64,000 nt of DNA from a virus: positions 29,343 through 93,342 of the IMG/VR virus record IMGVR_UViG_3300042564_004524; one strand, written 5' to 3'. Positions within the stretch are counted from its first letter, which is position 1. Every line of letters starts with the position of its first letter. The translations under genes were made by a program, and so were the position numbers. This document shows, piece after piece, positions 1 through 64,000 of the stretch. Under the pieces are notes generated by a model. It did not search any database, was not told the origin of the DNA, and was given only the letters and a program-made list of their open reading frames with translations.

Positions 1-2
1 CA

Positions 3-2063
3 AAACAAAATGATATTGAAGTTACTGGTGAAGCTGTTTATAACAAAGATGGTGTTGAAGTATTTTATGCTGACAATCCAAGAGCTTGTATTAAATATAA
101 GGGTAGTATGCCATATAGTTGGTGTGTTGCTAGGTCAGATTCTTCAAACATGTTCTATACATACAGATTTAAACCATATGAACCAGCTTTTTATTTTGTT
201 AAGGATGTAAAAGCTACTGAAAAAGAATTGGCAGATATTGCTAAAACTGGTACTGTTAGTGGTGGTTTTAAAAATAGATATCATTTCTTTGTTATTCAAG
301 TACCTAAAAACCTTAACCCTGAAGATGACAACACCCCACAATACATAGTTACTTCAGCTAACAATGACGGGGATAATCAATTAAGTTGGAATCAAATTCT
401 AGAAATAAACCCAAAATTAGCTGCTATAAAAAATGTATTGATTCCTAAACCTTTTACACCACAAGAAAGGGCGCAACATGAAAGGTTTAAAAAGGGTATA
501 AATGATAATGAATTTAGGAAACTTAGTTACGAAGATAAGAAAGCTTATTTGGATATATACCCAACAATCGCTAAACCAATTACAACTAATCAATTTTTGA
601 TGTTACCAGACGATTTAAAGAATCTATATGTTTCATTTGGTATTGGATTAGACGATGAACAATTTGATAGTATTAAAAACAACCCTAAATTACTTAAGCG
701 TTATGTACAAATTAGTGATAGAAAGTTAGATGTTTATTTAAAAGCTGATAATTGGAATAGAACTAGTTATCGTATGATGTATACTGAATTGATAGTACTT
801 CCAGAGGAAAAAATATCAGAATACTTAAACACTTTAAATAAAAAAGAAATTGGTAGTTTTATTGCAAATAACGGTGTTGATAAATTAGAAATGCTAGAGA
901 AACTTGCTTCTGGTAAATTGGTTGGTAATTATTCTGATATTAAACCGATAATTGATGGTTTAAGAAAAAATAGTGGAATTAGATATAGAAGCAAATATAA
1001 TGAAGAAACAGATGTAATAGAACTGTTAAACGAAATGCTTCCAGATAGTGTATCTGTTGAATATGGTGAATATTCAAATGAAATTATGTTTGAACTTTCT
1101 TCCGAAATAAAATTTGGTTATGATTTAGAAGGTGTTTTATCCAGCTTATCACAAGATAGTTGGAGTTCATGGTACGACAGTTATTTTGATGGTTGGTCTG
1201 AAGGACTTAAAGAAGAATACGAAAACCAAATAGAATCAGTACTTAAAGACCAAAATTTAGTTAATGATTTAAGAAAAAATGGTATAAACCCAACACCAAA
1301 AATAGTAGAAGCGTTATTAGAAAAATTTAATGCGAGTGAAGAAATAAAAGAACACATTGATGAAGTTTATACTGAAGCTCAATCTGTTAGTGAAAATCGA
1401 ATATTTAGAGAGTTACATAATAAATTTACAAAGATAATAACTTACGAGAATAGTAATAGCGGTGGTTATTATGGTTCTAGTAGAAGAAATTTTACTGAGG
1501 TTACTATAAATATATCTAATTTTATTGGTGCTTTAATTTCAGATTCTGACATATTAACAAAAGATAAAACACAATTTGAAAGCGCTTTTGAATCATTATT
1601 AGAAGACTTATTAGAACAAGCCGATTTACCTACAACTCAAGAAGAGATAGACGAAGAAGTTAGAAATGGTGGTTTAGATATTGATAATGAAGCTATGAGT
1701 AACTACATAAAGGAAAAAATATATGAGATTATAGATGAAAAAATTTATGATAATGACGATGAATATAATGACGAAGAACGTGAAGAAATAAAAAAAACAA
1801 AATATGATATTCTTACAGCTTTTGAAAAAACACTTAAAGGGTTAGGTCATGATGAAAATACTAATGAAATAGAAAATGATTTAGTTCGTATTGTATTTGA
1901 TAGAAGTAAAATTAAAACCAATGGGTCGATTTATACCTCTGTTATTCATAAGAAAGATAATAGTACTTTTAATGGTTATATGTTTATTAATGACATCCCA
2001 TCTTATTTTAAAAACTACAAATTATTTGAAGAAATAAAAAAAATGAAAAATTTAATCAATTAA
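3..2063 (+). CDS. Large protein of unknown function, 5' end outside window
   Basis: The reading frame is open from the first bases of the window and ends at TAA 2061-2063, so at least 686 residues are present and the true start lies upstream. An internal ATG at 108 is not needed as a start because the upstream codons continue the same protein. The N-terminal part visible here carries a short Trp-Cys-rich block (PYSWCVARSDSSNMFYTYR) followed by FYFVKD. The rest is mostly charged and helical, with an acidic stretch near residues 540-600. I do not recognise the family. It is followed after about 70 bp by a new promoter, so it probably ends its own transcription unit. Confidence 0.85.
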   Translation, partial: KQNDIEVTGEAVYNKDGVEVFYADNPRACIKYKGSMPYSWCVARSDSSNMFYTYRFKPYEPAFYFVKDVKATEKELADIAKTGTVSGGFKNRYHFFVIQVPKNLNPEDDNTPQYIVTSANNDGDNQLSWNQILEINPKLAAIKNVLIPKPFTPQERAQHERFKKGINDNEFRKLSYEDKKAYLDIYPTIAKPITTNQFLMLPDDLKNLYVSFGIGLDDEQFDSIKNNPKLLKRYVQISDRKLDVYLKADNWNRTSYRMMYTELIVLPEEKISEYLNTLNKKEIGSFIANNGVDKLEMLEKLASGKLVGNYSDIKPIIDGLRKNSGIRYRSKYNEETDVIELLNEMLPDSVSVEYGEYSNEIMFELSSEIKFGYDLEGVLSSLSQDSWSSWYDSYFDGWSEGLKEEYENQIESVLKDQNLVNDLRKNGINPTPKIVEALLEKFNASEEIKEHIDEVYTEAQSVSENRIFRELHNKFTKIITYENSNSGGYYGSSRRNFTEVTINISNFIGALISDSDILTKDKTQFESAFESLLEDLLEQADLPTTQEEIDEEVRNGGLDIDNEAMSNYIKEKIYEIIDEKIYDNDDEYNDEEREEIKKTKYDILTAFEKTLKGLGHDENTNEIENDLVRIVFDRSKIKTNGSIYTSVIHKKDNSTFNGYMFINDIPSYFKNYKLFEEIKKMKNLIN

Positions 2064-2064
2064 A

Positions 2065-2096
2065 TTTGCAAGATTAAAAATTTACTCGTATATTTG
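2065..2096 (+). promoter_or_regulatory. Bacteroidota-type promoter
   Basis: TTTG at 2065-2068 lies 20 bp before TATATTTG at 2089-2096. This fits the -33/-7 layout of the Bacteroidota primary sigma factor and stands upstream of the gene at 2133. Confidence 0.75.
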
Positions 2097-2132
2097 CATC
2101 ATAATTAATATAAAACTTAAAATAAAAACAAG

Positions 2133-2471
2133 ATGAGTAAATTCGCAAACATGTTATCAGCTGATAGTTCAGCAACATTAGGAAACAGAGCAAAAAATTT
2201 AGCTGACTCAGCTGTGTTGGAAGTTGAATCTTTCATTGCTAACCTAAGAAAAGAAAAGTTACAATTGAACAGCAAGTTGAATGACTTGACTGACTTGGCT
2301 CCAGAGAACACTTACTCTCTTCGTCCAGGTTCTGCTGACTTCAATCCAGCTAAATGGGTTAGAGAGTTACACCAAACAAGAATGGATATCGCTTTAAAAG
2401 AGATTGAATTGGCTGAGGCTCAAGCAATCTATGACGAGTGGTTCGCAGAAACTCCAAAGGCTAAGAAATAA
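2133..2471 (+). CDS. Small helical protein of unknown function
   Basis: 112 residues, largely helical and charged, with heptad-like spacing around residues 30-60 (FIANLRKEKLQLNSKLNDL) that suggests a short coiled coil. No signal peptide or membrane segment. Codon choice is more varied than in most neighbours (CTT, CGT, TCC present), as often seen in strongly expressed phage genes; that reading is an inference. It follows a good promoter and overlaps the next gene by one base (TAATG), so the two are probably co-translated. Function unknown. Confidence 0.85.
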   Translation: MSKFANMLSADSSATLGNRAKNLADSAVLEVESFIANLRKEKLQLNSKLNDLTDLAPENTYSLRPGSADFNPAKWVRELHQTRMDIALKEIELAEAQAIYDEWFAETPKAKK

Positions 2472-2950
2472 TGAGCCTTCCAAAGGTTTACTTGGCGAAG
2501 TCTAACAGAGCAAACCCAGATGTGGTTTCTAGAGTTCGCCAAGCCCTTTCTAAATTCCCTATACAAATCGTAGAATATACTGGTGGACAATTTAGTCACG
2601 CACCAATGATGGAGTGTGAGCAGCTAGTTGTTGTTCCAGATTTAGAAGATGAGGGTGTTATTATCGGTAAAGGGTTATATGAACAAATTAGTAAATTTGG
2701 TAATGGTAAAGGGTTCGAATACCTTTTCGTTATTGCTGATGAAGGTTTGAACGTTAAAGACGTTGAAGGTTTGGACATTATTGATTATGATGATTATGTT
2801 TCATTCGCAGAGATTGAATTTGGTAGAGGTAACGGTGATAAATTCGTGAGTTGTTTTGAAGACATTTACGGTGTGACCGCTAAGGATTCATTATATCCGT
2901 CTCCAAAATCTGATTCAAATTACTATCATTTGATAGGTAGAAAAAAATAA
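2471..2950 (+). CDS. Rossmann-like protein, possibly deoxyribosyltransferase/TIR-like
   Basis: 159 residues. The opening KVYLAKSNRANPD followed by a helix, then VEYTGGQFSH and LVVVPD, recalls the alpha/beta folds of nucleoside 2-deoxyribosyltransferase-like and TIR-like proteins. I see no decisive catalytic motif, so this is a fold-level guess. It starts inside the stop codon of the preceding gene. Downstream is the promoter of the first RNA cluster, so it ends this operon. Confidence 0.75.
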   Translation: MSLPKVYLAKSNRANPDVVSRVRQALSKFPIQIVEYTGGQFSHAPMMECEQLVVVPDLEDEGVIIGKGLYEQISKFGNGKGFEYLFVIADEGLNVKDVEGLDIIDYDDYVSFAEIEFGRGNGDKFVSCFEDIYGVTAKDSLYPSPKSDSNYYHLIGRKK

Positions 2951-2971
2951 AAAAAAAAGTTACAAAAACAC

Positions 2972-3002
2972 TTGCAAGTTTCCATATTAGTTAGTACCTT
3001 TG
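2972..3002 (+). promoter_or_regulatory. Promoter of first RNA cluster
   Basis: TTG at 2972-2974 lies 20 bp before TACCTTTG at 2995-3002. Transcription should begin a few bases later, just before the folded RNA starting near 3014, so the promoter appears to drive non-coding RNA rather than a protein gene. Confidence 0.7.
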
Positions 3003-3013
3003 TAATATAAATC

Positions 3014-3337
3014 GAGAGGGTGTTTGAGAGTAGTAGCTATTAGGAAAGTCCCTCCTCTTTATCGAAAGATAAATGAAACTTTGTACTGGCGGTGGTATCA
3101 AACACAAAGACGTAAGTATTGGGGTTGTAAGACCCCAAGAATGGTACCGTAGCTCAGTTGGTAGAGCAATGGACTGAAAATCCATGTGTCACTGGTTCGA
3201 ATCCAGTCGGTACCACTACAGTAAGACGGTTAGCCTTACGTAAAGAACTTTAAGACACCATGGAAGGTTTTAAAGGGAAATGACGCTAACAGCTGAGGAA
3301 GTGCTAGAACTTCTGGGTTTGCAGTTCGGACCCTCTC
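3014..3337 (+). ncRNA. Structured RNA with RNase P-like blocks, tRNA-Phe inside
   Basis: The ends pair perfectly over 8 bp (GAGAGGGT at 3014-3021 with ACCCTCTC at 3330-3337), like a P1 closing helix, and the 5' end sits just downstream of a promoter. AGGAAAGTCC at 3042-3051 matches the conserved 5' block of bacterial RNase P RNA. ACAGTAA at 3219-3225, GGGAAATGAC near 3280 and TAGAAC near 3306 are weaker matches to other conserved blocks. A GAAA-capped hairpin lies near 3060-3075. A complete tRNA-Phe is embedded at 3143-3215. Calling it RNase P RNA is an inference; a processed tRNA precursor with long paired flanks is the alternative. Confidence 0.4.
3143..3215 (+). tRNA. tRNA-Phe (GAA)
   Basis: Full cloverleaf. 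The acceptor GGTACCG pairs with CGGTACC, and the D arm GCTC/GAGC is standard. The anticodon stem ATGGA/TCCAT encloses CTGAAAA, giving anticodon GAA. The T loop is TTCGAAT, and the discriminator is A3215. CCA is not encoded. It lies inside a longer RNA whose ends pair with each other. Confidence 0.95.
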
Positions 3338-3356
3338 CCAAAGAAAACACTGCAAT

Positions 3357-3382
3357 GGTACTATCATGGGAACGATAGTACC
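3357..3382 (+). other. 9-bp hairpin between RNAs
   Basis: GGTACTATC (3357-3365) pairs without mismatch with GATAGTACC (3374-3382) around an 8-base loop. There is no T tract, so it is more likely a processing or spacer element than a terminator. Confidence 0.6.
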
Positions 3383-3388
3383 AAAACA

Positions 3389-3464
3389 CGGGGATAGCAT
3401 AAGGGCGGCAGTTCCTTGCAGAACGTATACTAGTTGCCGAGGGGTTCGACTCCCTTCTCCCCGA
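3389..3464 (+). tRNA. tRNA-like RNA, anticodon arm abnormal
   Basis: CGGGGA at the 5' end pairs with TCCCCG at the 3' end, and a T arm (AGGGG/CCCTT around TTCGACT) is present, so this is tRNA-derived. Between them CGGCAG pairs with TTGCCG and encloses about 22 bases that hold a second hairpin, GTTC/GAAC. No 7-base loop with a U33 and an anticodon can be drawn, and the normal variable loop is missing. Isotype cannot be assigned. It may be a degenerate tRNA, or one of the set of anticodon-altered tRNAs seen elsewhere in this window. Confidence 0.55.
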
Positions 3465-3478
3465 CTAAATTATTAACT

Positions 3479-3652
3479 ATGGCTACATTAGCACAGAAAT
3501 CTAGACAATCTAGAGCGTTAGCAATGCTTGAAGCACAGCTAAAAAGTGGTGTAAAAACCCAAAAAGGAACTCGCGATGTTAAAATCGCTTTGACTGATGG
3601 CGACAGAAAGCGCATCAACAAAGAGATTAGTAACTTAAAAGCGAAAGCTTAA
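3479..3652 (+). CDS. Small basic protein of unknown function
   Basis: 57 residues starting MATLAQKSRQSRALAMLEAQ. The frame is open further upstream to 3434, but that part lies inside the preceding tRNA-like RNA, so ATG 3479 is the sensible start. The protein is Lys/Arg-rich with no membrane segment. It sits between two RNA elements and probably shares their transcript. Function unknown. Confidence 0.75.
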   Translation: MATLAQKSRQSRALAMLEAQLKSGVKTQKGTRDVKIALTDGDRKRINKEISNLKAKA

Positions 3653-3713
3653 AAAATAGGTAAAGAAAGATTATTTCAGCAATTTAAATCAAAGCTCTCT
3701 TAAAGCCGTGGTC

Positions 3714-3808
3714 GCAGGTTCGAATCCTGTCTAGTTTTTCCTAGGAAAAGCAAGTAGCTCAGTTGGATAGAGCACGTATGAAAAAATTAATCTTGTTACC
3801 TACATATG
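3714..3808 (+). other. tRNA halves in reversed order
   Basis: A T arm (GCAGG/CCTGT around TTCGAAT, 3714-3730) is followed by CTAGTTTTTCC, a 2-base TA loop, and GGAAAAGCAAG, then TA and a normal D arm (GCTC AGTTGGATA GAGC, 3757-3773). The two acceptor-like strands pair as an 11-bp hairpin with one mismatch. After the D arm, CGTATG (3775-3780) can pair with CATATG (3803-3808), which runs into the next tRNA-like gene. The order, 3' half then 5' half, is that of a permuted tRNA gene. The anticodon stem strands of the two halves do not match, so two broken tRNAs side by side is equally possible. Confidence 0.35.
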
Positions 3809-3881
3809 AGGATAGCTCAGTTGGTAGAGCGCTCGGTGGTTCGCTGCCGAGAGGTTGCAGGTTCGAGTCCTGCTCCTTGTA
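3806..3881 (+). tRNA. tRNA-like RNA with tetraloop in place of anticodon loop
   Basis: Acceptor ATGAGGA/TCCTTGT (two wobbles), D arm GCTC/GAGC, 5-base variable loop AGGTT and T arm GCAGG/CCTGC around TTCGAGT are all standard. The anticodon stem CTCGG/CCGAG encloses ten bases instead of seven (3837-3846). TGG and CTG at the ends of that segment can continue the stem and leave a TTCG tetraloop. TCG after a T33 would make it an Arg tRNA, but the loop length is wrong. It resembles 41981-42056 in this respect. Confidence 0.7.
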
Positions 3882-3917
3882 TAAAAAAAATTTTTAACTA
3901 TTATTTAACACAAAAAT

Positions 3918-3948
3918 TTTGTAGTTACAAAAATACTTCGTATATTTG
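3918..3948 (+). promoter_or_regulatory. Bacteroidota-type promoter
   Basis: TTTG at 3918-3921, 19 bp, TATATTTG at 3941-3948. It drives the coiled-coil gene at 3975 and the gene after it. Confidence 0.8.
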
Positions 3949-3974
3949 CATTGTAAAACATAAACAATAACAAA

Positions 3975-4694
3975 ATGAGTTTTTTTAAAAATTTAATCTT
4001 CGCTAAAGATGAAAATCCTAGTGAGGGTACTAGTACACCAGCACCAGTGAAACAACAAACAACAAGTAAGTTTCCTGATTCTGGTCAAGCAACAACTGTT
4101 GCAACACCTGTTTTTTCGTTTCCAAATTCTGAAACGACACCAACACCTACAACCTTTGTTTCTCAAGCAAATGTTTCTCACGAACACTTAGAGAAAGCTA
4201 TTGAGTTATATGAAAAGGGTTTTGATTCTTTAAACCAAAATGGTTTTGATTTCTACGAGTTTTTCCAATCAGTATCACAAGGTGGTATCGCAAACCCTCA
4301 AGTATATGCTATGGCTTATGCTATGGGAACAGCAATGGATAAAACTATTAACAAAGAGAAACTTACCTCACAAGCTGATTACTATATCGCTGAAATTACC
4401 AAAGTATACGATGAAAACGTTGCTAAAGGTCAAGGTAAAAAAGAAAGTTTATTGAGACAAAAAGAGTCTGAAAATCAAACATTAGCAAATGAGTTAACTA
4501 TGTTCCAACAACAATTGGAAGCGTTGCAAATTCAAATTGTTGATAGACAAAATAAACTTCAAGCTATCAATGGTAAATACCAACCACAATTGGATGAAGT
4601 TGATAGTAAATTAAATGCCAACACAATTGCCAAGAGTAAAATTGTTGAGGCTATTGAAATTGTAAAATCAGGAATTAACACAAACATTAAATAA
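3975..4694 (+). CDS. Coiled-coil protein of unknown function
   Basis: 239 residues. The first 65 or so are a low-complexity Pro/Thr/Ser-rich linker. Residues 100-120 contain an Ala/Met-rich helix (VYAMAYAMGTAMDK), and residues 150-215 form a long Gln/Glu/Leu coiled coil. There is no signal peptide. It is followed after one base by a two-helix membrane protein that also has coiled coils, so the two may form a complex. I do not recognise the family. It heads the cluster that leads into the ABC importer. Confidence 0.85.
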   Translation: MSFFKNLIFAKDENPSEGTSTPAPVKQQTTSKFPDSGQATTVATPVFSFPNSETTPTPTTFVSQANVSHEHLEKAIELYEKGFDSLNQNGFDFYEFFQSVSQGGIANPQVYAMAYAMGTAMDKTINKEKLTSQADYYIAEITKVYDENVAKGQGKKESLLRQKESENQTLANELTMFQQQLEALQIQIVDRQNKLQAINGKYQPQLDEVDSKLNANTIAKSKIVEAIEIVKSGINTNIK

Positions 4695-4695
4695 G

Positions 4696-5838
4696 ATGAG
4701 TTCACAAACACAATTTAAACAACCAACTACATTAAACGCAAATTTAATGGAGTTACCAATCCTTAAGCACTTTGACCAAAACCAAATTGCTACTAAGGTA
4801 GACACATTCCGTAAAGGTGAGAAAAATCTTTTCTGGTTCTTAAAATTAGGTGCTATAGGTGCGATAGTTTACGGTGGTTACAAAGCCTTATCGATTGTAT
4901 TACCACCAATGCTTGAAAAAATTGGTGCATTTTTAGGGTATGCCACTGTTGGTGTGCTGGCAGTTACATTGTTCGTTATGTTCCCAGTCATTGTAAAAGG
5001 TATTAGAGCACTAACAAGAGCTCTACACAAATCGATTATTCGATATGACCCTTTTGCACAATTGGAGATTGAGCGTCAAAAGATGATTGCCAACCAAACA
5101 ACTTTTAGAGTTGCTAAAGGAAACATTGCTCAGTTGAAAAACGACATGGAATTAGAATCAAGCAGAGCGCAAACAGAAGCTGAGGAAGGGCAAAAGTCAA
5201 TTCTTAGACTTCAAGCTAAAGCACAAAAAATCAAAACCAGAATGGACGAAATGGTTCAAAAAGGTGGTGTAGAAGCTAGAGGTGAAGATGAATATGTAAA
5301 CTTGGCGTCTGAATTTCAAAAAGTAAACGCTGAAGCATTGCGTGTTTCAAATAAATTAACGCAAGCTAAAGACTTCGTTCAAAAGTACGGTACACGTGCC
5401 AACATCATGAAGAAAATGGGTCAAAAGCTTACAATGGTTGAGACTGCTATGGAGATTAAAATCTCTGACTTTGATGCTACTGTAGAAATGCTTAAGAAAG
5501 ACTATGAATTTGGTCAAAAATCTAACGCTGCTACAACTGCCGCTAAAAATGCAATGGGCTTCACCAAAGGATGGGAATTCGATTATGCTCTTGACGTTGT
5601 AACATCAACGATTGCCGCTGATATCGCGATTACAGCTGGTAACTTGAAAGACATCGAAACTCTTACAACTAACTATACGTTAGACTCTGACGAGTTGTTT
5701 GCAAACTTGAATGCTGTTGCTGACAAAATCAAAGTTGGTGAAGATATTATTCCAAGTTCAAAACAATACAACAACCCTGAGTACGTTTTGTCATCAACTG
5801 ACAGACAAAAATCAGGTGGGTTTGGTGAGTTGTTCTAA
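4696..5838 (+). CDS. Membrane protein with long coiled coil, PspA/IM30-like shape
   Basis: 380 residues. Two hydrophobic helices (about residues 48-70 and 82-103) are followed by a soluble, mainly helical domain with a long charged coiled coil at about 135-260 and a second helical part to 340. This shape, and its place beside an ABC transporter with an OmpA-fused binding protein, recall bacterial clusters that combine PspA-like or TelA-like proteins with such transporters. I see no motif that proves either family. It is probably inner-membrane anchored with the coiled coil in the cytoplasm, and is co-transcribed with the gene at 3975. Confidence 0.8.
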   Translation: MSSQTQFKQPTTLNANLMELPILKHFDQNQIATKVDTFRKGEKNLFWFLKLGAIGAIVYGGYKALSIVLPPMLEKIGAFLGYATVGVLAVTLFVMFPVIVKGIRALTRALHKSIIRYDPFAQLEIERQKMIANQTTFRVAKGNIAQLKNDMELESSRAQTEAEEGQKSILRLQAKAQKIKTRMDEMVQKGGVEARGEDEYVNLASEFQKVNAEALRVSNKLTQAKDFVQKYGTRANIMKKMGQKLTMVETAMEIKISDFDATVEMLKKDYEFGQKSNAATTAAKNAMGFTKGWEFDYALDVVTSTIAADIAITAGNLKDIETLTTNYTLDSDELFANLNAVADKIKVGEDIIPSSKQYNNPEYVLSSTDRQKSGGFGELF

Positions 5839-5856
5839 TCAAAGATAAAAAAGAAC

Positions 5857-5996
5857 TGTTCGAGTACCTTTTGTTGACCATACATCCAAAAGTGAAGTGG
5901 TGGACAAAGATACTATAGGATTGGTGAGCCTAGATAAGTAAGTAACAAGTCAGAAGAGTCTTAGACCGTATGGGTAGTTCCTCTAACTGGCGAACA
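5857..5996 (+). ncRNA. Folded non-coding segment closed by TGTTCG/CGAACA
   Basis: TGTTCG at 5857-5862 pairs with CGAACA at 5991-5996 and brackets about 130 bases with several short complementary stretches and no coding frame. It lies between the membrane gene and the promoter of the binding-protein gene. Its character resembles the folded segments in the RNA clusters rather than a simple 3' end, and there is no terminator T tract. Function unknown; it may be a small RNA processed from the upstream transcript. Confidence 0.35.
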
Positions 5997-6025
5997 TTAA
6001 AAAAACGTTAAATAGAAAAAAAAGA

Positions 6026-6057
6026 TTTGGTACATTAAAAATATGTTTGTATATTTG
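6026..6057 (+). promoter_or_regulatory. Bacteroidota-type promoter
   Basis: TTTG at 6026-6029, 20 bp, TATATTTG at 6050-6057, upstream of the binding-protein gene at 6092. Confidence 0.8.
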
Positions 6058-6091
6058 TACCATAAAACAATAACATTAAAATTTAAACAAA

Positions 6092-7906
6092 ATGGGAAGA
6101 ATCCTTAAAATTCAAAAATTGACTACCTTTGCAGAAGGTGTAATTGTTGCTCTTGGAGCAGTATTGGTAATGGGTATCGTGTACTTCGTGTCACCAGGCC
6201 TACGTGTAGAAGTGTCTAAAACACTTGGTGGTTTAGAGCTTAATTCAGAAACCTTGAACAATGTAACAGCTGGTACTAAATTGCCGTTGCCATCTAGTAC
6301 TCCATCAAGTGAAGTTGTTTCAAAAGGTCTTATTAGAATTGCAGAGTATGCATGGAATGGTAACTCTGGTATGATTGTAGCTAACGGTGGACCACGAACA
6401 ACTGAGGGGTCGCTTATGGAAGCCGCAGGTGTAAACTTAGAAATTGTTCGTCAAGACATGGTTGGTGGTTTACGTGATATGCAAGTAAAATTCGTTGAAG
6501 AATTTGATGGTGGTGCCGCTTATCCTAAATCTGATAAATCAGCTGTTGCTGTATCTATCATGGGTGATGGTGTTCCATTCTATATTACAACTACACAAAA
6601 ATCGTTAGATGAAAAATTCGGTAAGGGTAAATACCACGTACAAGCGATTGCACAATATGGTTTATCATACGGTGAAGATAAGCTTATCGGGCCACAAATT
6701 TGGAAAGATAACCCTCAATCATTGAAAGGTGCTGTTATTTCTTCTGTAATCGGTGACGGTGACTGGGTTGTAGCTTGTAACTATGCGTTCGCTAACAAAA
6801 TTCCAGTAAATCCAGACCCAAAAACTTACGACCCTAATGCGATTAACTTCGTACCATCACCAAATGATGACTTTATTGAATCTGTAAAAGACTTGATTAA
6901 ATCTCAAACAGCTGGTTATACGGTTCCATTAAAAGAGGTTAAAGATGGTAAATTAACTGGTAAGACGGTTAACCGTAAGATTGATGGTGCTACTACGTGG
7001 ACTCCAGGTGATAAGATGGCTTTCGATGCGTTGACTGGTTTCACAGATGTTGTTTCAACAAAAGAGTTTGTGAATCAAATGGCTACTACGCTTGTAATTG
7101 TTAAAGAGTGGGCTGTACAACACGATAAAGAAGTTATCAATTTATTGAAACAAACTTATGTTGCTTCTAATCAAATCAAACAATACGATGAATGGGCTCG
7201 TAAAGCGGCTGAGTGTGTAGCTAAAACATACAACGCAGAAACTGCTGAATACTGGTATAATATGTTCAAAGGACAAAAAGGTACCAAAGCTGGTTTAGGT
7301 TACGATGTTGGTGGTACAAGAGTATTCAACTATGCTGATGCAATGCAATACAACGGTATCTCTGATGGTAACAACAGATACAAAGCAGTATATGACCAAG
7401 TTTCCGCTTATTTGACTGACTTGAACCCATGTGGTTTCAATGAAACTTGTCCTGAGGGTGTTATACCTTACGATGACGCGGTTAACTTATACTTCTTAAA
7501 ATCAATTAACATTGGTGATGCAGGTAAAACTGAAAAAATATCATATGCTGAAAACAAAACTAAAGTTTTAGCTAGTGGTCAATGGAACATCAACTTTGCA
7601 ACTGGTAGTTCAGCTATCCAAGGGTCTGAAAAAGACTTAGAAACGATATATAACTTGTTAGTGCAAGCTGAGGAAGCAAAACTTAAAGTTGTTGGTCACA
7701 CTGATAACGTAGGTAACTCAAATTCTAATATGGACTTGTCAAAAGGACGTGCTAACTCTGTAGTTGCATATTTAACAAGTAGAGGTATCTCTAAAGAACG
7801 TTTCCAATTGGTAGACGGAAAAGGTGATACACAACCTATCGGTGATAACAACACTGTATCAGGTAAAGCTAAAAATAGACGTGTAGAAATTACTCTATTA
7901 AAATAG
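6092..7906 (+). CDS. ABC importer substrate-binding protein fused to OmpA domain
   Basis: 604 residues. A single N-terminal membrane helix (about 15-35, after a charged start) anchors the protein. Residues 75-330 resemble the periplasmic binding proteins of nitrate/sulfonate-type importers. The last 110 residues are an OmpA-like peptidoglycan-binding domain: INFATGSSAI, then VVGHTDNVGNSNSN, LSKGRANSVVAYL and KNRRVEITL. Binding protein plus OmpA is a known but uncommon bacterial arrangement. A permease and an ATPase gene follow, so the three should form one uptake system with the binding protein tied to membrane and cell wall. The substrate cannot be told from sequence. Confidence 0.85.
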   Translation: MGRILKIQKLTTFAEGVIVALGAVLVMGIVYFVSPGLRVEVSKTLGGLELNSETLNNVTAGTKLPLPSSTPSSEVVSKGLIRIAEYAWNGNSGMIVANGGPRTTEGSLMEAAGVNLEIVRQDMVGGLRDMQVKFVEEFDGGAAYPKSDKSAVAVSIMGDGVPFYITTTQKSLDEKFGKGKYHVQAIAQYGLSYGEDKLIGPQIWKDNPQSLKGAVISSVIGDGDWVVACNYAFANKIPVNPDPKTYDPNAINFVPSPNDDFIESVKDLIKSQTAGYTVPLKEVKDGKLTGKTVNRKIDGATTWTPGDKMAFDALTGFTDVVSTKEFVNQMATTLVIVKEWAVQHDKEVINLLKQTYVASNQIKQYDEWARKAAECVAKTYNAETAEYWYNMFKGQKGTKAGLGYDVGGTRVFNYADAMQYNGISDGNNRYKAVYDQVSAYLTDLNPCGFNETCPEGVIPYDDAVNLYFLKSINIGDAGKTEKISYAENKTKVLASGQWNINFATGSSAIQGSEKDLETIYNLLVQAEEAKLKVVGHTDNVGNSNSNMDLSKGRANSVVAYLTSRGISKERFQLVDGKGDTQPIGDNNTVSGKAKNRRVEITLLK

Positions 7907-7928
7907 TGTTCGTGTTTTAATTAAAAAG

Positions 7929-7957
7929 TCCCTGATTAACATCAGGGATTTTTTTTT
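7929..7957 (+). terminator. Rho-independent terminator
   Basis: TCCCTGAT (7929-7936), loop TAAC, ATCAGGGA (7941-7948), then nine T. It closes the binding-protein transcript, and the next promoter starts immediately after. Confidence 0.9.
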
Positions 7958-7964
7958 ATTATTA

Positions 7965-7996
7965 TTTGGTAGTTTGAAAAATAAATAGTATTTTTG
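7965..7996 (+). promoter_or_regulatory. Bacteroidota-type promoter
   Basis: TTTG at 7965-7968, 20 bp, TATTTTTG at 7989-7996. It gives the permease and ATPase genes their own transcript, separate from the binding protein. Confidence 0.75.
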
Positions 7997-8013
7997 TATA
8001 AAATTATAACACA

Positions 8014-8793
8014 ATGAAAAATATAATTAAAATGTTTGTCCCTTTTCAAACAATAAAAGGGTCTGAAAAAACAATAATGCTAACAATATGGTTAGTTTCT
8101 TTGTTTGCTATTTGGGGTGTTTGTGCTATGGGTACAACGCACTTGTTTCCAACACCGTCACAAGTGTTGAAAGGGTTTGGAACTATATGGACTGATGGTC
8201 TTATTGTTCATTTATTCAGTTCTTTAGCGTTATGTGCTCAAGCTGTTTTAATTTCAGTTTTTATTTCTTTGTTTGTAACTTATTTAAGTACGTTACCATT
8301 CTTTAAGGGTTGGGCTGACTTTATTTCAAAGCTTAGATTCTTACCGCTAGCTGGTATTACATTTTACATCACTATTATCATTTCTAGTGCAAGAACTATA
8401 CAAGTATGGGTACTTGTAATGTTTATGTCGACTTATTTGATTACATCGCTTGTACAGATGATTAAAGATATTTCACAAGAAGAATTTGACCATGCAAGAA
8501 CGCTTGGTTGTAACAGATGGGAAATGCTTTGGGAAGTGGTGATTAAAGGACGTTTTGATTACGTATTTGAATTGGTTAGACAAAACCTTGCGATTGTATG
8601 GATGATGCTTGTAAGTATTGAGAGTATCCTTATCGCTGCTGGTGGTCTTGGTGTTCTTATTAAGAATGGTGATAAGGTTGGTGACAACGGACGTGTTATT
8701 GCGGTTCAAATTGTGATTATCCTTGTTGGTATCGTGCTTGACTTCTTGTTAACAAAATTAAGAAAATTAATATTCAGGTATTCTAACTTTTAA
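8014..8793 (+). CDS. ABC importer permease, SsuC/TauC type
   Basis: 259 residues with about six membrane helices. The cytoplasmic loop at residues 145-175 (EEFDHARTLGCNRWEMLWEVVI) is the coupling (EAA) loop of binding-protein-dependent permeases and is followed by the usual helix. The length matches nitrate/sulfonate-type permeases. It sits between the OmpA-fused binding protein and an ATPase gene, so it should form the inner-membrane channel of that importer. The closest family by eye is the SsuC/TauC group; substrate unknown. Confidence 0.88.
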   Translation: MKNIIKMFVPFQTIKGSEKTIMLTIWLVSLFAIWGVCAMGTTHLFPTPSQVLKGFGTIWTDGLIVHLFSSLALCAQAVLISVFISLFVTYLSTLPFFKGWADFISKLRFLPLAGITFYITIIISSARTIQVWVLVMFMSTYLITSLVQMIKDISQEEFDHARTLGCNRWEMLWEVVIKGRFDYVFELVRQNLAIVWMMLVSIESILIAAGGLGVLIKNGDKVGDNGRVIAVQIVIILVGIVLDFLLTKLRKLIFRYSNF

Positions 8794-8804
8794 AATTAAA
8801 AATT

Positions 8805-8996
8805 ATGCTGTATGTTTTAATCATTATTATTTGTGGGTTAATTGGTGGTTTAATAGTTATAACTATTGATTATTTGTTTAATTTATTTTCTAATAAAAAA
8901 AGTAATATAGTTACTTATGAGAAAATAAAACAAACACCTGAACAATTAAAAATTAGTAAACGTTTAGATGAAATGTTAGAAGAGTTTAAAAAATAA
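8805..8996 (+). CDS. Small membrane protein
   Basis: 63 residues with one strong N-terminal membrane helix (about 2-30) and a charged cytoplasmic tail of about 30 residues. It is placed between permease and ATPase with short spacers, so it may be an accessory subunit. Not recognised. Confidence 0.75.
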   Translation: MLYVLIIIICGLIGGLIVITIDYLFNLFSNKKSNIVTYEKIKQTPEQLKISKRLDEMLEEFKK

Positions 8997-9001
8997 AAAT
9001 T

Positions 9002-9823
9002 ATGCCATATACAACAAATGAAACGCTATTATACGTTGATAACGTAAGCGCAGGTTACGATGGGAAAGTCATTATTAAAGACATCAACATCATAGAAAGA
9101 AATGTAATAAGAAAAGACTTTGATTCAACTGGTCAAGTTATTGCAGTGTTGGGACGTTCAGGTAGAGGTAAGTCTACATTGTTTAAAGTTCTTACTGGTT
9201 TATTAAAACCAATGAGTGGTCAAATATTATTGGCTGATATGGATACTGACGATTCAAGCGATGCTAAACCTTTAGATGAAGGTGATGTTGGTTTTGTTGA
9301 CCAAAAATACACGCTTTTCAGACATAAAACAGTTACTCAGATTTGTCAATACGCTATGCGTAAATCAACTTACCCTAAAGCAGAAAAAGATACTATCATA
9401 AACGATTATCTTACAGAATGGGGTCTTTTAGAACATAAAGACAAATACCCATGTGAATTATCTGGTGGTCAAAGACAACGTACCGCAATCATTGAACAAA
9501 TGCTTACCAACAAACACTTTATGATTCTAGATGAACCTTTCTCTGGATTAGACGTTGGTAACATTGAAAAAGTTAAACAGTCTTTTGATAAAATTGGTTC
9601 GGCACATGAGTCTAACACAATTATGTTTTCAACACACGATATTAAACTTGCAGTTGAATTAGCTGATAGTATTTATATTATCGGAAGACCTGAAGGTGTT
9701 GATGATTATAGCACTGTTTTAAAACACTATGACTTAAAACAAATGGATTTAGCGTGGACACAATATAGTGATAAACATAGAGAATTGGTCAGTGAAATAA
9801 AAACTGTTTTATTGAATTCATAA
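9002..9823 (+). CDS. ABC importer ATP-binding protein, SsuB/TauB type
   Basis: 273 residues. Walker A is GRSGRGKST (about residue 50), the signature motif is LSGGQRQR (about 155), and Walker B is FMILDEPFSGLD (about 175). The switch histidine follows in FSTHD. Q-loop residues lie in VGFVDQKYTLF. All motifs for ATP hydrolysis are intact, so the importer should be energised by the phage's own ATPase. It partners with the permease at 8014 and binding protein at 6092. A 16-codon frame overlaps its stop codon and is probably chance. Confidence 0.92.
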   Translation: MPYTTNETLLYVDNVSAGYDGKVIIKDINIIERNVIRKDFDSTGQVIAVLGRSGRGKSTLFKVLTGLLKPMSGQILLADMDTDDSSDAKPLDEGDVGFVDQKYTLFRHKTVTQICQYAMRKSTYPKAEKDTIINDYLTEWGLLEHKDKYPCELSGGQRQRTAIIEQMLTNKHFMILDEPFSGLDVGNIEKVKQSFDKIGSAHESNTIMFSTHDIKLAVELADSIYIIGRPEGVDDYSTVLKHYDLKQMDLAWTQYSDKHRELVSEIKTVLLNS

Positions 9824-9898
9824 TGGGTGATTTAACAATATTAGTTATATTATCAAAAACAAAGTATTTATAAATAAAACAAAAAAAAAATATTAAAA

Positions 9899-10300
9899 AT
9901 GAGTAAATTTGATGACTTGTTCAATGACTTCTTAAATGATAAGTCAAACAACAATAAAGATGATAACACCAATATGATGGGCGATTTATTTAAGAATATA
10001 TCCAACATGAAAAACTTCGATAAAGAAGGGTTGATGAAAGAATTAGATAAAAATCTAGGTGAACCAGATGAAATTAAAAGCTATGAAGAAAATGGTGTGT
10101 TCTTTCAAAAACAAATTTGGCACACAAAACATGGTCAAGTAATTAAAACTATAATTTCAGACGTACCATTTAAAAAGAAAAAAACTAGGGTTCCATTAGA
10201 AAATCAACTTGAAATCGCTGTTGAAGAAGAAAATTATGAATTGGCTGCTAAACTTAGAGACAGAATCTCAAAGAGAGAAGCTAAAAAAAATAAAAAATAA
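9899..10300 (+). CDS. Protein with C-terminal UVR motif
   Basis: 133 residues. The N-terminal half is Asp/Asn-rich and probably disordered. The C-terminal 35 residues (LENQLEIAVEEENYELAA followed by KLRDRI) match the UVR motif of UvrB, UvrC, ClpC and McsA, a helical hairpin used for protein contacts. A middle block around residues 60-85 (GVFFQKQIWHTKHGQ) is unassigned. It could act as an adaptor to a host protein of the Uvr or Clp systems; that is inference from the motif only. Confidence 0.8.
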   Translation: MSKFDDLFNDFLNDKSNNNKDDNTNMMGDLFKNISNMKNFDKEGLMKELDKNLGEPDEIKSYEENGVFFQKQIWHTKHGQVIKTIISDVPFKKKKTRVPLENQLEIAVEEENYELAAKLRDRISKREAKKNKK

Positions 10301-10353
10301 ACCATTGTGTATCAATAATTTATAAAATATTTTAAAAAAAGTTGTAAAAAAAC

Positions 10354-10384
10354 TTGACTTGTATTAAAATAGTTAGTATCTTTG
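10354..10384 (+). promoter_or_regulatory. Promoter of main tRNA cluster
   Basis: TTG at 10354-10356 within TTGACTT, 20 bp, TATCTTTG at 10377-10384. It is followed by a 70-base A-rich leader, a 33-codon frame and a hairpin with T tract ahead of the tRNAs. Confidence 0.75.
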
Positions 10385-10462
10385 CACTGTAATTAAAAAT
10401 AAACAAAAAAAGAATTTTTACAAAAAACAACATATTTATAAACAAATAGAAAAAACAAAGTT

Positions 10463-10564
10463 ATGAAAACACAAACGACATATCAAACGCAATATCAACC
10501 TAAGAGCGGGAAACCGTTCAGGTCGACTGGGTGTGTCATGTTTTCAGACTTGATAACAATATAG
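10463..10564 (+). CDS. Possible leader peptide before tRNA cluster
   Basis: A 33-codon frame, MKTQTTYQTQYQPKSGKPFR and onward to TAG at 10562, lies in the leader between the promoter at 10354 and the hairpin at 10590. It is rich in Thr, Gln and Tyr codons. Leader frame plus hairpin plus T tract is the outline of an attenuator. Whether the frame is translated is unknown. Confidence 0.35.
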   Translation: MKTQTTYQTQYQPKSGKPFRSTGCVMFSDLITI

Positions 10565-10589
10565 TAAGTACGTAAGTACAAATTATAGA

Positions 10590-10624
10590 CCCAGTTCAGA
10601 GTAAAATCTAAACTGGGTTTTTTT
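10590..10624 (+). terminator. Terminator or attenuator ahead of tRNA genes
   Basis: CCCAGTT (10590-10596) pairs with AACTGGG (10611-10617), followed by seven T. No second promoter is visible between it and the first tRNA at 10638, so tRNA expression would require read-through, consistent with attenuation. Confidence 0.7.
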
Positions 10625-10637
10625 ATGCAATAAATTA

Positions 10638-10732
10638 CTGGTAATGCGCGAGATGGTTTAAGCGGTCGGACTTGGAATCCGATGAGGGCACAAAGGTAGT
10701 GTCCTCCACAGGTTCGAATCCTGTTTACCAGA
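10638..10732 (+). tRNA. Class II tRNA with anticodon TGG (Pro/Ser ambiguous)
   Basis: Acceptor CTGGTAA/TTACCAG, D stem CGC/GCG, anticodon stem TCGGA/TCCGA around CTTGGAA, T arm ACAGG/CCTGT around TTCGAAT, discriminator A. The loop register gives anticodon TGG (Pro), and C1-G72 with A73 is usual for tRNA-Pro. But it also has an 8-bp variable arm (GAGGGCAC/GTGTCCTC with one wobble), which is a Ser/Leu/Tyr feature. A conventional tRNA-Pro(TGG) follows at 11009. It may be a Pro tRNA with an inserted arm or a Ser-type tRNA with a changed anticodon. Confidence 0.85.
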
Positions 10733-10828
10733 CAAGAAATACAAAACACAAAACAAAAAAATGAAAACAATAAAGAACATAAAGAATAAACGCTAACGCA
10801 CTCTACCAATAGGTTATGAGTGTAATAT

Positions 10829-10902
10829 ACCCTCGTAGCTCAGTTGGTTAGAGCACCTAACTTTTAATTAGGGAGTCAAGAGTTCGAGTCTCTTCGGGGG
10901 TA
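10829..10902 (+). tRNA. tRNA-Lys (TTT)
   Basis: Acceptor ACCCTCG/CGGGGGT, D stem GCTC/GAGC, anticodon stem CCTAA/TTAGG around CTTTTAA, T arm AAGAG/CTCTT around TTCGAGT. Anticodon TTT. CCA is encoded directly after A10902. Confidence 0.95.
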
Positions 10903-10926
10903 CCAAAAAACCAGAAATGGTTAAAT

Positions 10927-10999
10927 GCTTTCGAAGCTCATGTGGACGGGCACTCCGCTTTTAACGGAGGGGTAAAGGGTTCGAGGCCCTTCGGGAGCA
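10927..10999 (+). tRNA. tRNA-Lys (TTT), second copy
   Basis: Acceptor GCTTTCG/CGGGAGC (with wobbles), anticodon stem CTCCG/CGGAG around CTTTTAA, T arm AAGGG/CCCTT around TTCGAGG. Anticodon TTT again, but the body differs clearly from the copy at 10829, so it is not a recent duplicate. The 8-9 linker is AA instead of the usual TA. Confidence 0.9.
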
Positions 11000-11008
11000 C
11001 AAATATTA

Positions 11009-11084
11009 CGGGTAGTAGAGGAGTCAGGTTTATCTCGCTGGCCTTGGACGCTAGAGCACGCTGGTTCGAATCCAGTCTACCCGA
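11009..11084 (+). tRNA. tRNA-Pro (TGG)
   Basis: Acceptor CGGGTAG/CTACCCG with C1-G72 and A73, anticodon stem CTGGC/GCTAG around CTTGGAC, T arm GCTGG/CCAGT around TTCGAAT, 5-base variable loop. Anticodon TGG, matching CCA, the main Pro codon of most genes here. Confidence 0.93.
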
Positions 11085-11152
11085 CGAGACGAGACTGTTA
11101 CTAATTCATAGGGGCCCATTCATTTTAAGTGTCTGCGTAGAATTAGAAAATT

Positions 11153-11226
11153 GCGACTGTCGCCTAGTTGGTATGGCACCTGACTTCCAATCAGGAATAG
11201 GGCGGGTTCGAGACCCGTCAGTCGCT
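11153..11226 (+). tRNA. tRNA-Gly (TCC)
   Basis: Acceptor GCGACTG/CAGTCGC, anticodon stem CCTGA/TCAGG around CTTCCAA, T arm GCGGG/CCCGT around TTCGAGA, discriminator T. Anticodon TCC. Confidence 0.94.
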
Positions 11227-11232
11227 CAAATA

Positions 11233-11307
11233 TTGGAAGATGATGTAATTGGTTAACATACGACACTTTGACTGTCGTTTTTAGGGTTCGAGTCCCTATC
11301 TTCCAAC
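11233..11307 (+). tRNA. tRNA-Gln (TTG)
   Basis: Acceptor TTGGAAG/CTTCCAA, D stem GATG/CATA, anticodon stem CGACA/TGTCG around CTTTGAC, T loop TTCGAGT. Anticodon TTG. Confidence 0.92.
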
Positions 11308-11310
11308 TAA

Positions 11311-11372
11311 AGGGTGGTTTCAGCAAGTTAACAAACATCAAATTTTTACTTTGAATCGTAACATGCCATCCT
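11311..11372 (+). ncRNA. Short tRNA-like RNA without T-loop consensus
   Basis: AGGGTGGT (11311-11318) pairs over 8 bp, with wobbles, with GCCATCCT (11365-11372). Inside, GTTA can pair with TAAC, and TCAAA/TTTGA encloses the 7-base loop TTTTTAC, which looks like an anticodon arm carrying TTT. No TTCGA-type T loop is present. Length is 62 bases. It sits squarely between tRNA-Gln and tRNA-Tyr with tRNA-like spacing. It may be a truncated tRNA-Lys relic or a tRNA-shaped decoy. Confidence 0.35.
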
Positions 11373-11378
11373 GAATTT

Positions 11379-11460
11379 GGGTCCATTGAGCAACTGGCTG
11401 GCTCGCCTGACTGTAAATCAGGTTCCTCTGGACGTGGGGGTTCGAATCCCTCTGGGCCCA
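11379..11460 (+). tRNA. tRNA-Tyr (GTA)
   Basis: Acceptor GGGTCCA/TGGGCCC, D stem GAGC/GCTC, anticodon stem CCTGA/TCAGG around CTGTAAA, a longer variable region as is normal for bacterial tRNA-Tyr, T loop TTCGAAT. CCA is encoded at 11461-11463. Confidence 0.95.
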
Positions 11461-11469
11461 CCAATATAT

Positions 11470-11543
11470 GCCTCCGTAGCTCAGCAGGCCAGAGCAACTC
11501 CCTTGTAAGGAGAAGGTCGCAGGTTCGATTCCTGTCGGAGGCT
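11470..11543 (+). tRNA. tRNA-Thr (TGT)
   Basis: Acceptor GCCTCCG/CGGAGGC, D stem GCTC/GAGC, anticodon stem ACTCC/GGAGA around CTTGTAA (anticodon TGT), T arm GCAGG/CCTGT around TTCGATT. Confidence 0.95.
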
Positions 11544-11561
11544 CTAAATCAATGTAATATT

Positions 11562-11786
11562 ATGGAAGGGTTAAAATTTAGTGGTCGTTTTATGACCAAA
11601 GAGGGAAAAAAAAGATTTCTAAGAGATTGGGAACTTAAAAAAGAAGAATTAAATGGTATTGGCAACGGTCCAATAAAAATTGAGATACCTGAGTTGAATG
11701 TTATTTTTTATGCTAAAAACATTGAAGAAGCTAAAGAAAATATAAATGAAGCTGGTTTAGTACAAAAAATAATTAACAAAAAATAG
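11562..11786 (+). CDS. Small protein of unknown function
   Basis: 74 residues, charged, beginning MEGLKFSGRFMTKEGKKRFL. It starts 19 bases after tRNA-Thr and probably lies on the tRNA transcript. No motif recognised; not a membrane protein. Confidence 0.75.
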   Translation: MEGLKFSGRFMTKEGKKRFLRDWELKKEELNGIGNGPIKIEIPELNVIFYAKNIEEAKENINEAGLVQKIINKK

Positions 11787-11806
11787 TTATGTTCAAAAAT
11801 AGTTAG

Positions 11807-11814
11807 TATATTTG
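11807..11814 (+). promoter_or_regulatory. Promoter -7 box
   Basis: TATATTTG at 11807-11814, 19 bases before ATG 11833. No clear -33 TTG was found at 19-20 bp, so the call is weaker than for other sites. Confidence 0.6.
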
Positions 11815-11832
11815 CAACATAAATATAAAACT

Positions 11833-12099
11833 ATGGATTGTACAACTCAAATTGTTAGCAGAATAAATGGTGAGTTAATTGATAAACCAAAAAAACCATT
11901 TGATACACTTGAGCAAGCTATCAAGCACGCTAAGGGTGTGAACGCACTACCAGATAGAAAATTCAAAGTGGTGGCGTATAAATGTAAATCATGTCATAAG
12001 TTTCATGTTGGTAGAAATGGCAACACGATAAGTGACAAAGAAAAAGAAAAATGGAAACCACAAGGTTTCAAGATAGTCGGTAAAATCGACTTTAAATGA
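11833..12099 (+). CDS. Small protein with Cys/His metal-site motif
   Basis: 88 residues. The frame is open from 11812, but the promoter box ends at 11814, so ATG 11833 (MDCTTQIVSRING) is the plausible start. KCKSCHKFHVGRNG near residues 63-76 has CxxCxxxH spacing suited to binding zinc. It could be a small RNA- or DNA-binding protein. Its transcript appears to continue into the folded RNA and tRNA-Gly downstream. Confidence 0.78.
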   Translation: MDCTTQIVSRINGELIDKPKKPFDTLEQAIKHAKGVNALPDRKFKVVAYKCKSCHKFHVGRNGNTISDKEKEKWKPQGFKIVGKIDFK

Positions 12100-12112
12100 T
12101 ATACTGGTTTTT

Positions 12113-12182
12113 GAGACCGATTTACCGTTAGGAAAATCCTTTTAAGGGCTGAGACTTTATGTCAAGCGTAGCAAACGGTCTT
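12113..12182 (+). ncRNA. Small folded RNA, tRNA-sized
   Basis: GAGACCG (12113-12119) pairs with CGGTCTT (12176-12182). Inside are AGGA-AAA-TCCT (12130-12140) and GAC-TTTAT-GTC (12153-12163). Total 70 bases, the size of a tRNA, but with no T-loop consensus or anticodon. It lies between a small gene and tRNA-Gly in the same transcript. The 54 bases after it hold no feature I can name. Confidence 0.35.
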
Positions 12183-12236
12183 AGGAGATTAACAGAATAC
12201 AAATGGGGTGTGACGGATGCAGAGAGAGGCATAAAT

Positions 12237-12310
12237 GCAGTAGTAGCTCAATTGGTTAGAGTATTGGCTTGCCAAGTCAAGGGTTGCGAGTTCGAGTCTC
12301 GTCTACTGCA
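12237..12310 (+). tRNA. tRNA-Gly (GCC)
   Basis: Acceptor GCAGTAG/CTACTGC, D stem GCTC/GAGT, anticodon stem TTGGC/GTCAA (one wobble) around TTGCCAA, T arm GCGAG/CTCGT around TTCGAGT. Anticodon GCC, complementing the TCC tRNA at 11153. Confidence 0.93.
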
Positions 12311-12315
12311 CACAA

Positions 12316-12441
12316 GGAGGGGTTGAAATGTTGGTTAAATACACATTCTGCCTTTTGTAAAAGAATGTTTACAGCAAATAAATTTATTATCAAGCAAACT
12401 GTAAATTTGAAAAACGTGTGGTTCGATTCCCACCCCCTCCA
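12316..12441 (+). tRNA. tRNA-like RNA with expanded anticodon and variable arms
   Basis: Acceptor GGAGGGG pairs perfectly with CCCCTCC, discriminator A, and a T loop TTCGATT sits in a GTG-T-GG/CCCAC stem with one bulge. The D region contains GTTGGTTAAA. In place of a normal anticodon arm there is a long hairpin: ACATTC/GAATGT with inner CTTTT/AAAAG and a TGC bulge. In place of the variable loop there is TTACAG/CTGTAA around an AT-rich loop. At 126 bases it is far longer than a tRNA and no anticodon can be read. Confidence 0.6.
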
Positions 12442-12446
12442 CTAAA

Positions 12447-12470
12447 CCCATCATTATGATGGGTTTTTTT
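12447..12470 (+). terminator. Rho-independent terminator of tRNA cluster
   Basis: CCCATCA (12447-12453), loop TTA, TGATGGG (12457-12463), then seven T. It ends the main tRNA cluster. Confidence 0.9.
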
Positions 12471-12506
12471 ATACATACCAGATATTTATAGTAAAAATTA
12501 AATATT

Positions 12507-12614
12507 ATGGCAAGAGCAAAAAAAAGACCAGCAGCTAAACCTAACAGAGGTAACGTAGTTAAAAGAAAAAAATTACTTAAACAAAACGAAGAAATTCTTA
12601 GTAAATTCAAATAA
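12507..12614 (+). CDS. Very small basic protein
   Basis: 35 residues, MARAKKRPAAKPNRGNVVKR and onward, about one third Lys/Arg. The composition suggests nucleic-acid binding, for example at the ribosome. It is followed by ATG 12617 after two bases, implying coupling. Confidence 0.6.
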   Translation: MARAKKRPAAKPNRGNVVKRKKLLKQNEEILSKFK

Positions 12615-12616
12615 AT

Positions 12617-13300
12617 ATGAAGTCACTAATAAGGGTGTTGTTAAAAGAAAGGTTAGTAGAAAAAAAATTTAAAAACACACAACAAAAATCATTTAATAAA
12701 TCAGATTTATTAAATGAAAGTGCGATAGGTAAACATTTAATAGTTGTAGACGTTCAACCAGAGTATGCACCTTATATGGGTGGTATGCAATATAAATTAT
12801 TTGATTATATTAATCAACACATAGATGAATTAGCTGACCTAACATTTTTATATAATGGTGAAGACACTTTGGGTATGGTATCTGAAAGTGATTATAGATT
12901 TTGGTTAGTTGAAAACGGTCTAGATGAAAATATCGCATATGAAGCTACATTATACGATAAAGGTTATGCTTTTTTCAGAAATTGTATGGATAGAGGTGGT
13001 GACGATGAAGAATTGGTTAACCTAATTAAGTTCATGAGAGATAATGATATAAACGATTCGCTAGAATTAGATAAAAATTTCTGGAAAGCATTTGTAAAAC
13101 AATACGGTAGTAAAAACATTAGAGAACTAATGGAAGATTCTGAGGATTGTATCAACATTCCAGACCTTATGGATGTTTTAGAACGATTAAACAATATAGT
13201 TCTTGTAGGTGGTGGTGTAAATGAGTGTTTAAAGGAAGTTGAGTTAGCGTTGGATGCGTTAGATAAAAATTATGAAACTTGGGGTAAATACACATATTAA
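12617..13300 (+). CDS. Isochorismatase-like cysteine hydrolase
   Basis: 227 residues. After a basic N-terminal helix (MKSLIRVLLKERL), residues 42-50 read LIVVDVQPEY, the Asp strand of the isochorismatase/nicotinamidase fold. Near the C terminus NIVLVGGGVNECLKEVELAL matches the nucleophile-Cys region (usual form G-V-x-x-x-x-C-V). The middle is acidic and more divergent, and I cannot place the catalytic Lys with certainty. The family includes nicotinamidase, which would suit the NAD+ genes 7 kb away, but the substrate is unknown. A strong terminator follows. Confidence 0.7.
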   Translation: MKSLIRVLLKERLVEKKFKNTQQKSFNKSDLLNESAIGKHLIVVDVQPEYAPYMGGMQYKLFDYINQHIDELADLTFLYNGEDTLGMVSESDYRFWLVENGLDENIAYEATLYDKGYAFFRNCMDRGGDDEELVNLIKFMRDNDINDSLELDKNFWKAFVKQYGSKNIRELMEDSEDCINIPDLMDVLERLNNIVLVGGGVNECLKEVELALDALDKNYETWGKYTY

Positions 13301-13304
13301 AAAA

Positions 13305-13329
13305 GAGGGGATATCCCCTCTTTTTTTTT
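13305..13329. terminator. Bidirectional terminator between convergent genes
   Basis: GAGGGG-ATAT-CCCCTC (13305-13320) with A-rich sequence before and nine T after works for both strands. It separates the + strand gene ending at 13300 from the only minus-strand gene, ending at 13328. Confidence 0.9.
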
Positions 13330-13480
13330 AGCGTTTTCCTTGGCCTTTATATTTTTTCAAATAATTCTTAGACTTCTTCAATTTTGAAGATTTACATTTA
13401 GAATGAACTCCTGGTCTTTTCTTTTTAGGTTTTTCGATTCTCACAGAAACACTAGCTGATTTTGATTGTGGTTTTGCCAT
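13328..13480 (-). CDS. 50-residue basic protein, only minus-strand gene
   Basis: On the minus strand ATG at 13480-13478 begins MAKPQSKSASVSVRIEKPKK and ends at TAA 13330-13328. It is strongly basic, rich in Lys, Arg and Ser, and looks like a small ribosome- or nucleic-acid-binding protein. Similar short proteins occur in other phages of Bacteroidota, as far as I recall. No TAnnTTTG box was found upstream on its strand. It is the only gene against the general direction, which suggests separate timing. Confidence 0.75.
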   Translation of the reverse strand: MAKPQSKSASVSVRIEKPKKKRPGVHSKCKSSKLKKSKNYLKKYKGQGKR

Positions 13481-13503
13481 AACATTAATTTTTAATATAA
13501 ATA

Positions 13504-13534
13504 TTGTTATTTGATAAAATAATTCGTATATTTG
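13504..13534 (+). promoter_or_regulatory. Bacteroidota-type promoter
   Basis: TTG at 13504-13506, 20 bp, TATATTTG at 13527-13534. It is divergent to the minus-strand gene and drives 13549. Confidence 0.75.
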
Positions 13535-13548
13535 TAAAAAATTTGAGT

Positions 13549-13791
13549 ATGAAAACAGATATAAACATTAGCATTGATACAGAAAGCAAAACTCCAATAT
13601 CAATAAACAAACCTGAGGGTGTCAACCCACCAACTACAGCTGAAGAAGCTAAAGAGGTGATTACCACAGATATAAAATGTCTAACAGAAGCATTATGTTT
13701 CATGGTTGGTGTTGCTGAAGATAATGGTTATGTTAATGGAAATGAAATGTTAACACAAATAATAGTAAGATTAAATAAAGATTTAAAGTAA
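13549..13791 (+). CDS. Small acidic protein of unknown function
   Basis: 80 residues, MKTDINISIDTESKTPISIN and onward. The frame is open from 13504, but the promoter box ends at 13534, so ATG 13549 is the start. It overlaps the thioesterase fragment by one base (TAATG). Not recognised. Confidence 0.8.
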   Translation: MKTDINISIDTESKTPISINKPEGVNPPTTAEEAKEVITTDIKCLTEALCFMVGVAEDNGYVNGNEMLTQIIVRLNKDLK

Positions 13792-13916
13792 TGGAAAAGT
13801 TTAAAGGAGATAAAATAAGTGCAATACACTCGTTTACGGTGTTCCCACAAGACTTAAACTATGCTGACACATTGTTTGGTGGTAAGGTAATGGCTGAAAT
13901 GTTTTTTGGTGGTTAA
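13791..13916 (+). pseudogene. N-terminal fragment of acyl-CoA thioesterase
   Basis: 41 codons. Residues 12-34 (SAIHSFTVFPQDLNYADTLF then GGK) match the N terminus of the full-length thioesterase gene at 14694, and the preceding EKFKGDK matches its NKYRGDR. The frame then ends abruptly after KVMAEM with FFGG and a stop. A GIY-YIG endonuclease gene starts 44 bases later. The fragment is therefore the displaced 5' end of a thioesterase gene interrupted or duplicated when the endonuclease arrived. Its reading frame is intact, so a short peptide could still be made. Confidence 0.8.
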
Positions 13917-13959
13917 GTAACTTTTTGGTTTTTCCCATATATTTATAATAAAAAAAGTT

Positions 13960-14727
13960 ATGTATGTATATGAAACAACAAATTTAGTTAACGGTAAAAA
14001 ATATATCGGTGTTAGTGTTACTAAAAATAATAGTGACAATTATTTAGGTTCTGGAATTTTATTAAAACAAGCGATAAAAAAATACGGTGTTGATTCTTTT
14101 AATAAAATAATTTTAAAAGAGTTTGATAATGAACAAGATGCTAGGTGTTATGAAAAATTTTTAATAGAAAAATTAAACGCTATAAACGATAAAAACTATT
14201 ATAATTTAGTCTCTGGTGGTTATGGTGGTGGTGTTCGAAAACATCCTGTTAGTGAAGAAACTAAAAGAAAAATAAGTGAATCACATACAGGTAAAAAACT
14301 AAATAGAAAACAAGTTATAGATATGGGTAAAATTACGTTACAATATAATTTAAAAGGTGAATTTATCAAATATTTTGAAACAAAAGCTGACGCTGAAAAA
14401 GAAATTAATGGTAAACTAACTAAACTAAATGGTAATAAAATTGTATATGTTAAAAATTTTTTATGGAAATACAAAAGTGGTAATATAGAAAATAAAATAA
14501 TTAGTTACGATGATTTAAAACAAAAACATAAAAACAATTTAGCGATAAAAAATTCTAAATTAAATGAATTAGAATTAATAAATTTGGTTAAAGATAAAGA
14601 ATTGGGACTGACAATAGAAGAATTAAGTAAAAAATATGATATAAGTAAAAGTTGTATTTCTGAATTTTTAAATGGTAAAACAAATAAATGGTTATGGGAG
14701 AAAATAAATACAGAGGGGATAGATTAA
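13960..14727 (+). CDS. GIY-YIG homing endonuclease
   Basis: 255 residues. The GIY-YIG core is at the N terminus (MYVYETTNLVNGKKYIG, residues 1-17), with catalytic Arg/Glu positions expected in the following 70 residues. A NUMOD3-like DNA-binding segment is at about 95-115 (HPVSEETKRKISESHTGKK), and a helix-turn-helix is near the C terminus (LTIEELSKKYDISKSCISEF). It cuts a specific target site and spreads its own gene. It lies between a 5' fragment and a full copy of the thioesterase gene and overlaps the latter's start. Low-GC, AAA/AAT-rich codon use differs slightly from its neighbours. Confidence 0.92.
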   Translation: MYVYETTNLVNGKKYIGVSVTKNNSDNYLGSGILLKQAIKKYGVDSFNKIILKEFDNEQDARCYEKFLIEKLNAINDKNYYNLVSGGYGGGVRKHPVSEETKRKISESHTGKKLNRKQVIDMGKITLQYNLKGEFIKYFETKADAEKEINGKLTKLNGNKIVYVKNFLWKYKSGNIENKIISYDDLKQKHKNNLAIKNSKLNELELINLVKDKELGLTIEELSKKYDISKSCISEFLNGKTNKWLWEKINTEGID

Positions 14728-15113
14728 TGGCAACACATTCGTTTACAGTGTTCCCACAAGATTTGAATTATGCTGATACACTTTTTGGAGGTGTTTTAAT
14801 GAGTAATATGGACGTTGCTGGTGTTAAGGTTGTTCGTAGAGCAATATATGAAACTGATTGTGATGGTGCTGTGACAGCTAGTGTTGATAAGATTGATTTT
14901 AAAAAACCAGCTTTTCTAGGTGATTTGATTACAATGAAAGCCGATATAAAAGCATTGGGTAGGTCATCAATTCAAGTTAAAATTACAGTAACTAGAGAAA
15001 GTCAACGTGGTGATATTGAAGAAATATGTGCTGCTAATTTTACTTTTGTTACTATGAAAGATAAAAAATCTCATCCTCATGATTTGAGTTTTGAGAAATT
15101 GTTAAACAAATAA
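14694..15113 (+). CDS. Acyl-CoA thioesterase, YciA-like hot-dog fold
   Basis: 139 residues. The hot-dog motif FPQDLNYADTLFGGVLMSNMD (residues 18-38) is that of YciA/BACH-type acyl-CoA thioesterases, with the conserved Asp in MD. GDLITMKADI and SIQVKITVTRE are the usual core strands. Start: ATG 14727 overlaps the endonuclease stop, but the upstream GENKYRGDRL aligns with the 5' fragment at 13791, so ATG 14694 (or 14688) inside the endonuclease gene is more likely original. It would hydrolyse fatty acyl-CoA; its value to a phage is unclear. The 5' region differs from the fragment mainly at third codon positions. Confidence 0.85.
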   Translation: MGENKYRGDRLMATHSFTVFPQDLNYADTLFGGVLMSNMDVAGVKVVRRAIYETDCDGAVTASVDKIDFKKPAFLGDLITMKADIKALGRSSIQVKITVTRESQRGDIEEICAANFTFVTMKDKKSHPHDLSFEKLLNK

Positions 15114-15120
15114 GATTACA

Positions 15121-15336
15121 ATGGATGTATTAGATTTAATTAGAGCTATACATAAGGCTGATAAGATTATAGGTTCTTGTGAAACGTGTGAACACATAAA
15201 AAATGCTGAAAAATATCTAAATCTTTTCAGAGAACAAACAAATAACGAAGAATTTTATGTCAAATTGGTTACGAAGCTTAACATTAAGAGGCAAAATTTT
15301 AATTGTGATGTAAATATTAATTATGCAAACGTTTAG
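15121..15336 (+). CDS. Small protein of unknown function
   Basis: 71 residues with Cys pairs (SCETCEH near residue 20, and one Cys near the end). It ends 14 bases inside the next gene. Not recognised. Confidence 0.75.
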   Translation: MDVLDLIRAIHKADKIIGSCETCEHIKNAEKYLNLFREQTNNEEFYVKLVTKLNIKRQNFNCDVNINYANV

Positions 15337-15529
15337 AAAAGAAATACATGGAAACGAGTTATACTTATTCAATGCAAAAGGAGAACTCATATTTAAACGA
15401 TGGTTAAATCAAAATCGTTCAGTAGTGTTTGATATCATGACGTATGATAAACACACATTACTATCAATAACAGAAGAAACTTTAAAAAATAAAAAAGATG
15501 ATAAACATAATAGTAGCGATGTCGACTAA
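15323..15529 (+). CDS. Small protein of unknown function
   Basis: 68 residues, MQTFRKEIHGNELYLFNAKG and onward. It overlaps both the preceding gene (14 bases) and dihydrofolate reductase (32 bases), so translation is probably coupled. Not recognised. Confidence 0.75.
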   Translation: MQTFRKEIHGNELYLFNAKGELIFKRWLNQNRSVVFDIMTYDKHTLLSITEETLKNKKDDKHNSSDVD

Positions 15530-16004
15530 TTTTGTCATAGGTAAAAACAATGATTTACCATGGCATTTACCTACTGACATGAAGTATTTTAAAGAAACTA
15601 CCAACGGACATACGGTGGTAATGGGTCGTAAGTGTTGGGAAAGTATTCCAGAAAAGTATAGACCATTACCTAATCGTAATAACATTGTTATGTCTAGAGA
15701 CAAAAACTATGATGCTAATGGCGCAACGGTTTCTGATGATTTAGAACACATTTTAATTTCACACGAAAACAGTGATAAACAAGTGTTTATCATTGGTGGT
15801 GCTGAATTATACAAAGAAGCTTTTAAATATGCGACAAAAGTTTATTTAACACAAATATATGCCAATATTGAAGGTGATATATATTTAGAAGGTTTAGAAA
15901 CTGGAAAATGGTGTTTAAAAGAGGGTAGTGAAGTGTATGAAGAGAATGGTTTAAAGTTTAGATTTGAACTTTATGAAAAAAAAGAACAAAAAGATTGTTT
16001 TTAA
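15498..16004 (+). CDS. folA: Dihydrofolate reductase
   Basis: 168 residues, the normal length of bacterial DHFR. Conserved features in order: IIVAMSTNFVIGKNNDLPWHLPTD with the Met20-type loop and the acidic active-site residue (Asp), then VVMGRKCWESIP (NADPH site), LPNRNNIVMSR, and VFIIGGAELYKEA (second NADPH site). It reduces dihydrofolate to tetrahydrofolate for thymidylate and purine synthesis, a common phage function. No thymidylate synthase gene is visible in this window. Confidence 0.96.
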   Translation: MINIIVAMSTNFVIGKNNDLPWHLPTDMKYFKETTNGHTVVMGRKCWESIPEKYRPLPNRNNIVMSRDKNYDANGATVSDDLEHILISHENSDKQVFIIGGAELYKEAFKYATKVYLTQIYANIEGDIYLEGLETGKWCLKEGSEVYEENGLKFRFELYEKKEQKDCF

Positions 16005-16025
16005 AAATTTAATTTAGTATCTTTG
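15995..16025 (+). promoter_or_regulatory. Promoter abutting start codon
   Basis: TTG at 15995-15997, 20 bp, TATCTTTG at 16018-16025. ATG 16032 is only six bases downstream, so the mRNA would have almost no leader. Confidence 0.75.
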
Positions 16026-16031
16026 TGATAT

Positions 16032-16319
16032 ATGGCAAAAGAAAGAAAAAAAGCAGTTGTAAAACCTGTAATTAAACCGATTGTCCCTAAAAAAAGAGAA
16101 ACTGCTGAAGAACCAGAAAAAAAACCAGTTGTTGAAGCGACAAACAAAGAAGAAAAGAAACGCAAGAATGATTTTAAAACCATCAGAATAGCATCCAACG
16201 CAGATATTGAAGAACGTAAACATATATCTGAAAGAGTGCAAAAAGGTGAATTAACACTAGCATATTATGCTGTTGATGGAGAAAACTCATATCATTATTA
16301 TTTTATAAATAAAAATTAA
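16032..16319 (+). CDS. Small protein with Lys/Pro-rich N terminus
   Basis: 95 residues. Residues 1-50 are Lys-, Pro- and Glu-rich and probably disordered (PVIKPIVPKKRETAEEPEKK). The rest forms a short folded part ending ENSYHYYFINKN. ATG lies six bases after the promoter box, suggesting a leaderless message. Not recognised. Confidence 0.78.
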   Translation: MAKERKKAVVKPVIKPIVPKKRETAEEPEKKPVVEATNKEEKKRKNDFKTIRIASNADIEERKHISERVQKGELTLAYYAVDGENSYHYYFINKN

Positions 16320-16323
16320 AAAT

Positions 16324-16719
16324 ATGACACTTAAAGAAAGAATAAACGCTGATTTTATCGAAGCGTTCAAAGCAAAAGATATGGCTAAAAAAACATTTTT
16401 GGGTATCTTAAAGGGTGAAATACAAAACGAAGAGGGTAGAGGTACTGTTTCAACAGATGAATCTGTATTGAATATTATCAAGAAAATGGAAAAATCTCTT
16501 AAAACTACAAATACACCAGAATCGATGTCTGAGTTAGAGTTTATCAAACCTTATTTACCTATATTGATGGGTGAAGATAAAATCCGAGAGGTTTTGACAA
16601 ACTATAAAAATAACGGAATGACTAATATGGGTCAAATGATGGGTGAGTTTAACAAATCATTCAAGGGTATGGCTGATAATAAATTAGTTTCTGAAATTGT
16701 TAAAGAAATCCTTGTGTAA
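16324..16719 (+). CDS. GatB/YqeY-like protein
   Basis: 131 residues, slightly shorter than YqeY (about 147). MTLKERINADFIEAFKAKD, LGILKGEIQNEE and ELEFIKPYLPILMGEDKI are the helical pattern of the YqeY family, which shares its tail domain with GatB of the tRNA-dependent amidotransferase. In GatB this domain touches tRNA; the free protein's job is not settled. Its presence with tRNAs, IF-3 and SmpB fits a translation-related role. It overlaps the next gene by one base. Confidence 0.85.
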   Translation: MTLKERINADFIEAFKAKDMAKKTFLGILKGEIQNEEGRGTVSTDESVLNIIKKMEKSLKTTNTPESMSELEFIKPYLPILMGEDKIREVLTNYKNNGMTNMGQMMGEFNKSFKGMADNKLVSEIVKEILV

Positions 16720-17111
16720 TGGATATTGTTAGTATTATTTTCGCTTACGTATTGTATTTCCTTTTAGTTCATTGGGTTGCTGATTTTGTTTTACAAAGCG
16801 AAAAAATGGCGTTGAATAAAAGTACCAGTAACTATTGGTTGGGTATGCATGTTAGTGTTTACACCTTAACGACAATTTTGTTGTGGTGTTTATTGTTTTC
16901 AATTGTTGGTTTACATGTAACATTTTTACAATATATCTCAGCGGCTATGTCAATATTCGTAATGCATTTTATAACAGACTATATCACTAGTCGTATAACT
17001 GGAAAGTATTACAGAGCCAATAAAAACCACGAATTTTTCGTTACTATTGGGTTCGACCAATGGTTACATTACTTACAAATATTTATCGTAATAAACTATA
17101 TAATTTTATAA
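16719..17111 (+). CDS. DUF3307 membrane protein
   Basis: 130 residues with three to four membrane helices. The motifs HWVADFVLQ (residue 19), HFITDYITS and IGFDQWLHYLQ are those I associate with the DUF3307 family, whose function is unknown. His and Asp residues at membrane edges are conserved in the family. It is co-transcribed with the YqeY-like gene. Confidence 0.82.
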   Translation: MDIVSIIFAYVLYFLLVHWVADFVLQSEKMALNKSTSNYWLGMHVSVYTLTTILLWCLLFSIVGLHVTFLQYISAAMSIFVMHFITDYITSRITGKYYRANKNHEFFVTIGFDQWLHYLQIFIVINYIIL

Positions 17112-17114
17112 AAA

Positions 17115-17717
17115 ATGAATAAACAAGAGATTTTTGCAAAGCTAGATGGGATGTTAGCTGATTCTAAAAAAAGGGGGTTTTTAAACCATTTAGTACGCTC
17201 ATATGTACCGATTAGTAAGGTTGAAAAAGTTTTTGAAAAACCAACAGGTCCTTTCGTTTGTGTGTTAAGTAACACAAAACTATTCTCAATCCAAGATATT
17301 TTTGAGGGAACTCAAACAGAAGAATTTAAAAAAGATTTTTTTGATAGTCTTAAATTTGCGTTGGATGATAAAACTCCAAGTATCACACCGATTAAAAAAT
17401 TAATTGGTGATAGAAAGTTAGGTTTGTCTGGTGATAAAACTACAACTTTTATGTCGTTGGATAGTTACCATGAATTCTTCGACTGGGTTATTACCAAATC
17501 ATTAAGCGGTGATAAACACATTAATTGGTTATTGGGGGATATCAGACGTGAAAGCTTTTTAGATAGAGCAAAACAAATTGGAGATGAAAAAATCCAAAAC
17601 AAGGTAAAAAAATTAGAACCAAAAAAACATGGCGCAAGTTATTCATTGGGAGCAGCCAGTGATGCGCTTTTAAAATTAAAAGAACAATTAGAAAAAAATG
17701 AGATTAAAAATAGATAA
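17115..17717 (+). CDS. Protein of unknown function
   Basis: 200 residues, mixed alpha/beta by eye, no membrane helix. The C-terminal 40 residues are Lys/Glu-rich and helical. It overlaps the following phosphoesterase by 20 bases. Not recognised. Confidence 0.8.
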   Translation: MNKQEIFAKLDGMLADSKKRGFLNHLVRSYVPISKVEKVFEKPTGPFVCVLSNTKLFSIQDIFEGTQTEEFKKDFFDSLKFALDDKTPSITPIKKLIGDRKLGLSGDKTTTFMSLDSYHEFFDWVITKSLSGDKHINWLLGDIRRESFLDRAKQIGDEKIQNKVKKLEPKKHGASYSLGAASDALLKLKEQLEKNEIKNR

Positions 17718-18288
17718 CCAAAATGTTTGGTTTGCATCTGATTACCATTTTTGTCATTCTAATATTATCAAATATGATAATCGACCATTTGCCAATGTGC
17801 AAGAAATGGACCATACTCTTATAGAGAATTGGAACGAATTGGTTGATGTAAACGATACGGTAATCTATATGGGTGATTTATGCTTTGACCGCTCAGGCGG
17901 TGTTGCTAAATCCATAGTTGACCAACTAAACGGTAATATACACTTCGTATTAGGTAATCATGACAAAGAAAAAGATATCAGAAAATTAGGTAGATTTGAA
18001 ACGGTCAGCGACTATATCAATCTATCAATATTAGACGAAGAAAACCCTAGAAAACATCAAGGGATTATGATTATGCATTATCCTATATTATCATGGGATA
18101 AGTCACATCACGGTGAATGGCATTTACATGGCCACTGTCACCAAAGTCTTGTACCAAACAACCCAGAGTATTACAAAAGAAAAGTCTTAGATATGGGTTG
18201 CAATGGTTGGGGTTACAAACCTGTTAGTTATGCTCAAATCAAAGAGATAATGAAAACTAGAGAAATTGAATCAGTTGACCATCATTAA
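17698..18288 (+). CDS. Metallophosphoesterase
   Basis: 196 residues. Motifs in order: ASDYHFCHSN (D-x-H, residue 14), YMGDLCFD (GD), VLGNHDKE (GNHD), MIMHYP (His) and LHGHCHQS (GHxH). This is a complete calcineurin-like set for two metal ions. Close relatives are small bacterial and phage phosphoesterases with unsettled substrates. It is one of four such enzymes in the window (also 29730, 40455 and 42075). Confidence 0.92.
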   Translation: MRLKIDNQNVWFASDYHFCHSNIIKYDNRPFANVQEMDHTLIENWNELVDVNDTVIYMGDLCFDRSGGVAKSIVDQLNGNIHFVLGNHDKEKDIRKLGRFETVSDYINLSILDEENPRKHQGIMIMHYPILSWDKSHHGEWHLHGHCHQSLVPNNPEYYKRKVLDMGCNGWGYKPVSYAQIKEIMKTREIESVDHH

Positions 18289-18300
18289 AAAATAAATACT

Positions 18301-19620
18301 ATGTCAGGGAAAATTAACTTAGCAAAAGAAATGACGTCAGAATCGTTATTAGAAGCTATTAAAGGAATAAATAAAAAGAAAAATATGGAAGAACTAGTGA
18401 TTAAGTATGTGGACCCAGAAATGGTGTCACGAGAACCAGAAGAAGATGATTTTGATGATTACACCAGTAATGAATTTACTGAAGAAGTATCATTTGTTGA
18501 ATTTGCGATTATTAATTCCTATTTTCACGATTTATACGTGAAAAAAGAAACCAAAGACATTTCTGTTAGAATGTATGGTGACACTGACAATATCGGTAGA
18601 ATCACTATTGGTGGTTCTTTCAACAATATCGATTCATTTTGGTTTAACTGTACTTTTGCTGGTGACGATAACGATTGGTTTGTACAAACCAAAATGTTCA
18701 CAGATGGTAGAGGTGATTTAATTAACCAAGTACACATCACAAGCAAGAAAGGTCTTAAATACAAAGAATTTGAAGATACATTCAAGAAAATCAAATCTCT
18801 TGCGTTTAACAACTCAGAGTACAAAGGGAAATGTATCAAAATTTCACTTATTGAAGGTCGTTTTAAAGGTATCTCTGTAATCGATATCAAAGAAGCTTCG
18901 AATGAATTAATTATGACCGAAGTTCAACGTAGATACATTGAACACTTTATTTCTCGTGTGGCTAGAGGTGGTAGTGCTAGATATTTGTTAAATGGAGAGC
19001 CTGGTACGGGAAAAACCGAAAGTATTCGTGAAATCTGTCGTCGTCTTATCCCAGATGTTACATTCGTAATCCCAGACTTTACAACAACTGGTGATTTGAA
19101 TTCAATCATGGAAGCTTGTGAGATTTTTGAAAGCGCGGTAATCATCATGGATGATATTGACTTATACTTAGGTTCACGTGATAACGGTTCCTATACAAGA
19201 ATGCTTGGTCAATTCTTATCGTTCTTTGATGGTGTTAAGAAACGTAAAATTAGTTTATTGGCTTCGACAAACGACAAAGGACTTGTTGATAAAGCGGCTG
19301 AGAGACCAGGTCGTTTCAATTTCACTTTAGATTACACCTTCTTAAACGAAGAACAAATCATCAAAGTTTGTGATATCCACTTACCAGAAAAATGGAGAAT
19401 GAAAGAAGTATACGATGCTCTTACAGAAAACATCAATGGTAAAAAACCTAACATTACTGGTGCGTTTATCGCTAACTTAGCTGAAAACATTGTTGAAATG
19501 TCAGAAGAAGATGATAAATGGACGCTTGATGATACGATAAGTCTAATCAAAGAGTCTTATAAAGGGTTCTATATGAGCCAAGTAGATAAAGAAAAAACCA
19601 AAATGGGTTTTGTTAATTAA
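18301..19620 (+). CDS. AAA+ ATPase
   Basis: 439 residues. An N-terminal domain of about 210 residues (unassigned) precedes the ATPase. Walker A is NGEPGTGKTES (about 230), Walker B is AVIIMDDIDLYL (about 280), sensor 1 is LASTND, and the arginine-finger/second-region motif is AERPGRFNF. A C-terminal helical lid follows. This resembles the BCS1/FtsH/katanin-like AAA group rather than clamp loaders. The target is unknown; it may be a protein remodeller. A second AAA+ protein with the RPGR motif lies at 32475. Confidence 0.9.
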   Translation: MSGKINLAKEMTSESLLEAIKGINKKKNMEELVIKYVDPEMVSREPEEDDFDDYTSNEFTEEVSFVEFAIINSYFHDLYVKKETKDISVRMYGDTDNIGRITIGGSFNNIDSFWFNCTFAGDDNDWFVQTKMFTDGRGDLINQVHITSKKGLKYKEFEDTFKKIKSLAFNNSEYKGKCIKISLIEGRFKGISVIDIKEASNELIMTEVQRRYIEHFISRVARGGSARYLLNGEPGTGKTESIREICRRLIPDVTFVIPDFTTTGDLNSIMEACEIFESAVIIMDDIDLYLGSRDNGSYTRMLGQFLSFFDGVKKRKISLLASTNDKGLVDKAAERPGRFNFTLDYTFLNEEQIIKVCDIHLPEKWRMKEVYDALTENINGKKPNITGAFIANLAENIVEMSEEDDKWTLDDTISLIKESYKGFYMSQVDKEKTKMGFVN

Positions 19621-19628
19621 AAAAAAAG

Positions 19629-19657
19629 TCCCAATAATTTTTTTATTGGGATTTTTT
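19629..19657 (+). terminator. Rho-independent terminator
   Basis: TCCCAATAA (19629-19637) pairs with TTATTGGGA (19643-19651), followed by six T. Confidence 0.88.
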
Positions 19658-19660
19658 GTG

Positions 19661-19668
19661 TATATTTG
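19661..19668 (+). promoter_or_regulatory. Promoter -7 box
   Basis: TATATTTG at 19661-19668, immediately after the terminator; no clear -33 TTG because the terminator occupies that stretch. Drives the NMN adenylyltransferase gene. Confidence 0.6.
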
Positions 19669-19688
19669 CAAAATAAAATTATAAAAAA

Positions 19689-20669
19689 ATGGAAGATTTA
19701 AAAAGAAATGAAATTGGTGTGATTATCGGAAGATTTCAATTACCAGCATTACATGAAGGACATATTTCAGTATTAGATTATGTTACTGAGCATCATTCAA
19801 ATGTTGTTGTGTTTTTAGGTGTACCTAGAATTCAAAACACGAAAAGAAACCCATTAGACTTTTCAACTAGAAGAAAGTTAATCCAAGAATCATATCCTGA
19901 TATTATTGTAATGGCTTTACCTGATAACAGAAGCGATGAAAAATGGAGTGAAAATGTTGATAATACATTATCGACTATATTCCCAGAAACCAACGCTATT
20001 TTATATGGTAGTAGAGATTCTTTTTTACCATATTATTCTGGTAAACATAAAACACAAGAAATTGAACAAGTAGGGTCACATAACGCTACTGAAATAAGAG
20101 AAGAATGTTCAACAAACGTTTTAGACTCTGAAGATTTTAGAGCTGGTGTTATTTATGGGATTTACAAACAAAGACCAGTAACATATCCAACTGTCGATAT
20201 TGTAGTTGTAAATAATGAAGGTCAAATCCTTTTAGCTAGAAAACCTGCTGAAGATAAATTTAGATTTGTTGGTGGGTTTGTTGATAGAACTGATGCTTCT
20301 TATGAAGTTGCGGCTAGAAGAGAATTATTTGAAGAAACTAAATTAAGTGGTTTAACACCAACTTATATTGCTAGTCAGCAAATTAAAGATTGGAGATATG
20401 GAAAAGAAGAGTCTGGGATTATGACTACTTTGTTTCTATTTTACGAATGGGACCAAATGGGTAAAGCTGAGGCTTCTGATGACATAGCAGAGGTTAAATG
20501 GTTTGAATTAAGTGATTTATTTGAACATTCACAAGAACCAAGTCTTGGTGAGGGTCATATCACACCAATCAAATACACATGGAAATTGAATGGTAAAATA
20601 GTTCCAGAACACATTGAATTAATGCAAACGTTTTTAAAGAAAGTAGTAACTAATAAATTAATTAAATAA
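19689..20669 (+). CDS. nadM: Bifunctional NMN adenylyltransferase / Nudix hydrolase
   Basis: 326 residues. Residues 8-170 are a nucleotidyltransferase: GRFQLPALHEGH (the H-x-G-H site) and, near 130, SHNATEIREE in the position of the usual S-x-T-x-x-R motif. Residues 178-320 are a Nudix domain with the box GGFVDRTDASYEVAAR then RELFEET. The same fusion is known in Synechocystis and in phage KVP40. The first domain makes NAD+ from NMN and ATP; the second probably hydrolyses ADP-ribose. With Nampt at 21340 it gives two-step NAD+ synthesis from nicotinamide, the phage pathway known as NARP2. Confidence 0.92.
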   Translation: MEDLKRNEIGVIIGRFQLPALHEGHISVLDYVTEHHSNVVVFLGVPRIQNTKRNPLDFSTRRKLIQESYPDIIVMALPDNRSDEKWSENVDNTLSTIFPETNAILYGSRDSFLPYYSGKHKTQEIEQVGSHNATEIREECSTNVLDSEDFRAGVIYGIYKQRPVTYPTVDIVVVNNEGQILLARKPAEDKFRFVGGFVDRTDASYEVAARRELFEETKLSGLTPTYIASQQIKDWRYGKEESGIMTTLFLFYEWDQMGKAEASDDIAEVKWFELSDLFEHSQEPSLGEGHITPIKYTWKLNGKIVPEHIELMQTFLKKVVTNKLIK

Positions 20670-20670
20670 T

Positions 20671-21285
20671 ATGAAATTATTAGAAAAATTAAATATTGAT
20701 TTAGAATATAACCCATTGGTTGTTTTTGGGTCATATTTTGGTAGTGGTAAGTCAACTATTTTGACTATATTGTCTTCTGAATGTTACAATAACGATAAAA
20801 AGATATTGTATTTAACAGAAACTAAAGGGTTACATACTATAAAAAAGTTTAACAAAGCTTTAAATGAAAAAAACCTAAATTCTAAATTAACGGTTGTTTC
20901 TTTAGGGTTATTAGACACTGATTTAGAACTTTTCTTTAAGAAAGGTTATGATTTAATCGTAATTGATTATCCATATAATCATAGTGATATTGACAAAATA
21001 TCTAGATTTTCTAGCAACTACAAAACAACAGTTTTTTTAAGTGTACAATTATCTAGGTTTGAACCTCAGAACGGTGTTTTAGAAACTAACAGAAAACCAC
21101 TACATGCTTCTGATGTTTTTGTGATTGTAACTAGAAAAGAAACAAAAAAACAAAATATTTTAGCTAAACTTATGTTTTGGAAAAAACAAAAAAATGTTAA
21201 TTTACGTGTTTTTAAAAACAGATTTGGAAATGAATTTTCCTTAGATGTGCATGTTGATTTTGAAAATGTAAAATTTAAATGTTAG
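20671..21285 (+). CDS. RecA-fold P-loop ATPase-like protein
   Basis: 204 residues. Walker A is GSYFGSGKST (about residue 21) and Walker B is YDLIVIDYP (about 93), followed by VFLSVQLSRFEPQNGVLE, a pattern like the DnaB/RadA core. It lacks the helicase N-terminal domain and is shorter than a full helicase, so it may be a RecA-fold regulator. The spacer to the preceding gene is one base. Its place between the two NAD+ synthesis genes is notable, but no link is proven. Confidence 0.7.
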   Translation: MKLLEKLNIDLEYNPLVVFGSYFGSGKSTILTILSSECYNNDKKILYLTETKGLHTIKKFNKALNEKNLNSKLTVVSLGLLDTDLELFFKKGYDLIVIDYPYNHSDIDKISRFSSNYKTTVFLSVQLSRFEPQNGVLETNRKPLHASDVFVIVTRKETKKQNILAKLMFWKKQKNVNLRVFKNRFGNEFSLDVHVDFENVKFKC

Positions 21286-21291
21286 TATAAA

Positions 21292-21322
21292 TTGTAAAAT
21301 ATAAAAATAAATAGTATATTTG
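21292..21322 (+). promoter_or_regulatory. Bacteroidota-type promoter
   Basis: TTG at 21292-21294, 20 bp, TATATTTG at 21315-21322, upstream of the Nampt gene. Confidence 0.78.
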
Positions 21323-21339
21323 TATAAATTTTAATTATT

Positions 21340-22899
21340 ATGAGACTTAAAAGAAATATTATTCGAAAACTAGAACAAGCTATCGCTAACGATGATATGT
21401 CATCTATTAAATCGATAGAAAAGGTTCTAAAAAAAGTATTGGAAAAACCAGAAAACTTGGTTTTATGTTCTGATGCTTACAAGTATTCACACCACAGATT
21501 TTATGGTAGTGAAATGACCAAAATGGTTTCTTATTTGGAATCAAGAGGTGGTAAATTCTCTGAAACCGTATTCTATGGTCTTCAAATTATCCTTAAACGT
21601 TTCTTAGAGGGTGTTGCTATCACAAAAGAAGAAGTTGATGAAGCTTACGAATTCTTAGGTACTAAATACGGTGTATTTGGTCGTGATGATGTGTTCGACA
21701 GAAGTAAATTTGATTACATTGTTGAAAAATACGATGGTCATTTACCAGTTAGTATCAAAGCGGTGCCTGAGGGAACTGTTGTAGGTACTCACAATGTACT
21801 TATGGTTATTGAAAGCCTTGACCCTGAGTGTGCATGGTTAACTAACTTCTTAGAAACAATCTTGTTACAAGTTTGGTATCCAATTACTGTTGCTACGTTA
21901 TCAAGAGAAGTACGAAAAATTGTTGATGAAGCTTATAGAAATTGTACTTCATACGATGATGGTCTTAGAAGTTTCCTTGTAGATTTTGTACTTAATGATT
22001 TTGGATTCCGAGGGGTATCATCAGTTGAATCAGCTGGTATTGGTGGTTCTGCACACCTTGTAAACTTTAGAGGTTCAGATACGCTTATGGGTTCAAAATT
22101 CATTGTAGAAAACTACAACACCGACACTATTTATGGTTTATCTATCCCTGCGACAGAACATTCTATTATGACTCTAAGAGGTGAAGAAGGTGAATTAGAT
22201 TTAATGAAACGTGTTTTAACACTTTTCCCAACTGGTATCGTTGCTTGTGTGTCTGATTCATTCAACATTTTTAGAGCGTGTAAAGACTATTGGGGTGGTG
22301 AATTGAAAGAATTAATCCTGTCAAGACCTACTGAGCCTGGTAATCAACTTGTTATCCGTCCTGACTCTGGTCACGTAATCAACTCACTAAGAGAGATTTT
22401 CCACATTCTTTTCGAACAATTTGGTTATACCGTAAACGAAAAAGGTTACAAAGTTTTACCTCCACAAGTTAGAGTTATTCAAGGTGATGGTATCAATTTA
22501 GAGTCTATCAAAGAAATCTACGCATTGTTGGAAGAAGAAAAAATCTCACCAGAAAACTTAGCGTTAGGTATGGGTGGTAAATTACTTCAAGCTGGTATTG
22601 ACCGTGATACTCAAAACTTTGCAACAAAAGCTTGTTTTGCGGTACTTGATGGAAAAGAAGTTGATGTGGTAAAAGCACCAACTGAAATGGATGCTGATGG
22701 TAACATTACCAAATCATTCAAGAAGTCTAAAAAAGGACGTTTGAAATTGGTTAAAAATGAAGATGGTACATACAGAACAGTTACATCTTCAGAGGTTGAA
22801 TTTGATACTGTAAAAGACGAGTTAGTTGAAGTGTTTAACATGGGTAAGCTAACACACGAATGGTCTTTTGAACAAGTAAGAGAAAAAGCAAAATTATAA
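21340..22899 (+). CDS. nadV: Nicotinamide phosphoribosyltransferase (Nampt)
   Basis: 519 residues, near the family's usual 460-490 with a 35-residue helical N-terminal addition. Conserved blocks: DAYKYSHHRFY, GVSSVESAGIGGSAHLVNF then RGSDT, SIPATEHSIM (active-site region), VSDSFNIFRAC, VIRPDSGH and VIQGDGI. It joins nicotinamide and PRPP to make NMN. Together with the NMN adenylyltransferase at 19689 it rebuilds NAD+ from the nicotinamide that NAD-consuming defences release; PRPP can come from the synthetase at 27780. It has its own promoter. Confidence 0.96.
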   Translation: MRLKRNIIRKLEQAIANDDMSSIKSIEKVLKKVLEKPENLVLCSDAYKYSHHRFYGSEMTKMVSYLESRGGKFSETVFYGLQIILKRFLEGVAITKEEVDEAYEFLGTKYGVFGRDDVFDRSKFDYIVEKYDGHLPVSIKAVPEGTVVGTHNVLMVIESLDPECAWLTNFLETILLQVWYPITVATLSREVRKIVDEAYRNCTSYDDGLRSFLVDFVLNDFGFRGVSSVESAGIGGSAHLVNFRGSDTLMGSKFIVENYNTDTIYGLSIPATEHSIMTLRGEEGELDLMKRVLTLFPTGIVACVSDSFNIFRACKDYWGGELKELILSRPTEPGNQLVIRPDSGHVINSLREIFHILFEQFGYTVNEKGYKVLPPQVRVIQGDGINLESIKEIYALLEEEKISPENLALGMGGKLLQAGIDRDTQNFATKACFAVLDGKEVDVVKAPTEMDADGNITKSFKKSKKGRLKLVKNEDGTYRTVTSSEVEFDTVKDELVEVFNMGKLTHEWSFEQVREKAKL

Positions 22900-22900
22900 T

Positions 22901-23131
22901 ATGGTTAAGTATGTAACAAAAAAAACAAAACATAACACAGAATTTAATCTAAAATTGGATAATGACAAAGTTATGGTTAAGTTTGAACCAACTTTCACTC
23001 ATGATTACATTATGGTTACGGAATTTCTAGAAAAACATAGATTGACTGACCATGAAAAGATTGTTTTAATGAATGGGATTTATGATTTGGGTTTCATGTT
23101 ATCGTATAAACCAATTTTAAAAAAAAGATAA
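22901..23131 (+). CDS. Small protein of unknown function
   Basis: 76 residues, basic, soluble (MVKYVTKKTKHNTEFNLKLD and onward). It follows Nampt after one base, so is co-expressed with it. Not recognised. Confidence 0.78.
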   Translation: MVKYVTKKTKHNTEFNLKLDNDKVMVKFEPTFTHDYIMVTEFLEKHRLTDHEKIVLMNGIYDLGFMLSYKPILKKR

Positions 23132-23134
23132 ATT

Positions 23135-23749
23135 ATGTTAGAATTTTTAGCAAATAGTTACGTTATACTTATAGTAGGTATCGTAGCAGCCATAGTGACG
23201 ATGATTTCACTAGAGGTAGAAGAAGAAGGGTGGGCAACAACCGCTGTAAGTATAGCGTTAGCTTTGTTGCTTTGGAACTACGGACATGACCTTTGGTCGT
23301 TCGTTAAAGAGGATTACGGAACAACTTTATTGTTTGTTTTGGGTTATCTTGTGGCAGGAGTGGTGTGGTCATTCTTGAAATGGAATGAATTTGTTAAGCG
23401 TAAAGTTAGCATCTACAAAAAAGTTAGAGCTGAGTTAATAGTTAAAAGACCAGATTTTGATGAAAACAGTGATAAAAGTGTGGAGATGTTATGTCAAAAA
23501 CTTAGAGAGAATAGAATCTCTGTTTGGGGTTACGATGTTAAAACAATGGCTGAGTTAAAACTTAAAATAATGCCAATAGGTAGTGAAAACAAAGCTGGTA
23601 TTATTGCTTGGATTTCATACTGGCCATTATCTTTGTTGGCAACGTTGTTAAACAATCCATTCAGAAGACTTTTTGAGTATGTATACAGTCTTGTTGCTAA
23701 TGCTTATGATAAAATAAGTCAAAAACATTTTAAATCTTTAAATGACTAA
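23135..23749 (+). CDS. Membrane protein of unknown function
   Basis: 204 residues. Membrane helices at about 7-27, 33-50 and 65-83, then a charged soluble part (about 85-150) and a further hydrophobic stretch near 160-180. It lies between Nampt and NADAR genes in one operon. Not recognised. Confidence 0.8.
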   Translation: MLEFLANSYVILIVGIVAAIVTMISLEVEEEGWATTAVSIALALLLWNYGHDLWSFVKEDYGTTLLFVLGYLVAGVVWSFLKWNEFVKRKVSIYKKVRAELIVKRPDFDENSDKSVEMLCQKLRENRISVWGYDVKTMAELKLKIMPIGSENKAGIIAWISYWPLSLLATLLNNPFRRLFEYVYSLVANAYDKISQKHFKSLND

Positions 23750-23751
23750 TC

Positions 23752-24240
23752 ATGAAAACAGATAAATTCATATTTTTCTGGGGCGGTACTTATAGCCAAT
23801 GGTACCCCTCAAAGTTTGTTATCGATGGTGTTGAATATAACTGTTGTGAGCAATACATGATGGCAAAAAAAGCTTTGTTGTTTGAAGACGTTGATTCTTA
23901 CAACAAAATCATGAATACCAAAGGACCTAAAGAACAAAAAGCCCTAGGGCGTAAAGTCAAAAATTTCAACAAAGACAAATGGGAAGCTGTATGTCGTGAA
24001 GTTGTATATGAGGCTAACTACGCTAAGTTTAGTCAAAACTCTTTGATGAAAAAAGAGTTGTTGCGAAGTGGTAAATTAGAAATAGTTGAAGCTAGTCCAG
24101 AAGATAAAATCTGGGGTATTGGTATGCACGAATCACATCCAGACATTAACGACAAAACAAAATGGCAAGGAACCAACTGGCTTGGTGAAGCTATTATGAG
24201 AGTTAGAGATAAATTTGATGAAGAGGAAAAATGGCATTAA
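23752..24240 (+). CDS. NADAR-family (DUF1768) protein
   Basis: 162 residues, the typical single-domain length. FFWGGTYSQWYPSKFVIDG, YNCCEQYMMAKKALLF and ASPEDKIWGIGM are the diagnostic blocks (the usual forms are F-x-S-N, E-x-x-x-x-x-K and D-x-x-W-G). NADAR proteins remove ADP-ribose from guanine bases and thus reverse DarT-type DNA modification; some relatives act on riboflavin intermediates. The next gene is a macrodomain that overlaps it by 10 bases. The pairing points to removal of ADP-ribose from nucleic acid as a counter-defence (inference). Confidence 0.9.
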   Translation: MKTDKFIFFWGGTYSQWYPSKFVIDGVEYNCCEQYMMAKKALLFEDVDSYNKIMNTKGPKEQKALGRKVKNFNKDKWEAVCREVVYEANYAKFSQNSLMKKELLRSGKLEIVEASPEDKIWGIGMHESHPDINDKTKWQGTNWLGEAIMRVRDKFDEEEKWH

Positions 24241-24902
24241 AAGACAATTACCAAAAAAACGATTTCCTAATCAAAAAGACTGGTAAATACAAAACGTTAA
24301 GAAGCGGAATAGTAAAACACGTTCTTAAAATTGGAAACCATCGATTGAAAACAATCGATACGGTTTTAAACCCGATAATTATAAATGGTAGAAGAAGATA
24401 CAGCGCTGAAACTGTGTTCTTATATCGAGATTTAACAAGACCTGTATTAAGTATGATAAAGTATATCGATGGCGATTTGGTCCGAGATGCCGACCAATAT
24501 GACGTAATTGCGCATTGTTGCAATTGCTTCTGCACGATGGGTGCTGGTATAGCCCCACAAATTAAACATAAGTTCCCTGAGGCGTATGCTGCTGATTGTA
24601 CAACAACAGCTGGGGACCAAAACAAACTAGGTACCATAACCTATACTGAAAACACAACACCTATTGTTGTTAACTTGTATGGTCAGTATGACTACAAGGG
24701 TAGACAGTTTGGTAAAATGGACTTAGATTACGCTGCTTTGCGTTCAGCATTGGCCGCTATGAAAGTTAAATTCACTGGTAAAAAAATTGGTCTACCTATG
24801 ATTGGTGCAGGTTTAGCTGGTGGTGATTGGAATATAATTGAAAGGATAATCCAAGAAGAATTAAACGGTGAAGATGTTACGGTTGTAAAATATGTACCAT
24901 AA
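24231..24902 (+). CDS. Macrodomain protein
   Basis: 223 residues. Residues 1-75 are a basic N-terminal region that I cannot assign. Residues 78-220 are a macrodomain: IKYIDGDLVRDADQYDVIAH, CNCFCTMGAGIAPQIKHKFP, GTITYTENTTPIVVNLYGQ and GLPMIGAGLAGGDWNII. The glycine-rich loops for ADP-ribose are intact, and the form is close to Poa1/TARG1/DarG-type hydrolases. In DarTG systems the macrodomain strips ADP-ribose from thymidine. Overlap with the NADAR gene implies coupled translation, so the phage may erase two chemically different base modifications. Confidence 0.9.
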   Translation: MALKDNYQKNDFLIKKTGKYKTLRSGIVKHVLKIGNHRLKTIDTVLNPIIINGRRRYSAETVFLYRDLTRPVLSMIKYIDGDLVRDADQYDVIAHCCNCFCTMGAGIAPQIKHKFPEAYAADCTTTAGDQNKLGTITYTENTTPIVVNLYGQYDYKGRQFGKMDLDYAALRSALAAMKVKFTGKKIGLPMIGAGLAGGDWNIIERIIQEELNGEDVTVVKYVP

Positions 24903-24904
24903 CA

Positions 24905-24935
24905 TTTGATATTTAAAAATAATTTCGTATCTTTG
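24905..24935 (+). promoter_or_regulatory. Promoter abutting start codon
   Basis: TTTG at 24905-24908, 19 bp, TATCTTTG at 24928-24935; ATG 24940 is four bases downstream. Confidence 0.78.
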
Positions 24936-24939
24936 CAAT

Positions 24940-25494
24940 ATGAAAATAATATTCTTAGACCATGATGGTGTTATTTGTTTAGGTAGTGAATTTGGAAGTA
25001 GATTCAAAAAACAAAAGAGAAGTGTTGCACAAACAATAGCCGACGAATCTATCCCAGTTATAGAACGATTCGACAATTTCAACAAAAAAGCTATCAAAGT
25101 ATTAAATGAAATACTTGAAGAAACTGATGCTGAAATTGTTGTTTCGTCTGATTGGAGAAGATGGGCAAACTTGGAAGAATTAGGTGAGTTTTATGAGTCG
25201 CAAGGTATCATCAAAAAACCAATAGCTCTTACACCTGCGTTAGCATCTTTTGCGCCAGATACAGCTGCGTTATTTGATTGGAAACGTTGGTATGAGAGAA
25301 CAAGGATTGTTGAAATCAAAGAGTACCTTAAAAATAATGAAGTTGAGAGTTGGGTAGCTGTAGACGATATGGATATGTCACTTACAGCCTTTGAAGATAA
25401 CGGATTATCAAACTTTGTTCACACTCCAAGACTATACGAGGGTATTAAACAATCTGGGGTGAAAGAAAAAATAATAAATTTTTTAAACAGTTAA
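24940..25494 (+). CDS. HAD-fold protein, SAK-type
   Basis: 184 residues. MKIIFLDHDGVICLGS is the HAD nucleophile motif (DxDGV), SSDWRR is motif II, and AVDDMDM is the acidic motif IV. The layout, with WRRWANLEELGEFYESQGI, is like the HAD domains found in 'Swiss Army Knife' RNA-repair proteins. It has its own promoter with ATG four bases after the -7 box, suggesting a leaderless message. Substrate unknown; a 5'- or 3'-phosphate on RNA is a guess from family. Confidence 0.78.
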   Translation: MKIIFLDHDGVICLGSEFGSRFKKQKRSVAQTIADESIPVIERFDNFNKKAIKVLNEILEETDAEIVVSSDWRRWANLEELGEFYESQGIIKKPIALTPALASFAPDTAALFDWKRWYERTRIVEIKEYLKNNEVESWVAVDDMDMSLTAFEDNGLSNFVHTPRLYEGIKQSGVKEKIINFLNS

Positions 25495-25495
25495 A

Positions 25496-25678
25496 ATGGC
25501 AGAACAATCCATTAAAGTAGGTATAGCCAACGAAGGTGAAACCGTTTTACCAGTTAGTGTATTGGAAAAATGGGAACCTAAAAATGTTACTCAACTTGGT
25601 GATACTGTATTCTTCAAACAAGAAGATATATTTTACTCAATGAAAGTTGTTGATTTTAGAGAAATATATAAATTATGA
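25496..25678 (+). CDS. Small protein of unknown function
   Basis: 60 residues, mixed strands (MAEQSIKVGIANEGETVLPV and onward). ATGA overlap with the next gene. Not recognised. Confidence 0.72.
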   Translation: MAEQSIKVGIANEGETVLPVSVLEKWEPKNVTQLGDTVFFKQEDIFYSMKVVDFREIYKL

Positions 25679-26121
25679 GTATAACAAGAGCAATTGAAAT
25701 TAATCATTTTCAATTAAAAGAAAAAAGAAACTGGGATAGAACGTTTTGGTTTTTTGATATTCACGGTACGATTCTAAAACCAAATTACCAATATGGTAAT
25801 ACACCAAGTGAATACTACCCAATGGCTAAAGAAACGTTACAATTAATATCAAAAATAGATGATATTGTAATGATTATTTATACGTGTTCACATTTACACG
25901 AAATAAAAGAATACTTAGATTTATTCAAAAGTGATAACATTCATTTCAAATATGTGAATGAAAACCCTGAAGTTCCTACCGACCCTAAAGGTTATGGAAA
26001 TTATGATAAAAAACCTTATATGAACGTTTTGTTTGAGGACAAAGCTGGATTCAACCCAGAAACGGATTGGCAAGAGGTTTATGGGTTATTATTAGAAAGA
26101 TACTCACATTTAAAAATATAA
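25675..26121 (+). CDS. HAD-like protein
   Basis: 148 residues. FWFFDIHGTILKPNY (about residue 25) is a HAD motif I (DxHGT), IIYTCS resembles motif II, and FEDKAGF resembles the acidic motif. The second Asp of motif I is replaced by His, as in some related proteins of phages. Possible phosphatase; low certainty on activity. Confidence 0.72.
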   Translation: MSITRAIEINHFQLKEKRNWDRTFWFFDIHGTILKPNYQYGNTPSEYYPMAKETLQLISKIDDIVMIIYTCSHLHEIKEYLDLFKSDNIHFKYVNENPEVPTDPKGYGNYDKKPYMNVLFEDKAGFNPETDWQEVYGLLLERYSHLKI

Positions 26122-26125
26122 AAAT

Positions 26126-26422
26126 ATGAAAAGATTATTTACAATTATGTTAGTTATATTACTAGCAATTTTTACTGTTAGTTGTGCAGATGTTGCTCAT
26201 GTAACTTTTACTAACCCAAATGAACATGTTTATGGTTTTTGGGGTGGTACATGGCATGGAATGACTATGTTCCCATCATTTATTGGTAGTCTTATCTGGG
26301 ATGATATTGCTGTGTATGCTGTGCATAACAACGGTGGTTGGTATGATTTTGGGTTTGTTGGTGGGTTTTTTATAATGTTAAGGTTTTTTGCCAACTTAAT
26401 AAAATTTATTACCCAAAAATAA
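26126..26422 (+). CDS. Small putative lipoprotein
   Basis: 98 residues. The signal peptide MKRLFTIMLVILLAIFTVSC ends in a Cys suited to lipid attachment, so it should be exported and anchored. The mature part is Trp/Gly/Phe-rich with one more hydrophobic segment near the C terminus. Exported phage lipoproteins often alter the cell surface, for instance superinfection exclusion; this is inference. Confidence 0.78.
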   Translation: MKRLFTIMLVILLAIFTVSCADVAHVTFTNPNEHVYGFWGGTWHGMTMFPSFIGSLIWDDIAVYAVHNNGGWYDFGFVGGFFIMLRFFANLIKFITQK

Positions 26423-26423
26423 A

Positions 26424-27188
26424 ATGAAAAGAATAGTAGTATTTTCTGGTGCTGGGTTAGATAAAGAATCAGGTATTTCAACTTTTAGAGATTCAGCTGA
26501 TGGGCTTTGGAATAATTTTAAAATTGATGATGTGGCGACATTAGATGGTTGGAGAAAAGACCGTTCAAAAGTTTTAGAATTTTATAATCAAAGACGTAGA
26601 GAATTACCTAATGTACAACCAAACGATGCTCACTATGCTTTAGTTACTTTAGAATCAGAATACGATGTTACCCATGTAACGCAAAACGTTACTGATTTAT
26701 TAGAGAGAGCTGGTTCGTCTAAGGTGTTACATTTACATGGTGAGTTAACAAAAGCTAGGTCATCGTACCTTAATGGCAATCCTATTATGGATAAATTAGG
26801 TGTTAATAATAACCCAATACATATTGGATATAATGATATTAATCTAGGTGATAAATGTGAAAAATATGGTGCTCAACTAAGACCACATATAGTTTGGTTT
26901 GGTGAATATCCTTTTTTCTTTTATAACGCGTTAGAAGCTTTTATAGAAGCTGATATTATAATCATAATTGGTACAAGTATGAATATTGGTTATACTTATG
27001 AATTCTTTAAAAACTGTAAAAAAGATACGCCTATTTATTTTGTAGACCCAGAACCAACAAAATCAATTGAGTTAGAATATCCAGACTTGAAAATTACATA
27101 CATTGAAAAGGGTGCTGTTGAAGGGGTGAATGAATTAATAAATAAACTAATGGTACAAGCCATTGGTGATGATAAAAACGACAAATAA
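26424..27188 (+). CDS. Sir2-family NAD-dependent protein lacking zinc cysteines
   Basis: 254 residues. NAD-binding motifs: VVFSGAGLDKESGISTFRD (residues 5-22), VTQNVTDLLERAGS, LHLHGEL with the catalytic His, and IIIIGTSMNIGYTY near residue 180. LRPHIVWFGE is the usual late motif. The four Cys residues of the structural zinc site, expected after HGEL, are absent; a 30-residue Asn-rich segment takes their place. It could be a deacylase, an ADP-ribosyltransferase, or an NAD+ hydrolase as in some defence sirtuins. It lies in the NAD+ block and overlaps the next gene by one base. Confidence 0.88.
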   Translation: MKRIVVFSGAGLDKESGISTFRDSADGLWNNFKIDDVATLDGWRKDRSKVLEFYNQRRRELPNVQPNDAHYALVTLESEYDVTHVTQNVTDLLERAGSSKVLHLHGELTKARSSYLNGNPIMDKLGVNNNPIHIGYNDINLGDKCEKYGAQLRPHIVWFGEYPFFFYNALEAFIEADIIIIIGTSMNIGYTYEFFKNCKKDTPIYFVDPEPTKSIELEYPDLKITYIEKGAVEGVNELINKLMVQAIGDDKNDK

Positions 27189-27550
27189 TGAGCGTAATTA
27201 AATTTGAATTAAAAGAAGAACACGTAAAACTATTAAAAAATTTACGTTGGTCTGTTAACCAAGAGGGTCATATCGCAGGTATTGGTCACGATGGTGTGGA
27301 ATATAACGAACCCTTTGGTGAAGATGATATGTATGAAGCCATAGACATTATATTAAATGGTAGACCAGCTGATTTCGACCCGTTTAATACTGAGGAAAAA
27401 GTTAAGTATACCGATGAACAAAAAGAAGCGTGGGATAACTTATACCATGAATTACCAACAGCGTTGGATGTTGTCTTGTATAATGGAAGCTACGAGTTGG
27501 GATTATATAAAACAAAATACCACGATAGAGTGTGGAAAAAAATAAATTAA
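27188..27550 (+). CDS. Protein of unknown function
   Basis: 120 residues, acidic, soluble (MSVIKFELKEEHVKLLKNLR and onward). It is translationally coupled to the sirtuin gene (TAATG). Not recognised. Confidence 0.8.
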   Translation: MSVIKFELKEEHVKLLKNLRWSVNQEGHIAGIGHDGVEYNEPFGEDDMYEAIDIILNGRPADFDPFNTEEKVKYTDEQKEAWDNLYHELPTALDVVLYNGSYELGLYKTKYHDRVWKKIN

Positions 27551-27554
27551 TATT

Positions 27555-27728
27555 ATGAAAACAAAACTTATTATCTATTTTCTAGTAGCATTGCTAATTA
27601 TCATTTTGTTTAAAATGATGTTTATTGGTGTGATTATCTTTATTCACCTTGTAAAATACATAGCCATAGCAGCCGCTATAGCTTATGGTGCCTACTGGAT
27701 AAACAAAAAATTAAAAAAAGATGAATAA
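27555..27728 (+). CDS. Small membrane protein
   Basis: 57 residues. Two adjacent hydrophobic stretches (about 3-32 and 35-48) and a Lys-rich end (INKKLKKDE). It follows the previous gene after four bases and its stop codon lies in the terminator stem. Not recognised. Confidence 0.7.
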   Translation: MKTKLIIYFLVALLIIILFKMMFIGVIIFIHLVKYIAIAAAIAYGAYWINKKLKKDE

Positions 27729-27755
27729 CCATTTGGTTATTCATTTTTTATTTTG
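27723..27755 (+). terminator. Terminator overlapping next promoter
   Basis: GAATAACC (27723-27730) pairs with GGTTATTC (27735-27742) around ATTT, then a T-rich tract. The TTTG of the next promoter lies inside this stem. Confidence 0.75.
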
Positions 27756-27763
27756 TATCTTTG
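27732..27763 (+). promoter_or_regulatory. Bacteroidota-type promoter
   Basis: TTTG at 27732-27735, 20 bp, TATCTTTG at 27756-27763, upstream of the PRPP synthetase gene. Confidence 0.78.
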
Positions 27764-27779
27764 CTAAAAATTACAAAAT

Positions 27780-28763
27780 ATGTTAGAATCTGTCCTTATA
27801 TCAATTGATGGTCGAGAAAAATTGGCCGAAGAAATTGTTAAAGCAATCCGAAAAAAATCCTCAGACCCGATAGTGGTTGATTATGCTAATTCACAAAAGT
27901 TTTCAGACGGGGAACTATGTGTTGATTTTTGCAATTCAATTAGAGGTAAACGTGTTTATCTATTGACTAGTCCAAACAACTCGGATGAAATCATCAAATT
28001 AAATTTAGCCATAGATGCCGCAAAGCGTGCTGCTGCTAAAGAAATTATTCCAATATTACCTTATTTTCCGTATGCTCGTCAAGACAAAAAAGACCAATCA
28101 AGAGGACCAATCGGTGCTAAGGTTATGGTTGAAATGATTGAGCATAGAGGGGCAACTGGTGTTATTACTTTTGATTTACATGCTGACCAAATTCAAGGTT
28201 TTTTCAACATACCAGTAACCCATCTAGAAGGTAAAAATATATTTGATAGCTATGTGGCTAGTATCTATAACGAAAACACAATCTTGTGTGGTCCTGATGC
28301 TGGTTCTGGTAAACGTGTAAAGCGTATGAAAGACCAATTAGGTAAATACCATGACATTTCAATCAATTATGTTATGTTGGATAAAACTCGTAAACAAGCT
28401 AATGTAATCGATGAAATGGTTATTATTGGTGATGTGACTGGTAAAGATGTCATCATATTGGATGATATGGTTGATACAGCTGGTACACTATGTAAAGCGG
28501 CTGAAGTAATTATGGAAGCTGGTGCCAATAGCGTAAGAGCAATTATCAGCCATGGTGTATTATCTGGACCTGCTTTGGGTCGTATTGAAAAATCAGTATT
28601 AAAAGAACTTATTATTAGCGATTCTTTGGATAAAGGTGAAGGTGATATAGGTTTTGGTGTTCAAAAGATAAAAGTCGTGTCAATGGCAAAACAAATAGCC
28701 TTAGCAATTATAGCAATTAATAGTCATTCAAGTTATGAAGGACTTAAAAAAGAACGTTTCTAA
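27780..28763 (+). CDS. prs: Ribose-phosphate pyrophosphokinase (PRPP synthetase)
   Basis: 327 residues, the usual length. Conserved blocks: FSDGELCVDF, LPYFPYARQDKKDQSRGPIG (ATP loop), ITFDLHADQIQGFF, and the PRPP-binding loop DVIILDDMVDTAGTL. It makes PRPP from ribose 5-phosphate and ATP. PRPP is the co-substrate of the Nampt at 21340, so it should feed NAD+ rebuilding as well as nucleotide synthesis. In the related phage pathway NARP1 a Prs-like enzyme itself acts on ADP-ribose; whether this one does cannot be told by eye. Confidence 0.95.
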   Translation: MLESVLISIDGREKLAEEIVKAIRKKSSDPIVVDYANSQKFSDGELCVDFCNSIRGKRVYLLTSPNNSDEIIKLNLAIDAAKRAAAKEIIPILPYFPYARQDKKDQSRGPIGAKVMVEMIEHRGATGVITFDLHADQIQGFFNIPVTHLEGKNIFDSYVASIYNENTILCGPDAGSGKRVKRMKDQLGKYHDISINYVMLDKTRKQANVIDEMVIIGDVTGKDVIILDDMVDTAGTLCKAAEVIMEAGANSVRAIISHGVLSGPALGRIEKSVLKELIISDSLDKGEGDIGFGVQKIKVVSMAKQIALAIIAINSHSSYEGLKKERF

Positions 28764-28840
28764 TGCAAACACAATTATTAGACTATATCAAGGATTTACC
28801 AGAGAACACAAGAATTACAGTGGTTGATTGCCACATCTAA
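28763..28840 (+). CDS. Possible very small protein
   Basis: 25-codon frame MQTQLLDYIKDLPENTRITV and onward, starting in the stop codon of prs (TAATG) and ending ten bases before the Thg1-like start. Its position supports translation, but its size does not allow certainty. Confidence 0.4.
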   Translation: MQTQLLDYIKDLPENTRITVVDCHI

Positions 28841-28850
28841 AAACAAAACA

Positions 28851-29675
28851 ATGGGAAAAAACACAAGTTTTGGTGACCGTATGAAAGAATACGAGTCATG
28901 TTATAATTTTAAAATACCGAACAGGTCGTATGTAATCATACGACTTGACGGTAAAGGTTTTAGTAAATATACTACAATGTTTGATAAACCATTTGACGAC
29001 ATTCTATCCAATGTGATGGATGCTGCTACTATTGAACTATGTAAGTATTTGAATCCGCTATTTGCTTATACGCAATCAGATGAAATTAGCCTTGTGTTTT
29101 CAACCATTGAGAACATTGATGCTGATTTGCCATTTGATGGTAAAGTACAGAAGCTATGTAGTATTTCAGCTTCAAAAGTAACAGCAGCGTTTAACAAGAC
29201 AATGCTTAGAATGCTTGCCGCTTTTAAGCCAGAGGAATTTAATTTAATGGAGAAAATCATTAGTGGTGAATTCCCAGAACTTGATGCGGTATTTGATTCA
29301 AGGGTATTCGTTATACCAGACTTTAGAGAGGTGTCTAACTATTTCATTTGGAGACAACAAGATTGTACTAGAAATAGTATTAGTATGGCAGCACACGCTT
29401 TGTTAGGTCACTCAGCCACTATGAACAAGTCTAGTGATGAAAAACAAGAGATGCTTTTTAAAGAGAAGGGTGTCAATTGGAGTGATTACAAAGTTAAATA
29501 CAAGCGAGGTGTTGTTGTAAAAAAACAAACCATTTGGGTTGATGGTCAAAATGGTGAACCAATTCAAAGAAGTAAATGGCTTCCAGATTACGATATTCCA
29601 ATCTTTACACAAGAAAGAGAATATTTGTATAATTTAATCCCAGTAATTAAAATTACTGAAGATAATGTTGTATAA
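28851..29675 (+). CDS. Thg1-like protein, tRNA 3'-5' polymerase
   Basis: 274 residues from ATG 28851 (MGKNTSFGDRMKEYESCYNF); the frame is open from 28824, but that stretch overlaps the small frame before it. YVIIRLDGKGFSKYTTMF and YTQSDEISLVF are the metal-binding palm motifs of tRNA-His guanylyltransferase, and HALLGHSATMNKSSDEKQEM is a typical following region. Thg1 adds G to the 5' end of tRNA-His. Bacterial and phage Thg1-like proteins instead repair 5'-shortened tRNAs by templated 3'-5' addition. The many tRNA and tRNA-like genes here supply obvious substrates. Confidence 0.93.
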   Translation: MGKNTSFGDRMKEYESCYNFKIPNRSYVIIRLDGKGFSKYTTMFDKPFDDILSNVMDAATIELCKYLNPLFAYTQSDEISLVFSTIENIDADLPFDGKVQKLCSISASKVTAAFNKTMLRMLAAFKPEEFNLMEKIISGEFPELDAVFDSRVFVIPDFREVSNYFIWRQQDCTRNSISMAAHALLGHSATMNKSSDEKQEMLFKEKGVNWSDYKVKYKRGVVVKKQTIWVDGQNGEPIQRSKWLPDYDIPIFTQEREYLYNLIPVIKITEDNVV

Positions 29676-29698
29676 TTCAATTTTTTTGTGTATATTTG
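29668..29698 (+). promoter_or_regulatory. Bacteroidota-type promoter
   Basis: TTG at 29668-29670 (inside the Thg1 stop region), 20 bp, TATATTTG at 29691-29698. Confidence 0.75.
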
Positions 29699-29729
29699 TT
29701 AAAATAACATTTTGATAATATAAAAATTA

Positions 29730-31319
29730 ATGAAATTTAAAGACCTTTCGGTAAAAGATAAACAACGCATTTATGATGTTTATCATAAAAAAGATGATGG
29801 TCCGTGGGAAAAGAGAGCGGCTAAATTAGGTGAACATTTCGGTGTTTCCGAGCGTACTATTCGTAAATGGTGTGCTGAAAAATTAGGTTTTAAAGAAAAA
29901 GTAGATTCTGAACCTGAACAGTATGTTAAAGCAAAAGAAAAACAACATGACGCTAAAAAGAAACGTTTTATAGTTACTTGGGCTCAAAATAATACACCAG
30001 TTCACAAGAAACTGTTGAGAAACATTGAGGCTTATGCCAGTTTTATTGATGCAGATATTCTTGTGATTGCTGGTCGTTATAAAAATCCAACTAGTATCTG
30101 GACTAATAATAACAAAAACGAAGAGCATTGGAAAAAAGAAGTTGAACCTTATTTAGATGCCAATAGACATAACATTCACAAATTTGTATCAATTATGTCT
30201 GATATCAAAGTACAACCAACAGCTGTAAACCCAATGACTGGAATGCAAGCTATTAGTGGTGTTAACTCATGTATCTTTGGTAGTCCAAAGGTACAATTAG
30301 AAATGATACCTGTATTAGAAGGAAACAGACCTAAAATTATGCTTACTACTGGTGCTGTGACTATGCAAAATTATACAGACGCTAAAGCTGGTAAAGTTGG
30401 TGAGTTTCACCATACATTTGGTTTTGCTATTGTTGAAATAAAAGACGATGAAACTTTCTTTGTTAGACAAGTAACTGCTGAGGATAAATCTGGCGCTTTT
30501 ACTGATTTAATTTATCGAGTTGAAGACGGAGGTGTGTCACAGATTAGTTCAATTTCGGCTGCTGTGTTAGGTGATTTACATTACGGTCACCATGACCAAG
30601 AAGTTATTGATAAAACTATTGATTTCTTAGATAAAATTAAACCTGAACATGTAGTATTACATGACGTTTTTGATGGTGATTCAATTAGTCATCATCAAAT
30701 GAAAGACCCATTTATTCAATATGGTAAAGAAATAACAGGAACCAATGATTTAGAGAAAGAAGTGAACAACATGCTCGTGGGTCTTGAAGCGTTTAATAAA
30801 TTTAATAACGTTGTTATTGTTAGAAGTAACCACGATGATTTTCTAGATAGATGGCTTAAGAATGAAGATTGGAAAAAACAACCAACCTTCAAGAACTCAA
30901 GACTTTACATGAAGTATTCTGACATTTTGCTTGAACAATATGGTAAAGACCCTAATAATGTTAAGGGTGTTATTCCATACTTGATTAATGAGAAATTCCC
31001 TAGGTTTAAAACACTTGGAAGGTCAGCTTCTTATAGAGTTAATGGTTGGGAATTAGGTCAACATGGTGATGTTGGTTCAAATGGTAGTAGAGGTTCATTG
31101 TTACAGTTTAGAAAATTGAACACTAAGATTGTTGTGGGACATTATCACTCACCAGGTCGTAAAGACGGTGCCATAGCTGTTGGTACATCAACAAAATTAC
31201 GTGTTGGTTACAATCAAGGTCCTAGTTCTTGGTTACAATCACATGTGATTATCCATAATGATGGAAGAGCACAACATATTAATTTTGTAAATGGAGAGTT
31301 TACAACGTTTAAAATATAA
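29730..31319 (+). CDS. HTH plus calcineurin-type phosphoesterase, T5 A1-like
   Basis: 529 residues. An N-terminal helix-turn-helix (residues 25-50, KLGEHFGVSERTIRKWCAEK) is followed by a region of unknown fold (80-270) and a metallophosphoesterase: AVLGDLHYGHHD (about 285), HDVFDGDSISHH, VVIVRSNHDDFL and VVGHYHSPG. Large phosphoesterases of this shape are annotated as A1-like proteins; T5 A1 is needed for host DNA breakdown. The HTH suggests DNA binding. Nuclease activity is an inference. Confidence 0.82.
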   Translation: MKFKDLSVKDKQRIYDVYHKKDDGPWEKRAAKLGEHFGVSERTIRKWCAEKLGFKEKVDSEPEQYVKAKEKQHDAKKKRFIVTWAQNNTPVHKKLLRNIEAYASFIDADILVIAGRYKNPTSIWTNNNKNEEHWKKEVEPYLDANRHNIHKFVSIMSDIKVQPTAVNPMTGMQAISGVNSCIFGSPKVQLEMIPVLEGNRPKIMLTTGAVTMQNYTDAKAGKVGEFHHTFGFAIVEIKDDETFFVRQVTAEDKSGAFTDLIYRVEDGGVSQISSISAAVLGDLHYGHHDQEVIDKTIDFLDKIKPEHVVLHDVFDGDSISHHQMKDPFIQYGKEITGTNDLEKEVNNMLVGLEAFNKFNNVVIVRSNHDDFLDRWLKNEDWKKQPTFKNSRLYMKYSDILLEQYGKDPNNVKGVIPYLINEKFPRFKTLGRSASYRVNGWELGQHGDVGSNGSRGSLLQFRKLNTKIVVGHYHSPGRKDGAIAVGTSTKLRVGYNQGPSSWLQSHVIIHNDGRAQHINFVNGEFTTFKI

Positions 31320-31345
31320 AGTGGGATAAAAACCCACTTTTTTTT
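31319..31345 (+). terminator. Rho-independent terminator
   Basis: AAGTGGG pairs with CCCACTT around ATAAAAA, then eight T; the stem starts in the stop codon of the preceding gene. The next promoter's TTTG starts in the T tract. Confidence 0.85.
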
Positions 31346-31374
31346 GGAAGATAATAAATAATTTAGTATATTTG
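31343..31374 (+). promoter_or_regulatory. Promoter abutting start codon
   Basis: TTTG at 31343-31346, 20 bp, TATATTTG at 31367-31374; ATG 31379 is four bases downstream. Confidence 0.8.
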
Positions 31375-31378
31375 CAAT

Positions 31379-31789
31379 ATGAAAGAAATACTCGTAGATT
31401 TTGATGGTACGGTAGTAACGCATGACTTTCCATTTATTGGAAAAGACATAGGTTCAGTTCCAGTATTAAAACAATTAGTTGAAAAAGGTCATAAACTTAT
31501 ATTGTTTACAATGCGTAGCCACAGACCTTACATTCACTCAGATGGTAAGTCAAGAGATTGTTTACAAGAAGCAATTGATTGGTTTGCTAAGAATGAAATA
31601 CCGTTATACGGTATAAACACGAACCCAACACAACACGAATGGACTGATAGTCCTAAGGCTTATGGACAACTTATGATTGATGATATTGCATTTGGGGTTC
31701 CATTGGCTTTTGATAAAGAATTATCTCAAAGACCTTATGTTGATTGGTTTCATTTAGAAATGATGTTAAAAGCTAATTCTATAATATAA
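31379..31789 (+). CDS. HAD-family hydrolase
   Basis: 136 residues. ILVDFDGTVVTHD is HAD motif I, LILFTMRSH motif II, and GQLMIDDIAFG motif IV. Compact, without a large cap domain, like small bacterial and phage HAD phosphatases. Probably leaderless (ATG four bases after the -7 box). Overlaps the Nudix gene by one base. Confidence 0.85.
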   Translation: MKEILVDFDGTVVTHDFPFIGKDIGSVPVLKQLVEKGHKLILFTMRSHRPYIHSDGKSRDCLQEAIDWFAKNEIPLYGINTNPTQHEWTDSPKAYGQLMIDDIAFGVPLAFDKELSQRPYVDWFHLEMMLKANSII

Positions 31790-32244
31790 TGGGTAAAACG
31801 ATAGCATCTGGGTTATTTATTGTAAGAAAAGACAATAAATTATTGATTTGTCATCCAACAAATCACCCAAAAAATGTTTACAGCATACCTAAGGGTAAGG
31901 TAGAAGATGACGAAATCTTCTTAGAAGCTGCATTTAGGGAAACATATGAAGAAACTAACTTGGATTTAAACGGTTCTACTGATTTCACAATACATCCTTT
32001 GAGTTCTGTAAACTACAAACACAAAAAGAAAATACTTTATCCGTTTTTGGTTCATGAAAACAAGAAATCAAAATTTGATTGGGATAGTGTTGAGTTGAAA
32101 TGTAATTCAAACGTACCAGAGGATAGAGGTGGATTTCCAGAAATGGATGGGTACAAATGGGTTACGTTGGATGAAGCGAAGAGTTTAATACATGACACGC
32201 AAGTTAAGTGTTTACCGAAAATAAAAGAAATTATTGAAGGATGA
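31789..32244 (+). CDS. Nudix hydrolase
   Basis: 151 residues. The Nudix box is GKVEDDEIFLEAAF then RETYEETNLDL, with all key Glu and Arg residues present. Opening strands (TIASGLFIVRKDNKLLICHP) and SIPKGKVE are standard. Substrate may be a nucleoside diphosphate derivative or capped RNA; undetermined. Coupled to the HAD gene upstream and overlapping the Smr-like gene downstream. Confidence 0.92.
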   Translation: MGKTIASGLFIVRKDNKLLICHPTNHPKNVYSIPKGKVEDDEIFLEAAFRETYEETNLDLNGSTDFTIHPLSSVNYKHKKKILYPFLVHENKKSKFDWDSVELKCNSNVPEDRGGFPEMDGYKWVTLDEAKSLIHDTQVKCLPKIKEIIEG

Positions 32245-32465
32245 AACTAGATTTACACGGATTAAGACATAATGAAGTTCCAGAAGTTTTAGACTCATTT
32301 GTTTGGGATTGCATAAAATTTGGTGTTGACCAAGCAGAAATTATAACTGGAAATTCAACAGAAATGAAGACAATAGTTAAAAACGTACTCATGGATTACG
32401 GTTTAGAACCTTGTAACTTCTTCAATTTAGGTGGCAGTATGACTGTCGATTTTGTAACAATTTAA
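32241..32465 (+). CDS. Smr-domain-like protein
   Basis: 74 residues. LDLHGLRHNEVPEVLDSFV, AEIITGNSTEMKTIVKNVL and a final GGSMTV strand follow the Smr pattern (L-D-L-H-G then T-G-x-G-x-x-S), although TGNST replaces TGRGxHS. Smr domains bind or cut nucleic acid, including RNA at collided ribosomes. Its small size equals a bare domain. Confidence 0.8.
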   Translation: MKLDLHGLRHNEVPEVLDSFVWDCIKFGVDQAEIITGNSTEMKTIVKNVLMDYGLEPCNFFNLGGSMTVDFVTI

Positions 32466-32474
32466 TATTAAAAT

Positions 32475-33728
32475 ATGGCTGAAGTAAAAAAAGTCTGGAA
32501 TGCTGATGGTAACGCATTGTATTTAGGTTATCCATCAGAAGAGTTTGAGAAACTCGAAAATGTAATTTATAAAGTAGGTTTGGATATGTTTGAAAGACCG
32601 TTCTTATCTAAGGTTGCTGACAACTTTACATTTGATTATAAACTATATGGTTTAGAAAGTGAATTAATTCGTCGTATTCTAAAAACGTATAACGCAACTG
32701 ACCATGGAAACTTGGGTATCTTGTTAAATGGTCTTAAAGGGACTGGTAAAACTGTTACCTCAAAACAAATCGCTAATCAGTTAAATCAACCGATTATCAT
32801 TGTTGGTGAAAATAAACCACAATTTCCTCAGTTCTTAAATAGTATTCCTCAAAATATCACGATATTTATTGATGAGTACGAGAAAACATTTGGTAATGCT
32901 TCAAACATGCTTACAATCATGGATGGTGCTTCAAACTCTGAGTACAGACGTGTGTTTTTGTTGACAACCAACGAATTGAGAGTTGAATCTAATATGATTC
33001 AAAGACCAGGTCGTGTTCGTTATCTTAAAACATTCGACCACTTGAAACCAATTATTATCAAAGAAATCATTGATGATATTTTGATTCATAAACAATTCAC
33101 TGATGAGTGTATTAATTTCATTTCAAGTCTTGAAACAATCACTGTGGATATCGTTAAAGCGGTCTTGAATGAAGTTAATATTCATGAGGAATCGCCAACA
33201 GTGTTCGAAGGTATCTTTAATGTTAAGAAACTTAAGGGTAAATACAACGTTTCTATTCGTGAAGAAGATGGTACGCTTACTGAAATTGCATCAAATGTTG
33301 GTATATACCCTAGACCAATGTATAATGAAAGCAATGTTGGTTATGGTGTTGAAGTTGATAATATATCAATAGGTGAAATCGTTAGAGTTATTAATTATAA
33401 CACAGTTGAAATTGAACCATACGAATTTGAAGATGGTACACAAATTGGTTTCAAAGAAAATGTTATGATTAAAATCGAGGATGCTGATTTAATCAACTAT
33501 TCTTATGCTTACGATAGTTACGGAAGTACTCAAGTTTCCAGACCAAAAAAGAAATCTTCTGATTTTCTTAAAAATATAAATAAGGAATGGAGTGAATACG
33601 AAAATAATCGTAAAACCCAAAACAAAAAATTGCCAGTTGCTGGAAAAATTTCTAGGGGTGAAGAAATTATGGATGATTTTTCAAGTAGTTTTGAAACTTT
33701 AAGTTCAAATGGTATAATTGGTGGTTAA
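32475..33728 (+). CDS. AAA+ ATPase
   Basis: 417 residues. Walker A is LNGLKGTGKTVTS (about residue 90), Walker B is ITIFIDEYEKTFG (about 135), sensor 1 is LLTTNE, and the arginine motif is MIQRPGRVRYL. The C-terminal 180 residues contain a beta-rich segment and a Lys-rich tail. Shares the RPGR motif with the ATPase at 18301, but overall sequence differs. Role unknown; the context of RNA and nucleotide enzymes gives no clear clue. Confidence 0.88.
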   Translation: MAEVKKVWNADGNALYLGYPSEEFEKLENVIYKVGLDMFERPFLSKVADNFTFDYKLYGLESELIRRILKTYNATDHGNLGILLNGLKGTGKTVTSKQIANQLNQPIIIVGENKPQFPQFLNSIPQNITIFIDEYEKTFGNASNMLTIMDGASNSEYRRVFLLTTNELRVESNMIQRPGRVRYLKTFDHLKPIIIKEIIDDILIHKQFTDECINFISSLETITVDIVKAVLNEVNIHEESPTVFEGIFNVKKLKGKYNVSIREEDGTLTEIASNVGIYPRPMYNESNVGYGVEVDNISIGEIVRVINYNTVEIEPYEFEDGTQIGFKENVMIKIEDADLINYSYAYDSYGSTQVSRPKKKSSDFLKNINKEWSEYENNRKTQNKKLPVAGKISRGEEIMDDFSSSFETLSSNGIIGG

Positions 33729-33757
33729 CATAACATTTTGATAACTATGAAAAAGAA

Positions 33758-33961
33758 ATGGTTAATAAAAAAACAATCGATTTAGGTGAATACATTGTAG
33801 TTATCACCTATGACAATGAAACAGGTTCAATATCTGTTGAAGTTTTAGATGAATTACATGAGATTATAGAATCGATTGACATCACTAATTCCGAAGATTC
33901 AAATAACGATGATGATGAGGATAATGATGCGGCCATTGACATAAATATCAGTTTAAATTAA
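33758..33961 (+). CDS. Small acidic protein
   Basis: 67 residues with a very acidic Asn/Asp tail (SNNDDDEDNDAAIDINIS). Such polyanionic proteins sometimes mimic DNA; no further evidence. Starts 30 bases after the ATPase gene. Confidence 0.72.
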   Translation: MVNKKTIDLGEYIVVITYDNETGSISVEVLDELHEIIESIDITNSEDSNNDDDEDNDAAIDINISLN

Positions 33962-33965
33962 TTTT

Positions 33966-34433
33966 ATGCAAAAAGCAATTGAGGTGCAAGCACCTAATAC
34001 ATTTACTATTAACCAAGAATATTTAAACGTATTCTTGGCTGGTAGTATCGAAATGGGTAAGGCGGTAGAATGGCAAAAAGACTTTATCGCCGCACTATCG
34101 GATAAACCTATCCAATTTCTTAACCCAAGAAGAGATGATTGGGATTCATCATGGGGGCAAACAATGAATGACTCTAACTTTGTAGAACAAGTTCAATGGG
34201 AATTAGACTCAATGGAAAAATCTCACATGATAGTCATGGTATTTGACCCTAACACGTTATCACCAATTTCAATGCTAGAATTGGGGTTACACGCCAAAGA
34301 ACAAAAACTTATGGTAGTATGTCCAGATGGATTCTGGAAAAAAGGTAATATTGATGTTACGTGTGAGTTCTATGGGATTAATCAATTTAATACCATGGAT
34401 GAATTAATTGAATTTATGAGAAAACACATATAA
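33966..34433 (+). CDS. Nucleoside 2-deoxyribosyltransferase-like protein
   Basis: 155 residues. LNVFLAGSIEMGKAVEWQ, FLNPRRDDWDSSW and ISMLELGLHA match the phage/bacterial deoxyribosyltransferase group 2 (strand-G-S-I-E, nucleophile Glu in LEL). It would move deoxyribose between bases or hydrolyse a glycosidic bond. Spaced by zero bases from the IF-3 gene. Confidence 0.88.
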   Translation: MQKAIEVQAPNTFTINQEYLNVFLAGSIEMGKAVEWQKDFIAALSDKPIQFLNPRRDDWDSSWGQTMNDSNFVEQVQWELDSMEKSHMIVMVFDPNTLSPISMLELGLHAKEQKLMVVCPDGFWKKGNIDVTCEFYGINQFNTMDELIEFMRKHI

Positions 34434-34940
34434 ATGATTAAGAAAAACAAACAAAAAGAAAGACAACACAAATTAAATTTTGAAATTAAACACCCAATGG
34501 TGCGTGTTGGTGAACATGGTGTGATTACAGTAAAAGAAGCTCAAAAAATGGCTGATGAACAAGAACTTGATTTGGTTCTTATCAATGAAAACGCTCAACC
34601 ACCAGTTTGCAAAATAATGAATTATGAAAAATTCATTTATCAACAAAATAAAGCGGTTAAAAATAAATCGCTGGATGTTAAAGAGATAAAACTCGGACCA
34701 AATACTTCTGAAAACGACTTATCTTATAGAACAAAACACATATGCGAGTTCTTAGATAAGGGTCATAAAGTTAAATTGACAATGCAGTTTAGAGGTCGTG
34801 AAATGGCGTTTGTTGACAAAGGACAAGAAGTGATGTTAAAATTAATTGTTAGTGTTGAAGACCATGGTTCTGCTGAGTCTGTACCAAAACTTGAAGGTAA
34901 AAAGTTACAATGCACACTTAAACCAAAACCAAAGAAATAA
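34434..34940 (+). CDS. infC: Translation initiation factor IF-3
   Basis: 168 residues, the length of bacterial IF-3. The N domain has VRVGEHGVITVKEAQKMADE and LDLVLINENAQPPVCKIMNY; the C domain has VKEIKLGPNTSENDLSYRT and KVKLTMQFRGREMAF. Both 30S-binding domains are intact. Cellular IF-3 selects start codons and splits ribosomes; a phage copy could bias initiation towards phage or leaderless messages. Normally a host gene, so it was acquired. Confidence 0.95.
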   Translation: MIKKNKQKERQHKLNFEIKHPMVRVGEHGVITVKEAQKMADEQELDLVLINENAQPPVCKIMNYEKFIYQQNKAVKNKSLDVKEIKLGPNTSENDLSYRTKHICEFLDKGHKVKLTMQFRGREMAFVDKGQEVMLKLIVSVEDHGSAESVPKLEGKKLQCTLKPKPKK

Positions 34941-34977
34941 GGTTTACATTTTAGTTTTCCGTTAGTATTATTGGACT

Positions 34978-35541
34978 ATGAAAAAATACATAGTCAAATA
35001 CTTAACGGAAAATTATTTTTTAGACAAAAGTCAAATTGGGAACGCTGGAATATATTCCTTTGATGATACTAGAGAGTGGAAGACTCCAGTCAACGCTAAG
35101 GAGTTAATTGAAGAAATTGTAACATTATTTGGTTATTCTTTCACTAGAACCAAATGGTTTATTCATGCATGGGCTAAGAACCAAAAACCAGATTATTGCT
35201 TAAACTTTTATTGGACTAGTCATAAGATTGATGGTGATATATTCTTGCCTATTGCTAGGCGAGTTATGGCATCAACAATTGCTCAAGACTTAGTTAGGGT
35301 TGAACCCATGGGTGGTCCAACAGGAACTATTATGTATTTAGACCACTCGACACCAGATTATTTAATAGGTGGTGACCCAGTGGTTGACAACCCACACATC
35401 AATATAGCAAAAGTTAGAAATCCAGATAGGGATGCGATAATAAGAAAATGGGAAGCCAGTGGTTTATTAGAGGGTATTGATAATTCAAAACAAAGTATTG
35501 CTGCGCTGTATGAAGCCCAAGCAAAGCAATTTTTGAAATAA
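34978..35541 (+). CDS. Protein with major-capsid-like motifs
   Basis: 187 residues. Residues 85-122 read PIARRVMASTIAQDLVRVEP followed by MGGPTGTIMYLD, close to the segment of T4-like major capsid proteins (R-R-x-x-x-x-x-I-A-x-D, then Q-P-M-x-x-P-T-G). The C terminus KWEASGLLEGIDNSKQSIAA then LYEAQAKQFL resembles an N-terminal segment of such capsid proteins, so the order looks reversed. The protein is too short to be a capsid protein. A scaffolding or capsid-derived role, or simple resemblance, are both possible. Confidence 0.72.
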   Translation: MKKYIVKYLTENYFLDKSQIGNAGIYSFDDTREWKTPVNAKELIEEIVTLFGYSFTRTKWFIHAWAKNQKPDYCLNFYWTSHKIDGDIFLPIARRVMASTIAQDLVRVEPMGGPTGTIMYLDHSTPDYLIGGDPVVDNPHINIAKVRNPDRDAIIRKWEASGLLEGIDNSKQSIAALYEAQAKQFLK

Positions 35542-35562
35542 TAGAAATATTTATTAAAAGAG

Positions 35563-35593
35563 TTGTATAACTTAAAAATAAGATGTATTTTTG
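35563..35593 (+). promoter_or_regulatory. Bacteroidota-type promoter
   Basis: TTG at 35563-35565, 20 bp, TATTTTTG at 35586-35593. Confidence 0.75.
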
Positions 35594-35607
35594 CACCAAA
35601 TGAATGA

Positions 35608-35955
35608 ATGAAGTTTAATATTATAAAAACTAGAAATGGAAAATTAAGGAACAAATTATCTAACAATTTTCTAAACAATAAATTAACCGAAGAGGATATT
35701 GATTTGTTAATGTCCATGATTGATGATTATGAGAAAGCTAATTTATTAGTTATTGAAAAATTAAGAAAAGAAAAAAAGATTGAAGCAAAAAGAATAAGTG
35801 GTGCACTTAAACAAACAATACATGCACATGGTGCAATAACCAAAGTTTTTATAGGAAGCGCTACAAAACGCATAATGGGTGCCCTATTAACCAACGAAAA
35901 AAAAGAAAGTTTTATCAACAAATTAAAAAAGTTTTTTATTAAATGGATAAGTTAA
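35608..35955 (+). CDS. Small helical protein of unknown function
   Basis: 115 residues, basic, helical (MKFNIIKTRNGKLRNKLSNN and onward). ATGs at 35600 and 35604 run into early stops, so 35608 is the start. It overlaps the transporter-like gene by 13 bases. Not recognised. Confidence 0.78.
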   Translation: MKFNIIKTRNGKLRNKLSNNFLNNKLTEEDIDLLMSMIDDYEKANLLVIEKLRKEKKIEAKRISGALKQTIHAHGAITKVFIGSATKRIMGALLTNEKKESFINKLKKFFIKWIS

Positions 35956-36785
35956 AAATAATTTTTAAAAATAATTGGAAATCGATAATGTTATCATATA
36001 CGTTATTTTCAATAAATTCGATTTTAATGTTAATGTATCCAAAAATATTGGGTAATACAATTGACCATTTAATTGCTAAAGATTATACGTATATTTGGTA
36101 TATGATAGGGATATTTATTTTATTAATGTTTTTTGGTTATATCAGTAAAATATACGATATAAAAGTCTTTTCAGGTATATTTAGAAAATTTGCTTCTGAT
36201 GAAACTAAAAAACAATTTGAAAACGGTGTTGAAACAACAAAAATAAATGGTAGATTAACACTGATGCATTCTGTTATTAGATTTTTTGAATTTGATATGA
36301 TTGTGGTTCTTAACACAATCTTTGGTGTTTTAGGTTCATTATATTTTTTATCTTTAGTTAGTTGGCCAATTGTTGGGTTTTTATTAATAAGTGGTTTAGC
36401 TATTTTAGCTGCTAGTTATTATTATTCACCAAAATTAGCAGCAATGACTAGATTAAATAATGATATATCTGAAGAACAAACTGATATAATATCTGATAGA
36501 AAAATAAAGGGTGTTAACAATTTATTAAGAAGAGGTCAAAAAATAGCTATTAAAAAATCATACATAGATTCAAATTTTGGTCTTTGGATACAAACAATAG
36601 TTTATGGTAGCGTAACAGCTTTATTAACATACTATGTTATGTATAATAAAGTTACGGTAGGTAGTGTATTTTCAACTTATCGTTATATGTTTGATTTCTG
36701 TAATGCTTTATTAGGGTTACCTACAATATTGACATCTTATCTTAATATTAAAGATGTTGTAAAACGATTAGAAACAGAAGAATAA
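35943..36785 (+). CDS. ABC-exporter membrane domain without ATPase
   Basis: 280 residues, about six membrane helices arranged like the type-1 transmembrane domain of MsbA/ABCB exporters: long helices with charged intracellular extensions, for example DETKKQFENGVETTKINGRL and the loop ISDRKIKGVNNLLRRGQK. The protein ends (VVKRLETEE) where the ATPase domain would begin, and no ATPase gene follows. It could borrow a host ATPase, or act by itself as a channel or inhibitor. Codon use is very AT-rich. Confidence 0.8.
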   Translation: MDKLKIIFKNNWKSIMLSYTLFSINSILMLMYPKILGNTIDHLIAKDYTYIWYMIGIFILLMFFGYISKIYDIKVFSGIFRKFASDETKKQFENGVETTKINGRLTLMHSVIRFFEFDMIVVLNTIFGVLGSLYFLSLVSWPIVGFLLISGLAILAASYYYSPKLAAMTRLNNDISEEQTDIISDRKIKGVNNLLRRGQKIAIKKSYIDSNFGLWIQTIVYGSVTALLTYYVMYNKVTVGSVFSTYRYMFDFCNALLGLPTILTSYLNIKDVVKRLETEE

Positions 36786-36786
36786 A

Positions 36787-37308
36787 ATGAAAAAATTTAC
36801 AAAATTATCGGTATTTGACTTTGATGGGACGCTTATAGATACACCGCTTCCAGAAGAAGGAAAAAAAATATATAAAGAAAAAACTGGCAAGGATTGGCCA
36901 CATGCTGGATGGTGGGGCCAACCTATGAGTCTTGATATGCAAGTCTTTGAGATGCCAACAATAAGCAATGTAATTAATGATTATAAGAAAGAAACCAAAA
37001 ACCCTGATACTATGATTGTTATGGTTACTGGTAGAATGGTTAAATTAACTGATTTGGTTAAAGACATACTTAACAGACACGGTCTTAAATTTCATGAATA
37101 CCATTTCAACAGAGGTGGTAGCACAGAATCAGCTAAAAAGAAAACATTTGACCAAATCCTATCACAACACCCTTCAATAAAAGAAGTTGAGTTATGGGAT
37201 GACAGAGAGGAACATATACCCATTTTTCAAGCATGGGGTGATGAACATGTTGCATCTGGTCGATTAGATAAATTTAATATAAATGTAGTGCCTTCTGTAA
37301 GGCATTGA
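36787..37308 (+). CDS. HAD domain protein of SAK RNA-repair type
   Basis: 173 residues. LSVFDFDGTLIDTPLPEEGK then a WPHAGWWGQPMSLDMQVFEM segment is characteristic of the HAD domain of 'Swiss Army Knife' RNA-repair proteins (F-D-T-P-x-P and the GWW motif). VTGRMVKLTDLV and ELWDDREEHIP are motifs II and IV. In those proteins the HAD domain handles phosphate ends during RNA repair. It is a candidate partner of the Thg1-like polymerase in tRNA maintenance; a ligase gene is not visible here. Confidence 0.85.
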   Translation: MKKFTKLSVFDFDGTLIDTPLPEEGKKIYKEKTGKDWPHAGWWGQPMSLDMQVFEMPTISNVINDYKKETKNPDTMIVMVTGRMVKLTDLVKDILNRHGLKFHEYHFNRGGSTESAKKKTFDQILSQHPSIKEVELWDDREEHIPIFQAWGDEHVASGRLDKFNINVVPSVRH

Positions 37309-37315
37309 TAAACAG

Positions 37316-37341
37316 CCCGCTATAAAATAGTGGGTTTTTTT
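37316..37341 (+). terminator. Rho-independent terminator
   Basis: CCCGCTAT (37316-37323), loop AAA, ATAGTGGG (37327-37334, one G-T), then seven T. Confidence 0.88.
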
Positions 37342-37342
37342 A

Positions 37343-37373
37343 TTGTTAAAAAGAAAAAAAATAAGTATTTTTG
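37343..37373 (+). promoter_or_regulatory. Promoter abutting start codon
   Basis: TTG at 37343-37345, 20 bp, TATTTTTG at 37366-37373; ATG 37378 is four bases downstream. Confidence 0.78.
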
Positions 37374-37377
37374 TAAT

Positions 37378-39333
37378 ATGAATAAAGAAAATAAAATAAA
37401 AATAGGTGATGTTTTAGAAGGTAGAATAAGTGTTAACGCTAGTGGTTCAGCATATTTGACGGACCCAAATCTACCAAAAGACATTTACATACACAAATCC
37501 AACACCAACAAGGCGTTGCATTTGGATAAAGTAAAAATCCGCACCAAAGAAGGTGTTGGTAGAGCAATGGAAGGTGAAGTAATTGAAATCGTTGAACGAT
37601 TCAGAACGGAATTTGTAGGTACGCTTCAAATAAGTCCTAAATTTGCATTTTTTATCCCAGACAGTAACAAATTACCAATAGACTTTTTTATACCGTTAAA
37701 CTCGCTTAATAAAGCTCAAAATGGTCAAAAAGTTGTTGTTAGACTTACTGAATGGAAAGATGATGCAAAGAACCCTAATGGTGAAGTTATTCGCGTGTTG
37801 GGTGATGCTGGTGAGCACGAAACTGAGATACACAGTATACTTGAAGAATATGGATTACCATACGATTTTGAGGAAGATGTGTTAGCAGAAGCTAGAGCGA
37901 TTCCAATTGAGATAACACAAGCTGAAATTGATAAACGTAGAGATATGCGTAACGTACTTACGTTCACCATTGACCCAGCGGATGCCAAAGATTTTGATGA
38001 TGCGTTGAGCGTTGAATGGGTTGACGGTGAGCTGTTTGTTGGTATTCACATTGCTGACGTATCACACTACTTACGTCCAGACACAGAGTTAGACAAAGAA
38101 GCGTTTGCCAGAGGTACCAGTGTGTATCTAGTTGACAGATGCGTTCCAATGCTTCCTGAGAACTTATCTAACGGATTGTGTAGTCTTAGACCTAACGAGG
38201 ACAAATTGTGTTTCTCAGCGGTGTTTAAGTTGGACCAAAACGGTCATGTGTTGGAAGAATGGTTCGGTAGAACTGTGATAAACTCTAACCGTAGATTTAC
38301 TTACGAAGAAGCACAGATGCTTATTGAAGCCAAAAAGTTACCAGAAGAATATGAAGAATATTTCCAAACAGAGGAAGGTCATGCGTTATGGAAATCTATT
38401 CTAACACTTAATAGAATAGCACAGAAAATGCGCAAAGGTCGTTCAAAGAAAGGTTCTATTTCGTTTGACAAACAAGAGGTTAAGTTCAAGTTGGATGAAA
38501 ACAACAAACCAGTTGGTATTCATTTCAAGGTTGCAAAGGATTCAAATAAACTTATTGAAGAATTTATGTTGTTGGCAAACAGACATGTTGCTCAATACAT
38601 AAACAAACGAGAATTACCTAATGTAAACAGAGCGCATGATAAACCTAACGATGATAAATTAAATAACTTAAAAGAATTTATTTCACAGTTTGGATATGAA
38701 ATCCGTATTGATACACCAGAAGAAACTACAAGAACGCTTAACCAGTTGTTGTTGGACGTTAGAGGTACTGCTGAGGAAGATATGATTAACAACTTGGTTG
38801 TGAGAACAATGCAGAAAGCAAACTATACAACCAAAAACATTGGTCACTATGGACTTGGGTTCAAAGACTACAGCCACTTCACCAGTCCGATTAGACGTTA
38901 TCCTGACGTTATAACACACAGACTGTTAGGGTTGTACTTGGAGAACAAACCAACGCTACCTAAGATTGAAAAACTAGAAGCTAGATGTCAACACTTATCT
39001 GAAAGAGAAAAGAAAGCACAGAAAGCTGAAAGAGATTCAATTAAATTTATGCAGTGTGTGTATATGAGTGAAAACGTAGGTAAAGTGTTCAAAGGAATAG
39101 TTAGTTCTGTAACGGAATACGGTATCTTTGTTGAAATTTTAGAGAACAAGTGTGAAGGACTTATCAAATTATCTGAAATACAAGGTGACACATATCAAGC
39201 TGATACTTTAAATCATTGTGTTAAGGGTTATAACACTGGTCACAAGATTAGACTTGGTGATATGGTTCATGTAATAGTTTCAAGTGTAGATATAGAAAAA
39301 AAGAACATAAATTTATCTTTGATTAACCTTTAA
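37378..39333 (+). CDS. rnr: Ribonuclease R
   Basis: 651 residues. The frame is open from 37330, but the promoter box at 37366-37373 places the start at ATG 37378 (MNKENKIKIGDVLEGRISVN). Two cold-shock-like domains come first (about 1-140), then the RNB catalytic domain with TIDPADAKDFDDALSV (four metal-binding Asp, about 205-220) and GFKDYSHFTSPIRRYPDVIT, then a C-terminal S1 domain (KVFKGIVSSVTEYGIFVEIL). A complete 3'-5' exoribonuclease able to degrade structured RNA. In bacteria RNase R works with SmpB/tmRNA; SmpB is encoded 3.5 kb downstream. Confidence 0.96.
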   Translation: MNKENKIKIGDVLEGRISVNASGSAYLTDPNLPKDIYIHKSNTNKALHLDKVKIRTKEGVGRAMEGEVIEIVERFRTEFVGTLQISPKFAFFIPDSNKLPIDFFIPLNSLNKAQNGQKVVVRLTEWKDDAKNPNGEVIRVLGDAGEHETEIHSILEEYGLPYDFEEDVLAEARAIPIEITQAEIDKRRDMRNVLTFTIDPADAKDFDDALSVEWVDGELFVGIHIADVSHYLRPDTELDKEAFARGTSVYLVDRCVPMLPENLSNGLCSLRPNEDKLCFSAVFKLDQNGHVLEEWFGRTVINSNRRFTYEEAQMLIEAKKLPEEYEEYFQTEEGHALWKSILTLNRIAQKMRKGRSKKGSISFDKQEVKFKLDENNKPVGIHFKVAKDSNKLIEEFMLLANRHVAQYINKRELPNVNRAHDKPNDDKLNNLKEFISQFGYEIRIDTPEETTRTLNQLLLDVRGTAEEDMINNLVVRTMQKANYTTKNIGHYGLGFKDYSHFTSPIRRYPDVITHRLLGLYLENKPTLPKIEKLEARCQHLSEREKKAQKAERDSIKFMQCVYMSENVGKVFKGIVSSVTEYGIFVEILENKCEGLIKLSEIQGDTYQADTLNHCVKGYNTGHKIRLGDMVHVIVSSVDIEKKNINLSLINL

Positions 39334-39380
39334 TATTTATTTTTACATATAAAATGCTTATATTGTGTAAAATTAAAGTT

Positions 39381-40154
39381 ATGACAGATAAAAAAATTAT
39401 TCTTAATTTCATCGAAAGAAACTATACTGTTCAATTATCAGAAAGTTTTAAAGTCTATGATAAAGTTGAAAATAACACTCTTACAGTTGAAGGGTTTTAC
39501 GAAGAGGTAAAAATCATATTGGGTGATTTTGGCAAAGAAGAAAACAATGTTATCAACATTGTTAGAAACTGGCTTTCAGATAAAAAAGCACAATTGGTTA
39601 AAGACTTAGATTCTTTTGTTAGAAAAATGGATTTGACTAAGGGTTTTGAACATATTTCAAAACTAATGCTTAAAAAATTCTCGGATGATTATAAATACAA
39701 CAAAGCGTTTATGTTGGAATATGCATCCGAATATTACAATGAAAAAGTCCTTGTTCCAAAATTACAAATTCATATTGAGTATCTTAAGAATATAGATAAA
39801 AACAGACTTAGTTATGATAAAACAATATCAGATTTTGAATCAGAAATAAAATTTGAAGGTTTTAAACAACAAGAGTTTGTTAGAGAATATTTGTTAAAAT
39901 GGTATAAAGATACTGTAATTGATGAGAAAATAGATGATTTGCTAAACCAATTGGTTATTACGTTGGGTCCTAGAAGTTGGAAAGTAACATGGATAGGACA
40001 TGGTGAGTTGAATAGACCTAAAATTGAATCAGTGTTTGGGAATCAATCACCGTCAATTTATGAATACATCATGAATAAATACGACCAATGGTATGAAACA
40101 GCTGTTGAATTTGCTGCTGAAAGATTAATAAGTAAAAATTTTGGTGGTTTTTAA
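39381..40154 (+). CDS. Protein of unknown function
   Basis: 257 residues from ATG 39381 (MTDKKIILNFIERNYTVQLS); an upstream ATG at 39354 is possible. Mostly helical and charged, no membrane helix. A YYNEKVLVPKLQIHIEYLKN segment and a C-terminal YDQWYETAVEFAAERLI segment are the most distinctive. Overlaps the next small gene by one base. Not recognised. Confidence 0.8.
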   Translation: MTDKKIILNFIERNYTVQLSESFKVYDKVENNTLTVEGFYEEVKIILGDFGKEENNVINIVRNWLSDKKAQLVKDLDSFVRKMDLTKGFEHISKLMLKKFSDDYKYNKAFMLEYASEYYNEKVLVPKLQIHIEYLKNIDKNRLSYDKTISDFESEIKFEGFKQQEFVREYLLKWYKDTVIDEKIDDLLNQLVITLGPRSWKVTWIGHGELNRPKIESVFGNQSPSIYEYIMNKYDQWYETAVEFAAERLISKNFGGF

Positions 40155-40270
40155 TGGGACAAACAGGAACAACTGAGAACGTAAATATTAGAGTAATAGG
40201 TGCGTCTAGTAGATTTAAAGGTGATAAAACAATATATCAACGAATATTAGATGAAAAAGAAAAAAAATAA
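40154..40270 (+). CDS. Very small protein
   Basis: 38 residues, MGQTGTTENVNIRVIGASSR and onward, starting in the preceding stop codon (TAATG). Position and composition support it as real. Function unknown. Confidence 0.65.
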   Translation: MGQTGTTENVNIRVIGASSRFKGDKTIYQRILDEKEKK

Positions 40271-40299
40271 AACGCAAAGTTATTTGCGTTTTATTTTTT
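40271..40299 (+). terminator. Rho-independent terminator
   Basis: AACGCAAA (40271-40278), loop GTTA, TTTGCGTT (40283-40290), then a T-rich tract. Its 3' arm contains the TTTG of the next promoter. Confidence 0.85.
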
Positions 40300-40314
40300 T
40301 TATAAGTATCTTTG
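40283..40314 (+). promoter_or_regulatory. Bacteroidota-type promoter
   Basis: TTTG at 40283-40286, 20 bp, TATCTTTG at 40307-40314. Terminator stem and promoter share bases. Confidence 0.75.
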
Positions 40315-40335
40315 TATCAAATTAAAAAAAACTAA

Positions 40336-40455
40336 ATGAAACTATTTAACTTTATCAAAAATTTGTTTGTCAAATCTAACAAATACAAAAACCATTCAGA
40401 AGCTGTAATTATAGCTGGTGGTTCATTTGAAAATAATAATGAAAACTTTTCATAA
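40336..40455 (+). CDS. Very small protein
   Basis: 39 residues, MKLFNFIKNLFVKSNKYKNH and onward, with an amphipathic basic start. It lies directly behind a promoter and overlaps the next start codon (TAATG). Function unknown. Confidence 0.68.
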   Translation: MKLFNFIKNLFVKSNKYKNHSEAVIIAGGSFENNNENFS

Positions 40456-41108
40456 TGAAAATAACATGCATAAGTGATACACACAATCAGCACTTACACA
40501 TCCCACCAGATTGGTTAGAAGGTGGTGAAGTTTTGGTACATGCTGGTGATGTATCTAGTAGAGGAACACTTAAAGAAATTGAAGCGTTCTTAGAATGGTT
40601 TAATGAACAACCATATACACATAAGATTATGATAGCAGGTAACCATGATTTTTGGTTTGAAAAAACTACTGGTACTGTTGTTAACGAAATTTTACAAGAG
40701 AAATACCCTAACATCATTTATTTATGTGATAGTGGTGTTGAGATTGATGGTGTGAAATTCTGGGGTTCACCAGTTCAACCATGGTTCTATGATTGGGCGT
40801 TTAACAAAGTTGGTACTGATATATGCAGACATTGGGATATGATACCACTCGACACAGATGTTTTAATTACACACGGACCAATGAAGGGTTTTTTGGATAT
40901 GACACTAAGAGGTGTGTCGACTGGATGTCCTTATTTGTTGGAGAAGTCGGCTGAGATGACAAACCTAAAATTGTTTGTGTGTGGTCACATACACGAAGCT
41001 TACGGTAAGTTTGAGTTCCCAGATGGTGGTGTATTTGTTAACGCATCAACGTTAGATTTTAATTATAATGTGAAAAACAAACCAATTGTAATTGAAATAA
41101 ATAAATAA
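40455..41108 (+). CDS. Metallophosphoesterase
   Basis: 217 residues. ITCISDTHNQH (D-x-H), LVHAGDVSSRG (GD), IMIAGNHDFWF (GNHD), VLITHGPMKG (His) and FVCGHIHEAYG (GHxH) give a full two-metal site. The opening SDTHNQH and GDVSSRGT resemble the MPPED-like group. Substrate unknown. It ends 13 bp before the -33 element of the third RNA cluster. Confidence 0.93.
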   Translation: MKITCISDTHNQHLHIPPDWLEGGEVLVHAGDVSSRGTLKEIEAFLEWFNEQPYTHKIMIAGNHDFWFEKTTGTVVNEILQEKYPNIIYLCDSGVEIDGVKFWGSPVQPWFYDWAFNKVGTDICRHWDMIPLDTDVLITHGPMKGFLDMTLRGVSTGCPYLLEKSAEMTNLKLFVCGHIHEAYGKFEFPDGGVFVNASTLDFNYNVKNKPIVIEINK

Positions 41109-41120
41109 TTGCAAAAAAAT

Positions 41121-41151
41121 TTGACTTGAATTAAAAAAGTTAGTATATTTG
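41121..41151 (+). promoter_or_regulatory. Promoter of third RNA cluster
   Basis: TTG at 41121-41123 within TTGACTTG, 20 bp, TATATTTG at 41144-41151. It is very similar to the promoter of the main tRNA cluster at 10354 and opens about 900 bases of non-coding RNA. Confidence 0.82.
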
Positions 41152-41163
41152 CATTATAAAATA

Positions 41164-41247
41164 GGTCAAGAGTCGCAAAAGGCGATGGAAACACATGTGG
41201 TTTCCGAGAACATAAGTCTCTTTTAGGTGAAGACCCTAATGTTGACC
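41164..41247 (+). ncRNA. tRNA-like cloverleaf lacking T-loop consensus
   Basis: Five helices fold in tRNA order with no mismatch. Acceptor: GGTCAA/TTGACC. D-like arm: TCGC/GCGA with a 5-base loop. Anticodon-like arm: GGAAAC/GTTTCC with the 7-base loop ACATGTG. Variable arm: GAGA/TCTC. T-like arm: TTAGG/CCTAA with the 7-base loop TGAAGAC. Length is 84 bases, as for a class II tRNA. But the T loop is not TTCRA, position 33 is not T, and the D loop has no GG. Standard tRNA finders would probably miss it. It is first in the transcript. Confidence 0.6.
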
Positions 41248-41347
41248 GCAAGAAACCCAACAGTTAAGTCCCTAGTAATAGGAAATTGACAAAAGTGGTC
41301 TGGAACACTTTACTGCTATGGTTGACACTGGGAATAGACTAGAAAAC
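41248..41347 (+). other. Folded non-coding spacer
   Basis: AAAGTG (41292-41297) pairs with CACTTT (41306-41311), CCTA pairs with TAGG just before it, and CCCA near 41257 may pair with TGGG near 41330. No coding frame or tRNA signature. It may be another small RNA of about 75 bases. Confidence 0.3.
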
Positions 41348-41446
41348 GCGAGAGTGGCGAAGTTGGTAAACGCTAAGGTTTTTAGCCAGAAGTACTATGG
41401 AACAACTAAGAACTTGGTGTCGGTGGTTCGAGCCCACCCTCTCGCA
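41348..41446 (+). tRNA. tRNA-like RNA with long anticodon-arm hairpin
   Basis: Acceptor GCGAGAG/CTCTCGC, D stem GCG/CGC with GTTGG in the loop, T arm GGTGG/CCACC around TTCGAGC, discriminator A: a good tRNA body resembling tRNA-Leu at its 5' half. The middle does not fit a Leu tRNA. TAAG/CTTG encloses TTTTTAG/CTAAGAA (7 bp) and CCA/TGG, giving a 40-base hairpin where the anticodon arm should be, followed by only a short variable loop. A Leu (TAG or TAA) reading would need an ill-formed stem. Confidence 0.6.
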
Positions 41447-41468
41447 CAATTAAAATAGAAAACTTTCT

Positions 41469-41557
41469 ACAGAAGACATATTAGCGATGTTGAAAGGAAC
41501 CTTGGCTTCATGGGATTAGCTACCCAACCGAAGTTCGAATGCCCCAAGGTACTCTGT
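41469..41557 (+). ncRNA. Folded small RNA
   Basis: ACAGA (41469-41473) pairs with TCTGT (41553-41557). Inside, ACAT/ATGT forms one hairpin, and CCTTGG/CCAAGG with CTTC/GAAG and TGGG/CCCA forms a long stepwise stem. Length is about 89 bases. It contains the string GAAGTTCGAATGC, similar to a T loop but not in a T stem. From 41558 to 41663 I see only one further hairpin (TGAGAA 41592-41597 with TTCTCA 41606-41611). Confidence 0.35.
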
Positions 41558-41663
41558 GATGGACCCTGCTCTGATGTGCACGATTAACAGGTGAGAAGTA
41601 AAATATTCTCAGTAAAATCCACAACTGCGGTGAGCGTAGAGAAGGTTTTTTTATTTTAGTTAT

Positions 41664-41781
41664 GGTTAGGTGGCGGAATAGTAGACGCTCGGAGGTCAAA
41701 AGATTTTGTACATAACTGCGGTAAGTGAGGATATTGACTGTTGAACACTTACAATTACAGGTTCAAGTCCTGTCCTAACCA
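41664..41781 (+). tRNA. tRNA-like RNA with hairpin in anticodon loop and large variable arm
   Basis: Acceptor GGTTAGG/CCTAACC, D stem GCG/CGC, T arm ACAGG/CCTGT around TTCAAGT, discriminator A. The anticodon stem CGGAG/CTGCG (one mismatch) encloses 21 bases, with CAAAA/TTTTG forming a hairpin inside. The variable arm is a perfect 7-bp stem GTAAGTG/CACTTAC with an 18-base loop. Total 118 bases. Body resembles class II (Leu-type), but no anticodon can be read in a 7-base loop. Confidence 0.62.
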
Positions 41782-41786
41782 CAAGT

Positions 41787-41980
41787 CGCTTTAGGGGTCG
41801 ACCACAGACAACAGTTTGGTATAGTCACGTAAACTGGGAAAATAGAGTGGAGGGTTTTAAATGTTTACCATAAGAACGTAAGGCTTATTATCGATGAAAC
41901 GAAGTTCCTAGCGTAAAACAGAACTAAAAACTAAAAAGTAAGGACACATATGGGTGAGACTTCAAACCTAGTCCTGAAAT
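41787..41980 (+). other. Folded non-coding stretch before last tRNA-like gene
   Basis: About 190 bases with no coding frame. CAGTTT pairs with AAACTG near 41810-41835. AGGAC pairs with GTCCT around 41940-41975, with GGT/ACC inside. It may hold one or two further small RNAs of the kind seen at 41164 and 41469. Confidence 0.3.
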
Positions 41981-42056
41981 ATCCGTATAGCTCAATTGGT
42001 AGAGTATTCGGTCCGAGGGGGCCGAAAGGTTGTAGGTTCGAGTCCTACTGCGGATA
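41981..42056 (+). tRNA. tRNA-like RNA with tetraloop in place of anticodon loop
   Basis: Acceptor ATCCGTA/TGCGGAT, D arm GCTC/GAGT, variable loop AGGTT and T arm GTAGG/CCTAC around TTCGAGT are all regular. The anticodon stem TTCGG/CCGAA encloses ten bases (TCCGAGGGGG, 42012-42021); TCC and GGG extend the stem by three pairs and leave a GAGG tetraloop. The design equals that of 3806-3881. No anticodon is presented in the normal way. Confidence 0.7.
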
Positions 42057-42074
42057 CAACTAAAAGTATTGAAT

Positions 42075-42788
42075 ATGAAAATAATAGCCTTAGGTGACAC
42101 GCATGGTCGTGACACATGGAAGAGTATCGTTAAAACGGAATTAGAAAGTAGCGATAAAATTATCTTTATTGGTGATTATTTCGATAGCAAAGATGATGTT
42201 GACGCTTCAGCACAAATTGAAAACTTCAAACAAATATTAGACTTAAAAAAAACGAACCCAGATAAAATTGTGTTACTAATTGGTAATCACGATTTTCATT
42301 ATTTAAAAGGGTGTGGTGAAACTTATTCAGGGTATCAGCAATATGCTGCCATGGATATTAATGAGGTCTTACAACCAGCTTTATCTTCTGGACATATACA
42401 AATATGTTATGTTCATGATGGGTATATTTTTTCACATGCTGGTTTAACTCAAACATGGTGTGGTGAGAATGAAATTGATTTATATAACATTGAAGAATCT
42501 GTTAACATGAGGTTTATGAAAAACATGGAATCGTTCAGATTTGAATATGGTGAAAACATGGATAGAAGTGGTGATGATGTAACTCAATCACCAATATGGG
42601 TTAGAATACCATCATTGTTAAAAGATATGGTTAAGGGGTTTACATACATTATAGGTCATACAACTGTTAAAGAAATGTATATGGCTAATAACATTATAGC
42701 TATTGATTGTTTAGGTACAAGTGGTGAGTATTTAGTAATTCAAAATGAAACAGCTTTAGCTAGAAAAATAGTTATAGAAAAAGAATAA
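42075..42788 (+). CDS. PP2A-like serine/threonine phosphatase
   Basis: 237 residues from ATG 42075; a TTG six bases upstream is less likely. IIALGDTHGRDTWK (GDxHG), IIFIGDYFDSKDD (GDxxD), VLLIGNHDFHYL (GNHD), IFSHAGLT and IIGHTTV match the PPP/PP2A-type phosphatase order used by phage lambda phosphatase. It may dephosphorylate proteins or small molecules. It is transcribed directly behind the RNA cluster and ahead of SmpB. Confidence 0.92.
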   Translation: MKIIALGDTHGRDTWKSIVKTELESSDKIIFIGDYFDSKDDVDASAQIENFKQILDLKKTNPDKIVLLIGNHDFHYLKGCGETYSGYQQYAAMDINEVLQPALSSGHIQICYVHDGYIFSHAGLTQTWCGENEIDLYNIEESVNMRFMKNMESFRFEYGENMDRSGDDVTQSPIWVRIPSLLKDMVKGFTYIIGHTTVKEMYMANNIIAIDCLGTSGEYLVIQNETALARKIVIEKE

Positions 42789-42793
42789 TAAAA

Positions 42794-43252
42794 ATGAAAA
42801 ATTTAATAACAAACCGTAAGGCTTATTATGAATATCATATTTCAGAAACTCTGTCATGTGGTATTCAATTAAATGGTTCTGAAATAAGACCAATAAAAGA
42901 ATCAAAGACATCTATAAACGAAGCTTACTGTTACATATCAGAAGGTGAACTTTTCATCAAAGGGATGTATGTTGCACCACATAATGGTAACATTAAGAAC
43001 TATACACATGATACCAATAGAGATAGAAAATTATTGGTTAAAAAAATTGAAATTGAAAGACTTCAACAAAAGGTTGGTGAGAAAGGGATGACGATTGTTC
43101 CAGTTTCTATCGTATTAAATGATAAAGGTTTAATAAAAATAATTATTGGTTTGGCTAAGGGTAAAAACGTGAGGGACAAATCTGTAGCTATTAAACTTAA
43201 AGATTTAGATAGAGATATGAAAAAAAATATTAAAAATAATTTTGGAGAATAA
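42794..43252 (+). CDS. smpB: SmpB, tmRNA-binding protein
   Basis: 152 residues, the usual length. NRKAYYEYHISETLSCGIQL then NGSEIRPIKESKTSINEAYC is the SmpB signature, with LFIKGMYVAPHNG, THDTNRDRKLLVKKIEI and a basic tail (DLDRDMKKNIKNN) that in SmpB reads the empty mRNA channel. SmpB carries tmRNA to stalled ribosomes. No tmRNA was found in this window, although structured RNAs are encoded just upstream. It may use host tmRNA, a phage RNA elsewhere, or compete with host SmpB. Confidence 0.95.
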   Translation: MKNLITNRKAYYEYHISETLSCGIQLNGSEIRPIKESKTSINEAYCYISEGELFIKGMYVAPHNGNIKNYTHDTNRDRKLLVKKIEIERLQQKVGEKGMTIVPVSIVLNDKGLIKIIIGLAKGKNVRDKSVAIKLKDLDRDMKKNIKNNFGE

Positions 43253-43271
43253 AAAATAAGTATTATATTTG
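43241..43271 (+). promoter_or_regulatory. Bacteroidota-type promoter
   Basis: TTTG at 43241-43244 (in the end of smpB), 19 bp, TATATTTG at 43264-43271. It drives the sigma factor gene. Confidence 0.78.
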
Positions 43272-43296
43272 CCACATAAATTTAAAATTACAAAAA

Positions 43297-44169
43297 ATGA
43301 GAGCATTAAAAATCAACAAAAAAATTACTAGTAGAGAAAATTCGTCTTTCATTCAATATATGAGAGAGGTTAACGAGATTCCTTTACTTACACCTGCACA
43401 AGAAACTGAATTGGCTAAAAAAGCGGTAAATGGTGATAAATTAGCAGCTGAAGAATTAGTTGTTAAAAATTTACGTTTCGTTATTTCAGTAGCTAAACAA
43501 TACGCAACTGACAAAATTTCCTTGGAAGATTTGGTAAATGAAGGTAACATTGGTCTTATCAAAGCTGTTGAAAAGTTTGATATCACTAAGGGTTATAAAT
43601 TTATTTCATTCGCTGTATGGTGGGTTAGAAAATTAATGATGGAATATGTTTCTAATTATGGGAAAACTGTTCGTATCCCAGCCAATCGAATCAATGAAAT
43701 GTCAAAATTAAATAAATACATTTCAGCTGTAGAACAAAAAAATTGTCATAAAGTTGATATTGAAGAAATTATTTCTGAATTTCCAACTGAATTTGCTTCA
43801 GATGATTTTGTTTTATTGGATAGTTTAAGTAATTTTAAAGTGGATTCTTTAGACCGTGAGATTCATTCAGATGAAGGGAATAGTACGTCAGTGTCTGATT
43901 TAATGTTTGACGAAAATGCTGATGATACTGATTATTTATTAGGTAAGTCTGATATTAAATCAGAAATCAACGCTGCTTTATCTACTCTTAAACCAAGAAA
44001 CAAACAAATAATGGAAATGTTGTTTGGTCTTAATGGTTATCCAGCAATGACACTTCAAGAAGTTGGTGATGAAATCGGTTTAACTAGAGAGATGATAAGA
44101 CAAGTAAAGGAAAAATCACTTAAACTAATGAGTAAAAATAAAAGGATTCAATTAGTGGCTCAAAGTTAG
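43297..44169 (+). CDS. Primary-type sigma-70 factor
   Basis: 290 residues, close to the about 287 of Bacteroidota RpoD. MRALKINKKITSRENSSFIQ resembles the host-type start. Region 1.2 is EIPLLTPAQETELAKKA, region 2 has LRFVISVAKQYATDKISLED and KFISFAVWWVRKLMMEYV, and region 4 has the HTH MTLQEVGDEIGLTREMIRQV. The region 2.4 context and recognition helix are kept, so it probably reads the same TAnnTTTG promoters or a variant. It would let the phage redirect host RNA polymerase. Gene has its own promoter of that type, allowing autoregulation. Confidence 0.94.
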   Translation: MRALKINKKITSRENSSFIQYMREVNEIPLLTPAQETELAKKAVNGDKLAAEELVVKNLRFVISVAKQYATDKISLEDLVNEGNIGLIKAVEKFDITKGYKFISFAVWWVRKLMMEYVSNYGKTVRIPANRINEMSKLNKYISAVEQKNCHKVDIEEIISEFPTEFASDDFVLLDSLSNFKVDSLDREIHSDEGNSTSVSDLMFDENADDTDYLLGKSDIKSEINAALSTLKPRNKQIMEMLFGLNGYPAMTLQEVGDEIGLTREMIRQVKEKSLKLMSKNKRIQLVAQS

Positions 44170-44213
44170 TATTTTTATTGTTATTGTGATATTTATATAT
44201 AAATGTAAAGAAC

Positions 44214-44669
44214 ATGAGCAAAAAATTTATACAACAATTAGTTAGAGAAGACTTGCTGTCTAGAATACGTGAAGCTGGTAAAAATAGTGGTGAAAAATCA
44301 GAACCATCAGGCAAAAAAGACTCTGAAAATGAATACCCAAAAGACACGTCTAAAGTAGATAAACCTGCTGAAGATAAAGATTTTGAGGATTTGAATGCTG
44401 GTGAAAAGAAAAAAGTTAGAACACTTACATCTAAGATTAAAAATTCAACGCAAGGTTCAAATAGAATTCTAAAGTTATCACAAGTAATGGATGCTTCTGG
44501 TGCCATGTGTGGTGACCATAAGTGTAACGCTGATAGCGCTTCTGATAGGTCTATTACCGCTAAAGAAATATCTGGTAAACCAGATGCTGATGGTAAAGTC
44601 AGACACCCTAAGTTAAGTAAAGTAACAGCGATGGGTAAAGTAGTTGATAACCCACAAGCATATAACTAA
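44214..44669 (+). CDS. Hydrophilic protein of unknown function
   Basis: 151 residues. The start MSKKFIQQLVREDLLSRIRE is an amphipathic helix resembling that of the hydrolase at 12617 (MKSLIRVLLKERL). Residues 25-75 are Lys/Glu/Ser-rich and probably disordered; the rest has a CGDHKCN pair. Not recognised. A strong terminator follows. Confidence 0.8.
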   Translation: MSKKFIQQLVREDLLSRIREAGKNSGEKSEPSGKKDSENEYPKDTSKVDKPAEDKDFEDLNAGEKKKVRTLTSKIKNSTQGSNRILKLSQVMDASGAMCGDHKCNADSASDRSITAKEISGKPDADGKVRHPKLSKVTAMGKVVDNPQAYN

Positions 44670-44675
44670 AAATTA

Positions 44676-44699
44676 AACCCCGAATTATCGGGGTTTTTT
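44676..44699 (+). terminator. Rho-independent terminator
   Basis: AACCCCGA (44676-44683), loop ATTA, TCGGGGTT (44688-44695), then T tract. Confidence 0.9.
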
Positions 44700-44726
44700 A
44701 TTTTTATTAAAAAAAGTTTAAAAATA

Positions 44727-44757
44727 TTTGGTAGTTTAAAAATAAGTAGTATCTTTG
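44727..44757 (+). promoter_or_regulatory. Bacteroidota-type promoter
   Basis: TTTG at 44727-44730, 19 bp, TATCTTTG at 44750-44757. Confidence 0.78.
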
Positions 44758-44782
44758 TCTCAATAATTTAAAATTATTAATA

Positions 44783-45418
44783 ATGACTTACACATTTGAA
44801 AAAGTAGCTGACTTAGAATACGATGAATTAACATCGTTATATCTTATTGAAACTGACGAATTGTTAAATGAACTATTCGTTGAAAAAATAAAAACACCTT
44901 TTAATCTTTTATATAAATTTATTAAAGATGGTGATGAATTGTTAAGTACTGAAACAAAAGATTATATCTTTGAACTTTTTGACAAAATCATTTCTACTCG
45001 TTCAAATTTAGCTGAAAGATATCAACATCTTCAAACAACAGATTATGTTAACCAAAAATTAATAAATAAAGGTGTAATTGAAAACCTAGAAGCAACACCA
45101 GTTGTAATACCAGTTGTTGAAAAAGAACCAACAAACGTGGCGGTTAAACCTAAAAAAGAAAAAGAACTACCTAGACGATACGGTAAGGATAAAATACAAA
45201 AAGACATCAAAGAACAAGGTACACCAGCAACACCGCTGCAACGTGCTATGATTGATTTGAATGATGTAAGAAACTTATACGTAAAGTTATCTGATAGAGG
45301 TATCAAAGACTTATTGGGTGGTGGTCAAAACTTCACAGAGGAAGATTGTCGCAAAATTAGCGCGATAGTTAAAACCTTTAAACAACAAGCAGAATCAATA
45401 ATTAATAAAAAGAAATAA
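44783..45418 (+). CDS. Protein of unknown function
   Basis: 211 residues. Helical N-terminal half (1-100), a Lys/Pro-rich linker (VVEKEPTNVAVKPKKEKELP) and a helical C-terminal part. No membrane helix. Followed by a small membrane gene after two bases. Not recognised. Confidence 0.8.
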   Translation: MTYTFEKVADLEYDELTSLYLIETDELLNELFVEKIKTPFNLLYKFIKDGDELLSTETKDYIFELFDKIISTRSNLAERYQHLQTTDYVNQKLINKGVIENLEATPVVIPVVEKEPTNVAVKPKKEKELPRRYGKDKIQKDIKEQGTPATPLQRAMIDLNDVRNLYVKLSDRGIKDLLGGGQNFTEEDCRKISAIVKTFKQQAESIINKKK

Positions 45419-45420
45419 CT

Positions 45421-45555
45421 ATGGAATTACTTTATGCGTTAATCGGAATGGCTTTGTGTTTATTTGCGGTTGGATTCATGTTACATGGATTCCCAAATAT
45501 AACAATCAATAAACATTATCACGAGTCAGAGAAAAAAAGAAAAAATAATCAATAA
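45421..45555 (+). CDS. Small membrane protein
   Basis: 44 residues, MELLYALIGMALCLFAVGFM and onward: one membrane helix and a charged tail ending EKKRKNNQ. Two-base spacing from the preceding gene supports translation. Confidence 0.68.
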   Translation: MELLYALIGMALCLFAVGFMLHGFPNITINKHYHESEKKRKNNQ

Positions 45556-45560
45556 AAAAT

Positions 45561-45591
45561 TTGTATGCTAATATTATTATGCGTATATTTG
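45561..45591 (+). promoter_or_regulatory. Bacteroidota-type promoter
   Basis: TTG at 45561-45563, 20 bp, TATATTTG at 45584-45591. Confidence 0.78.
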
Positions 45592-45625
45592 CTATCTAAA
45601 TTAAAAACATTAAAATTTACAAAAC

Positions 45626-46195
45626 ATGGAAAACAATTTCAGTAACACTACATTAATCAAATTCGGTCTAATCGGTTTAGCCGTAATCATGTTCTTCGTA
45701 TTTATTGGGAACTTTATTTCGTTTTCGAATAACGAAATCGATTTGCGAAATACCTTTGAACAAAAAATGGATGAAAGAACTTCATTCTATGATAAAATGT
45801 TCAAAGTAATTTCACAGAAAACACAAATTGCTGTGAAGAACGATGAATCATTTCGTAAGAACATTAACATCATCATGGAAGGTCGTAAAGACTCTGAGGG
45901 TGTGTTTATGAAATGGATAACAGAATCTAACCCAAATGCAAATTATTCGGAAGTGAGTGTTTTGTATAAAGATTTATCAAGAGCAGTTGAGGCGCAACGT
46001 GAAGGGTTTTTTAATGAAGAAAAAGTTTTACAAGATGTTGTTAGACAACACAAGAACTTGATTCAGAAGTTTCCAAACTCGTTCTACAATATGTTCTATG
46101 GACGTACTAAATTGGAATACACCCCAATCAAATCTTCTTTAACCGAAGAAGTTATGCGAACTGGAAAAGATGATAACGTAAAACTTGACCTGTAA
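45626..46195 (+). CDS. LemA-like membrane protein
   Basis: 189 residues. One N-terminal membrane helix (about 11-31), then a long helical domain with NNEIDLRNTFEQKMDERTSF and LSRAVEAQREGFFNEEKVLQ, similar to the LemA family (usual form N-x-L-V-x-L-R-x-x-V-x-x-A). LemA-like proteins are common in large phages and their function is unclear. Overlaps the next membrane protein by one base, suggesting a complex. Confidence 0.78.
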   Translation: MENNFSNTTLIKFGLIGLAVIMFFVFIGNFISFSNNEIDLRNTFEQKMDERTSFYDKMFKVISQKTQIAVKNDESFRKNINIIMEGRKDSEGVFMKWITESNPNANYSEVSVLYKDLSRAVEAQREGFFNEEKVLQDVVRQHKNLIQKFPNSFYNMFYGRTKLEYTPIKSSLTEEVMRTGKDDNVKLDL

Positions 46196-47355
46196 TGATT
46201 TGGTACGCATTAATTATACCCATTCTAGCCGCTGTGATAGGATGGGTATTGTTTAAAAACAAAATAGTTTGGTGGGAAATTCTTATCCCAGTTGCTGGTA
46301 GTGCATTGTTTATATTAATATCTTATTATACAATGAAATCAGTAACTTTAGATGATGTTGAATACAACAGTTATATAGTGACTGAAGCCAAGTATTATGA
46401 AGCTTGGGAAACGTGGAAGAAAAAAACGTGTAGTAGAACTTATAGTACTGGTAGCGGTAAAAATAGAAGAAGTCATACTGTTTACTATGATTGTTCTCAT
46501 TGTGATTACAATTCAGAGTATTATGTTATGGTTGATTCTGATGGCAACGAAATTAGAATTAGTCGAGAAAAATACTTGTCATTAATTAAATTATGGAAAG
46601 CCAACCCTAAGTTTGTTGAATTGAATCGTGACATTAATTACCGTGGCAGTTGTGGTAAAGATGGTGACATGTATCGAATAGTTTGGAATCGTGATATAAA
46701 CACTTCTATAACAACAACACACACTAAACATTTTACAAACATATTAAAGTGTAATCACTCAGCGTTTAACTATCCAACTATTGAACAAGATAAAGCTAGA
46801 ACCACTGGTTTATATGAATATCCAGATATTGTGAGTTACGACTATCAAACAAGTGTTTTAGGTATTAATGAACTTAATTCAAATCACAAAAAAAAGATAG
46901 TTAAAACTCTAGATTATATAAACGGTGCTTATGGACATAAACATAAAATAAAAATATTTACCTTATTTTATAAAAACCGAGATATTGATATTGCTTTTCA
47001 ACAAGAAGCATATTGGGATGGTGGGAATCAAAATGAAATGATTGTTTGTATAGGTTTGGATAATCTAGGAAACATCGAATGGGTTAAACCATTCTCATGG
47101 TGTGATAATAAACGTGTTCTAGTCGACATTCGTGAGGATTTGATGGAAGCACCAGTAAAAGACGAAAAAGCCTTTTATAACGCTTATATGAACGCCGTTA
47201 AAACACATTGGCATTACAAATCATTCAAAGATTTTAATTATTTATCTTTCGAACCAACATCTGGACAATTATGGTTTGTTTATATACTAACAATCATAAT
47301 TTCAATAGGTTGTGTTTGGTGGGCAGTTGTTAATGAAGAAAATCCTGAGGACTAA
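46195..47355 (+). CDS. Membrane protein of unknown function
   Basis: 386 residues. Two N-terminal membrane helices (about 3-20 and 26-46) and one at the C terminus (about 357-380) flank a large soluble domain. That domain has several Cys (KKTCSRTY, YDCSHCDYN, RGSCGKDG, ILKCNHSAF), perhaps metal binding. Partner of the LemA-like protein by gene overlap. Not recognised. Confidence 0.82.
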   Translation: MIWYALIIPILAAVIGWVLFKNKIVWWEILIPVAGSALFILISYYTMKSVTLDDVEYNSYIVTEAKYYEAWETWKKKTCSRTYSTGSGKNRRSHTVYYDCSHCDYNSEYYVMVDSDGNEIRISREKYLSLIKLWKANPKFVELNRDINYRGSCGKDGDMYRIVWNRDINTSITTTHTKHFTNILKCNHSAFNYPTIEQDKARTTGLYEYPDIVSYDYQTSVLGINELNSNHKKKIVKTLDYINGAYGHKHKIKIFTLFYKNRDIDIAFQQEAYWDGGNQNEMIVCIGLDNLGNIEWVKPFSWCDNKRVLVDIREDLMEAPVKDEKAFYNAYMNAVKTHWHYKSFKDFNYLSFEPTSGQLWFVYILTIIISIGCVWWAVVNEENPED

Positions 47356-47387
47356 TTTAATTAGTTCTCAATTTTTTTATAAAAAAA

Positions 47388-47418
47388 TTTGGTAGATTAA
47401 AAATAAGTTGTATATTTG
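47388..47418 (+). promoter_or_regulatory. Bacteroidota-type promoter
   Basis: TTTG at 47388-47391, 19 bp, TATATTTG at 47411-47418. Confidence 0.78.
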
Positions 47419-47436
47419 CATCAAAATAATGATATT

Positions 47437-47742
47437 ATGAACGGTATAAACACAAAAATATTCACAATTGATGAATTAAAAGGTAAAAAATATGCTGACT
47501 TAGTTAATAGTTTAGCTGATATGATTGAATTAGTTGATGATATTGAAAATGAAATTGACACTATTCAAATTTTAGAAGAAGAAGATGGTTATTTAGAACC
47601 AGAATTAGAGTATGAATTAAACATCATTACAACTCAATTAGATTATATGTTGAAAAACATTTCAACAATAAAAAAAGTGTTAAACATGATTGAAATGAAA
47701 TCATTTTTCGTGGTTAATAATTTCAACATTTGCTTAAATTAA
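47437..47742 (+). CDS. Small acidic protein of unknown function
   Basis: 101 residues from ATG 47437 (MNGINTKIFTIDELKGKKYA); the longer frame would start inside the promoter box. Acidic and helical. Not recognised. Confidence 0.78.
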   Translation: MNGINTKIFTIDELKGKKYADLVNSLADMIELVDDIENEIDTIQILEEEDGYLEPELEYELNIITTQLDYMLKNISTIKKVLNMIEMKSFFVVNNFNICLN

Positions 47743-47746
47743 AAAC

Positions 47747-48073
47747 ATGAAAGATAGTATTAAAAAATTAGAAGAGGAAAAACAAAAATTGGTTGAAAAC
47801 CAAACGCAAATTTGGCGAGCTTTAGGAAGTTTAGAACTATTTTACGATAAGAAAGAAACTCCAACATGCGCCCAAGAAACCATAGATTTGTTACGTTATC
47901 AATATGAGGATGTTACTAACCAAATTAAAGGATTCACCAAAGCCATAGAAGGTTTTCAAGGTGTTTGTACACACAAAAACGATGATGGTTCTAAAGCGAT
48001 GATTTATGATAGTCATGATAGTCATAAAACATATTACAAGTGTACCATTTGTGGTTACAAAAACGATTATTAA
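47747..48073 (+). CDS. Coiled-coil protein with C-terminal zinc motif
   Basis: 108 residues. Residues 1-70 are a helical coiled coil; the C terminus has VCTHK and YYKCTICGYKND, a possible zinc ribbon. Often seen in small phage proteins of unknown role. Confidence 0.75.
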   Translation: MKDSIKKLEEEKQKLVENQTQIWRALGSLELFYDKKETPTCAQETIDLLRYQYEDVTNQIKGFTKAIEGFQGVCTHKNDDGSKAMIYDSHDSHKTYYKCTICGYKNDY

Positions 48074-48075
48074 AA

Positions 48076-48333
48076 ATGGATTTAGAAGATAAAATACAAG
48101 ATTTAGAAGGTGATATCGTTGATTTAAAATTTGATTTAAAACAATCTAAGGATAAAGAAATTATATACAAAGACATCTTGTTTAATATCGAAACATCATT
48201 AAATGATTTGATTAAACGTGACCAAGAAAATGAAAGATTTAATTTAGGTGAAACAATTGATTATAAAGAATCAATAATTAATTTAAAAAAATCCTTAGAT
48301 GAATACAAACGAGTTTATAAATTAAGATTTTAA
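48076..48333 (+). CDS. Small coiled-coil protein
   Basis: 85 residues from ATG 48076 (MDLEDKIQDLEGDIVDLKFD), two bases after the preceding stop. Almost entirely heptad repeats of Leu/Ile with Lys/Glu/Asp. Might pair with the coiled coil of the preceding gene. Confidence 0.75.
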   Translation: MDLEDKIQDLEGDIVDLKFDLKQSKDKEIIYKDILFNIETSLNDLIKRDQENERFNLGETIDYKESIINLKKSLDEYKRVYKLRF

Positions 48334-48338
48334 AAAAA

Positions 48339-48809
48339 ATGAATATATTTGTACTAGACACTGATACAAAAAAGTGTGCTTTATATCACAATGATAAGCA
48401 TGTAATCAAAATGATTCTTGAAACAGCACAATTATTATGTGGTGTTCACCATATGACAGAATCAACACATACGGTTCCATATAAATTATCACATAAGAAT
48501 CACCCTAGTGCAATATGGGCTAGACAATGTCTAGAGAACTATATATGGCTTTGTGATTTGGGTCTGGAGTTATGTAAAGAATACACTTTTAGATATGGTA
48601 AAACTCATAAGAGTCAAGCTGTAATAGAATGGTGTTTAACACATAAACCTAAATTAATAGTTAATGACGATTTAACACCATTTGCTTTGGCTATGCCAGA
48701 CGAATGTAAAGTTGATGACGCTATACAAAGCTATCGTAATTATTACATGACAGAGAAGCGCAGAATGGCAAATTGGAAAAATAGAGAAACACCTGAATGG
48801 TTTAAATAA
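48339..48809 (+). CDS. Conserved phage protein, often labelled pyrimidine-dimer glycosylase
   Basis: 156 residues. FVLDTDTKKCALYHNDKHVI, ETAQLLCGVHH, NHPSAIWARQCLENYIWLCD, TPFALAMPDECK and QSYRNYYMTEKRRMANWKNR form a pattern I associate with a widespread phage family whose members are sometimes labelled pyrimidine-dimer DNA glycosylase. It is not the T4 DenV sequence. Conserved His, Cys and Trp residues suggest an enzyme; activity unproven. Confidence 0.75.
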   Translation: MNIFVLDTDTKKCALYHNDKHVIKMILETAQLLCGVHHMTESTHTVPYKLSHKNHPSAIWARQCLENYIWLCDLGLELCKEYTFRYGKTHKSQAVIEWCLTHKPKLIVNDDLTPFALAMPDECKVDDAIQSYRNYYMTEKRRMANWKNRETPEWFK

Positions 48810-48827
48810 AATAAATAATTAAATAAT

Positions 48828-50045
48828 ATGAACGAAATTTTTAATAACACCATATTAAAGGGTGGGTTAGTTTTATCAATAGTTGCTGGGTTAGGTATGT
48901 GGCTTAAGAGTTTATTACCAGTTCTTTGGAATATAATTTTGCGTAATATCAGTTATAATATTACTGTTGAAAGTAAAACAATGCTTTACTTTGTATTGAA
49001 CGATTGGTTATCAGAAAACCATAAAGACAAATTTAAAAATGTTTTAGGTAAATCAGTATATAAAACTGATTCCAAATTAGAATTCCAACAAAGCAATTTC
49101 AACACATTGTTTTGGATTTGGTATGATAACCGACCAGTTTTAATAACAACCTCCAGAGAAAAGTTTGAAGCAAATTATGGTGGTGGTGAAGGTTCACATA
49201 TTGATAGTTATAATTTAAGAATTTTCTTTTCAAAAGGCAAATTGAAAAAATTGTTTGATGAATTAGTGACTGAATATAATTCTAAATTAGATAACAATGT
49301 TTCATTGTATACATATAAATTAAACCATGAAAATTGGATTAAGGTTGAGGAATTAAAATCTAAGTCTTACGATAAAATATATAATGACGAGAAAATAGAA
49401 TTATATGATGATTTAAATTATTTTTTTAATAATAAAACCTTTTATGAAGAAAGAGGTATCCCTTATAAAAGAGGTTATATGCTGTATGGCGCGCCAGGTA
49501 ATGGAAAAACATCTACAATATTAGCGTTGGCAAAAAAACTTAAAAGAAACGTTTATAATTTAAATATATCTTCATTTATGGCAGATGACCAATTAATAAC
49601 AGCTTTCAGAAAATTACCAAGCAATTCATTCTTATTAATAGAAGATGTTGATGCTTCAACAGAAGGTAGAGATATTGCAAATAAATTAAGTTTTAACACT
49701 TTTTTGAATATATTAGATGGTGTATTGTCAAAAGAAAATATCTGTGTGTTCTTTACAACAAATCACATAGAAAAATTAGATGAAGCTTTTTTAAGGTGTG
49801 GTAGAATAGATAAAAAAATAAAATTTGAACATCCAACATATGAAAATGTTGTAGGTTTGTTAAAATTATTTTATTCAACCGAGGAAATTCCAGAGTTTAA
49901 CTATGAAAGAAAATTCTCAGCATCTGATTTACAAGAAATTTTCATCTCAACCGAAAAATTAGAAAACGCAATAAATAAAATTAAACATGAAAAAAATAAA
50001 GGGTCAGTACATTTTCGACAAAGCTTCTTGGAAAGTACGTTATAA
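48828..50045 (+). CDS. BCS1-like membrane-anchored AAA ATPase
   Basis: 405 residues. An N-terminal membrane helix (about 10-30) is followed by a BCS1-N-like beta domain (60-205) and the ATPase: RGIPYKRGYMLYGAPGNGKT (Walker A, about 220), NSFLLIEDVDAS (Walker B), VFFTTNHIEKLDEAFLRCGR (sensor and Arg motif). BCS1 folds proteins across the mitochondrial membrane; bacterial and phage homologues are of unknown function. The next gene starts 59 bases before its stop, a large overlap for this genome. Confidence 0.9.
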   Translation: MNEIFNNTILKGGLVLSIVAGLGMWLKSLLPVLWNIILRNISYNITVESKTMLYFVLNDWLSENHKDKFKNVLGKSVYKTDSKLEFQQSNFNTLFWIWYDNRPVLITTSREKFEANYGGGEGSHIDSYNLRIFFSKGKLKKLFDELVTEYNSKLDNNVSLYTYKLNHENWIKVEELKSKSYDKIYNDEKIELYDDLNYFFNNKTFYEERGIPYKRGYMLYGAPGNGKTSTILALAKKLKRNVYNLNISSFMADDQLITAFRKLPSNSFLLIEDVDASTEGRDIANKLSFNTFLNILDGVLSKENICVFFTTNHIEKLDEAFLRCGRIDKKIKFEHPTYENVVGLLKLFYSTEEIPEFNYERKFSASDLQEIFISTEKLENAINKIKHEKNKGSVHFRQSFLESTL

Positions 50046-50526
50046 AGTAGAAGATGGTGATGAGCAACACTATGAACAAGTGATGTTACATCCAAACAAT
50101 GTTCAACACGCTAAAGAAAACAAAACTGATTGGTTCGTTATCAGGGAGTCACCTAACTTATATAACTGTGGTTCATGGGAGCCAATGGCAATTGTTGTGC
50201 CTAGCGACAAGATTGAAGATGTGGCTGAACAAATTAAAGGAAAAGAATTATTCAAGGGACTTAATGAACATGCTATGTCAGTTCTAACAGAAGTTGATGG
50301 TATTCCAGAACCTAAGCCAAAGGATGATGTCGTTTCATCTTTCAATAAATGGCAAAGAAAAGATATAAAACGATTAAAAAAATTAAATATGAATGAAAAT
50401 AAAACATTTTGGAATTGGAGTAAAATCATCGATATAATTTTACTTTTTGGTATTATATTTCTAGCAGCTTTAGATAAAGATGGTTGGGGTTGGTTATTGT
50501 TTGCGTATATTGTTAAAAACTTTTAA
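49987..50526 (+). CDS. Protein of unknown function with C-terminal membrane helix
   Basis: 179 residues. A soluble part (1-130) with QHYEQVMLHPNNVQHAKENK and a Lys-rich linker (KWQRKDIKRLKKLN) leads to a membrane segment at about 145-175. The start overlaps the BCS1-like gene by 59 bases in another frame. Not recognised. Confidence 0.8.
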   Translation: MKKIKGQYIFDKASWKVRYKVEDGDEQHYEQVMLHPNNVQHAKENKTDWFVIRESPNLYNCGSWEPMAIVVPSDKIEDVAEQIKGKELFKGLNEHAMSVLTEVDGIPEPKPKDDVVSSFNKWQRKDIKRLKKLNMNENKTFWNWSKIIDIILLFGIIFLAALDKDGWGWLLFAYIVKNF

Positions 50527-50529
50527 AAT

Positions 50530-50616
50530 ATGAAAAATTTAGAACTTAGACTTGTTTTGATTCATGATGTTATTCTTGGGTCTTCTTACGAACTACGTTA
50601 CGTAGAAATCGACTAA
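50530..50616 (+). CDS. Possible very small protein
   Basis: 28 residues, MKNLELRLVLIHDVILGSSY and onward, spaced three bases from the preceding gene and two from the next. Spacing suggests it is translated. Confidence 0.5.
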   Translation: MKNLELRLVLIHDVILGSSYELRYVEID

Positions 50617-50618
50617 TT

Positions 50619-51002
50619 ATGAAAAAAACATTTTACAGAGTGTGTCATAAAGACACCTTGCAAGGACTTTGGTACGATTACACAGGAAACTTTACTGGAC
50701 TTATCCATGAGGATTTCAATTTCTGTGCCAACAATGAATTACGTATGGATTTCGACCCAGAGATTGTGGGTTGGTTATCCGCAACTGAAACACTTGAAGA
50801 CTTATGGCGTTGGTTTACGCAAGAGGATATTCAAAAACTACAAGACCACGGATGGTTTATCCATGAGTTTGAAGCAGTCGACTATAGATTGTATGAGCGT
50901 TTTCAACACATTGTTATCAAACAAGATACATCTGTTGTCACAAAACTAATAACACTTAACGATATGAATAGTGTTAATTTTAAATTAGAAATGACAAAAT
51001 AA
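50619..51002 (+). CDS. Protein of unknown function
   Basis: 127 residues, Trp/Tyr/Phe-rich (LQGLWYDYTGNFTGLIHEDF, TLEDLWRWFTQEDIQKLQDH). Reminiscent of short phage proteins that start FYRVCHKDT. No catalytic motif seen. Confidence 0.8.
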   Translation: MKKTFYRVCHKDTLQGLWYDYTGNFTGLIHEDFNFCANNELRMDFDPEIVGWLSATETLEDLWRWFTQEDIQKLQDHGWFIHEFEAVDYRLYERFQHIVIKQDTSVVTKLITLNDMNSVNFKLEMTK

Positions 51003-51005
51003 AAT

Positions 51006-51299
51006 ATGGACTTAAAAGAAAAATTTGCACAGAAAATGCTAGATGAGAAATTAGATTTCTTACCTCTAGAAGAATCATTACAGCTTATTGAAGCTGGTGT
51101 TCAACTGAAAACTAAATTTAGTTGGGTTTGTAGTATTGAAGAAATCGGTGAGGATTTTGACACAAGAAGACAGTTCGCTGAAGCCGCTTTGGATTTTTAT
51201 GGTGAATATGGTATCGAAGTAGGTAATGGGTATGACCACCATGAAGAATTTACCTACAACATTTGCCCAGCACCAACGTATATTGACCTAATAAAATAA
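51006..51299 (+). CDS. Small protein of unknown function
   Basis: 97 residues, acidic, helical then mixed (MDLKEKFAQKMLDEKLDFLP and onward). Short spacers on both sides. Not recognised. Confidence 0.78.
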   Translation: MDLKEKFAQKMLDEKLDFLPLEESLQLIEAGVQLKTKFSWVCSIEEIGEDFDTRRQFAEAALDFYGEYGIEVGNGYDHHEEFTYNICPAPTYIDLIK

Positions 51300-51303
51300 A
51301 ACA

Positions 51304-51519
51304 ATGAGCAAAATTTTAGAAATCAGAGAAAAAGTACCTCAAACGGCAAAGTTGCCAGATGGTTCCTATTTTGGGACATGGGGTGGTTATGTAATTGAAT
51401 TACAGTACAATGGTAAAACTTACGAACTAACAACCCAAGAAGGTGTTAGAGGTATTGGTTTTAAAGTAGTTGTAACTATCAAAGATGGTGTGGCAACATT
51501 TAACGAACTTAAAAACTAA
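51304..51519 (+). CDS. Small protein of unknown function
   Basis: 71 residues, beta-rich by eye, with a Gly-rich middle (SYFGTWGGYVIELQYNGKTY). Not recognised. Confidence 0.76.
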   Translation: MSKILEIREKVPQTAKLPDGSYFGTWGGYVIELQYNGKTYELTTQEGVRGIGFKVVVTIKDGVATFNELKN

Positions 51520-51524
51520 AACAT

Positions 51525-51731
51525 ATGTCAACAAGAGTAGTTTGGACACAAGAAAAGAAAGATAAAGCAATTGAAAAACTCACTGAGTATTTCCAAAAAT
51601 ATGGTATTGGTGAAATGATTCATCAAAACGATGATGCTCTTATCGAAGCACCAGAATATCTGGGCGACATAGCAGACGATATATTAATTTACCGTGAAGG
51701 TATAATCTTTGAAGACGATGACGACATTTAA
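51525..51731 (+). CDS. Small acidic protein of unknown function
   Basis: 68 residues, helical, acidic end (IFEDDDDI). Overlaps the next gene by 14 bases. Not recognised. Confidence 0.75.
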   Translation: MSTRVVWTQEKKDKAIEKLTEYFQKYGIGEMIHQNDDALIEAPEYLGDIADDILIYREGIIFEDDDDI

Positions 51732-52146
51732 TGATGTGTTAGACCGATTAAAAAAAGAAAATTTTAGATTTTCTTTTGATGGTGATTCAACAATTGAAGT
51801 GTTTTTAGGGTTGTTATCAGTATCAGCATTTTTTGAATTTGATGATGAAAATATTGATAGACCAATAGCTGTTCAATTTTCTTTAGTTGTTGGTGATAAT
51901 CACTACGAAACGTTAGAAAATGAATTTTATGATGAGTATGATTCTGAAACCAAACAGTTTAATGATTTGAACTTAGATACAATTATAAGCAAATTAACAG
52001 AAATGATAGAAAATTCAATACCAGTTAATAAGGCTTTGATAAGAATTTCAAAACACGTTGATGATATAGTATCAGAAATTGAAGAACATGAAATCCCAGA
52101 AAATGTGGTTGTTGAAATGATAACAAAAAAAATAGATTTTTATTAA
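51718..52146 (+). CDS. Acidic protein of unknown function
   Basis: 142 residues from ATG 51718 (MTTFNDVLDRLKKENFRFSF); a TTG nine bases upstream is less likely. Strongly acidic. Not recognised. Confidence 0.78.
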   Translation: MTTFNDVLDRLKKENFRFSFDGDSTIEVFLGLLSVSAFFEFDDENIDRPIAVQFSLVVGDNHYETLENEFYDEYDSETKQFNDLNLDTIISKLTEMIENSIPVNKALIRISKHVDDIVSEIEEHEIPENVVVEMITKKIDFY

Positions 52147-52148
52147 AC

Positions 52149-52364
52149 ATGGAAGATAAATTAATTAGAATATTTACAAGTTTATTTTTTCTAGCTTGTA
52201 TTATATTTAGCGTTTGTTTACTAATTGAAATATATGTGTTTGTTACTCAAGGTATTGCTTGGGTACCCTTATATTATTTCTTATTTATTGTACCAACACC
52301 ACTTATAGGTTATGTTATGATGTTAATAGGTGAATATTTCGATAATAAAAAATACAAAAAATGA
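52149..52364 (+). CDS. Small membrane protein, two helices
   Basis: 71 residues with membrane helices at about 8-32 and 40-62 and a Lys-rich end. ATGA overlap with the next gene. Not recognised. Confidence 0.76.
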   Translation: MEDKLIRIFTSLFFLACIIFSVCLLIEIYVFVTQGIAWVPLYYFLFIVPTPLIGYVMMLIGEYFDNKKYKK

Positions 52365-52918
52365 GAACAGAAGTTTATAATAAAGGTGTTGAATCAACTG
52401 AGAGTTGTTTAACCTTAATTGACCCGTTTAAACAACACAATTTTAAACGCAAGAATAAATTTAACATCAATATTAATCACGACCAATATGTTGTTAGAGT
52501 ATTCCACGATGATAAATCAGATAAAACGTATTCAATCGTAACTGATGGGCGTGAAACAAAGGTAATGGAAACTAACCTTTACAATTTTCGAGATACCATA
52601 AAAGAAATTCAAGCTGTTGCTAGTAAAGTATATACTCACGATTACGGCGAAGTCTGGCTTAACCCATGGGAAATGAAAATCTGGGTTAGTGGTGGTGATG
52701 GTGGTATCGTTAGATGGGATGAATCACCAGCAAAGTTAGCTAGAATTATTGAAGAAGAAGGTTTTGACTTCGATGATGAGTTAGGTTTCGCTAACATTGA
52801 AGGTGTAAAAGAAGAAATAATTGAAGCTGAATGTTCACCAACTTCGGGTGATGAAGATGATGCTAATGATTATTTATTGGTTGCCTTGTGCAAGGACATA
52901 ACAAATTATATGGATTAA
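52361..52918 (+). CDS. Protein of unknown function
   Basis: 185 residues, soluble, acidic at the C terminus. Middle block GEVWLNPWEMKIWVSGGDGG is distinctive. Coupled to the preceding membrane protein. Not recognised. Confidence 0.8.
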   Translation: MRTEVYNKGVESTESCLTLIDPFKQHNFKRKNKFNININHDQYVVRVFHDDKSDKTYSIVTDGRETKVMETNLYNFRDTIKEIQAVASKVYTHDYGEVWLNPWEMKIWVSGGDGGIVRWDESPAKLARIIEEEGFDFDDELGFANIEGVKEEIIEAECSPTSGDEDDANDYLLVALCKDITNYMD

Positions 52919-52921
52919 TAA

Positions 52922-52953
52922 TTTGGATGTTAAATAAATTGTTAGTATATTTG
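52922..52953 (+). promoter_or_regulatory. Bacteroidota-type promoter
   Basis: TTTG at 52922-52925, 20 bp, TATATTTG at 52946-52953. Confidence 0.78.
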
Positions 52954-52977
52954 TATAAATTTTAAAAAATAATAATT

Positions 52978-53286
52978 ATGAGCGAAAAACGCAATAAGGA
53001 AAAACGTCACCGTAAGGGTGACAGTAGTGGTAAAAAAAGACAAAAACCAACAGAACAAGAATTAAGAGATAAGCTTACCAAAGATATCAATAAACTTGTC
53101 GATGAAAACGAAAAATTGTCAGAACAAAAAGACAATTTAATCCAACTTATGGATTTTAACCATAACGCAACTCAATTTCATTTGAGCAAAGTTAAAGAAA
53201 TGACTGGGTCAATTGAAGAAGAAGATATTAACTACTGTCTGACTTTGTCTAAAAGAATCATAGACCATTATCTTAATAACCATTAA
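52978..53286 (+). CDS. Small basic coiled-coil protein
   Basis: 102 residues. Residues 1-25 are very basic (KRNKEKRHRKGDSSGKKRQK), then a coiled coil (DKLTKDINKLVDENEKLSEQ). Suggests nucleic-acid binding. Not recognised. Confidence 0.78.
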   Translation: MSEKRNKEKRHRKGDSSGKKRQKPTEQELRDKLTKDINKLVDENEKLSEQKDNLIQLMDFNHNATQFHLSKVKEMTGSIEEEDINYCLTLSKRIIDHYLNNH

Positions 53287-53289
53287 GTT

Positions 53290-53574
53290 ATGCAAGAACT
53301 AGATGATACAGAACACTTAATGTCATCAGACAAAAACAAAGAACGCTTGCTCGATTCAATCGAGCAAGCTAACTCTGTTTCAGATGAAGAATTGTTAGGT
53401 TATTTCATGCAAGGTTTTGAAGATGAACTATATGGTCTAGATGAAAAAACTTATGATACGCCGCTTAAACAACGTGCATATAATTTAGGTAGGCTTGATG
53501 CGATTGCTGGTGATGATATGCCATCGCTTGATTACAAATCCAATCATGATATTATTAACCAAATTAGAAAATAA
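53290..53574 (+). CDS. Small acidic protein of unknown function
   Basis: 94 residues (MQELDDTEHLMSSDKNKERL and onward), with a GYFMQGFEDELYG helix. Not recognised. Confidence 0.76.
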   Translation: MQELDDTEHLMSSDKNKERLLDSIEQANSVSDEELLGYFMQGFEDELYGLDEKTYDTPLKQRAYNLGRLDAIAGDDMPSLDYKSNHDIINQIRK

Positions 53575-54084
53575 ATGAAAATTTTGTGTTACATATATTT
53601 AATGATTTCATTAACAACTAAGAATCCACAACATATTTTAATAGGTGATTCTCAGACTTATTTGTTAAAAAAACATTCCTCATTTGTAATACAAAAATCA
53701 AAATTGTGCCAATCTGGTATAGGTGTACAGCAGTTGATTTCTAAAGTTAGAAGGTTTCCAATACAATCAAATATCAAATCAGTAACAATATGTATTGGTG
53801 TTAATGATAGTTACATAGATAAAGGTATTAATCAGTTAATGTTACGAGTAAAGAAAACATTCCCTAACGCTTTTATCTACGTTATTAAGGGTTCATGGGG
53901 TTGGGGAAACGTTAGAAGATTAAATATCGATAAATTTAATAACTATTATAAAAAGTTTGAAGATTTAGGTGCATGTATCATCCAAACACCAATAGGTCAT
54001 GGTGACCCACACAAAAACAAAAAAGTATATAAAACAATAATGTCAGAATTAGAATGGAAAATTACTCAGGAACGACAAGAATAA
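53575..54084 (+). CDS. SGNH/GDSL-type hydrolase-like protein
   Basis: 169 residues. HILIGDSQTYLL holds the GDS motif with nucleophile Ser, SVTICIGVNDSYID the G-x-N-D motif, and QTPIGHGDPH near the end the Asp-x-His pair. This is the SGNH hydrolase pattern in compact form. It could deacylate a surface sugar or lipid. The start directly follows the preceding stop, and it overlaps the next gene by 31 bases. Confidence 0.82.
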   Translation: MKILCYIYLMISLTTKNPQHILIGDSQTYLLKKHSSFVIQKSKLCQSGIGVQQLISKVRRFPIQSNIKSVTICIGVNDSYIDKGINQLMLRVKKTFPNAFIYVIKGSWGWGNVRRLNIDKFNNYYKKFEDLGACIIQTPIGHGDPHKNKKVYKTIMSELEWKITQERQE

Positions 54085-54269
54085 GTAATCCTAAAACACT
54101 ACAAAGATGGATTGATTTGGGTTGGTTCGATGAAAACATTAAAGAAGGTTACACCTTTAATGTAGGTTGCGGCAGATTCAAATTAGAAGAAAAATGCACA
54201 TGTTCTCAATGTAGAACCAAAACAAGACCAGAACTGGTTGAAGTATTAACAATAAACAATCGATTATAA
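54054..54269 (+). CDS. Small protein with Cys cluster
   Basis: 71 residues. VGCGRFKLEEKCTCSQCRTK (about 38-57) is a possible zinc site. Overlaps its neighbours at both ends (31 bases and 1 base). Not recognised. Confidence 0.75.
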   Translation: MENYSGTTRISNPKTLQRWIDLGWFDENIKEGYTFNVGCGRFKLEEKCTCSQCRTKTRPELVEVLTINNRL

Positions 54270-54826
54270 TGAAACAAATTGAAATCCTAGATAAAACATA
54301 TCTATATGAGGTTATACATCGCGAAAGTGATTACGCTAGCTGGTCAGGTACTTATTTCTACAAACCAACACCAATAATCAAAACAAGAAAAAAATACATA
54401 TTTTGGGGTCCAGAAGTAAGTCACTTAGAATATGAGGGTTTATTTAGTATGACCATTGATATTGAATCAGAGCGTTATACTAAAAAAGACATCACTCAAA
54501 GGATTCTTAACGAAATTGCTTTGTTAAATCGAAAAGAAGAAATTAAACGAGGTGAAATTATCGCAACACAAGAAGATGCAAAGATTTTTATTGAAAACAT
54601 AACAAATCCACCAGCACCCAATGATAAATTAAAAGAAGCTGGTGCAACCCATATTAAACAATATACAGATAAAGATATGACAAATTTTGTATCGTTCGTA
54701 GGTAAAAACTACATTAAAGCCAAAGGTTTTTACTACATGAAAGGTGACTTTGAAAAGAAACACAAACTATCCATTCATCAAATACTTGCAGAATTTAAGG
54801 AAAAAAATTTGGAAGTTAAAAAATAA
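54269..54826 (+). CDS. Protein of unknown function
   Basis: 185 residues, mixed alpha/beta, with a Tyr/Trp-rich N terminus (YLYEVIHRESDYASWSGTYF). TAATG junction with the preceding gene. Not recognised. Confidence 0.8.
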   Translation: MKQIEILDKTYLYEVIHRESDYASWSGTYFYKPTPIIKTRKKYIFWGPEVSHLEYEGLFSMTIDIESERYTKKDITQRILNEIALLNRKEEIKRGEIIATQEDAKIFIENITNPPAPNDKLKEAGATHIKQYTDKDMTNFVSFVGKNYIKAKGFYYMKGDFEKKHKLSIHQILAEFKEKNLEVKK

Positions 54827-54838
54827 ATAGTATCTTTG
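54808..54838 (+). promoter_or_regulatory. Bacteroidota-type promoter
   Basis: TTTG at 54808-54811, 19 bp, TATCTTTG at 54831-54838, giving the large gene at 54862 its own transcript. Confidence 0.78.
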
Positions 54839-54861
54839 TACAAAATAAAAATATAAACATC

Positions 54862-56805
54862 ATGAGTAAATATAGATTTAAAACTGAAGAAGAGTTTAAA
54901 AGAGATGGTAGTTGGAATGGCCATGGCTATGGCCATCCTAATATGTGGGCTTCAAGTGGAAATATGAATAAATATCTTGGACAAGATATTCCTGATAGTT
55001 ATAATACAATCTGTGATAAGTACGAAGGATTTATATATGAAACTTGGAGTTTTCTTCCTTCTGAGTATGTATTAAAAGAAACAGCTTTTGTTCTTCCTTC
55101 TAAATGGTGTGTTAAAGTTGATAGAAATTGTCAACCTGAAGAAGTGTATAAATGGAGAAAAATGAGTTGGGTTGATGCTGGGTACATAAATAATTCTACA
55201 ACTTGGACTGATGTAGTTCTACATAATTACACAGAAATTACTCTAGAACAATTCAAACAACATGTGTTAAAAGAATCTCCTGTTGTAGAATCTCCTAAAG
55301 CAATAGACATGAAAGAAATACAAGAAGAAGCTAAAAAAAGATTTCCTATTGGTTGTAAGTTTATTCCTGTAGATTGGGATGAAACTTACACATTATACAC
55401 ATTAATAGAAGATAACTGTACTTATAAAATTTTAGGTACCCAAATTTGGGCACAAAGTATGTGTGGAAGTCTTTATAATAATGGTAAATGGGCAACATTA
55501 GTTTCTCTTCCTGAAATAAAGAAAGAAATGTTCCATCAAGGAGATTACATTGTTACATTAGATGTTGAAGATGGGTACAATTGTGCTAAAAGAAACTATT
55601 GCTTTAAACAAAGAGTGAATAATAAAGGAATATACCCAGCAGTAGATTTAAGAGGGAGTACAGGTAATGGTCATGGTGCTATGTCTTTTGATAAAAAAGA
55701 ATATTTAAAAGACTGGAGATATGCTACACCTGAAGAAGCAGCTGAATATGAAAGAATACGTAAGCCTTATGATGTAACAACATTACAAAAGAAAGAAGAA
55801 TCTATTCCAGAGTATGTAGAATGTATTGAAGTGCCTACAGGTTGGAGTATAACTAAAAAAGGAGTTATTTATAAAATTGATTCTTTTGATTCGGCTAATG
55901 GTTATTTTATATTAAAATTTGATAAAGGAGGTCAGCGAGTTACATCAGAAAAACATTGCTTTAAACCTTCTACAAAAGAAGCTTATGAAGCTCAAAATAC
56001 ACCTAAGAAGTTGACAAAAGAAGACCTTGTTGAAGGAGAGATTTATTTTTATGATAATAAACATATTGTTATTTACCCAGAAGGACCTGTTCTTTATCAT
56101 GGAAAAGATTATGAATTTAATGTAAATTGGATGTGGATGCTATCTATTACACATGCAACAGAAGAACAAAAAGCTTTATTAAGAAGTTATATGAAAAAAG
56201 ATGAAAAACAAGAATGGTCAGAAGGAACTTATGTTGTAGGTATAAAAGGTGGATTTGGATTGTATAAAGAAAGTGAACACCCTGTTGGTTTAGGAAAAAT
56301 ATACACTATTAAAGAAAATAGAGAGACTAATGTTGTAGTTAAAGAATCTCCATATTGGGTGTATAAAGAAAATCTTAGATGGTTTGCAACTCATCAAGAA
56401 GCTTTAACTTTTTCTAACCAATTAAAAACTACTCCTCCATCAAAAGAGTCTTATACACCTGAATTTACACCTTTAGAAATCTGTAAACAGAAATACAGAA
56501 AAGGAATGAGAGTAATGAGTGCCGATAATTCTGGTATGTTTACAGGAGAGTTTATTATTGAAGTAGACCCTGATAAGTTTACAAAAACAGGTTCTGGTGT
56601 AGATTACCAAAATTCTAAAGGTTGGTTGTATGCGGTGGGTAAATATGCTGAAATATTAGAAGATAATGTTTGTGAAATATCTTCACATGAACCATTCATC
56701 AAAGAGGTTGTTAAAACACAACCTAACGAAGAATTAATTAAACCGATTTATTCGGTTAATATTGACTTGGTAGTTAAGAATAAAAAAAATAAAATTATTT
56801 TTTAA
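54862..56805 (+). CDS. Large protein of unknown function, distinct codon use
   Basis: 647 residues. It appears to be built of several short Trp/Tyr/Gly-rich modules of 80-100 residues separated by Glu/Pro/Lys linkers (LKESPVVESPKAIDMKEIQE, LKTTPPSKESYTPEF), each with strands resembling small beta-barrels (GDYIVTLDVEDGY, GTYVVGIKGGFGLY, GMRVMSADNSGMFTGEF). Codon use differs from neighbours: Pro is often CCT and Gly often GGA, where neighbours prefer CCA and GGT. The last 40 codons return to the local style. This suggests acquisition from another phage lineage. I do not recognise a function. Confidence 0.82.
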   Translation: MSKYRFKTEEEFKRDGSWNGHGYGHPNMWASSGNMNKYLGQDIPDSYNTICDKYEGFIYETWSFLPSEYVLKETAFVLPSKWCVKVDRNCQPEEVYKWRKMSWVDAGYINNSTTWTDVVLHNYTEITLEQFKQHVLKESPVVESPKAIDMKEIQEEAKKRFPIGCKFIPVDWDETYTLYTLIEDNCTYKILGTQIWAQSMCGSLYNNGKWATLVSLPEIKKEMFHQGDYIVTLDVEDGYNCAKRNYCFKQRVNNKGIYPAVDLRGSTGNGHGAMSFDKKEYLKDWRYATPEEAAEYERIRKPYDVTTLQKKEESIPEYVECIEVPTGWSITKKGVIYKIDSFDSANGYFILKFDKGGQRVTSEKHCFKPSTKEAYEAQNTPKKLTKEDLVEGEIYFYDNKHIVIYPEGPVLYHGKDYEFNVNWMWMLSITHATEEQKALLRSYMKKDEKQEWSEGTYVVGIKGGFGLYKESEHPVGLGKIYTIKENRETNVVVKESPYWVYKENLRWFATHQEALTFSNQLKTTPPSKESYTPEFTPLEICKQKYRKGMRVMSADNSGMFTGEFIIEVDPDKFTKTGSGVDYQNSKGWLYAVGKYAEILEDNVCEISSHEPFIKEVVKTQPNEELIKPIYSVNIDLVVKNKKNKIIF

Positions 56806-56810
56806 TTTTA

Positions 56811-56842
56811 TTTGGTAGATTAAAAATTAACTTGTATATTTG
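56811..56842 (+). promoter_or_regulatory. Bacteroidota-type promoter
   Basis: TTTG at 56811-56814, 20 bp, TATATTTG at 56835-56842. Confidence 0.8.
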
Positions 56843-56868
56843 CAAAGTAAAACAATAAACATTTAAAA

Positions 56869-57213
56869 ATGAACAAAATGAAAAACATCGTAAAAACAGT
56901 AGTAGCAATCATCAAAGGTGATGACGCAGAAGTATTAGGTTTAAGAATTATCAGACAAGCTGAATCAGCTTTAAAGTCTCAAATTGCATCACTTAATGGT
57001 GATATTATCACATTAGAAGATAATGTTTCTGATGCTAAAGAGAATTTAAACTTAGCGTTAGCCAATTATGGTAAAAACATAGCTGATAGAAATGTCTATG
57101 TAAGAAGCTTATTAGACGCTGAAAACAAAATAACATTAGCTGAGGACGCTTTAGAATTACATAAAGCTAAAATTGTTGTGTTAGAAAAACACTTAGCTAA
57201 CTTAGATAAGTAA
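56869..57213 (+). CDS. Coiled-coil protein of unknown function
   Basis: 114 residues. A hydrophobic start (MNKMKNIVKTVVAIIKGDDA) and then continuous heptads to the end. A second ATG at 56878 is also possible. Not recognised. Confidence 0.78.
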   Translation: MNKMKNIVKTVVAIIKGDDAEVLGLRIIRQAESALKSQIASLNGDIITLEDNVSDAKENLNLALANYGKNIADRNVYVRSLLDAENKITLAEDALELHKAKIVVLEKHLANLDK

Positions 57214-57228
57214 TCAAAAAAACAAATT

Positions 57229-58026
57229 ATGAAGATTATCTTTACTGATTTCAACGAAATCTATTTTGAGACCGACACAGAAGAAATGGTTGGTTGTACT
57301 GCTGAACAATTAGTTAGATACCTTAAGGGTGTTCATACTAATTATGAAAGATTTATGAACCGTTTCATCAACGTTAAGAAAAATATTTTCTTAAATGGAT
57401 ACCCTAAGGGTAGTATGCCAGACTTAGATTTTGATATCCCAAGTTTGTTAGAATCTTGTGGCCAAGAAGAATACGACAAAACTGTTAAGTTTTTTGATAG
57501 CTTAACGGAAATATATGACAACGTAGAACCATTCACGTTTAAAGAATCGTTTGAATTAGAAAACAGAAGTTTTCAAGCGCTAGTATTCTCGTCAATCGAT
57601 ATCCCACAAATGATTAATGAATTGGGTGCTGAAAGACTTAAAACTGATGGTATCGAAGTTAACCACAGAAAATATGATGAAAATGGTAATTTCACTGGCA
57701 CTGAAGCCTACCATAACGTTTATGAAACCTATGAAATCCAAGGTGAGAAATTAGGGTTGGAAGAATCATTATACGCTGTAAAATGCTGGTGCACATCAAC
57801 CAATAAAGAACATTGGTTATGGATTAATGATGAGTTTAAAGACGACCCTCTTAATGCAATTGCATCAACATTTGTTGTTCACAAAAACATTATCCCACAT
57901 ATCAAAGCAATCAAACGCCAAGGTGATTTATTGTTAACTGAAATGGATGAAGACATCAAACCAGAAGGTGAATTGGTTTCGTTAACTAAAGAACAATACT
58001 TTGGTTTGTTAGTGGCGCAATCATAA
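57229..58026 (+). CDS. Protein of unknown function
   Basis: 265 residues, acidic, with a central YDENGNFTGTEAYHNVYETY segment and VKCWCTSTNKEHWLWINDEF near residue 190. No catalytic motif seen. Not recognised. Confidence 0.8.
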   Translation: MKIIFTDFNEIYFETDTEEMVGCTAEQLVRYLKGVHTNYERFMNRFINVKKNIFLNGYPKGSMPDLDFDIPSLLESCGQEEYDKTVKFFDSLTEIYDNVEPFTFKESFELENRSFQALVFSSIDIPQMINELGAERLKTDGIEVNHRKYDENGNFTGTEAYHNVYETYEIQGEKLGLEESLYAVKCWCTSTNKEHWLWINDEFKDDPLNAIASTFVVHKNIIPHIKAIKRQGDLLLTEMDEDIKPEGELVSLTKEQYFGLLVAQS

Positions 58027-58034
58027 ATTAGTTT

Positions 58035-58214
58035 ATGGAAGAACTTAAACCAGTAAATGGGTTAGGCCAAAGACATGGTAAATGGTATATAATACCTAAA
58101 TCATTTGATTATACTGGTTATTCCGCATATTTTGTTAATGATGAAATATTTGGGTTTTCTGAAGATTTGAATGTAGAATCAATTGTTTATCAAAGTGAAT
58201 ATTATGCAAAATAA
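58035..58214 (+). CDS. YYA[KR]-family small protein, copy 1
   Basis: 59 residues. Pattern: G-x-G-Q-R-H-G-K-W-Y, then a polar stretch, YFVNDEIFGFSED and the end SEYYAK. Shared with short genes at 58204, 58776, 58903 and 60125. The final codons TATTATGCA contain the start codon of the next gene (58204). The pattern resembles MORN-like phage proteins; function unknown. Confidence 0.72.
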   Translation: MEELKPVNGLGQRHGKWYIIPKSFDYTGYSAYFVNDEIFGFSEDLNVESIVYQSEYYAK

Positions 58215-58347
58215 ATTAAACGGTATTAAAGAGTTTGATTTTTCTAGTATTGGTTATACTATGAAATATTATGTTTTAAATGGTAAAATTTTTGGTCCTA
58301 CAGAAGTAACAAGTCATGGGATAAAAAATAAAAGTTATTATTGTTGA
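58204..58347 (+). CDS. YYA[KR]-family small protein, copy 2, shortened
   Basis: 47 residues, MQNKLNGIKEFDFSSIGYTM and onward, with the middle KYYVLNGKIFGPTEV of the family and an end altered to SYYC. It overlaps copy 1 by 11 bases. The HGxW part is lost, so it may be decaying. Confidence 0.6.
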   Translation: MQNKLNGIKEFDFSSIGYTMKYYVLNGKIFGPTEVTSHGIKNKSYYC

Positions 58348-58354
58348 ATTTAAC

Positions 58355-58385
58355 TTGTTTTATTAAAAATTAATTAGTATATTTG
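58355..58385 (+). promoter_or_regulatory. Bacteroidota-type promoter
   Basis: TTG at 58355-58357, 20 bp, TATATTTG at 58378-58385. Confidence 0.78.
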
Positions 58386-58420
58386 TACTATAATAAAAAT
58401 AACATTAAAAAAAGAAAATT

Positions 58421-58654
58421 ATGGTTGGAAACAAAACTATTGTACTAGAACCTAGTACTAACACACACACAATGACTAACGTTGTTGACGTTGAGAAAAT
58501 CGATGAAAACATCCTTAAAATCAAAACTAGCAAGAATAGTCAAGTGTTACACGGCGAACATGGAACCATCGGTATTGAAGCTCCTCATGTAATCAAGTAC
58601 GTTCAACAAGAGTTGAACCCAGTTACTAAGAAGTTACAAAATGCGTGGGACTAA
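58421..58654 (+). CDS. Small protein of unknown function
   Basis: 77 residues, MVGNKTIVLEPSTNTHTMTN and onward, with HGEHGTIGIEAPHV in the middle. Codon use is richer in C-ending codons (ATC, GAC, AAC), which may mean strong expression. Own promoter and terminator: a single-gene unit. Confidence 0.8.
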   Translation: MVGNKTIVLEPSTNTHTMTNVVDVEKIDENILKIKTSKNSQVLHGEHGTIGIEAPHVIKYVQQELNPVTKKLQNAWD

Positions 58655-58680
58655 GAATTTAAGTTAAAAAAAAAAATAAA

Positions 58681-58713
58681 AATAACTCTAACATATGTTA
58701 GGGTTATTTTTTT
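58681..58713 (+). terminator. Rho-independent terminator
   Basis: AATAACTCTAAC (58681-58692) pairs over 12 bp (one G-T) with GTTAGGGTTATT (58697-58708) around ATAT, followed by T. Confidence 0.88.
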
Positions 58714-58723
58714 GTTAATAATA

Positions 58724-58755
58724 TTTGGTTATTTAAAATAAATTAAGTATATTTG
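58724..58755 (+). promoter_or_regulatory. Bacteroidota-type promoter
   Basis: TTTG at 58724-58727, 20 bp, TATATTTG at 58748-58755. Confidence 0.78.
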
Positions 58756-58775
58756 TATAAAATAATTAACAACTG

Positions 58776-58913
58776 ATGATGGAATATAAAACTGAACATT
58801 TTGAACTACTTGGAACCAATGGTGTTATTATGGCTAAGGGCGTTTTTGTTAATTTTATTGATTACGGATTCTGGATTGAAAGAAAAACTGAAAAAATATA
58901 TTATGCAAGATAA
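58776..58913 (+). CDS. YYA[KR]-family small protein, copy 3
   Basis: 45 residues (MMEYKTEHFELLGTNGVIMA and onward) with GVFVNFIDYGFWIE and the end KIYYAR. The second ATG (58779) may be the start. It overlaps copy 4 by 11 bases at the shared TTATGCAAGATAA junction. Confidence 0.7.
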   Translation: MMEYKTEHFELLGTNGVIMAKGVFVNFIDYGFWIERKTEKIYYAR

Positions 58914-59064
58914 AATTTCATATAATAATAAACAATTACATGGTATATGGGAAGTATACTCTACTTTAACTGGAGAAATTAATTCCAAGGGATTTTTTGT
59001 TAACGATGTTGATTATGGTTTTTGGATTGAAGGAAGAATAAATTTTATATATTATGCAAGATAA
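58903..59064 (+). CDS. YYA[KR]-family small protein, copy 4
   Basis: 53 residues, MQDKISYNNKQLHGIWEVYS and onward, with GFFVNDVDYGFWIEG and the end NFIYYAR. The start codon lies inside the end of copy 3, and its own end contains the start of the next gene at 59054. The central FVN..DYGFWIE is nearly identical to copy 3. Confidence 0.72.
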   Translation: MQDKISYNNKQLHGIWEVYSTLTGEINSKGFFVNDVDYGFWIEGRINFIYYAR

Positions 59065-59680
59065 AATGAAAGAAATATTAATTAAATTAGGTTTATATTA
59101 TAAAATTAAATTTTTTATTAAAAGATTTGATTTTATTAAAACATACAACTCACCATTTAAACCTATTATACCAAAAATATACATAGGTAAAATAGCGGTG
59201 GGTGTCCCTTATTTCTTCCCTAGAAAATTAGTAAGGTTAACAGAACAAGAAGCGATAGACGCTACTTTAAATGAACTAAAGAATAACCCTAATGCTGAAA
59301 AAATAGGGTTCGAAAAACTATACTATGATTATAGTAGAAGAGGTAAATTTATTGATAAAAAAATAGGTTTTGATTTTGTGGGTCTTGGTTGGAAAACAAA
59401 ATGGAAAGATACAGATTATAGACATGAATGGAATCCAGTGTGGAGCTTCGTATTGATTAAATGGCAAGTAGCTATCAAGTTCACACCAATAGAAGATTCA
59501 CATTATTGGGAATGTTGGTTGTATTATACGAGAAACACCGATAAGACAAAATCAACAAAAGAAAGACTTATACAAGCAAGAAAAGAATTTCCTTGTGTTT
59601 GGATAAGATATAATAACGGTGAAGAAGAAAGAATATGTTTCTGGGACGCAATTTTAAAACATAAATGGTATGACAAATAA
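59054..59680 (+). CDS. Protein of unknown function
   Basis: 208 residues. The first four residues MQDK come from the overlap with copy 4 of the YYAR family, and ATG 59066 (MKEILIKLGLYYKI) may be the real start. Aromatic and basic, with WKTKWKDTDYRHEWNPVWSF. The C-terminal segment with IKWQVAIKFTP resembles the small protein at 60359 (LFVCHTWLTIQFKPT). Not recognised. Confidence 0.78.
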   Translation: MQDKMKEILIKLGLYYKIKFFIKRFDFIKTYNSPFKPIIPKIYIGKIAVGVPYFFPRKLVRLTEQEAIDATLNELKNNPNAEKIGFEKLYYDYSRRGKFIDKKIGFDFVGLGWKTKWKDTDYRHEWNPVWSFVLIKWQVAIKFTPIEDSHYWECWLYYTRNTDKTKSTKERLIQARKEFPCVWIRYNNGEEERICFWDAILKHKWYDK

Positions 59681-59951
59681 TTTTTTAGAACAAACATTTA
59701 AAGAGTTAATTTATATGTTTGGTGAAATTAATTGGAATATAATTAAGAACGAATCATGGGATAAGTATATCAACAAAGATGAACCTTTCAATGAAAAGCA
59801 GTTTGATGAATTAAGACATATAGCTTATGATATAGCCGACGATTACGCTGTTGAGTTTGCAGAGTGGTTAAAAGACAAACCAAGAAGTCAATTCAACCGA
59901 GAATCACTAGAACAATTTAAAAAAGAAAAAGGTTATGAAAGCAACATTTGA
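59670..59951 (+). CDS. Small acidic protein of unknown function
   Basis: 93 residues, helical (MTNNFLEQTFKELIYMFGEI and onward). Overlaps neighbours by 11 and 17 bases. Not recognised. Confidence 0.76.
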   Translation: MTNNFLEQTFKELIYMFGEINWNIIKNESWDKYINKDEPFNEKQFDELRHIAYDIADDYAVEFAEWLKDKPRSQFNRESLEQFKKEKGYESNI

Positions 59952-60120
59952 AGACTATCTAGCAGCTGTAAAAGTGCTTAGAGATGAAAATCAGTATAGT
60001 TATACTGATAAAGACCTTGAGAAATATCAAGACTATATTCATGATTGTTTTAAAACAAATTTAAGCGTTTATAAATGCTTAGAATTTATGTATTTTGAAG
60101 TTTTAAAAGATAATATCTGA
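59935..60120 (+). CDS. Small helical protein of unknown function
   Basis: 61 residues (MKATFEDYLAAVKVLRDENQ and onward). Overlaps the preceding gene by 17 bases. Not recognised. Confidence 0.74.
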   Translation: MKATFEDYLAAVKVLRDENQYSYTDKDLEKYQDYIHDCFKTNLSVYKCLEFMYFEVLKDNI

Positions 60121-60124
60121 TACC

Positions 60125-60310
60125 ATGCAAGATAAAAGAGACTATAATAATAAATCAAACCCTCATGGGTTCTGGATAACACATTATGATGAAAAGCATT
60201 TAGGTCGCTTATCATGGAAAGCATATTTTGTTGATGGAAAGACTTTAGGTTTATTTCAAGCTAACCATTATGATGGTGAAGTGGCAAAAAAAAGTTATTA
60301 TGCAAAATAA
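60125..60310 (+). CDS. YYA[KR]-family small protein, copy 5
   Basis: 61 residues, MQDKRDYNNKSNPHGFWITH and onward, with KAYFVDGKTLGLFQ and the end SYYAK. Here MQDK is the natural N terminus, which supports the same start in copy 4. Confidence 0.74.
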   Translation: MQDKRDYNNKSNPHGFWITHYDEKHLGRLSWKAYFVDGKTLGLFQANHYDGEVAKKSYYAK

Positions 60311-60311
60311 T

Positions 60312-60342
60312 TTTGTATATTAAAAAATAAGTATTATCTTTG
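60312..60342 (+). promoter_or_regulatory. Bacteroidota-type promoter
   Basis: TTTG at 60312-60315, 19 bp, TATCTTTG at 60335-60342. Confidence 0.76.
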
Positions 60343-60358
60343 CAAAAAAATAATAACA

Positions 60359-60667
60359 ATGAGCACAGTTAAAAAATTGAAATTAGGACCTCTAAGATTA
60401 AAATGGGTATTAAGACATATCTGGGAAGAAGATAGAGATATTACAAACTATACAGTTTGGAGTATGAGAAAAAGACCTGAATTTGGTATCTGGTTCAACA
60501 GAGAAGAAGCTGTAGGTCCTGTTAAGAAGGGTAAAGATAAAAGCGAAACCGTTAATAAAACGTTTAATAAAAACAACCATGTAAATCTATATACAATAGG
60601 GTTAAAACTATTTGTATGTCATACATGGTTAACAATTCAATTCAAACCAACACTTGGGTTAAAATAA
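60359..60667 (+). CDS. Small basic protein of unknown function
   Basis: 102 residues, Trp/Lys-rich (LKWVLRHIWEEDRDITNYTV, FGIWFNREEAVG). Its C terminus resembles part of the protein at 59054. Not recognised. Confidence 0.78.
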   Translation: MSTVKKLKLGPLRLKWVLRHIWEEDRDITNYTVWSMRKRPEFGIWFNREEAVGPVKKGKDKSETVNKTFNKNNHVNLYTIGLKLFVCHTWLTIQFKPTLGLK

Positions 60668-60671
60668 AATC

Positions 60672-60950
60672 ATGGAAAAAACATATCAAGAACAAATTAA
60701 GGAAACAATAGATTCCATTTGTGAAAAGAATAACTTAAAACAACCAATTACAGTACCGTCAGCTGGTAAAATGATAGCGGAGTACGAAGGGGTTGATAAA
60801 GCTATTGAATTATTTGAAGGAAAATTAAAGGAAGTTAATGAAAATCCAGATGTAAGCAATCCATTTGCATTTTCAGCGTATAAAGTAACGTTAACCAACG
60901 TTTTATACCCAATGAAACACAATCTTTTTTATAAAGCCAAAGAAATGTAA
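60672..60950 (+). CDS. Small protein, upstream part of a frame split by TAA
   Basis: 92 residues (MEKTYQEQIKETIDSICEKN and onward to FYKAKEM). The stop TAA at 60948-60950 is followed in the same frame by 32 sense codons, beginning KQQQEYFFRCGRQYQL, before the next stop at 61047. A neighbouring gene at 61442 reads KAKEMETQQQGY without a stop. The TAA thus seems to interrupt a once longer gene, or to be read through. Confidence 0.72.
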   Translation: MEKTYQEQIKETIDSICEKNNLKQPITVPSAGKMIAEYEGVDKAIELFEGKLKEVNENPDVSNPFAFSAYKVTLTNVLYPMKHNLFYKAKEM

Positions 60951-61049
60951 AAGCAACAACAAGAATACTTTTTTAGATGTGGCAGACAATATCAATTAAC
61001 AGGAGAAGGAACATTTACAGAAGTTTACAACGAAACATTTAACAAATAA
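60951..61049 (+). pseudogene. In-frame C-terminal remnant of preceding gene
   Basis: 32 codons in frame with 60672-60950 and with no ATG: KQQQEYFFRCGRQYQLTGEG and on to VYNETFNK. The composition and the QQQ after KAKEM agree with it being the original tail. Either a nonsense mutation created the stop, or suppression yields a 125-residue product. Confidence 0.55.
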
Positions 61050-61052
61050 AAT

Positions 61053-61169
61053 ATGAAAAAAGAATATCCAAGTTATTGTTGTCAAAAATGTGGAAAAGGT
61101 ATTGGTTGGCTAGGCAGATTTATAGAATTTATTTATTGTGGTTTAATAAAACACAAGTGTAATATTTAA
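61053..61169 (+). CDS. Very small Cys-rich protein
   Basis: 38 residues. YCCQKCGKGIG and a later CGLIKHKC give four Cys suited to zinc. Not recognised. Confidence 0.62.
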   Translation: MKKEYPSYCCQKCGKGIGWLGRFIEFIYCGLIKHKCNI

Positions 61170-61188
61170 TTTAAAAACAAATAAGACT

Positions 61189-61440
61189 ATGAAACAAACA
61201 GCAGTAAAAGATTTAGCTTATTATAAAGCTAACGCAGAAGAAGATTATTTAGCAGTTCCAATCAGTGTGTTGAGATATATTTCTCAATTAGAACAAGAAC
61301 AAGACAAGAATAAGTATAGTGAGGAAGATTTAAGAGAAGCATTTAGACAAGGTCAAGACAATATGGATTATTCAGAAATTTATGGGTGGGATTCTAAACT
61401 AACAGAACAAGAATGGTTTGAAAAAGTTAAAAAGAAATAA
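61189..61440 (+). CDS. Small acidic protein of unknown function
   Basis: 83 residues. YSEEDLREAFRQGQDNMDYS and the C-terminal EWFEKVKKK recur, loosely, in the neighbours at 61442 (SEEEVKK ... WFEQNKKK) and 61774 (SWFKENKKK), showing a shared tail motif in this gene group common in phages of Bacteroidota. Confidence 0.76.
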   Translation: MKQTAVKDLAYYKANAEEDYLAVPISVLRYISQLEQEQDKNKYSEEDLREAFRQGQDNMDYSEIYGWDSKLTEQEWFEKVKKK

Positions 61441-61441
61441 G

Positions 61442-61687
61442 ATGACAGCAGTAGAATGGTTTAATGAAGAAATCAACAAGTTGAATGTAGGTACTGATGC
61501 AAGAGTGTTCATTGCTAAGTTATTTGGAAAAGCCAAAGAAATGGAAACGCAACAACAAGGTTATAGTGAGGAAGAAGTTAAGAAGTTGTTGATAAAGTGT
61601 AAAGATAGATTCGGTGGTTCTGACCTAGATGATTATGTCGAAGATTCAAAAGTTATTGCTTGGTTTGAACAAAATAAAAAGAAATAA
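61442..61687 (+). CDS. Small protein of the MTAVEW type
   Basis: 81 residues from ATG 61442 (MTAVEWFNEEINKL), one base after the preceding stop. Pattern MTAVEWF...FGKAKEME...YSEEEV...WFEQNKKK is frequent in phages of Bacteroidota, as I recall. Function unknown. Confidence 0.78.
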   Translation: MTAVEWFNEEINKLNVGTDARVFIAKLFGKAKEMETQQQGYSEEEVKKLLIKCKDRFGGSDLDDYVEDSKVIAWFEQNKKK

Positions 61688-61691
61688 GATT

Positions 61692-61754
61692 ATGGGTCAA
61701 TTTTTAGCTATACTATTAATTATAATTAACTTGTTTGCATTATTAAAAGATTAA
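61692..61754 (+). CDS. Possible 20-residue membrane peptide
   Basis: MGQFLAILLIIINLFALLKD is a single hydrophobic helix. It is four bases after the preceding stop and 19 before the next start. Very short, so uncertain. Confidence 0.42.
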   Translation: MGQFLAILLIIINLFALLKD

Positions 61755-61773
61755 CAATTTAAAAAGAAATAAG

Positions 61774-62484
61774 ATGAAAAACATACACTTATTACCAATA
61801 TTACAACCAAGTAGATTAATAAAATCTAAAATTAATGATACTATTGTTTTAGAACCAATAAATGTAACTAATGATACAAGATTTTGGGAATACTTAAACA
61901 TCTCCATCACTAATGATGAAGAAATTAAAGAAGGTGATTGGTTTATTTACAAAAATGAAATAATTCATAGAGATAAAGGTAAAATCGATTCTATGTGGGT
62001 TGATGCTGTTAAAAATGGTAAAAAAATCATTTTAACAACGGACCAAAACTTAATCAAAAATGGTGTACAAGCTATTGATGATGATTTTTTAGAATGGTTT
62101 GTGAAAAATCCAAGTTGTGAGGAAGTTAAGGTTATTTATGAACCAAAGAACTTTTTAGATACAAAACAAGGTTGGGAATATGAAATCATTATTCCAAAAG
62201 AAGAAATCCAACCACAACAAATTTGGAATGAAGAAAAAATGGAAGGAGTGACGAAATTAATTCAGGAACAAGAAACACTTGAAGAAGGGTTTGATAGAAT
62301 TTATAAAGAATTAGATTATCGAGAGTTTGATTTTGGTTCTTTTAAAATAGGTGCTAAATGGCAACAAGAACAGAATGAAATCTTATTAAATGAATACCAT
62401 GAATACACAGTTGATTGTATTGAGGTAGACCTAAAAAGACCATTACCATTTAAAAGTTGGTTTAAAGAAAATAAAAAGAAATAA
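61774..62484 (+). CDS. Conserved phage protein of unknown function
   Basis: 236 residues. MKNIHLLPILQPSRLIK, ITNDEEIKEGDWFI, KKIILTTDQNLIKNGVQAID and FLEWFVKNPSCEEVKV are a pattern I know from many phages of Bacteroidota, always of unknown function. The C terminus SWFKENKKK is shared with the two small genes before it. Confidence 0.82.
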   Translation: MKNIHLLPILQPSRLIKSKINDTIVLEPINVTNDTRFWEYLNISITNDEEIKEGDWFIYKNEIIHRDKGKIDSMWVDAVKNGKKIILTTDQNLIKNGVQAIDDDFLEWFVKNPSCEEVKVIYEPKNFLDTKQGWEYEIIIPKEEIQPQQIWNEEKMEGVTKLIQEQETLEEGFDRIYKELDYREFDFGSFKIGAKWQQEQNEILLNEYHEYTVDCIEVDLKRPLPFKSWFKENKKK

Positions 62485-62498
62485 TTAAACAATAAATT

Positions 62499-62906
62499 AT
62501 GAAAATACATCAATTAGAAACAAGAAGAAAATGGCTATGCGAAGCCGAAGGTCACGAATACGTTAGAGAAGAAATACAATGGGTTGAGGGTGGAATAACA
62601 ATAGGTTGGCATCTTAACGAAGATGGTACAGCAGATTACGAACCACTAACAGATGAACAACTGGAAAACCTGTTTTGGCGAAACAATGTCAAAAAGAATA
62701 ACCCAGTTTTCTATTCTTCCAACACGGACAAACACTTCACACCAGAAGAAAAAGGTTGGTATATCCAATATAAAACAGAATCAGGTGACGAGGGCGCTAT
62801 CAAAGTTGATAGAGAACCAACATCAAAAGAAGATGCGCTACAATTGCTACAAGAAATTGATGCAGATGAATTATGGATTGTACAATATTATGCAGAAGTA
62901 ATTTAA
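62499..62906 (+). CDS. Protein of unknown function
   Basis: 135 residues, acidic, Trp-rich (RRKWLCEAEGHEYVREEIQW). Codons include GAC, ATC and GCC more than neighbours. Not recognised. Confidence 0.78.
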   Translation: MKIHQLETRRKWLCEAEGHEYVREEIQWVEGGITIGWHLNEDGTADYEPLTDEQLENLFWRNNVKKNNPVFYSSNTDKHFTPEEKGWYIQYKTESGDEGAIKVDREPTSKEDALQLLQEIDADELWIVQYYAEVI

Positions 62907-62913
62907 AAATAAA

Positions 62914-62945
62914 TTTGGTTATTTATTTTTTTTAAAGTATCTTTG
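62914..62945 (+). promoter_or_regulatory. Bacteroidota-type promoter
   Basis: TTTG at 62914-62917, 20 bp, TATCTTTG at 62938-62945. Confidence 0.78.
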
Positions 62946-62966
62946 TAAAAAAAAAAATTAAAAATT

Positions 62967-63413
62967 ATGTTAATAGCAGTTATTGTTTTTATGGTTTTGG
63001 TCGTTTTAATCACCATGTATTTAACCAACTCTTCATTCACAAATAGTGATGGTAAAAAAGAAATACCGAAAAGCTTATACGAAAAACCTTCGAAATTAAA
63101 ATTCAAAACCACATGGTGGTCTGATGACCATGTTACACCTTATTTCTATCATAATGGATGGCAACCATTGTTATCTGTTGATAAACCTAACGTAATGAAT
63201 GACTATGAATATATTGCCAAAAATATTTCATATAGATTGGGTAACGGTAACTTTGAATACGAAAAAAAACGATGGGCAACTGTTGGTCTTTGTTTGGAAC
63301 ATAATGAACAAGTTTGGGAAGATGTTAAAAGACTTAGAAAAGAAAAAAAAGAATATGACGAGAAAGCCTACAGAAGAAAACAAGAAGCCTTAGAACGAGC
63401 AAATAATAACTAA
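62967..63413 (+). CDS. Membrane-anchored protein of unknown function
   Basis: 148 residues. An N-terminal membrane helix (about 2-20), a middle domain (LKFKTTWWSDDHVTPYFYHN) and a charged helical C terminus (KRLRKEKKEYDEKAYRRKQE). Not recognised. Confidence 0.8.
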   Translation: MLIAVIVFMVLVVLITMYLTNSSFTNSDGKKEIPKSLYEKPSKLKFKTTWWSDDHVTPYFYHNGWQPLLSVDKPNVMNDYEYIAKNISYRLGNGNFEYEKKRWATVGLCLEHNEQVWEDVKRLRKEKKEYDEKAYRRKQEALERANNN

Positions 63414-63414
63414 T

Positions 63415-63867
63415 ATGGATAAAGAATTTGTACCTTATCAACCAAGTCTAGATTTAAAAGAATTAGGATTTGATGAACCTTGTTTTGCTTATTTTTATCA
63501 TCATCAAGAATATAAAATTTTATTTGATAATCCTACTCAATCAAGAGATTATAATTCTATAAAAGTTGATGTTGGTAGTATTTTTGACAATAATGAAGAA
63601 AGAGTTAAAAAAGGATTAGAAAGTTTAGGTGATTCTGTTTCAAGAATAACATCAATACCAACATTCTCACAAGCATTTAGATGGTTTAGAGAGAAATATA
63701 AATTATCAGGTGAACCTCAAAGTTATCAATTTCAATTTATGTACCAAATAATCTATGATACTTTAGGTGAAAATATTTGTAAAGTAATTAAATATGATTT
63801 TGAATCTCATGAAGAAGCAGAACTTGAATGTCTTAAAAAACTAATAGAAATATGCAAGAAGAATTAG
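63415..63867 (+). CDS. Protein of unknown function
   Basis: 150 residues (MDKEFVPYQPSLDLKELGFD, then CFAYFYHHQEYKI). Its C terminus SHEEAELECLKKLIEI is a common ending among phage proteins of Bacteroidota that start this way. Overlaps the next gene by 16 bases. Confidence 0.8.
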   Translation: MDKEFVPYQPSLDLKELGFDEPCFAYFYHHQEYKILFDNPTQSRDYNSIKVDVGSIFDNNEERVKKGLESLGDSVSRITSIPTFSQAFRWFREKYKLSGEPQSYQFQFMYQIIYDTLGENICKVIKYDFESHEEAELECLKKLIEICKKN

Positions 63868-64000
63868 TATCATTTGAAACAGCTAAATTAGCTAAAGAAA
63901 AAGGATTTGTAAACATATTGTGTCATTACCGATATTGGGATGATAGTACAAAAGAGTTGACAAACGAAGAATTGTTTGGTATACCAAATAATAATGAAAG
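63852..64000 (+). CDS. Small protein of unknown function, 3' end outside window
   Basis: At least 49 residues, MQEELVSFETAKLAKEKGFV and onward, running off the window. The pattern FETAKLAKEKGF is that of a short phage protein family in Bacteroidota phages, in my memory. No function known. Confidence 0.75.
   Translation, partial: MQEELVSFETAKLAKEKGFVNILCHYRYWDDSTKELTNEELFGIPNNNE

Follow-up and report, generated by a model that had tools for sequence, protein, structure and literature searches.

Judged from its proteins, the 64,000-nucleotide stretch of DNA analysed here (the window) belongs with the huge phages: among named records, the closest at the protein level is LR756500.1, from an uncultured phage of 462 kb, and a near relative, G001, measures 306 kb. 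The window contains 14 matches to the tRNA family model RF00005 (Infernal, 36.1-77.5 bits), and the 93-kb virus record of which it is a part contains 29 tRNA-family matches. Two tRNA-like RNAs of the window, both on the + strand, at 3806-3881 and 41981-42056, score 54.2 and 57.5 bits, respectively, inside that range and above the gathering score of 29, and are both labelled 'tRNA-???' by ARAGORN. According to RF00005, both have the cloverleaf of a canonical tRNA, with acceptor, D-arm and T-arm; neither has the canonical 5-bp anticodon stem with a 7-nt loop and U33, the 10 nt within the stem being paired down to a tetraloop. The protein-coding surroundings include NAD-related genes (NadV-like, PRPP synthetase, Sir2, Macro and NADAR), Thg1, two HAD_SAK genes and an IF3 gene, at 21340-29672 and 34434-37305.

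The first of these capped RNAs combines an acceptor stem AUGAGGA/UCCUUGU, which includes a G3.U70 pair, with a D-arm, an extended anticodon arm, a T-arm and A73, all delineated by RF00005, ARAGORN and the covariation of its orthologs. Its anticodon arm (3832-3851, + strand), CUCGG-UGG-UUCG-CUG-CCGAG, is an 8-bp stem with a UUCG cap, the ten bases within the normal 5-bp stem (3837-3846) being UGGUUCGCUG. In the second copy, the acceptor stem is AUCCGUA/UGCGGAU, again accompanied by a D-arm, an extended anticodon arm, a T-arm and A73 (RF00005, ARAGORN); the arm (42007-42026, + strand), UUCGG-UCC-GAGG-GGG-CCGAA, is likewise an 8-bp stem, with a GAGG cap, and the ten enclosed bases are UCCGAGGGGG. 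The three further pairs that leave the tetraloops are U.G, G.U and G-C in the first copy, two of the three being wobbles, and U.G, C-G and C-G in the second. Computed pair probabilities along the arm are 0.955-0.989 for the first copy and 0.998-0.999 for the second. The original prediction, namely, a tRNA body with its stem extended to a UUCG cap at the first site and the same design in a different sequence at the second, is thus borne out by both fold and Infernal score. The expectation that such RNAs could not decode normally is likewise upheld, in so far as the predicted fold leaves the loop closed. Relative to 300 dinucleotide shuffles for each RNA, the fold of the whole molecule has a z of -1.7 for the first copy and -3.3 for the second; given the modest margin for the first, ortholog covariation is the better test. 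CCA is encoded at neither copy, which says little because merely 21 of the 214 ordinary tRNA matches of the compared loci encode it. Pairing of A73 with a U at -1 was also considered as a distinguishing feature and set aside, given that -1:73 pairing is equally common in ordinary (133/214) and other (38/61) matches.

The first copy begins 3 nt past the terminal helix of another structured RNA (3657..3802, + strand), recognised by its match to RF02553, covariation and spacing, which consists of a terminal helix, UAGGUAA/UUACCUA, a second helix, AAGAUUA/UAAUCUU, and a permuted tRNA-like module. The order of this module, T-arm, acceptor stem closed by a loop, then D-arm, with the ends of the molecule paired, is that of the bacterial YrlA/Y RNAs, from which the capped RNAs, not being permuted, differ. 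The alignment to RF02553 (3686-3802) spans the full model and, together with covariation, establishes the permuted module closed by paired ends, but scores 35.9 bits, below the gathering score of 69. Ten sequences, that of the window among them, share one structure, in which half of the pairs (13/26) have undergone compensation in one sequence or more, and the terminal helix is kept while its sequence changes (UAGGUAA/UUACCUA, AUAGGUA/UGCCUAU, UAGACA/UGUCUA, GGGAA/UUCCC, GAGUA/UACUC). A TROVE/Ro60 gene was found in none of 12 related records, which may be fragments, and a host protein could still serve; 'YrlA-like' therefore denotes a shape rather than a proven kinship or partner, and a Ro60 partnership was set aside.

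The noncoding block around the first copy, as we read it, alternates noncoding stretches with tRNA or tRNA-like elements. Among the latter is an odd tRNA-like stretch at 3387..3466 (+ strand), delineated by sequence and fold, with a T-arm and acceptor and a degenerate D-arm, which is found also in G002. Between the first copy and the next gene lies a promoter-like TATATTTGCA (3941..3950, + strand), which may be a Bacteroidota promoter and of whose motif class the window contains 13 matches, against 2.8 expected. The structured-looking noncoding stretch at 3020-3115, closed by GUGUUUGA/UCAAACAC and containing GGAAAGUCC, is also present in G002; it sits ahead of tRNA-Phe or another tRNA-like RNA, and an Rfam search gave no match for it.

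Relatives of the first site were sought through the OmpA-domain gene 2.2 kb downstream of the first copy, which yielded 37 loci. An ortholog of the first copy was recognised in 14 of these (L074-L079, L083, L084, L086, L094, L097, L100, L108 and L110) and a YrlA-like RNA alone in two (L080 and L101); the counts below cover these loci. The orthologs comprise eight distinct sequences, or lineages, one shared by the window, G001 and G005, the others from G002 (L077), L078, L084, L086, L094, L108 and L110; those of L084 and L094 were identified by eye, the descriptor scan having missed both and placed the L110 ortholog among canonical tRNAs. All seven acceptor pairs form in 8/8 lineages. Both partners have changed in pairs 4-7 of the acceptor stem, 1, 3 and 4 of the D-stem, 2-5 of the anticodon stem and 1-3 of the T-stem; in this count, which excludes L086 for the anticodon stem, one D pair fails in one sequence and one anticodon-stem pair in one sequence. 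These two-sided changes imply that the tRNA body has been kept at the first site. The distance from helix to tRNA-like RNA is 2-4 nt in 6/8 lineages, such that, measured from the predicted terminal helix, the tRNA-like element abuts the 3' end of another RNA as in the mascRNA type; it is 87-89 nt in L078 and L086. In L080 and L101, the YrlA-like RNA has no tRNA-like RNA directly behind it, and the same holds for the first member of the tandem YrlA-like pairs in L086, L110, L094 and L084.

The stretch between the D-arm and the T-arm of these orthologs varies from 22 to 69 nt, and the loop differs between relatives in both sequence and size. The 10-nt loops go with a stretch of 26 nt in the window and of 28 nt in both L084 and L110; the stretch measures 34 nt in G002, where the arm contains GGGA-GAAA-UCCC, and 56, 68 and 69 nt in L086, L078 and L108, respectively. 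A homologue with a 7-base loop at the same locus, which the original prediction had named as evidence against itself, does exist, in one lineage of the eight (L094, 22 nt, loop CUAUAGA, with the identical stretch in L097 and L100), against six lineages in which the loop is enlarged or replaced; the L086 insert was left unparsed. The inserts of L078 and L108 (L078:4896-5012 and L108:4908-5025) contain a GGAAGC that resembles a D-loop and a second T-loop-like GGTTCGA; the anticodon arm may here enclose a further tRNA elbow, although the predicted folds of the two disagree. As for the extra three pairs, five distinct 10-nt loops were chosen by eye for length (two from the window, those of L084 and L110, and one from a third tRNA-like gene, in G002); their three outer positions yield 13 pairs out of a possible 15, against 7.1 expected for shuffled loops (p 0.0015; the near-identical L108 loop and eight other pattern-search stretches lie outside this value). 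Pairing of the added positions is thereby supported, whereas constancy of the loop among relatives is not. The body of the first copy is under selection, and its anticodon arm is closed or replaced. The original argument against random decay holds, on the firmer ground that the acceptor, D and T helices covary two-sidedly across eight lineages while the stretch between the D- and T-arms varies so widely.

At the second site, a promoter-like TATATTTGCA (41144..41153, + strand, assigned on the same motif count of 13 vs 2.8 expected) precedes a noncoding block of ~960 nt that contains three tRNA-like RNAs, the second copy coming last. The two preceding RNAs, also on the + strand, are one at 41348..41446 (RF00005, 41.5 bits, with a counterpart in the locus L130), in which a 48-nt stretch between the D- and T-arms includes a long stem replacing the anticodon loop, and one at 41664..41781 (36.1 bits), with an anticodon/variable region of unusual length. 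The block also holds, at 41555-41617, a match to the freshwater-1 RNA (RF02979) of 70.6 bits, for a gathering score of 72. A metallophosphoesterase gene (PF00149; 42075..42788, + strand) starts 18 nt past the second copy, and in L130 a tRNA-like RNA with a quite different arm likewise lies 18 nt before the start of the same gene (55% identical). By reading, the matching intergenic regions of G002 and G003 contain other RNAs and not the second copy, so that its conservation beyond near-identical relatives is confined to L130; comparison of the window with G001 is uninformative on constraint because the two hardly differ anywhere in the block. Between the window and L130, the long arm of the 41348-type RNA differs by a compensating change, CCA..UGG to CCC..GGG, in these two sequences compared by eye.

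The two capped RNAs belong to a wider set. A descriptor scan of 191 sequences (the window and 190 partly overlapping loci) gave 642 matches, 275 of them distinct, of which 214 have an ordinary anticodon arm and 61 lack one, the latter figure being an upper limit because the scanner mis-parses some ordinary tRNAs (e.g., tRNA-Cys in L062). The non-canonical matches have loops of 4-6 nt, 10-nt hairpins or inserts of ~40-130 nt, and A1-U72 is commoner among them (22/61 vs 13/214; Fisher p 2e-8, relatedness ignored). In one recurrent type, a YrlA-like stem and a CAGCA motif replace the anticodon arm, and the ends lie in the acceptor stem. When nine RNAs of this type were aligned with four doubled YrlA-like RNAs (of six), the score rose in 36/36 of the comparisons listed, with each alignment crossing the join, and in 34/36 it exceeded the best of 60 shuffles, which keep composition only and which such pairs would in part be expected to beat because both partners carry common tRNA motifs. 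Kinship aside, the alignments are such as a circular permutation would give. Several other unusual RNAs came to light: tRNA-like RNAs with weak matches to the tmRNA model at 12316-12444 (18.3 bits, with a long insert at the position of the anticodon arm) and, similar to it, at G002:40189-40316 (19.4 bits), and ARAGORN calls with stop-codon anticodons (CTA, TCA) in G001 and G002 (L062:14107-14180, L064:14867-14942 and L054:1221-1299), possible suppressor tRNAs.

Pattern searches extended this picture to other phages. A strict D-arm pattern with three extra bases recovered 12 stretches from viral sequences, of which four are the two window types, while L191 and L193 share one identical sequence with a different arm; among the other six, all three inner pairs form only in L192, L194 and L197, and on a full 5-bp stem only in L194. 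ARAGORN calls L195, L196 and L197 as Ile, Thr and Cys, respectively, and both the L194 RNA and its neighbour as tRNA-Ala(CGC); L194 is ambiguous, as an ordinary arm there would give 4/5 pairs. This last sequence, a piece of a 236-kb phage contig with 57.7% GC, compared to 31.7% in the window, contains at L194:2714-2963 two CCA-encoding tRNA-like RNAs that fold with GCAA-capped anticodon arms, interleaved with two more similar-looking CCA-ending stretches, identified by eye, with GAAA or GCAA caps, one copy being without GG in the D-loop. The pattern with three fewer bases gave 28 viral stretches; besides many without an intact acceptor, seven (L215, L219, L220, L226, L227, L229 and L237) have a 4-base loop on a perfect 5-6 bp stem and 6 or 7/7 acceptor pairs, with one arm common to L219 and L226 and another to L227 and L237. 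The latter two, from other phages, have a 5-bp stem, a UUCG cap and 7/7 acceptor pairs. Among cellular genome contigs, the strict pattern with three added bases produced eight stretches, but in none of them does an extended arm belong to a clean tRNA. The ordinary arm forms in L207 and L214; bases that are masked or unknown fall within or next to the arm of L208, L209 and L210; and the acceptor has no partner in L211, L212 and L213. In L212 and L213 the arm is nonetheless extended, with 5/5 stem pairs and, respectively, 3 and 2 of 3 inner pairs, which counts against calling such arms phage-only.

We found no description of such phage RNAs among the literature matches listed, which cover the field in part, and in the text of a review of non-canonical tRNAs (PMC7609411), no word starts with 'phage'. 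Megablast of 24 kb against named phages matched one record, at a tRNA, and blastn of the 236-nt first site returned 273 records, none covering 80% of the query, with the best 12 falling on annotated tRNA genes. The closest known parallels are mascRNA and menRNA, the RNAs from the 3' ends of MALAT1 and NEAT1/MEN-beta, which, as described in PMC11693755, share with the capped RNAs a tRNA-like body straight after another RNA and a longer stem with a compact loop at the arm equivalent to the anticodon arm; mascRNA, according to the same paper, is not aminoacylated. The differences are that mascRNA and menRNA are animal RNAs with a reduced D-arm and missing linkers, whereas the capped phage RNAs have a full D-arm, and that processing by RNase P and RNase Z is reported there for the animal RNAs and would apply to the phage RNAs by analogy. 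Phage tRNAs that escape anticodon nucleases are also altered at the anticodon loop; in those described by van den Berg 2023 (PMC10264068), however, mutations lie within the loop of tRNAs that replace the cut ones, whereas in the capped RNAs the loop itself is closed or replaced, unlike that of a decoding tRNA. GOLLD and ROOL, ornate phage RNAs, resemble the capped RNAs in being noncoding, in having no assigned function and in lying close to tRNA islands (PMC12286853); their Rfam models have no match within the window.

Like the capped RNAs, tmRNA is a tRNA-like RNA without an anticodon, and the relatives carry tmRNA and SmpB genes. The capped RNAs differ in having a complete D-arm and in their length of 76 nt, which could not accommodate a tag reading frame; the tmRNA family model has no match at 3806 or 41981, and G001 and G005 have a separate tmRNA. 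With RNase R and SmpB genes in the window (37330-39330 and 42794-43249) and a tmRNA over the cut-off at G001:194292-194645 as well as in G005, this is, going by gene content, a phage with most of a trans-translation system. In L012, L014 and L015, SmpB genes adjoin GOLLD RNA, and tmRNA is nearby in L012, L013 and L015. The idea of an SmpB partnership, which arose from SmpB, RNase R and G3.U70 taken together, was set aside, tmRNA being over the cut-off in 7/12 related records and SmpB present in 9/12.

What the capped RNAs might do is a separate question, on which two of the suggestions in the original prediction fare poorly: a decoy for anticodon-cutting enzymes is weakened by the absence of the very loop that those enzymes cut, and, as for a substrate of the Thg1-like protein, no link was found between the Thg1 gene (28851-29672) and the capped RNAs, both of which have U at -1. 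A related possibility is that these are free-standing scaffolds or baits, in which the body protects the RNA and competes for host proteins of defence or RNA processing that bind it by the acceptor, T-arm or elbow, the hairpin or insert being a separate module. Cas12a3, which grips the acceptor and T-arm (PMC12851939), could be such an enzyme, and others have proposed that the YrlA tRNA-like domain might competitively inhibit an anticodon nuclease (PMC7790460). The proportion of distinct matches flagged non-canonical (61/275, an upper limit), many with long structured inserts, and the RNA-repair-type genes of the window (Thg1 and two HAD_SAK) would suit a bait; nevertheless, no target enzyme is known in this host, and a bait would not account for the capped RNAs lying so close to the YrlA-like RNA or to a start codon, which leaves this scenario rather doubtful. 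A non-decoding alanine acceptor, charged by AlaRS through G3.U70 and A73 and donating or sequestering alanine outside decoding, strikes us as improbable. AlaRS reads G3.U70, not the anticodon; this pair is present in 7/8 first-copy lineages while pairs 4-7 all vary, and it occurs in 17/17 tRNA-Ala(TGC), in 10/61 non-canonical unique matches and in 3/197 other canonical-class matches, of which one is the L110 ortholog and two have odd loops (10/61 vs 3/197, Fisher p 4.6e-5, relatedness ignored). Yet the L094 lineage has A3-U70 and the second copy C3-G70; U70-G71-U72-A73 is constant in 8/8 lineages, so that this strand may be conserved for another reason; and with tmRNA over the cut-off in 7/12 related records, no substitute for it is needed there.

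Two further explanations would return the capped RNAs to the ordinary tRNAs. That they are relics of tRNA genes decaying by insertion into the anticodon loop would accord with the 7-nt loop at the first site in one related lineage, with the missing second copy in G002 and G003, and with the decay-like cellular L212 and L213, which have a paired extended arm and no acceptor partner; we nonetheless disfavour it as quite improbable in view of the helix covariation of the first copy, the pairing of the inserted bases (p 0.0015) and the recurrence of closed loops in other phages, such as L227 and L237. Still harder to credit are tRNAs with introns or expanded loops that, once spliced, would be ordinary or frame-shifting decoders. 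The 40-130 nt between the D- and T-arms of some relatives would match an intron plus an arm in size, but the 10-nt loops are paired and exceed an ordinary loop by just three bases, so that an intron would hardly fit, and the compensating change that separates the window from L130 in the arm of the 41348-type RNA (two sequences, by eye) points to a kept structure.

Given that the relatives retain the tRNA body and swap the anticodon arm, the capped RNAs seem to have the shape of a tRNA but to serve some purpose outside translation. We tentatively propose, with a confidence that stops somewhat short of even, that they are non-decoding tRNA-like RNAs retained for the functions of the elbow and acceptor, most likely the processing of flanking RNAs in the manner of mascRNA and menRNA. 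The enzymes that mature tRNAs would recognise the body through the elbow and acceptor stem, so that cleavage at its 5' end would release the RNA in front and cleavage at its 3' end would free what follows: at the first site, the YrlA-like RNA would be released and trimmed, and at the second, the following mRNA, with its start codon 18 nt on, would be freed. Without an anticodon loop, the product would take no part in translation and would offer anticodon-cutting defences nothing to cut. The result would be 'tRNA punctuation' built from non-decoding tRNAs, as with mascRNA and menRNA in animals, where, according to PMC11693755, a longer stem with a compact loop goes together with elbow recognition by RNase P and RNase Z.

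The positions of the capped RNAs, behind the YrlA-like RNA and before a start codon, fit such a processing role. Consistent with it are a body that covaries on both sides around a D-to-T stretch of 22-69 nt, the 2-4 nt spacing behind the YrlA-like helix in 6/8 lineages, the 18 nt shared by the second copy and its L130 counterpart ahead of the same gene, and the alternation of noncoding stretches with tRNA or tRNA-like elements in the first block. Sequence identity between the window and G001/G005 is weaker support: it is 76/76 for the first copy, against 135/140 for the YrlA-like RNA and 154/174 for a 57-aa ORF, but adds little because the noncoding stretch 3216-3386 is equally identical (171/171). 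Against processing stand the solitary YrlA-like RNAs of L080 and L101 and the unaccompanied first copies of the tandems in L086, L110, L094 and L084, the extra 87-89 nt that intervene in L078 and L086, inserts of 56-69 nt that exceed the needs of a spacer, and the apparent absence of the second copy from G002/G003, with L130 as the one sign of its conservation beyond near-identical relatives. Processing also leaves G3.U70 in 7/8 lineages unaccounted for and fails to explain the loss of the loop because ordinary tRNAs could punctuate as well.

A broader proposition, which we hold to be close to evenly balanced yet leaning against, is that the huge phages of this group carry modular non-decoding tRNA-like RNAs in which a single body is combined with interchangeable anticodon-arm modules, namely, tetraloop hairpins, long stems and a Y-RNA-like stem, including pairs that resemble circular permutations of each other, one with its ends in the acceptor stem and the other with its ends in the Y-like stem and the acceptor closed. 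The capped tRNAs of the window would be the simplest members of this set, and, given the tetraloop-capped tRNAs of apparently unrelated phages (L227/L237 and perhaps L194), closing of the loop would be a recurrent phage device. Taken together, the capped RNAs would be of a known kind, the tRNA-like noncoding RNAs; the phage form, with its conserved body, is both real and odd, and the proposed role plausible. The tRNA genes of phages are normally counted as aids to decoding or as replacements for cut tRNAs. If the proposed interpretation is true, conserved phage tRNAs that are unable to decode make up a separate class, which would provide a bacterial parallel to mascRNA and whose presence in huge phages would bias tRNA counts as well as anticodon statistics. 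The finding also places a YrlA-like RNA in phages without a detected Ro60 gene, along with a possible natural pair of circularly permuted RNAs.
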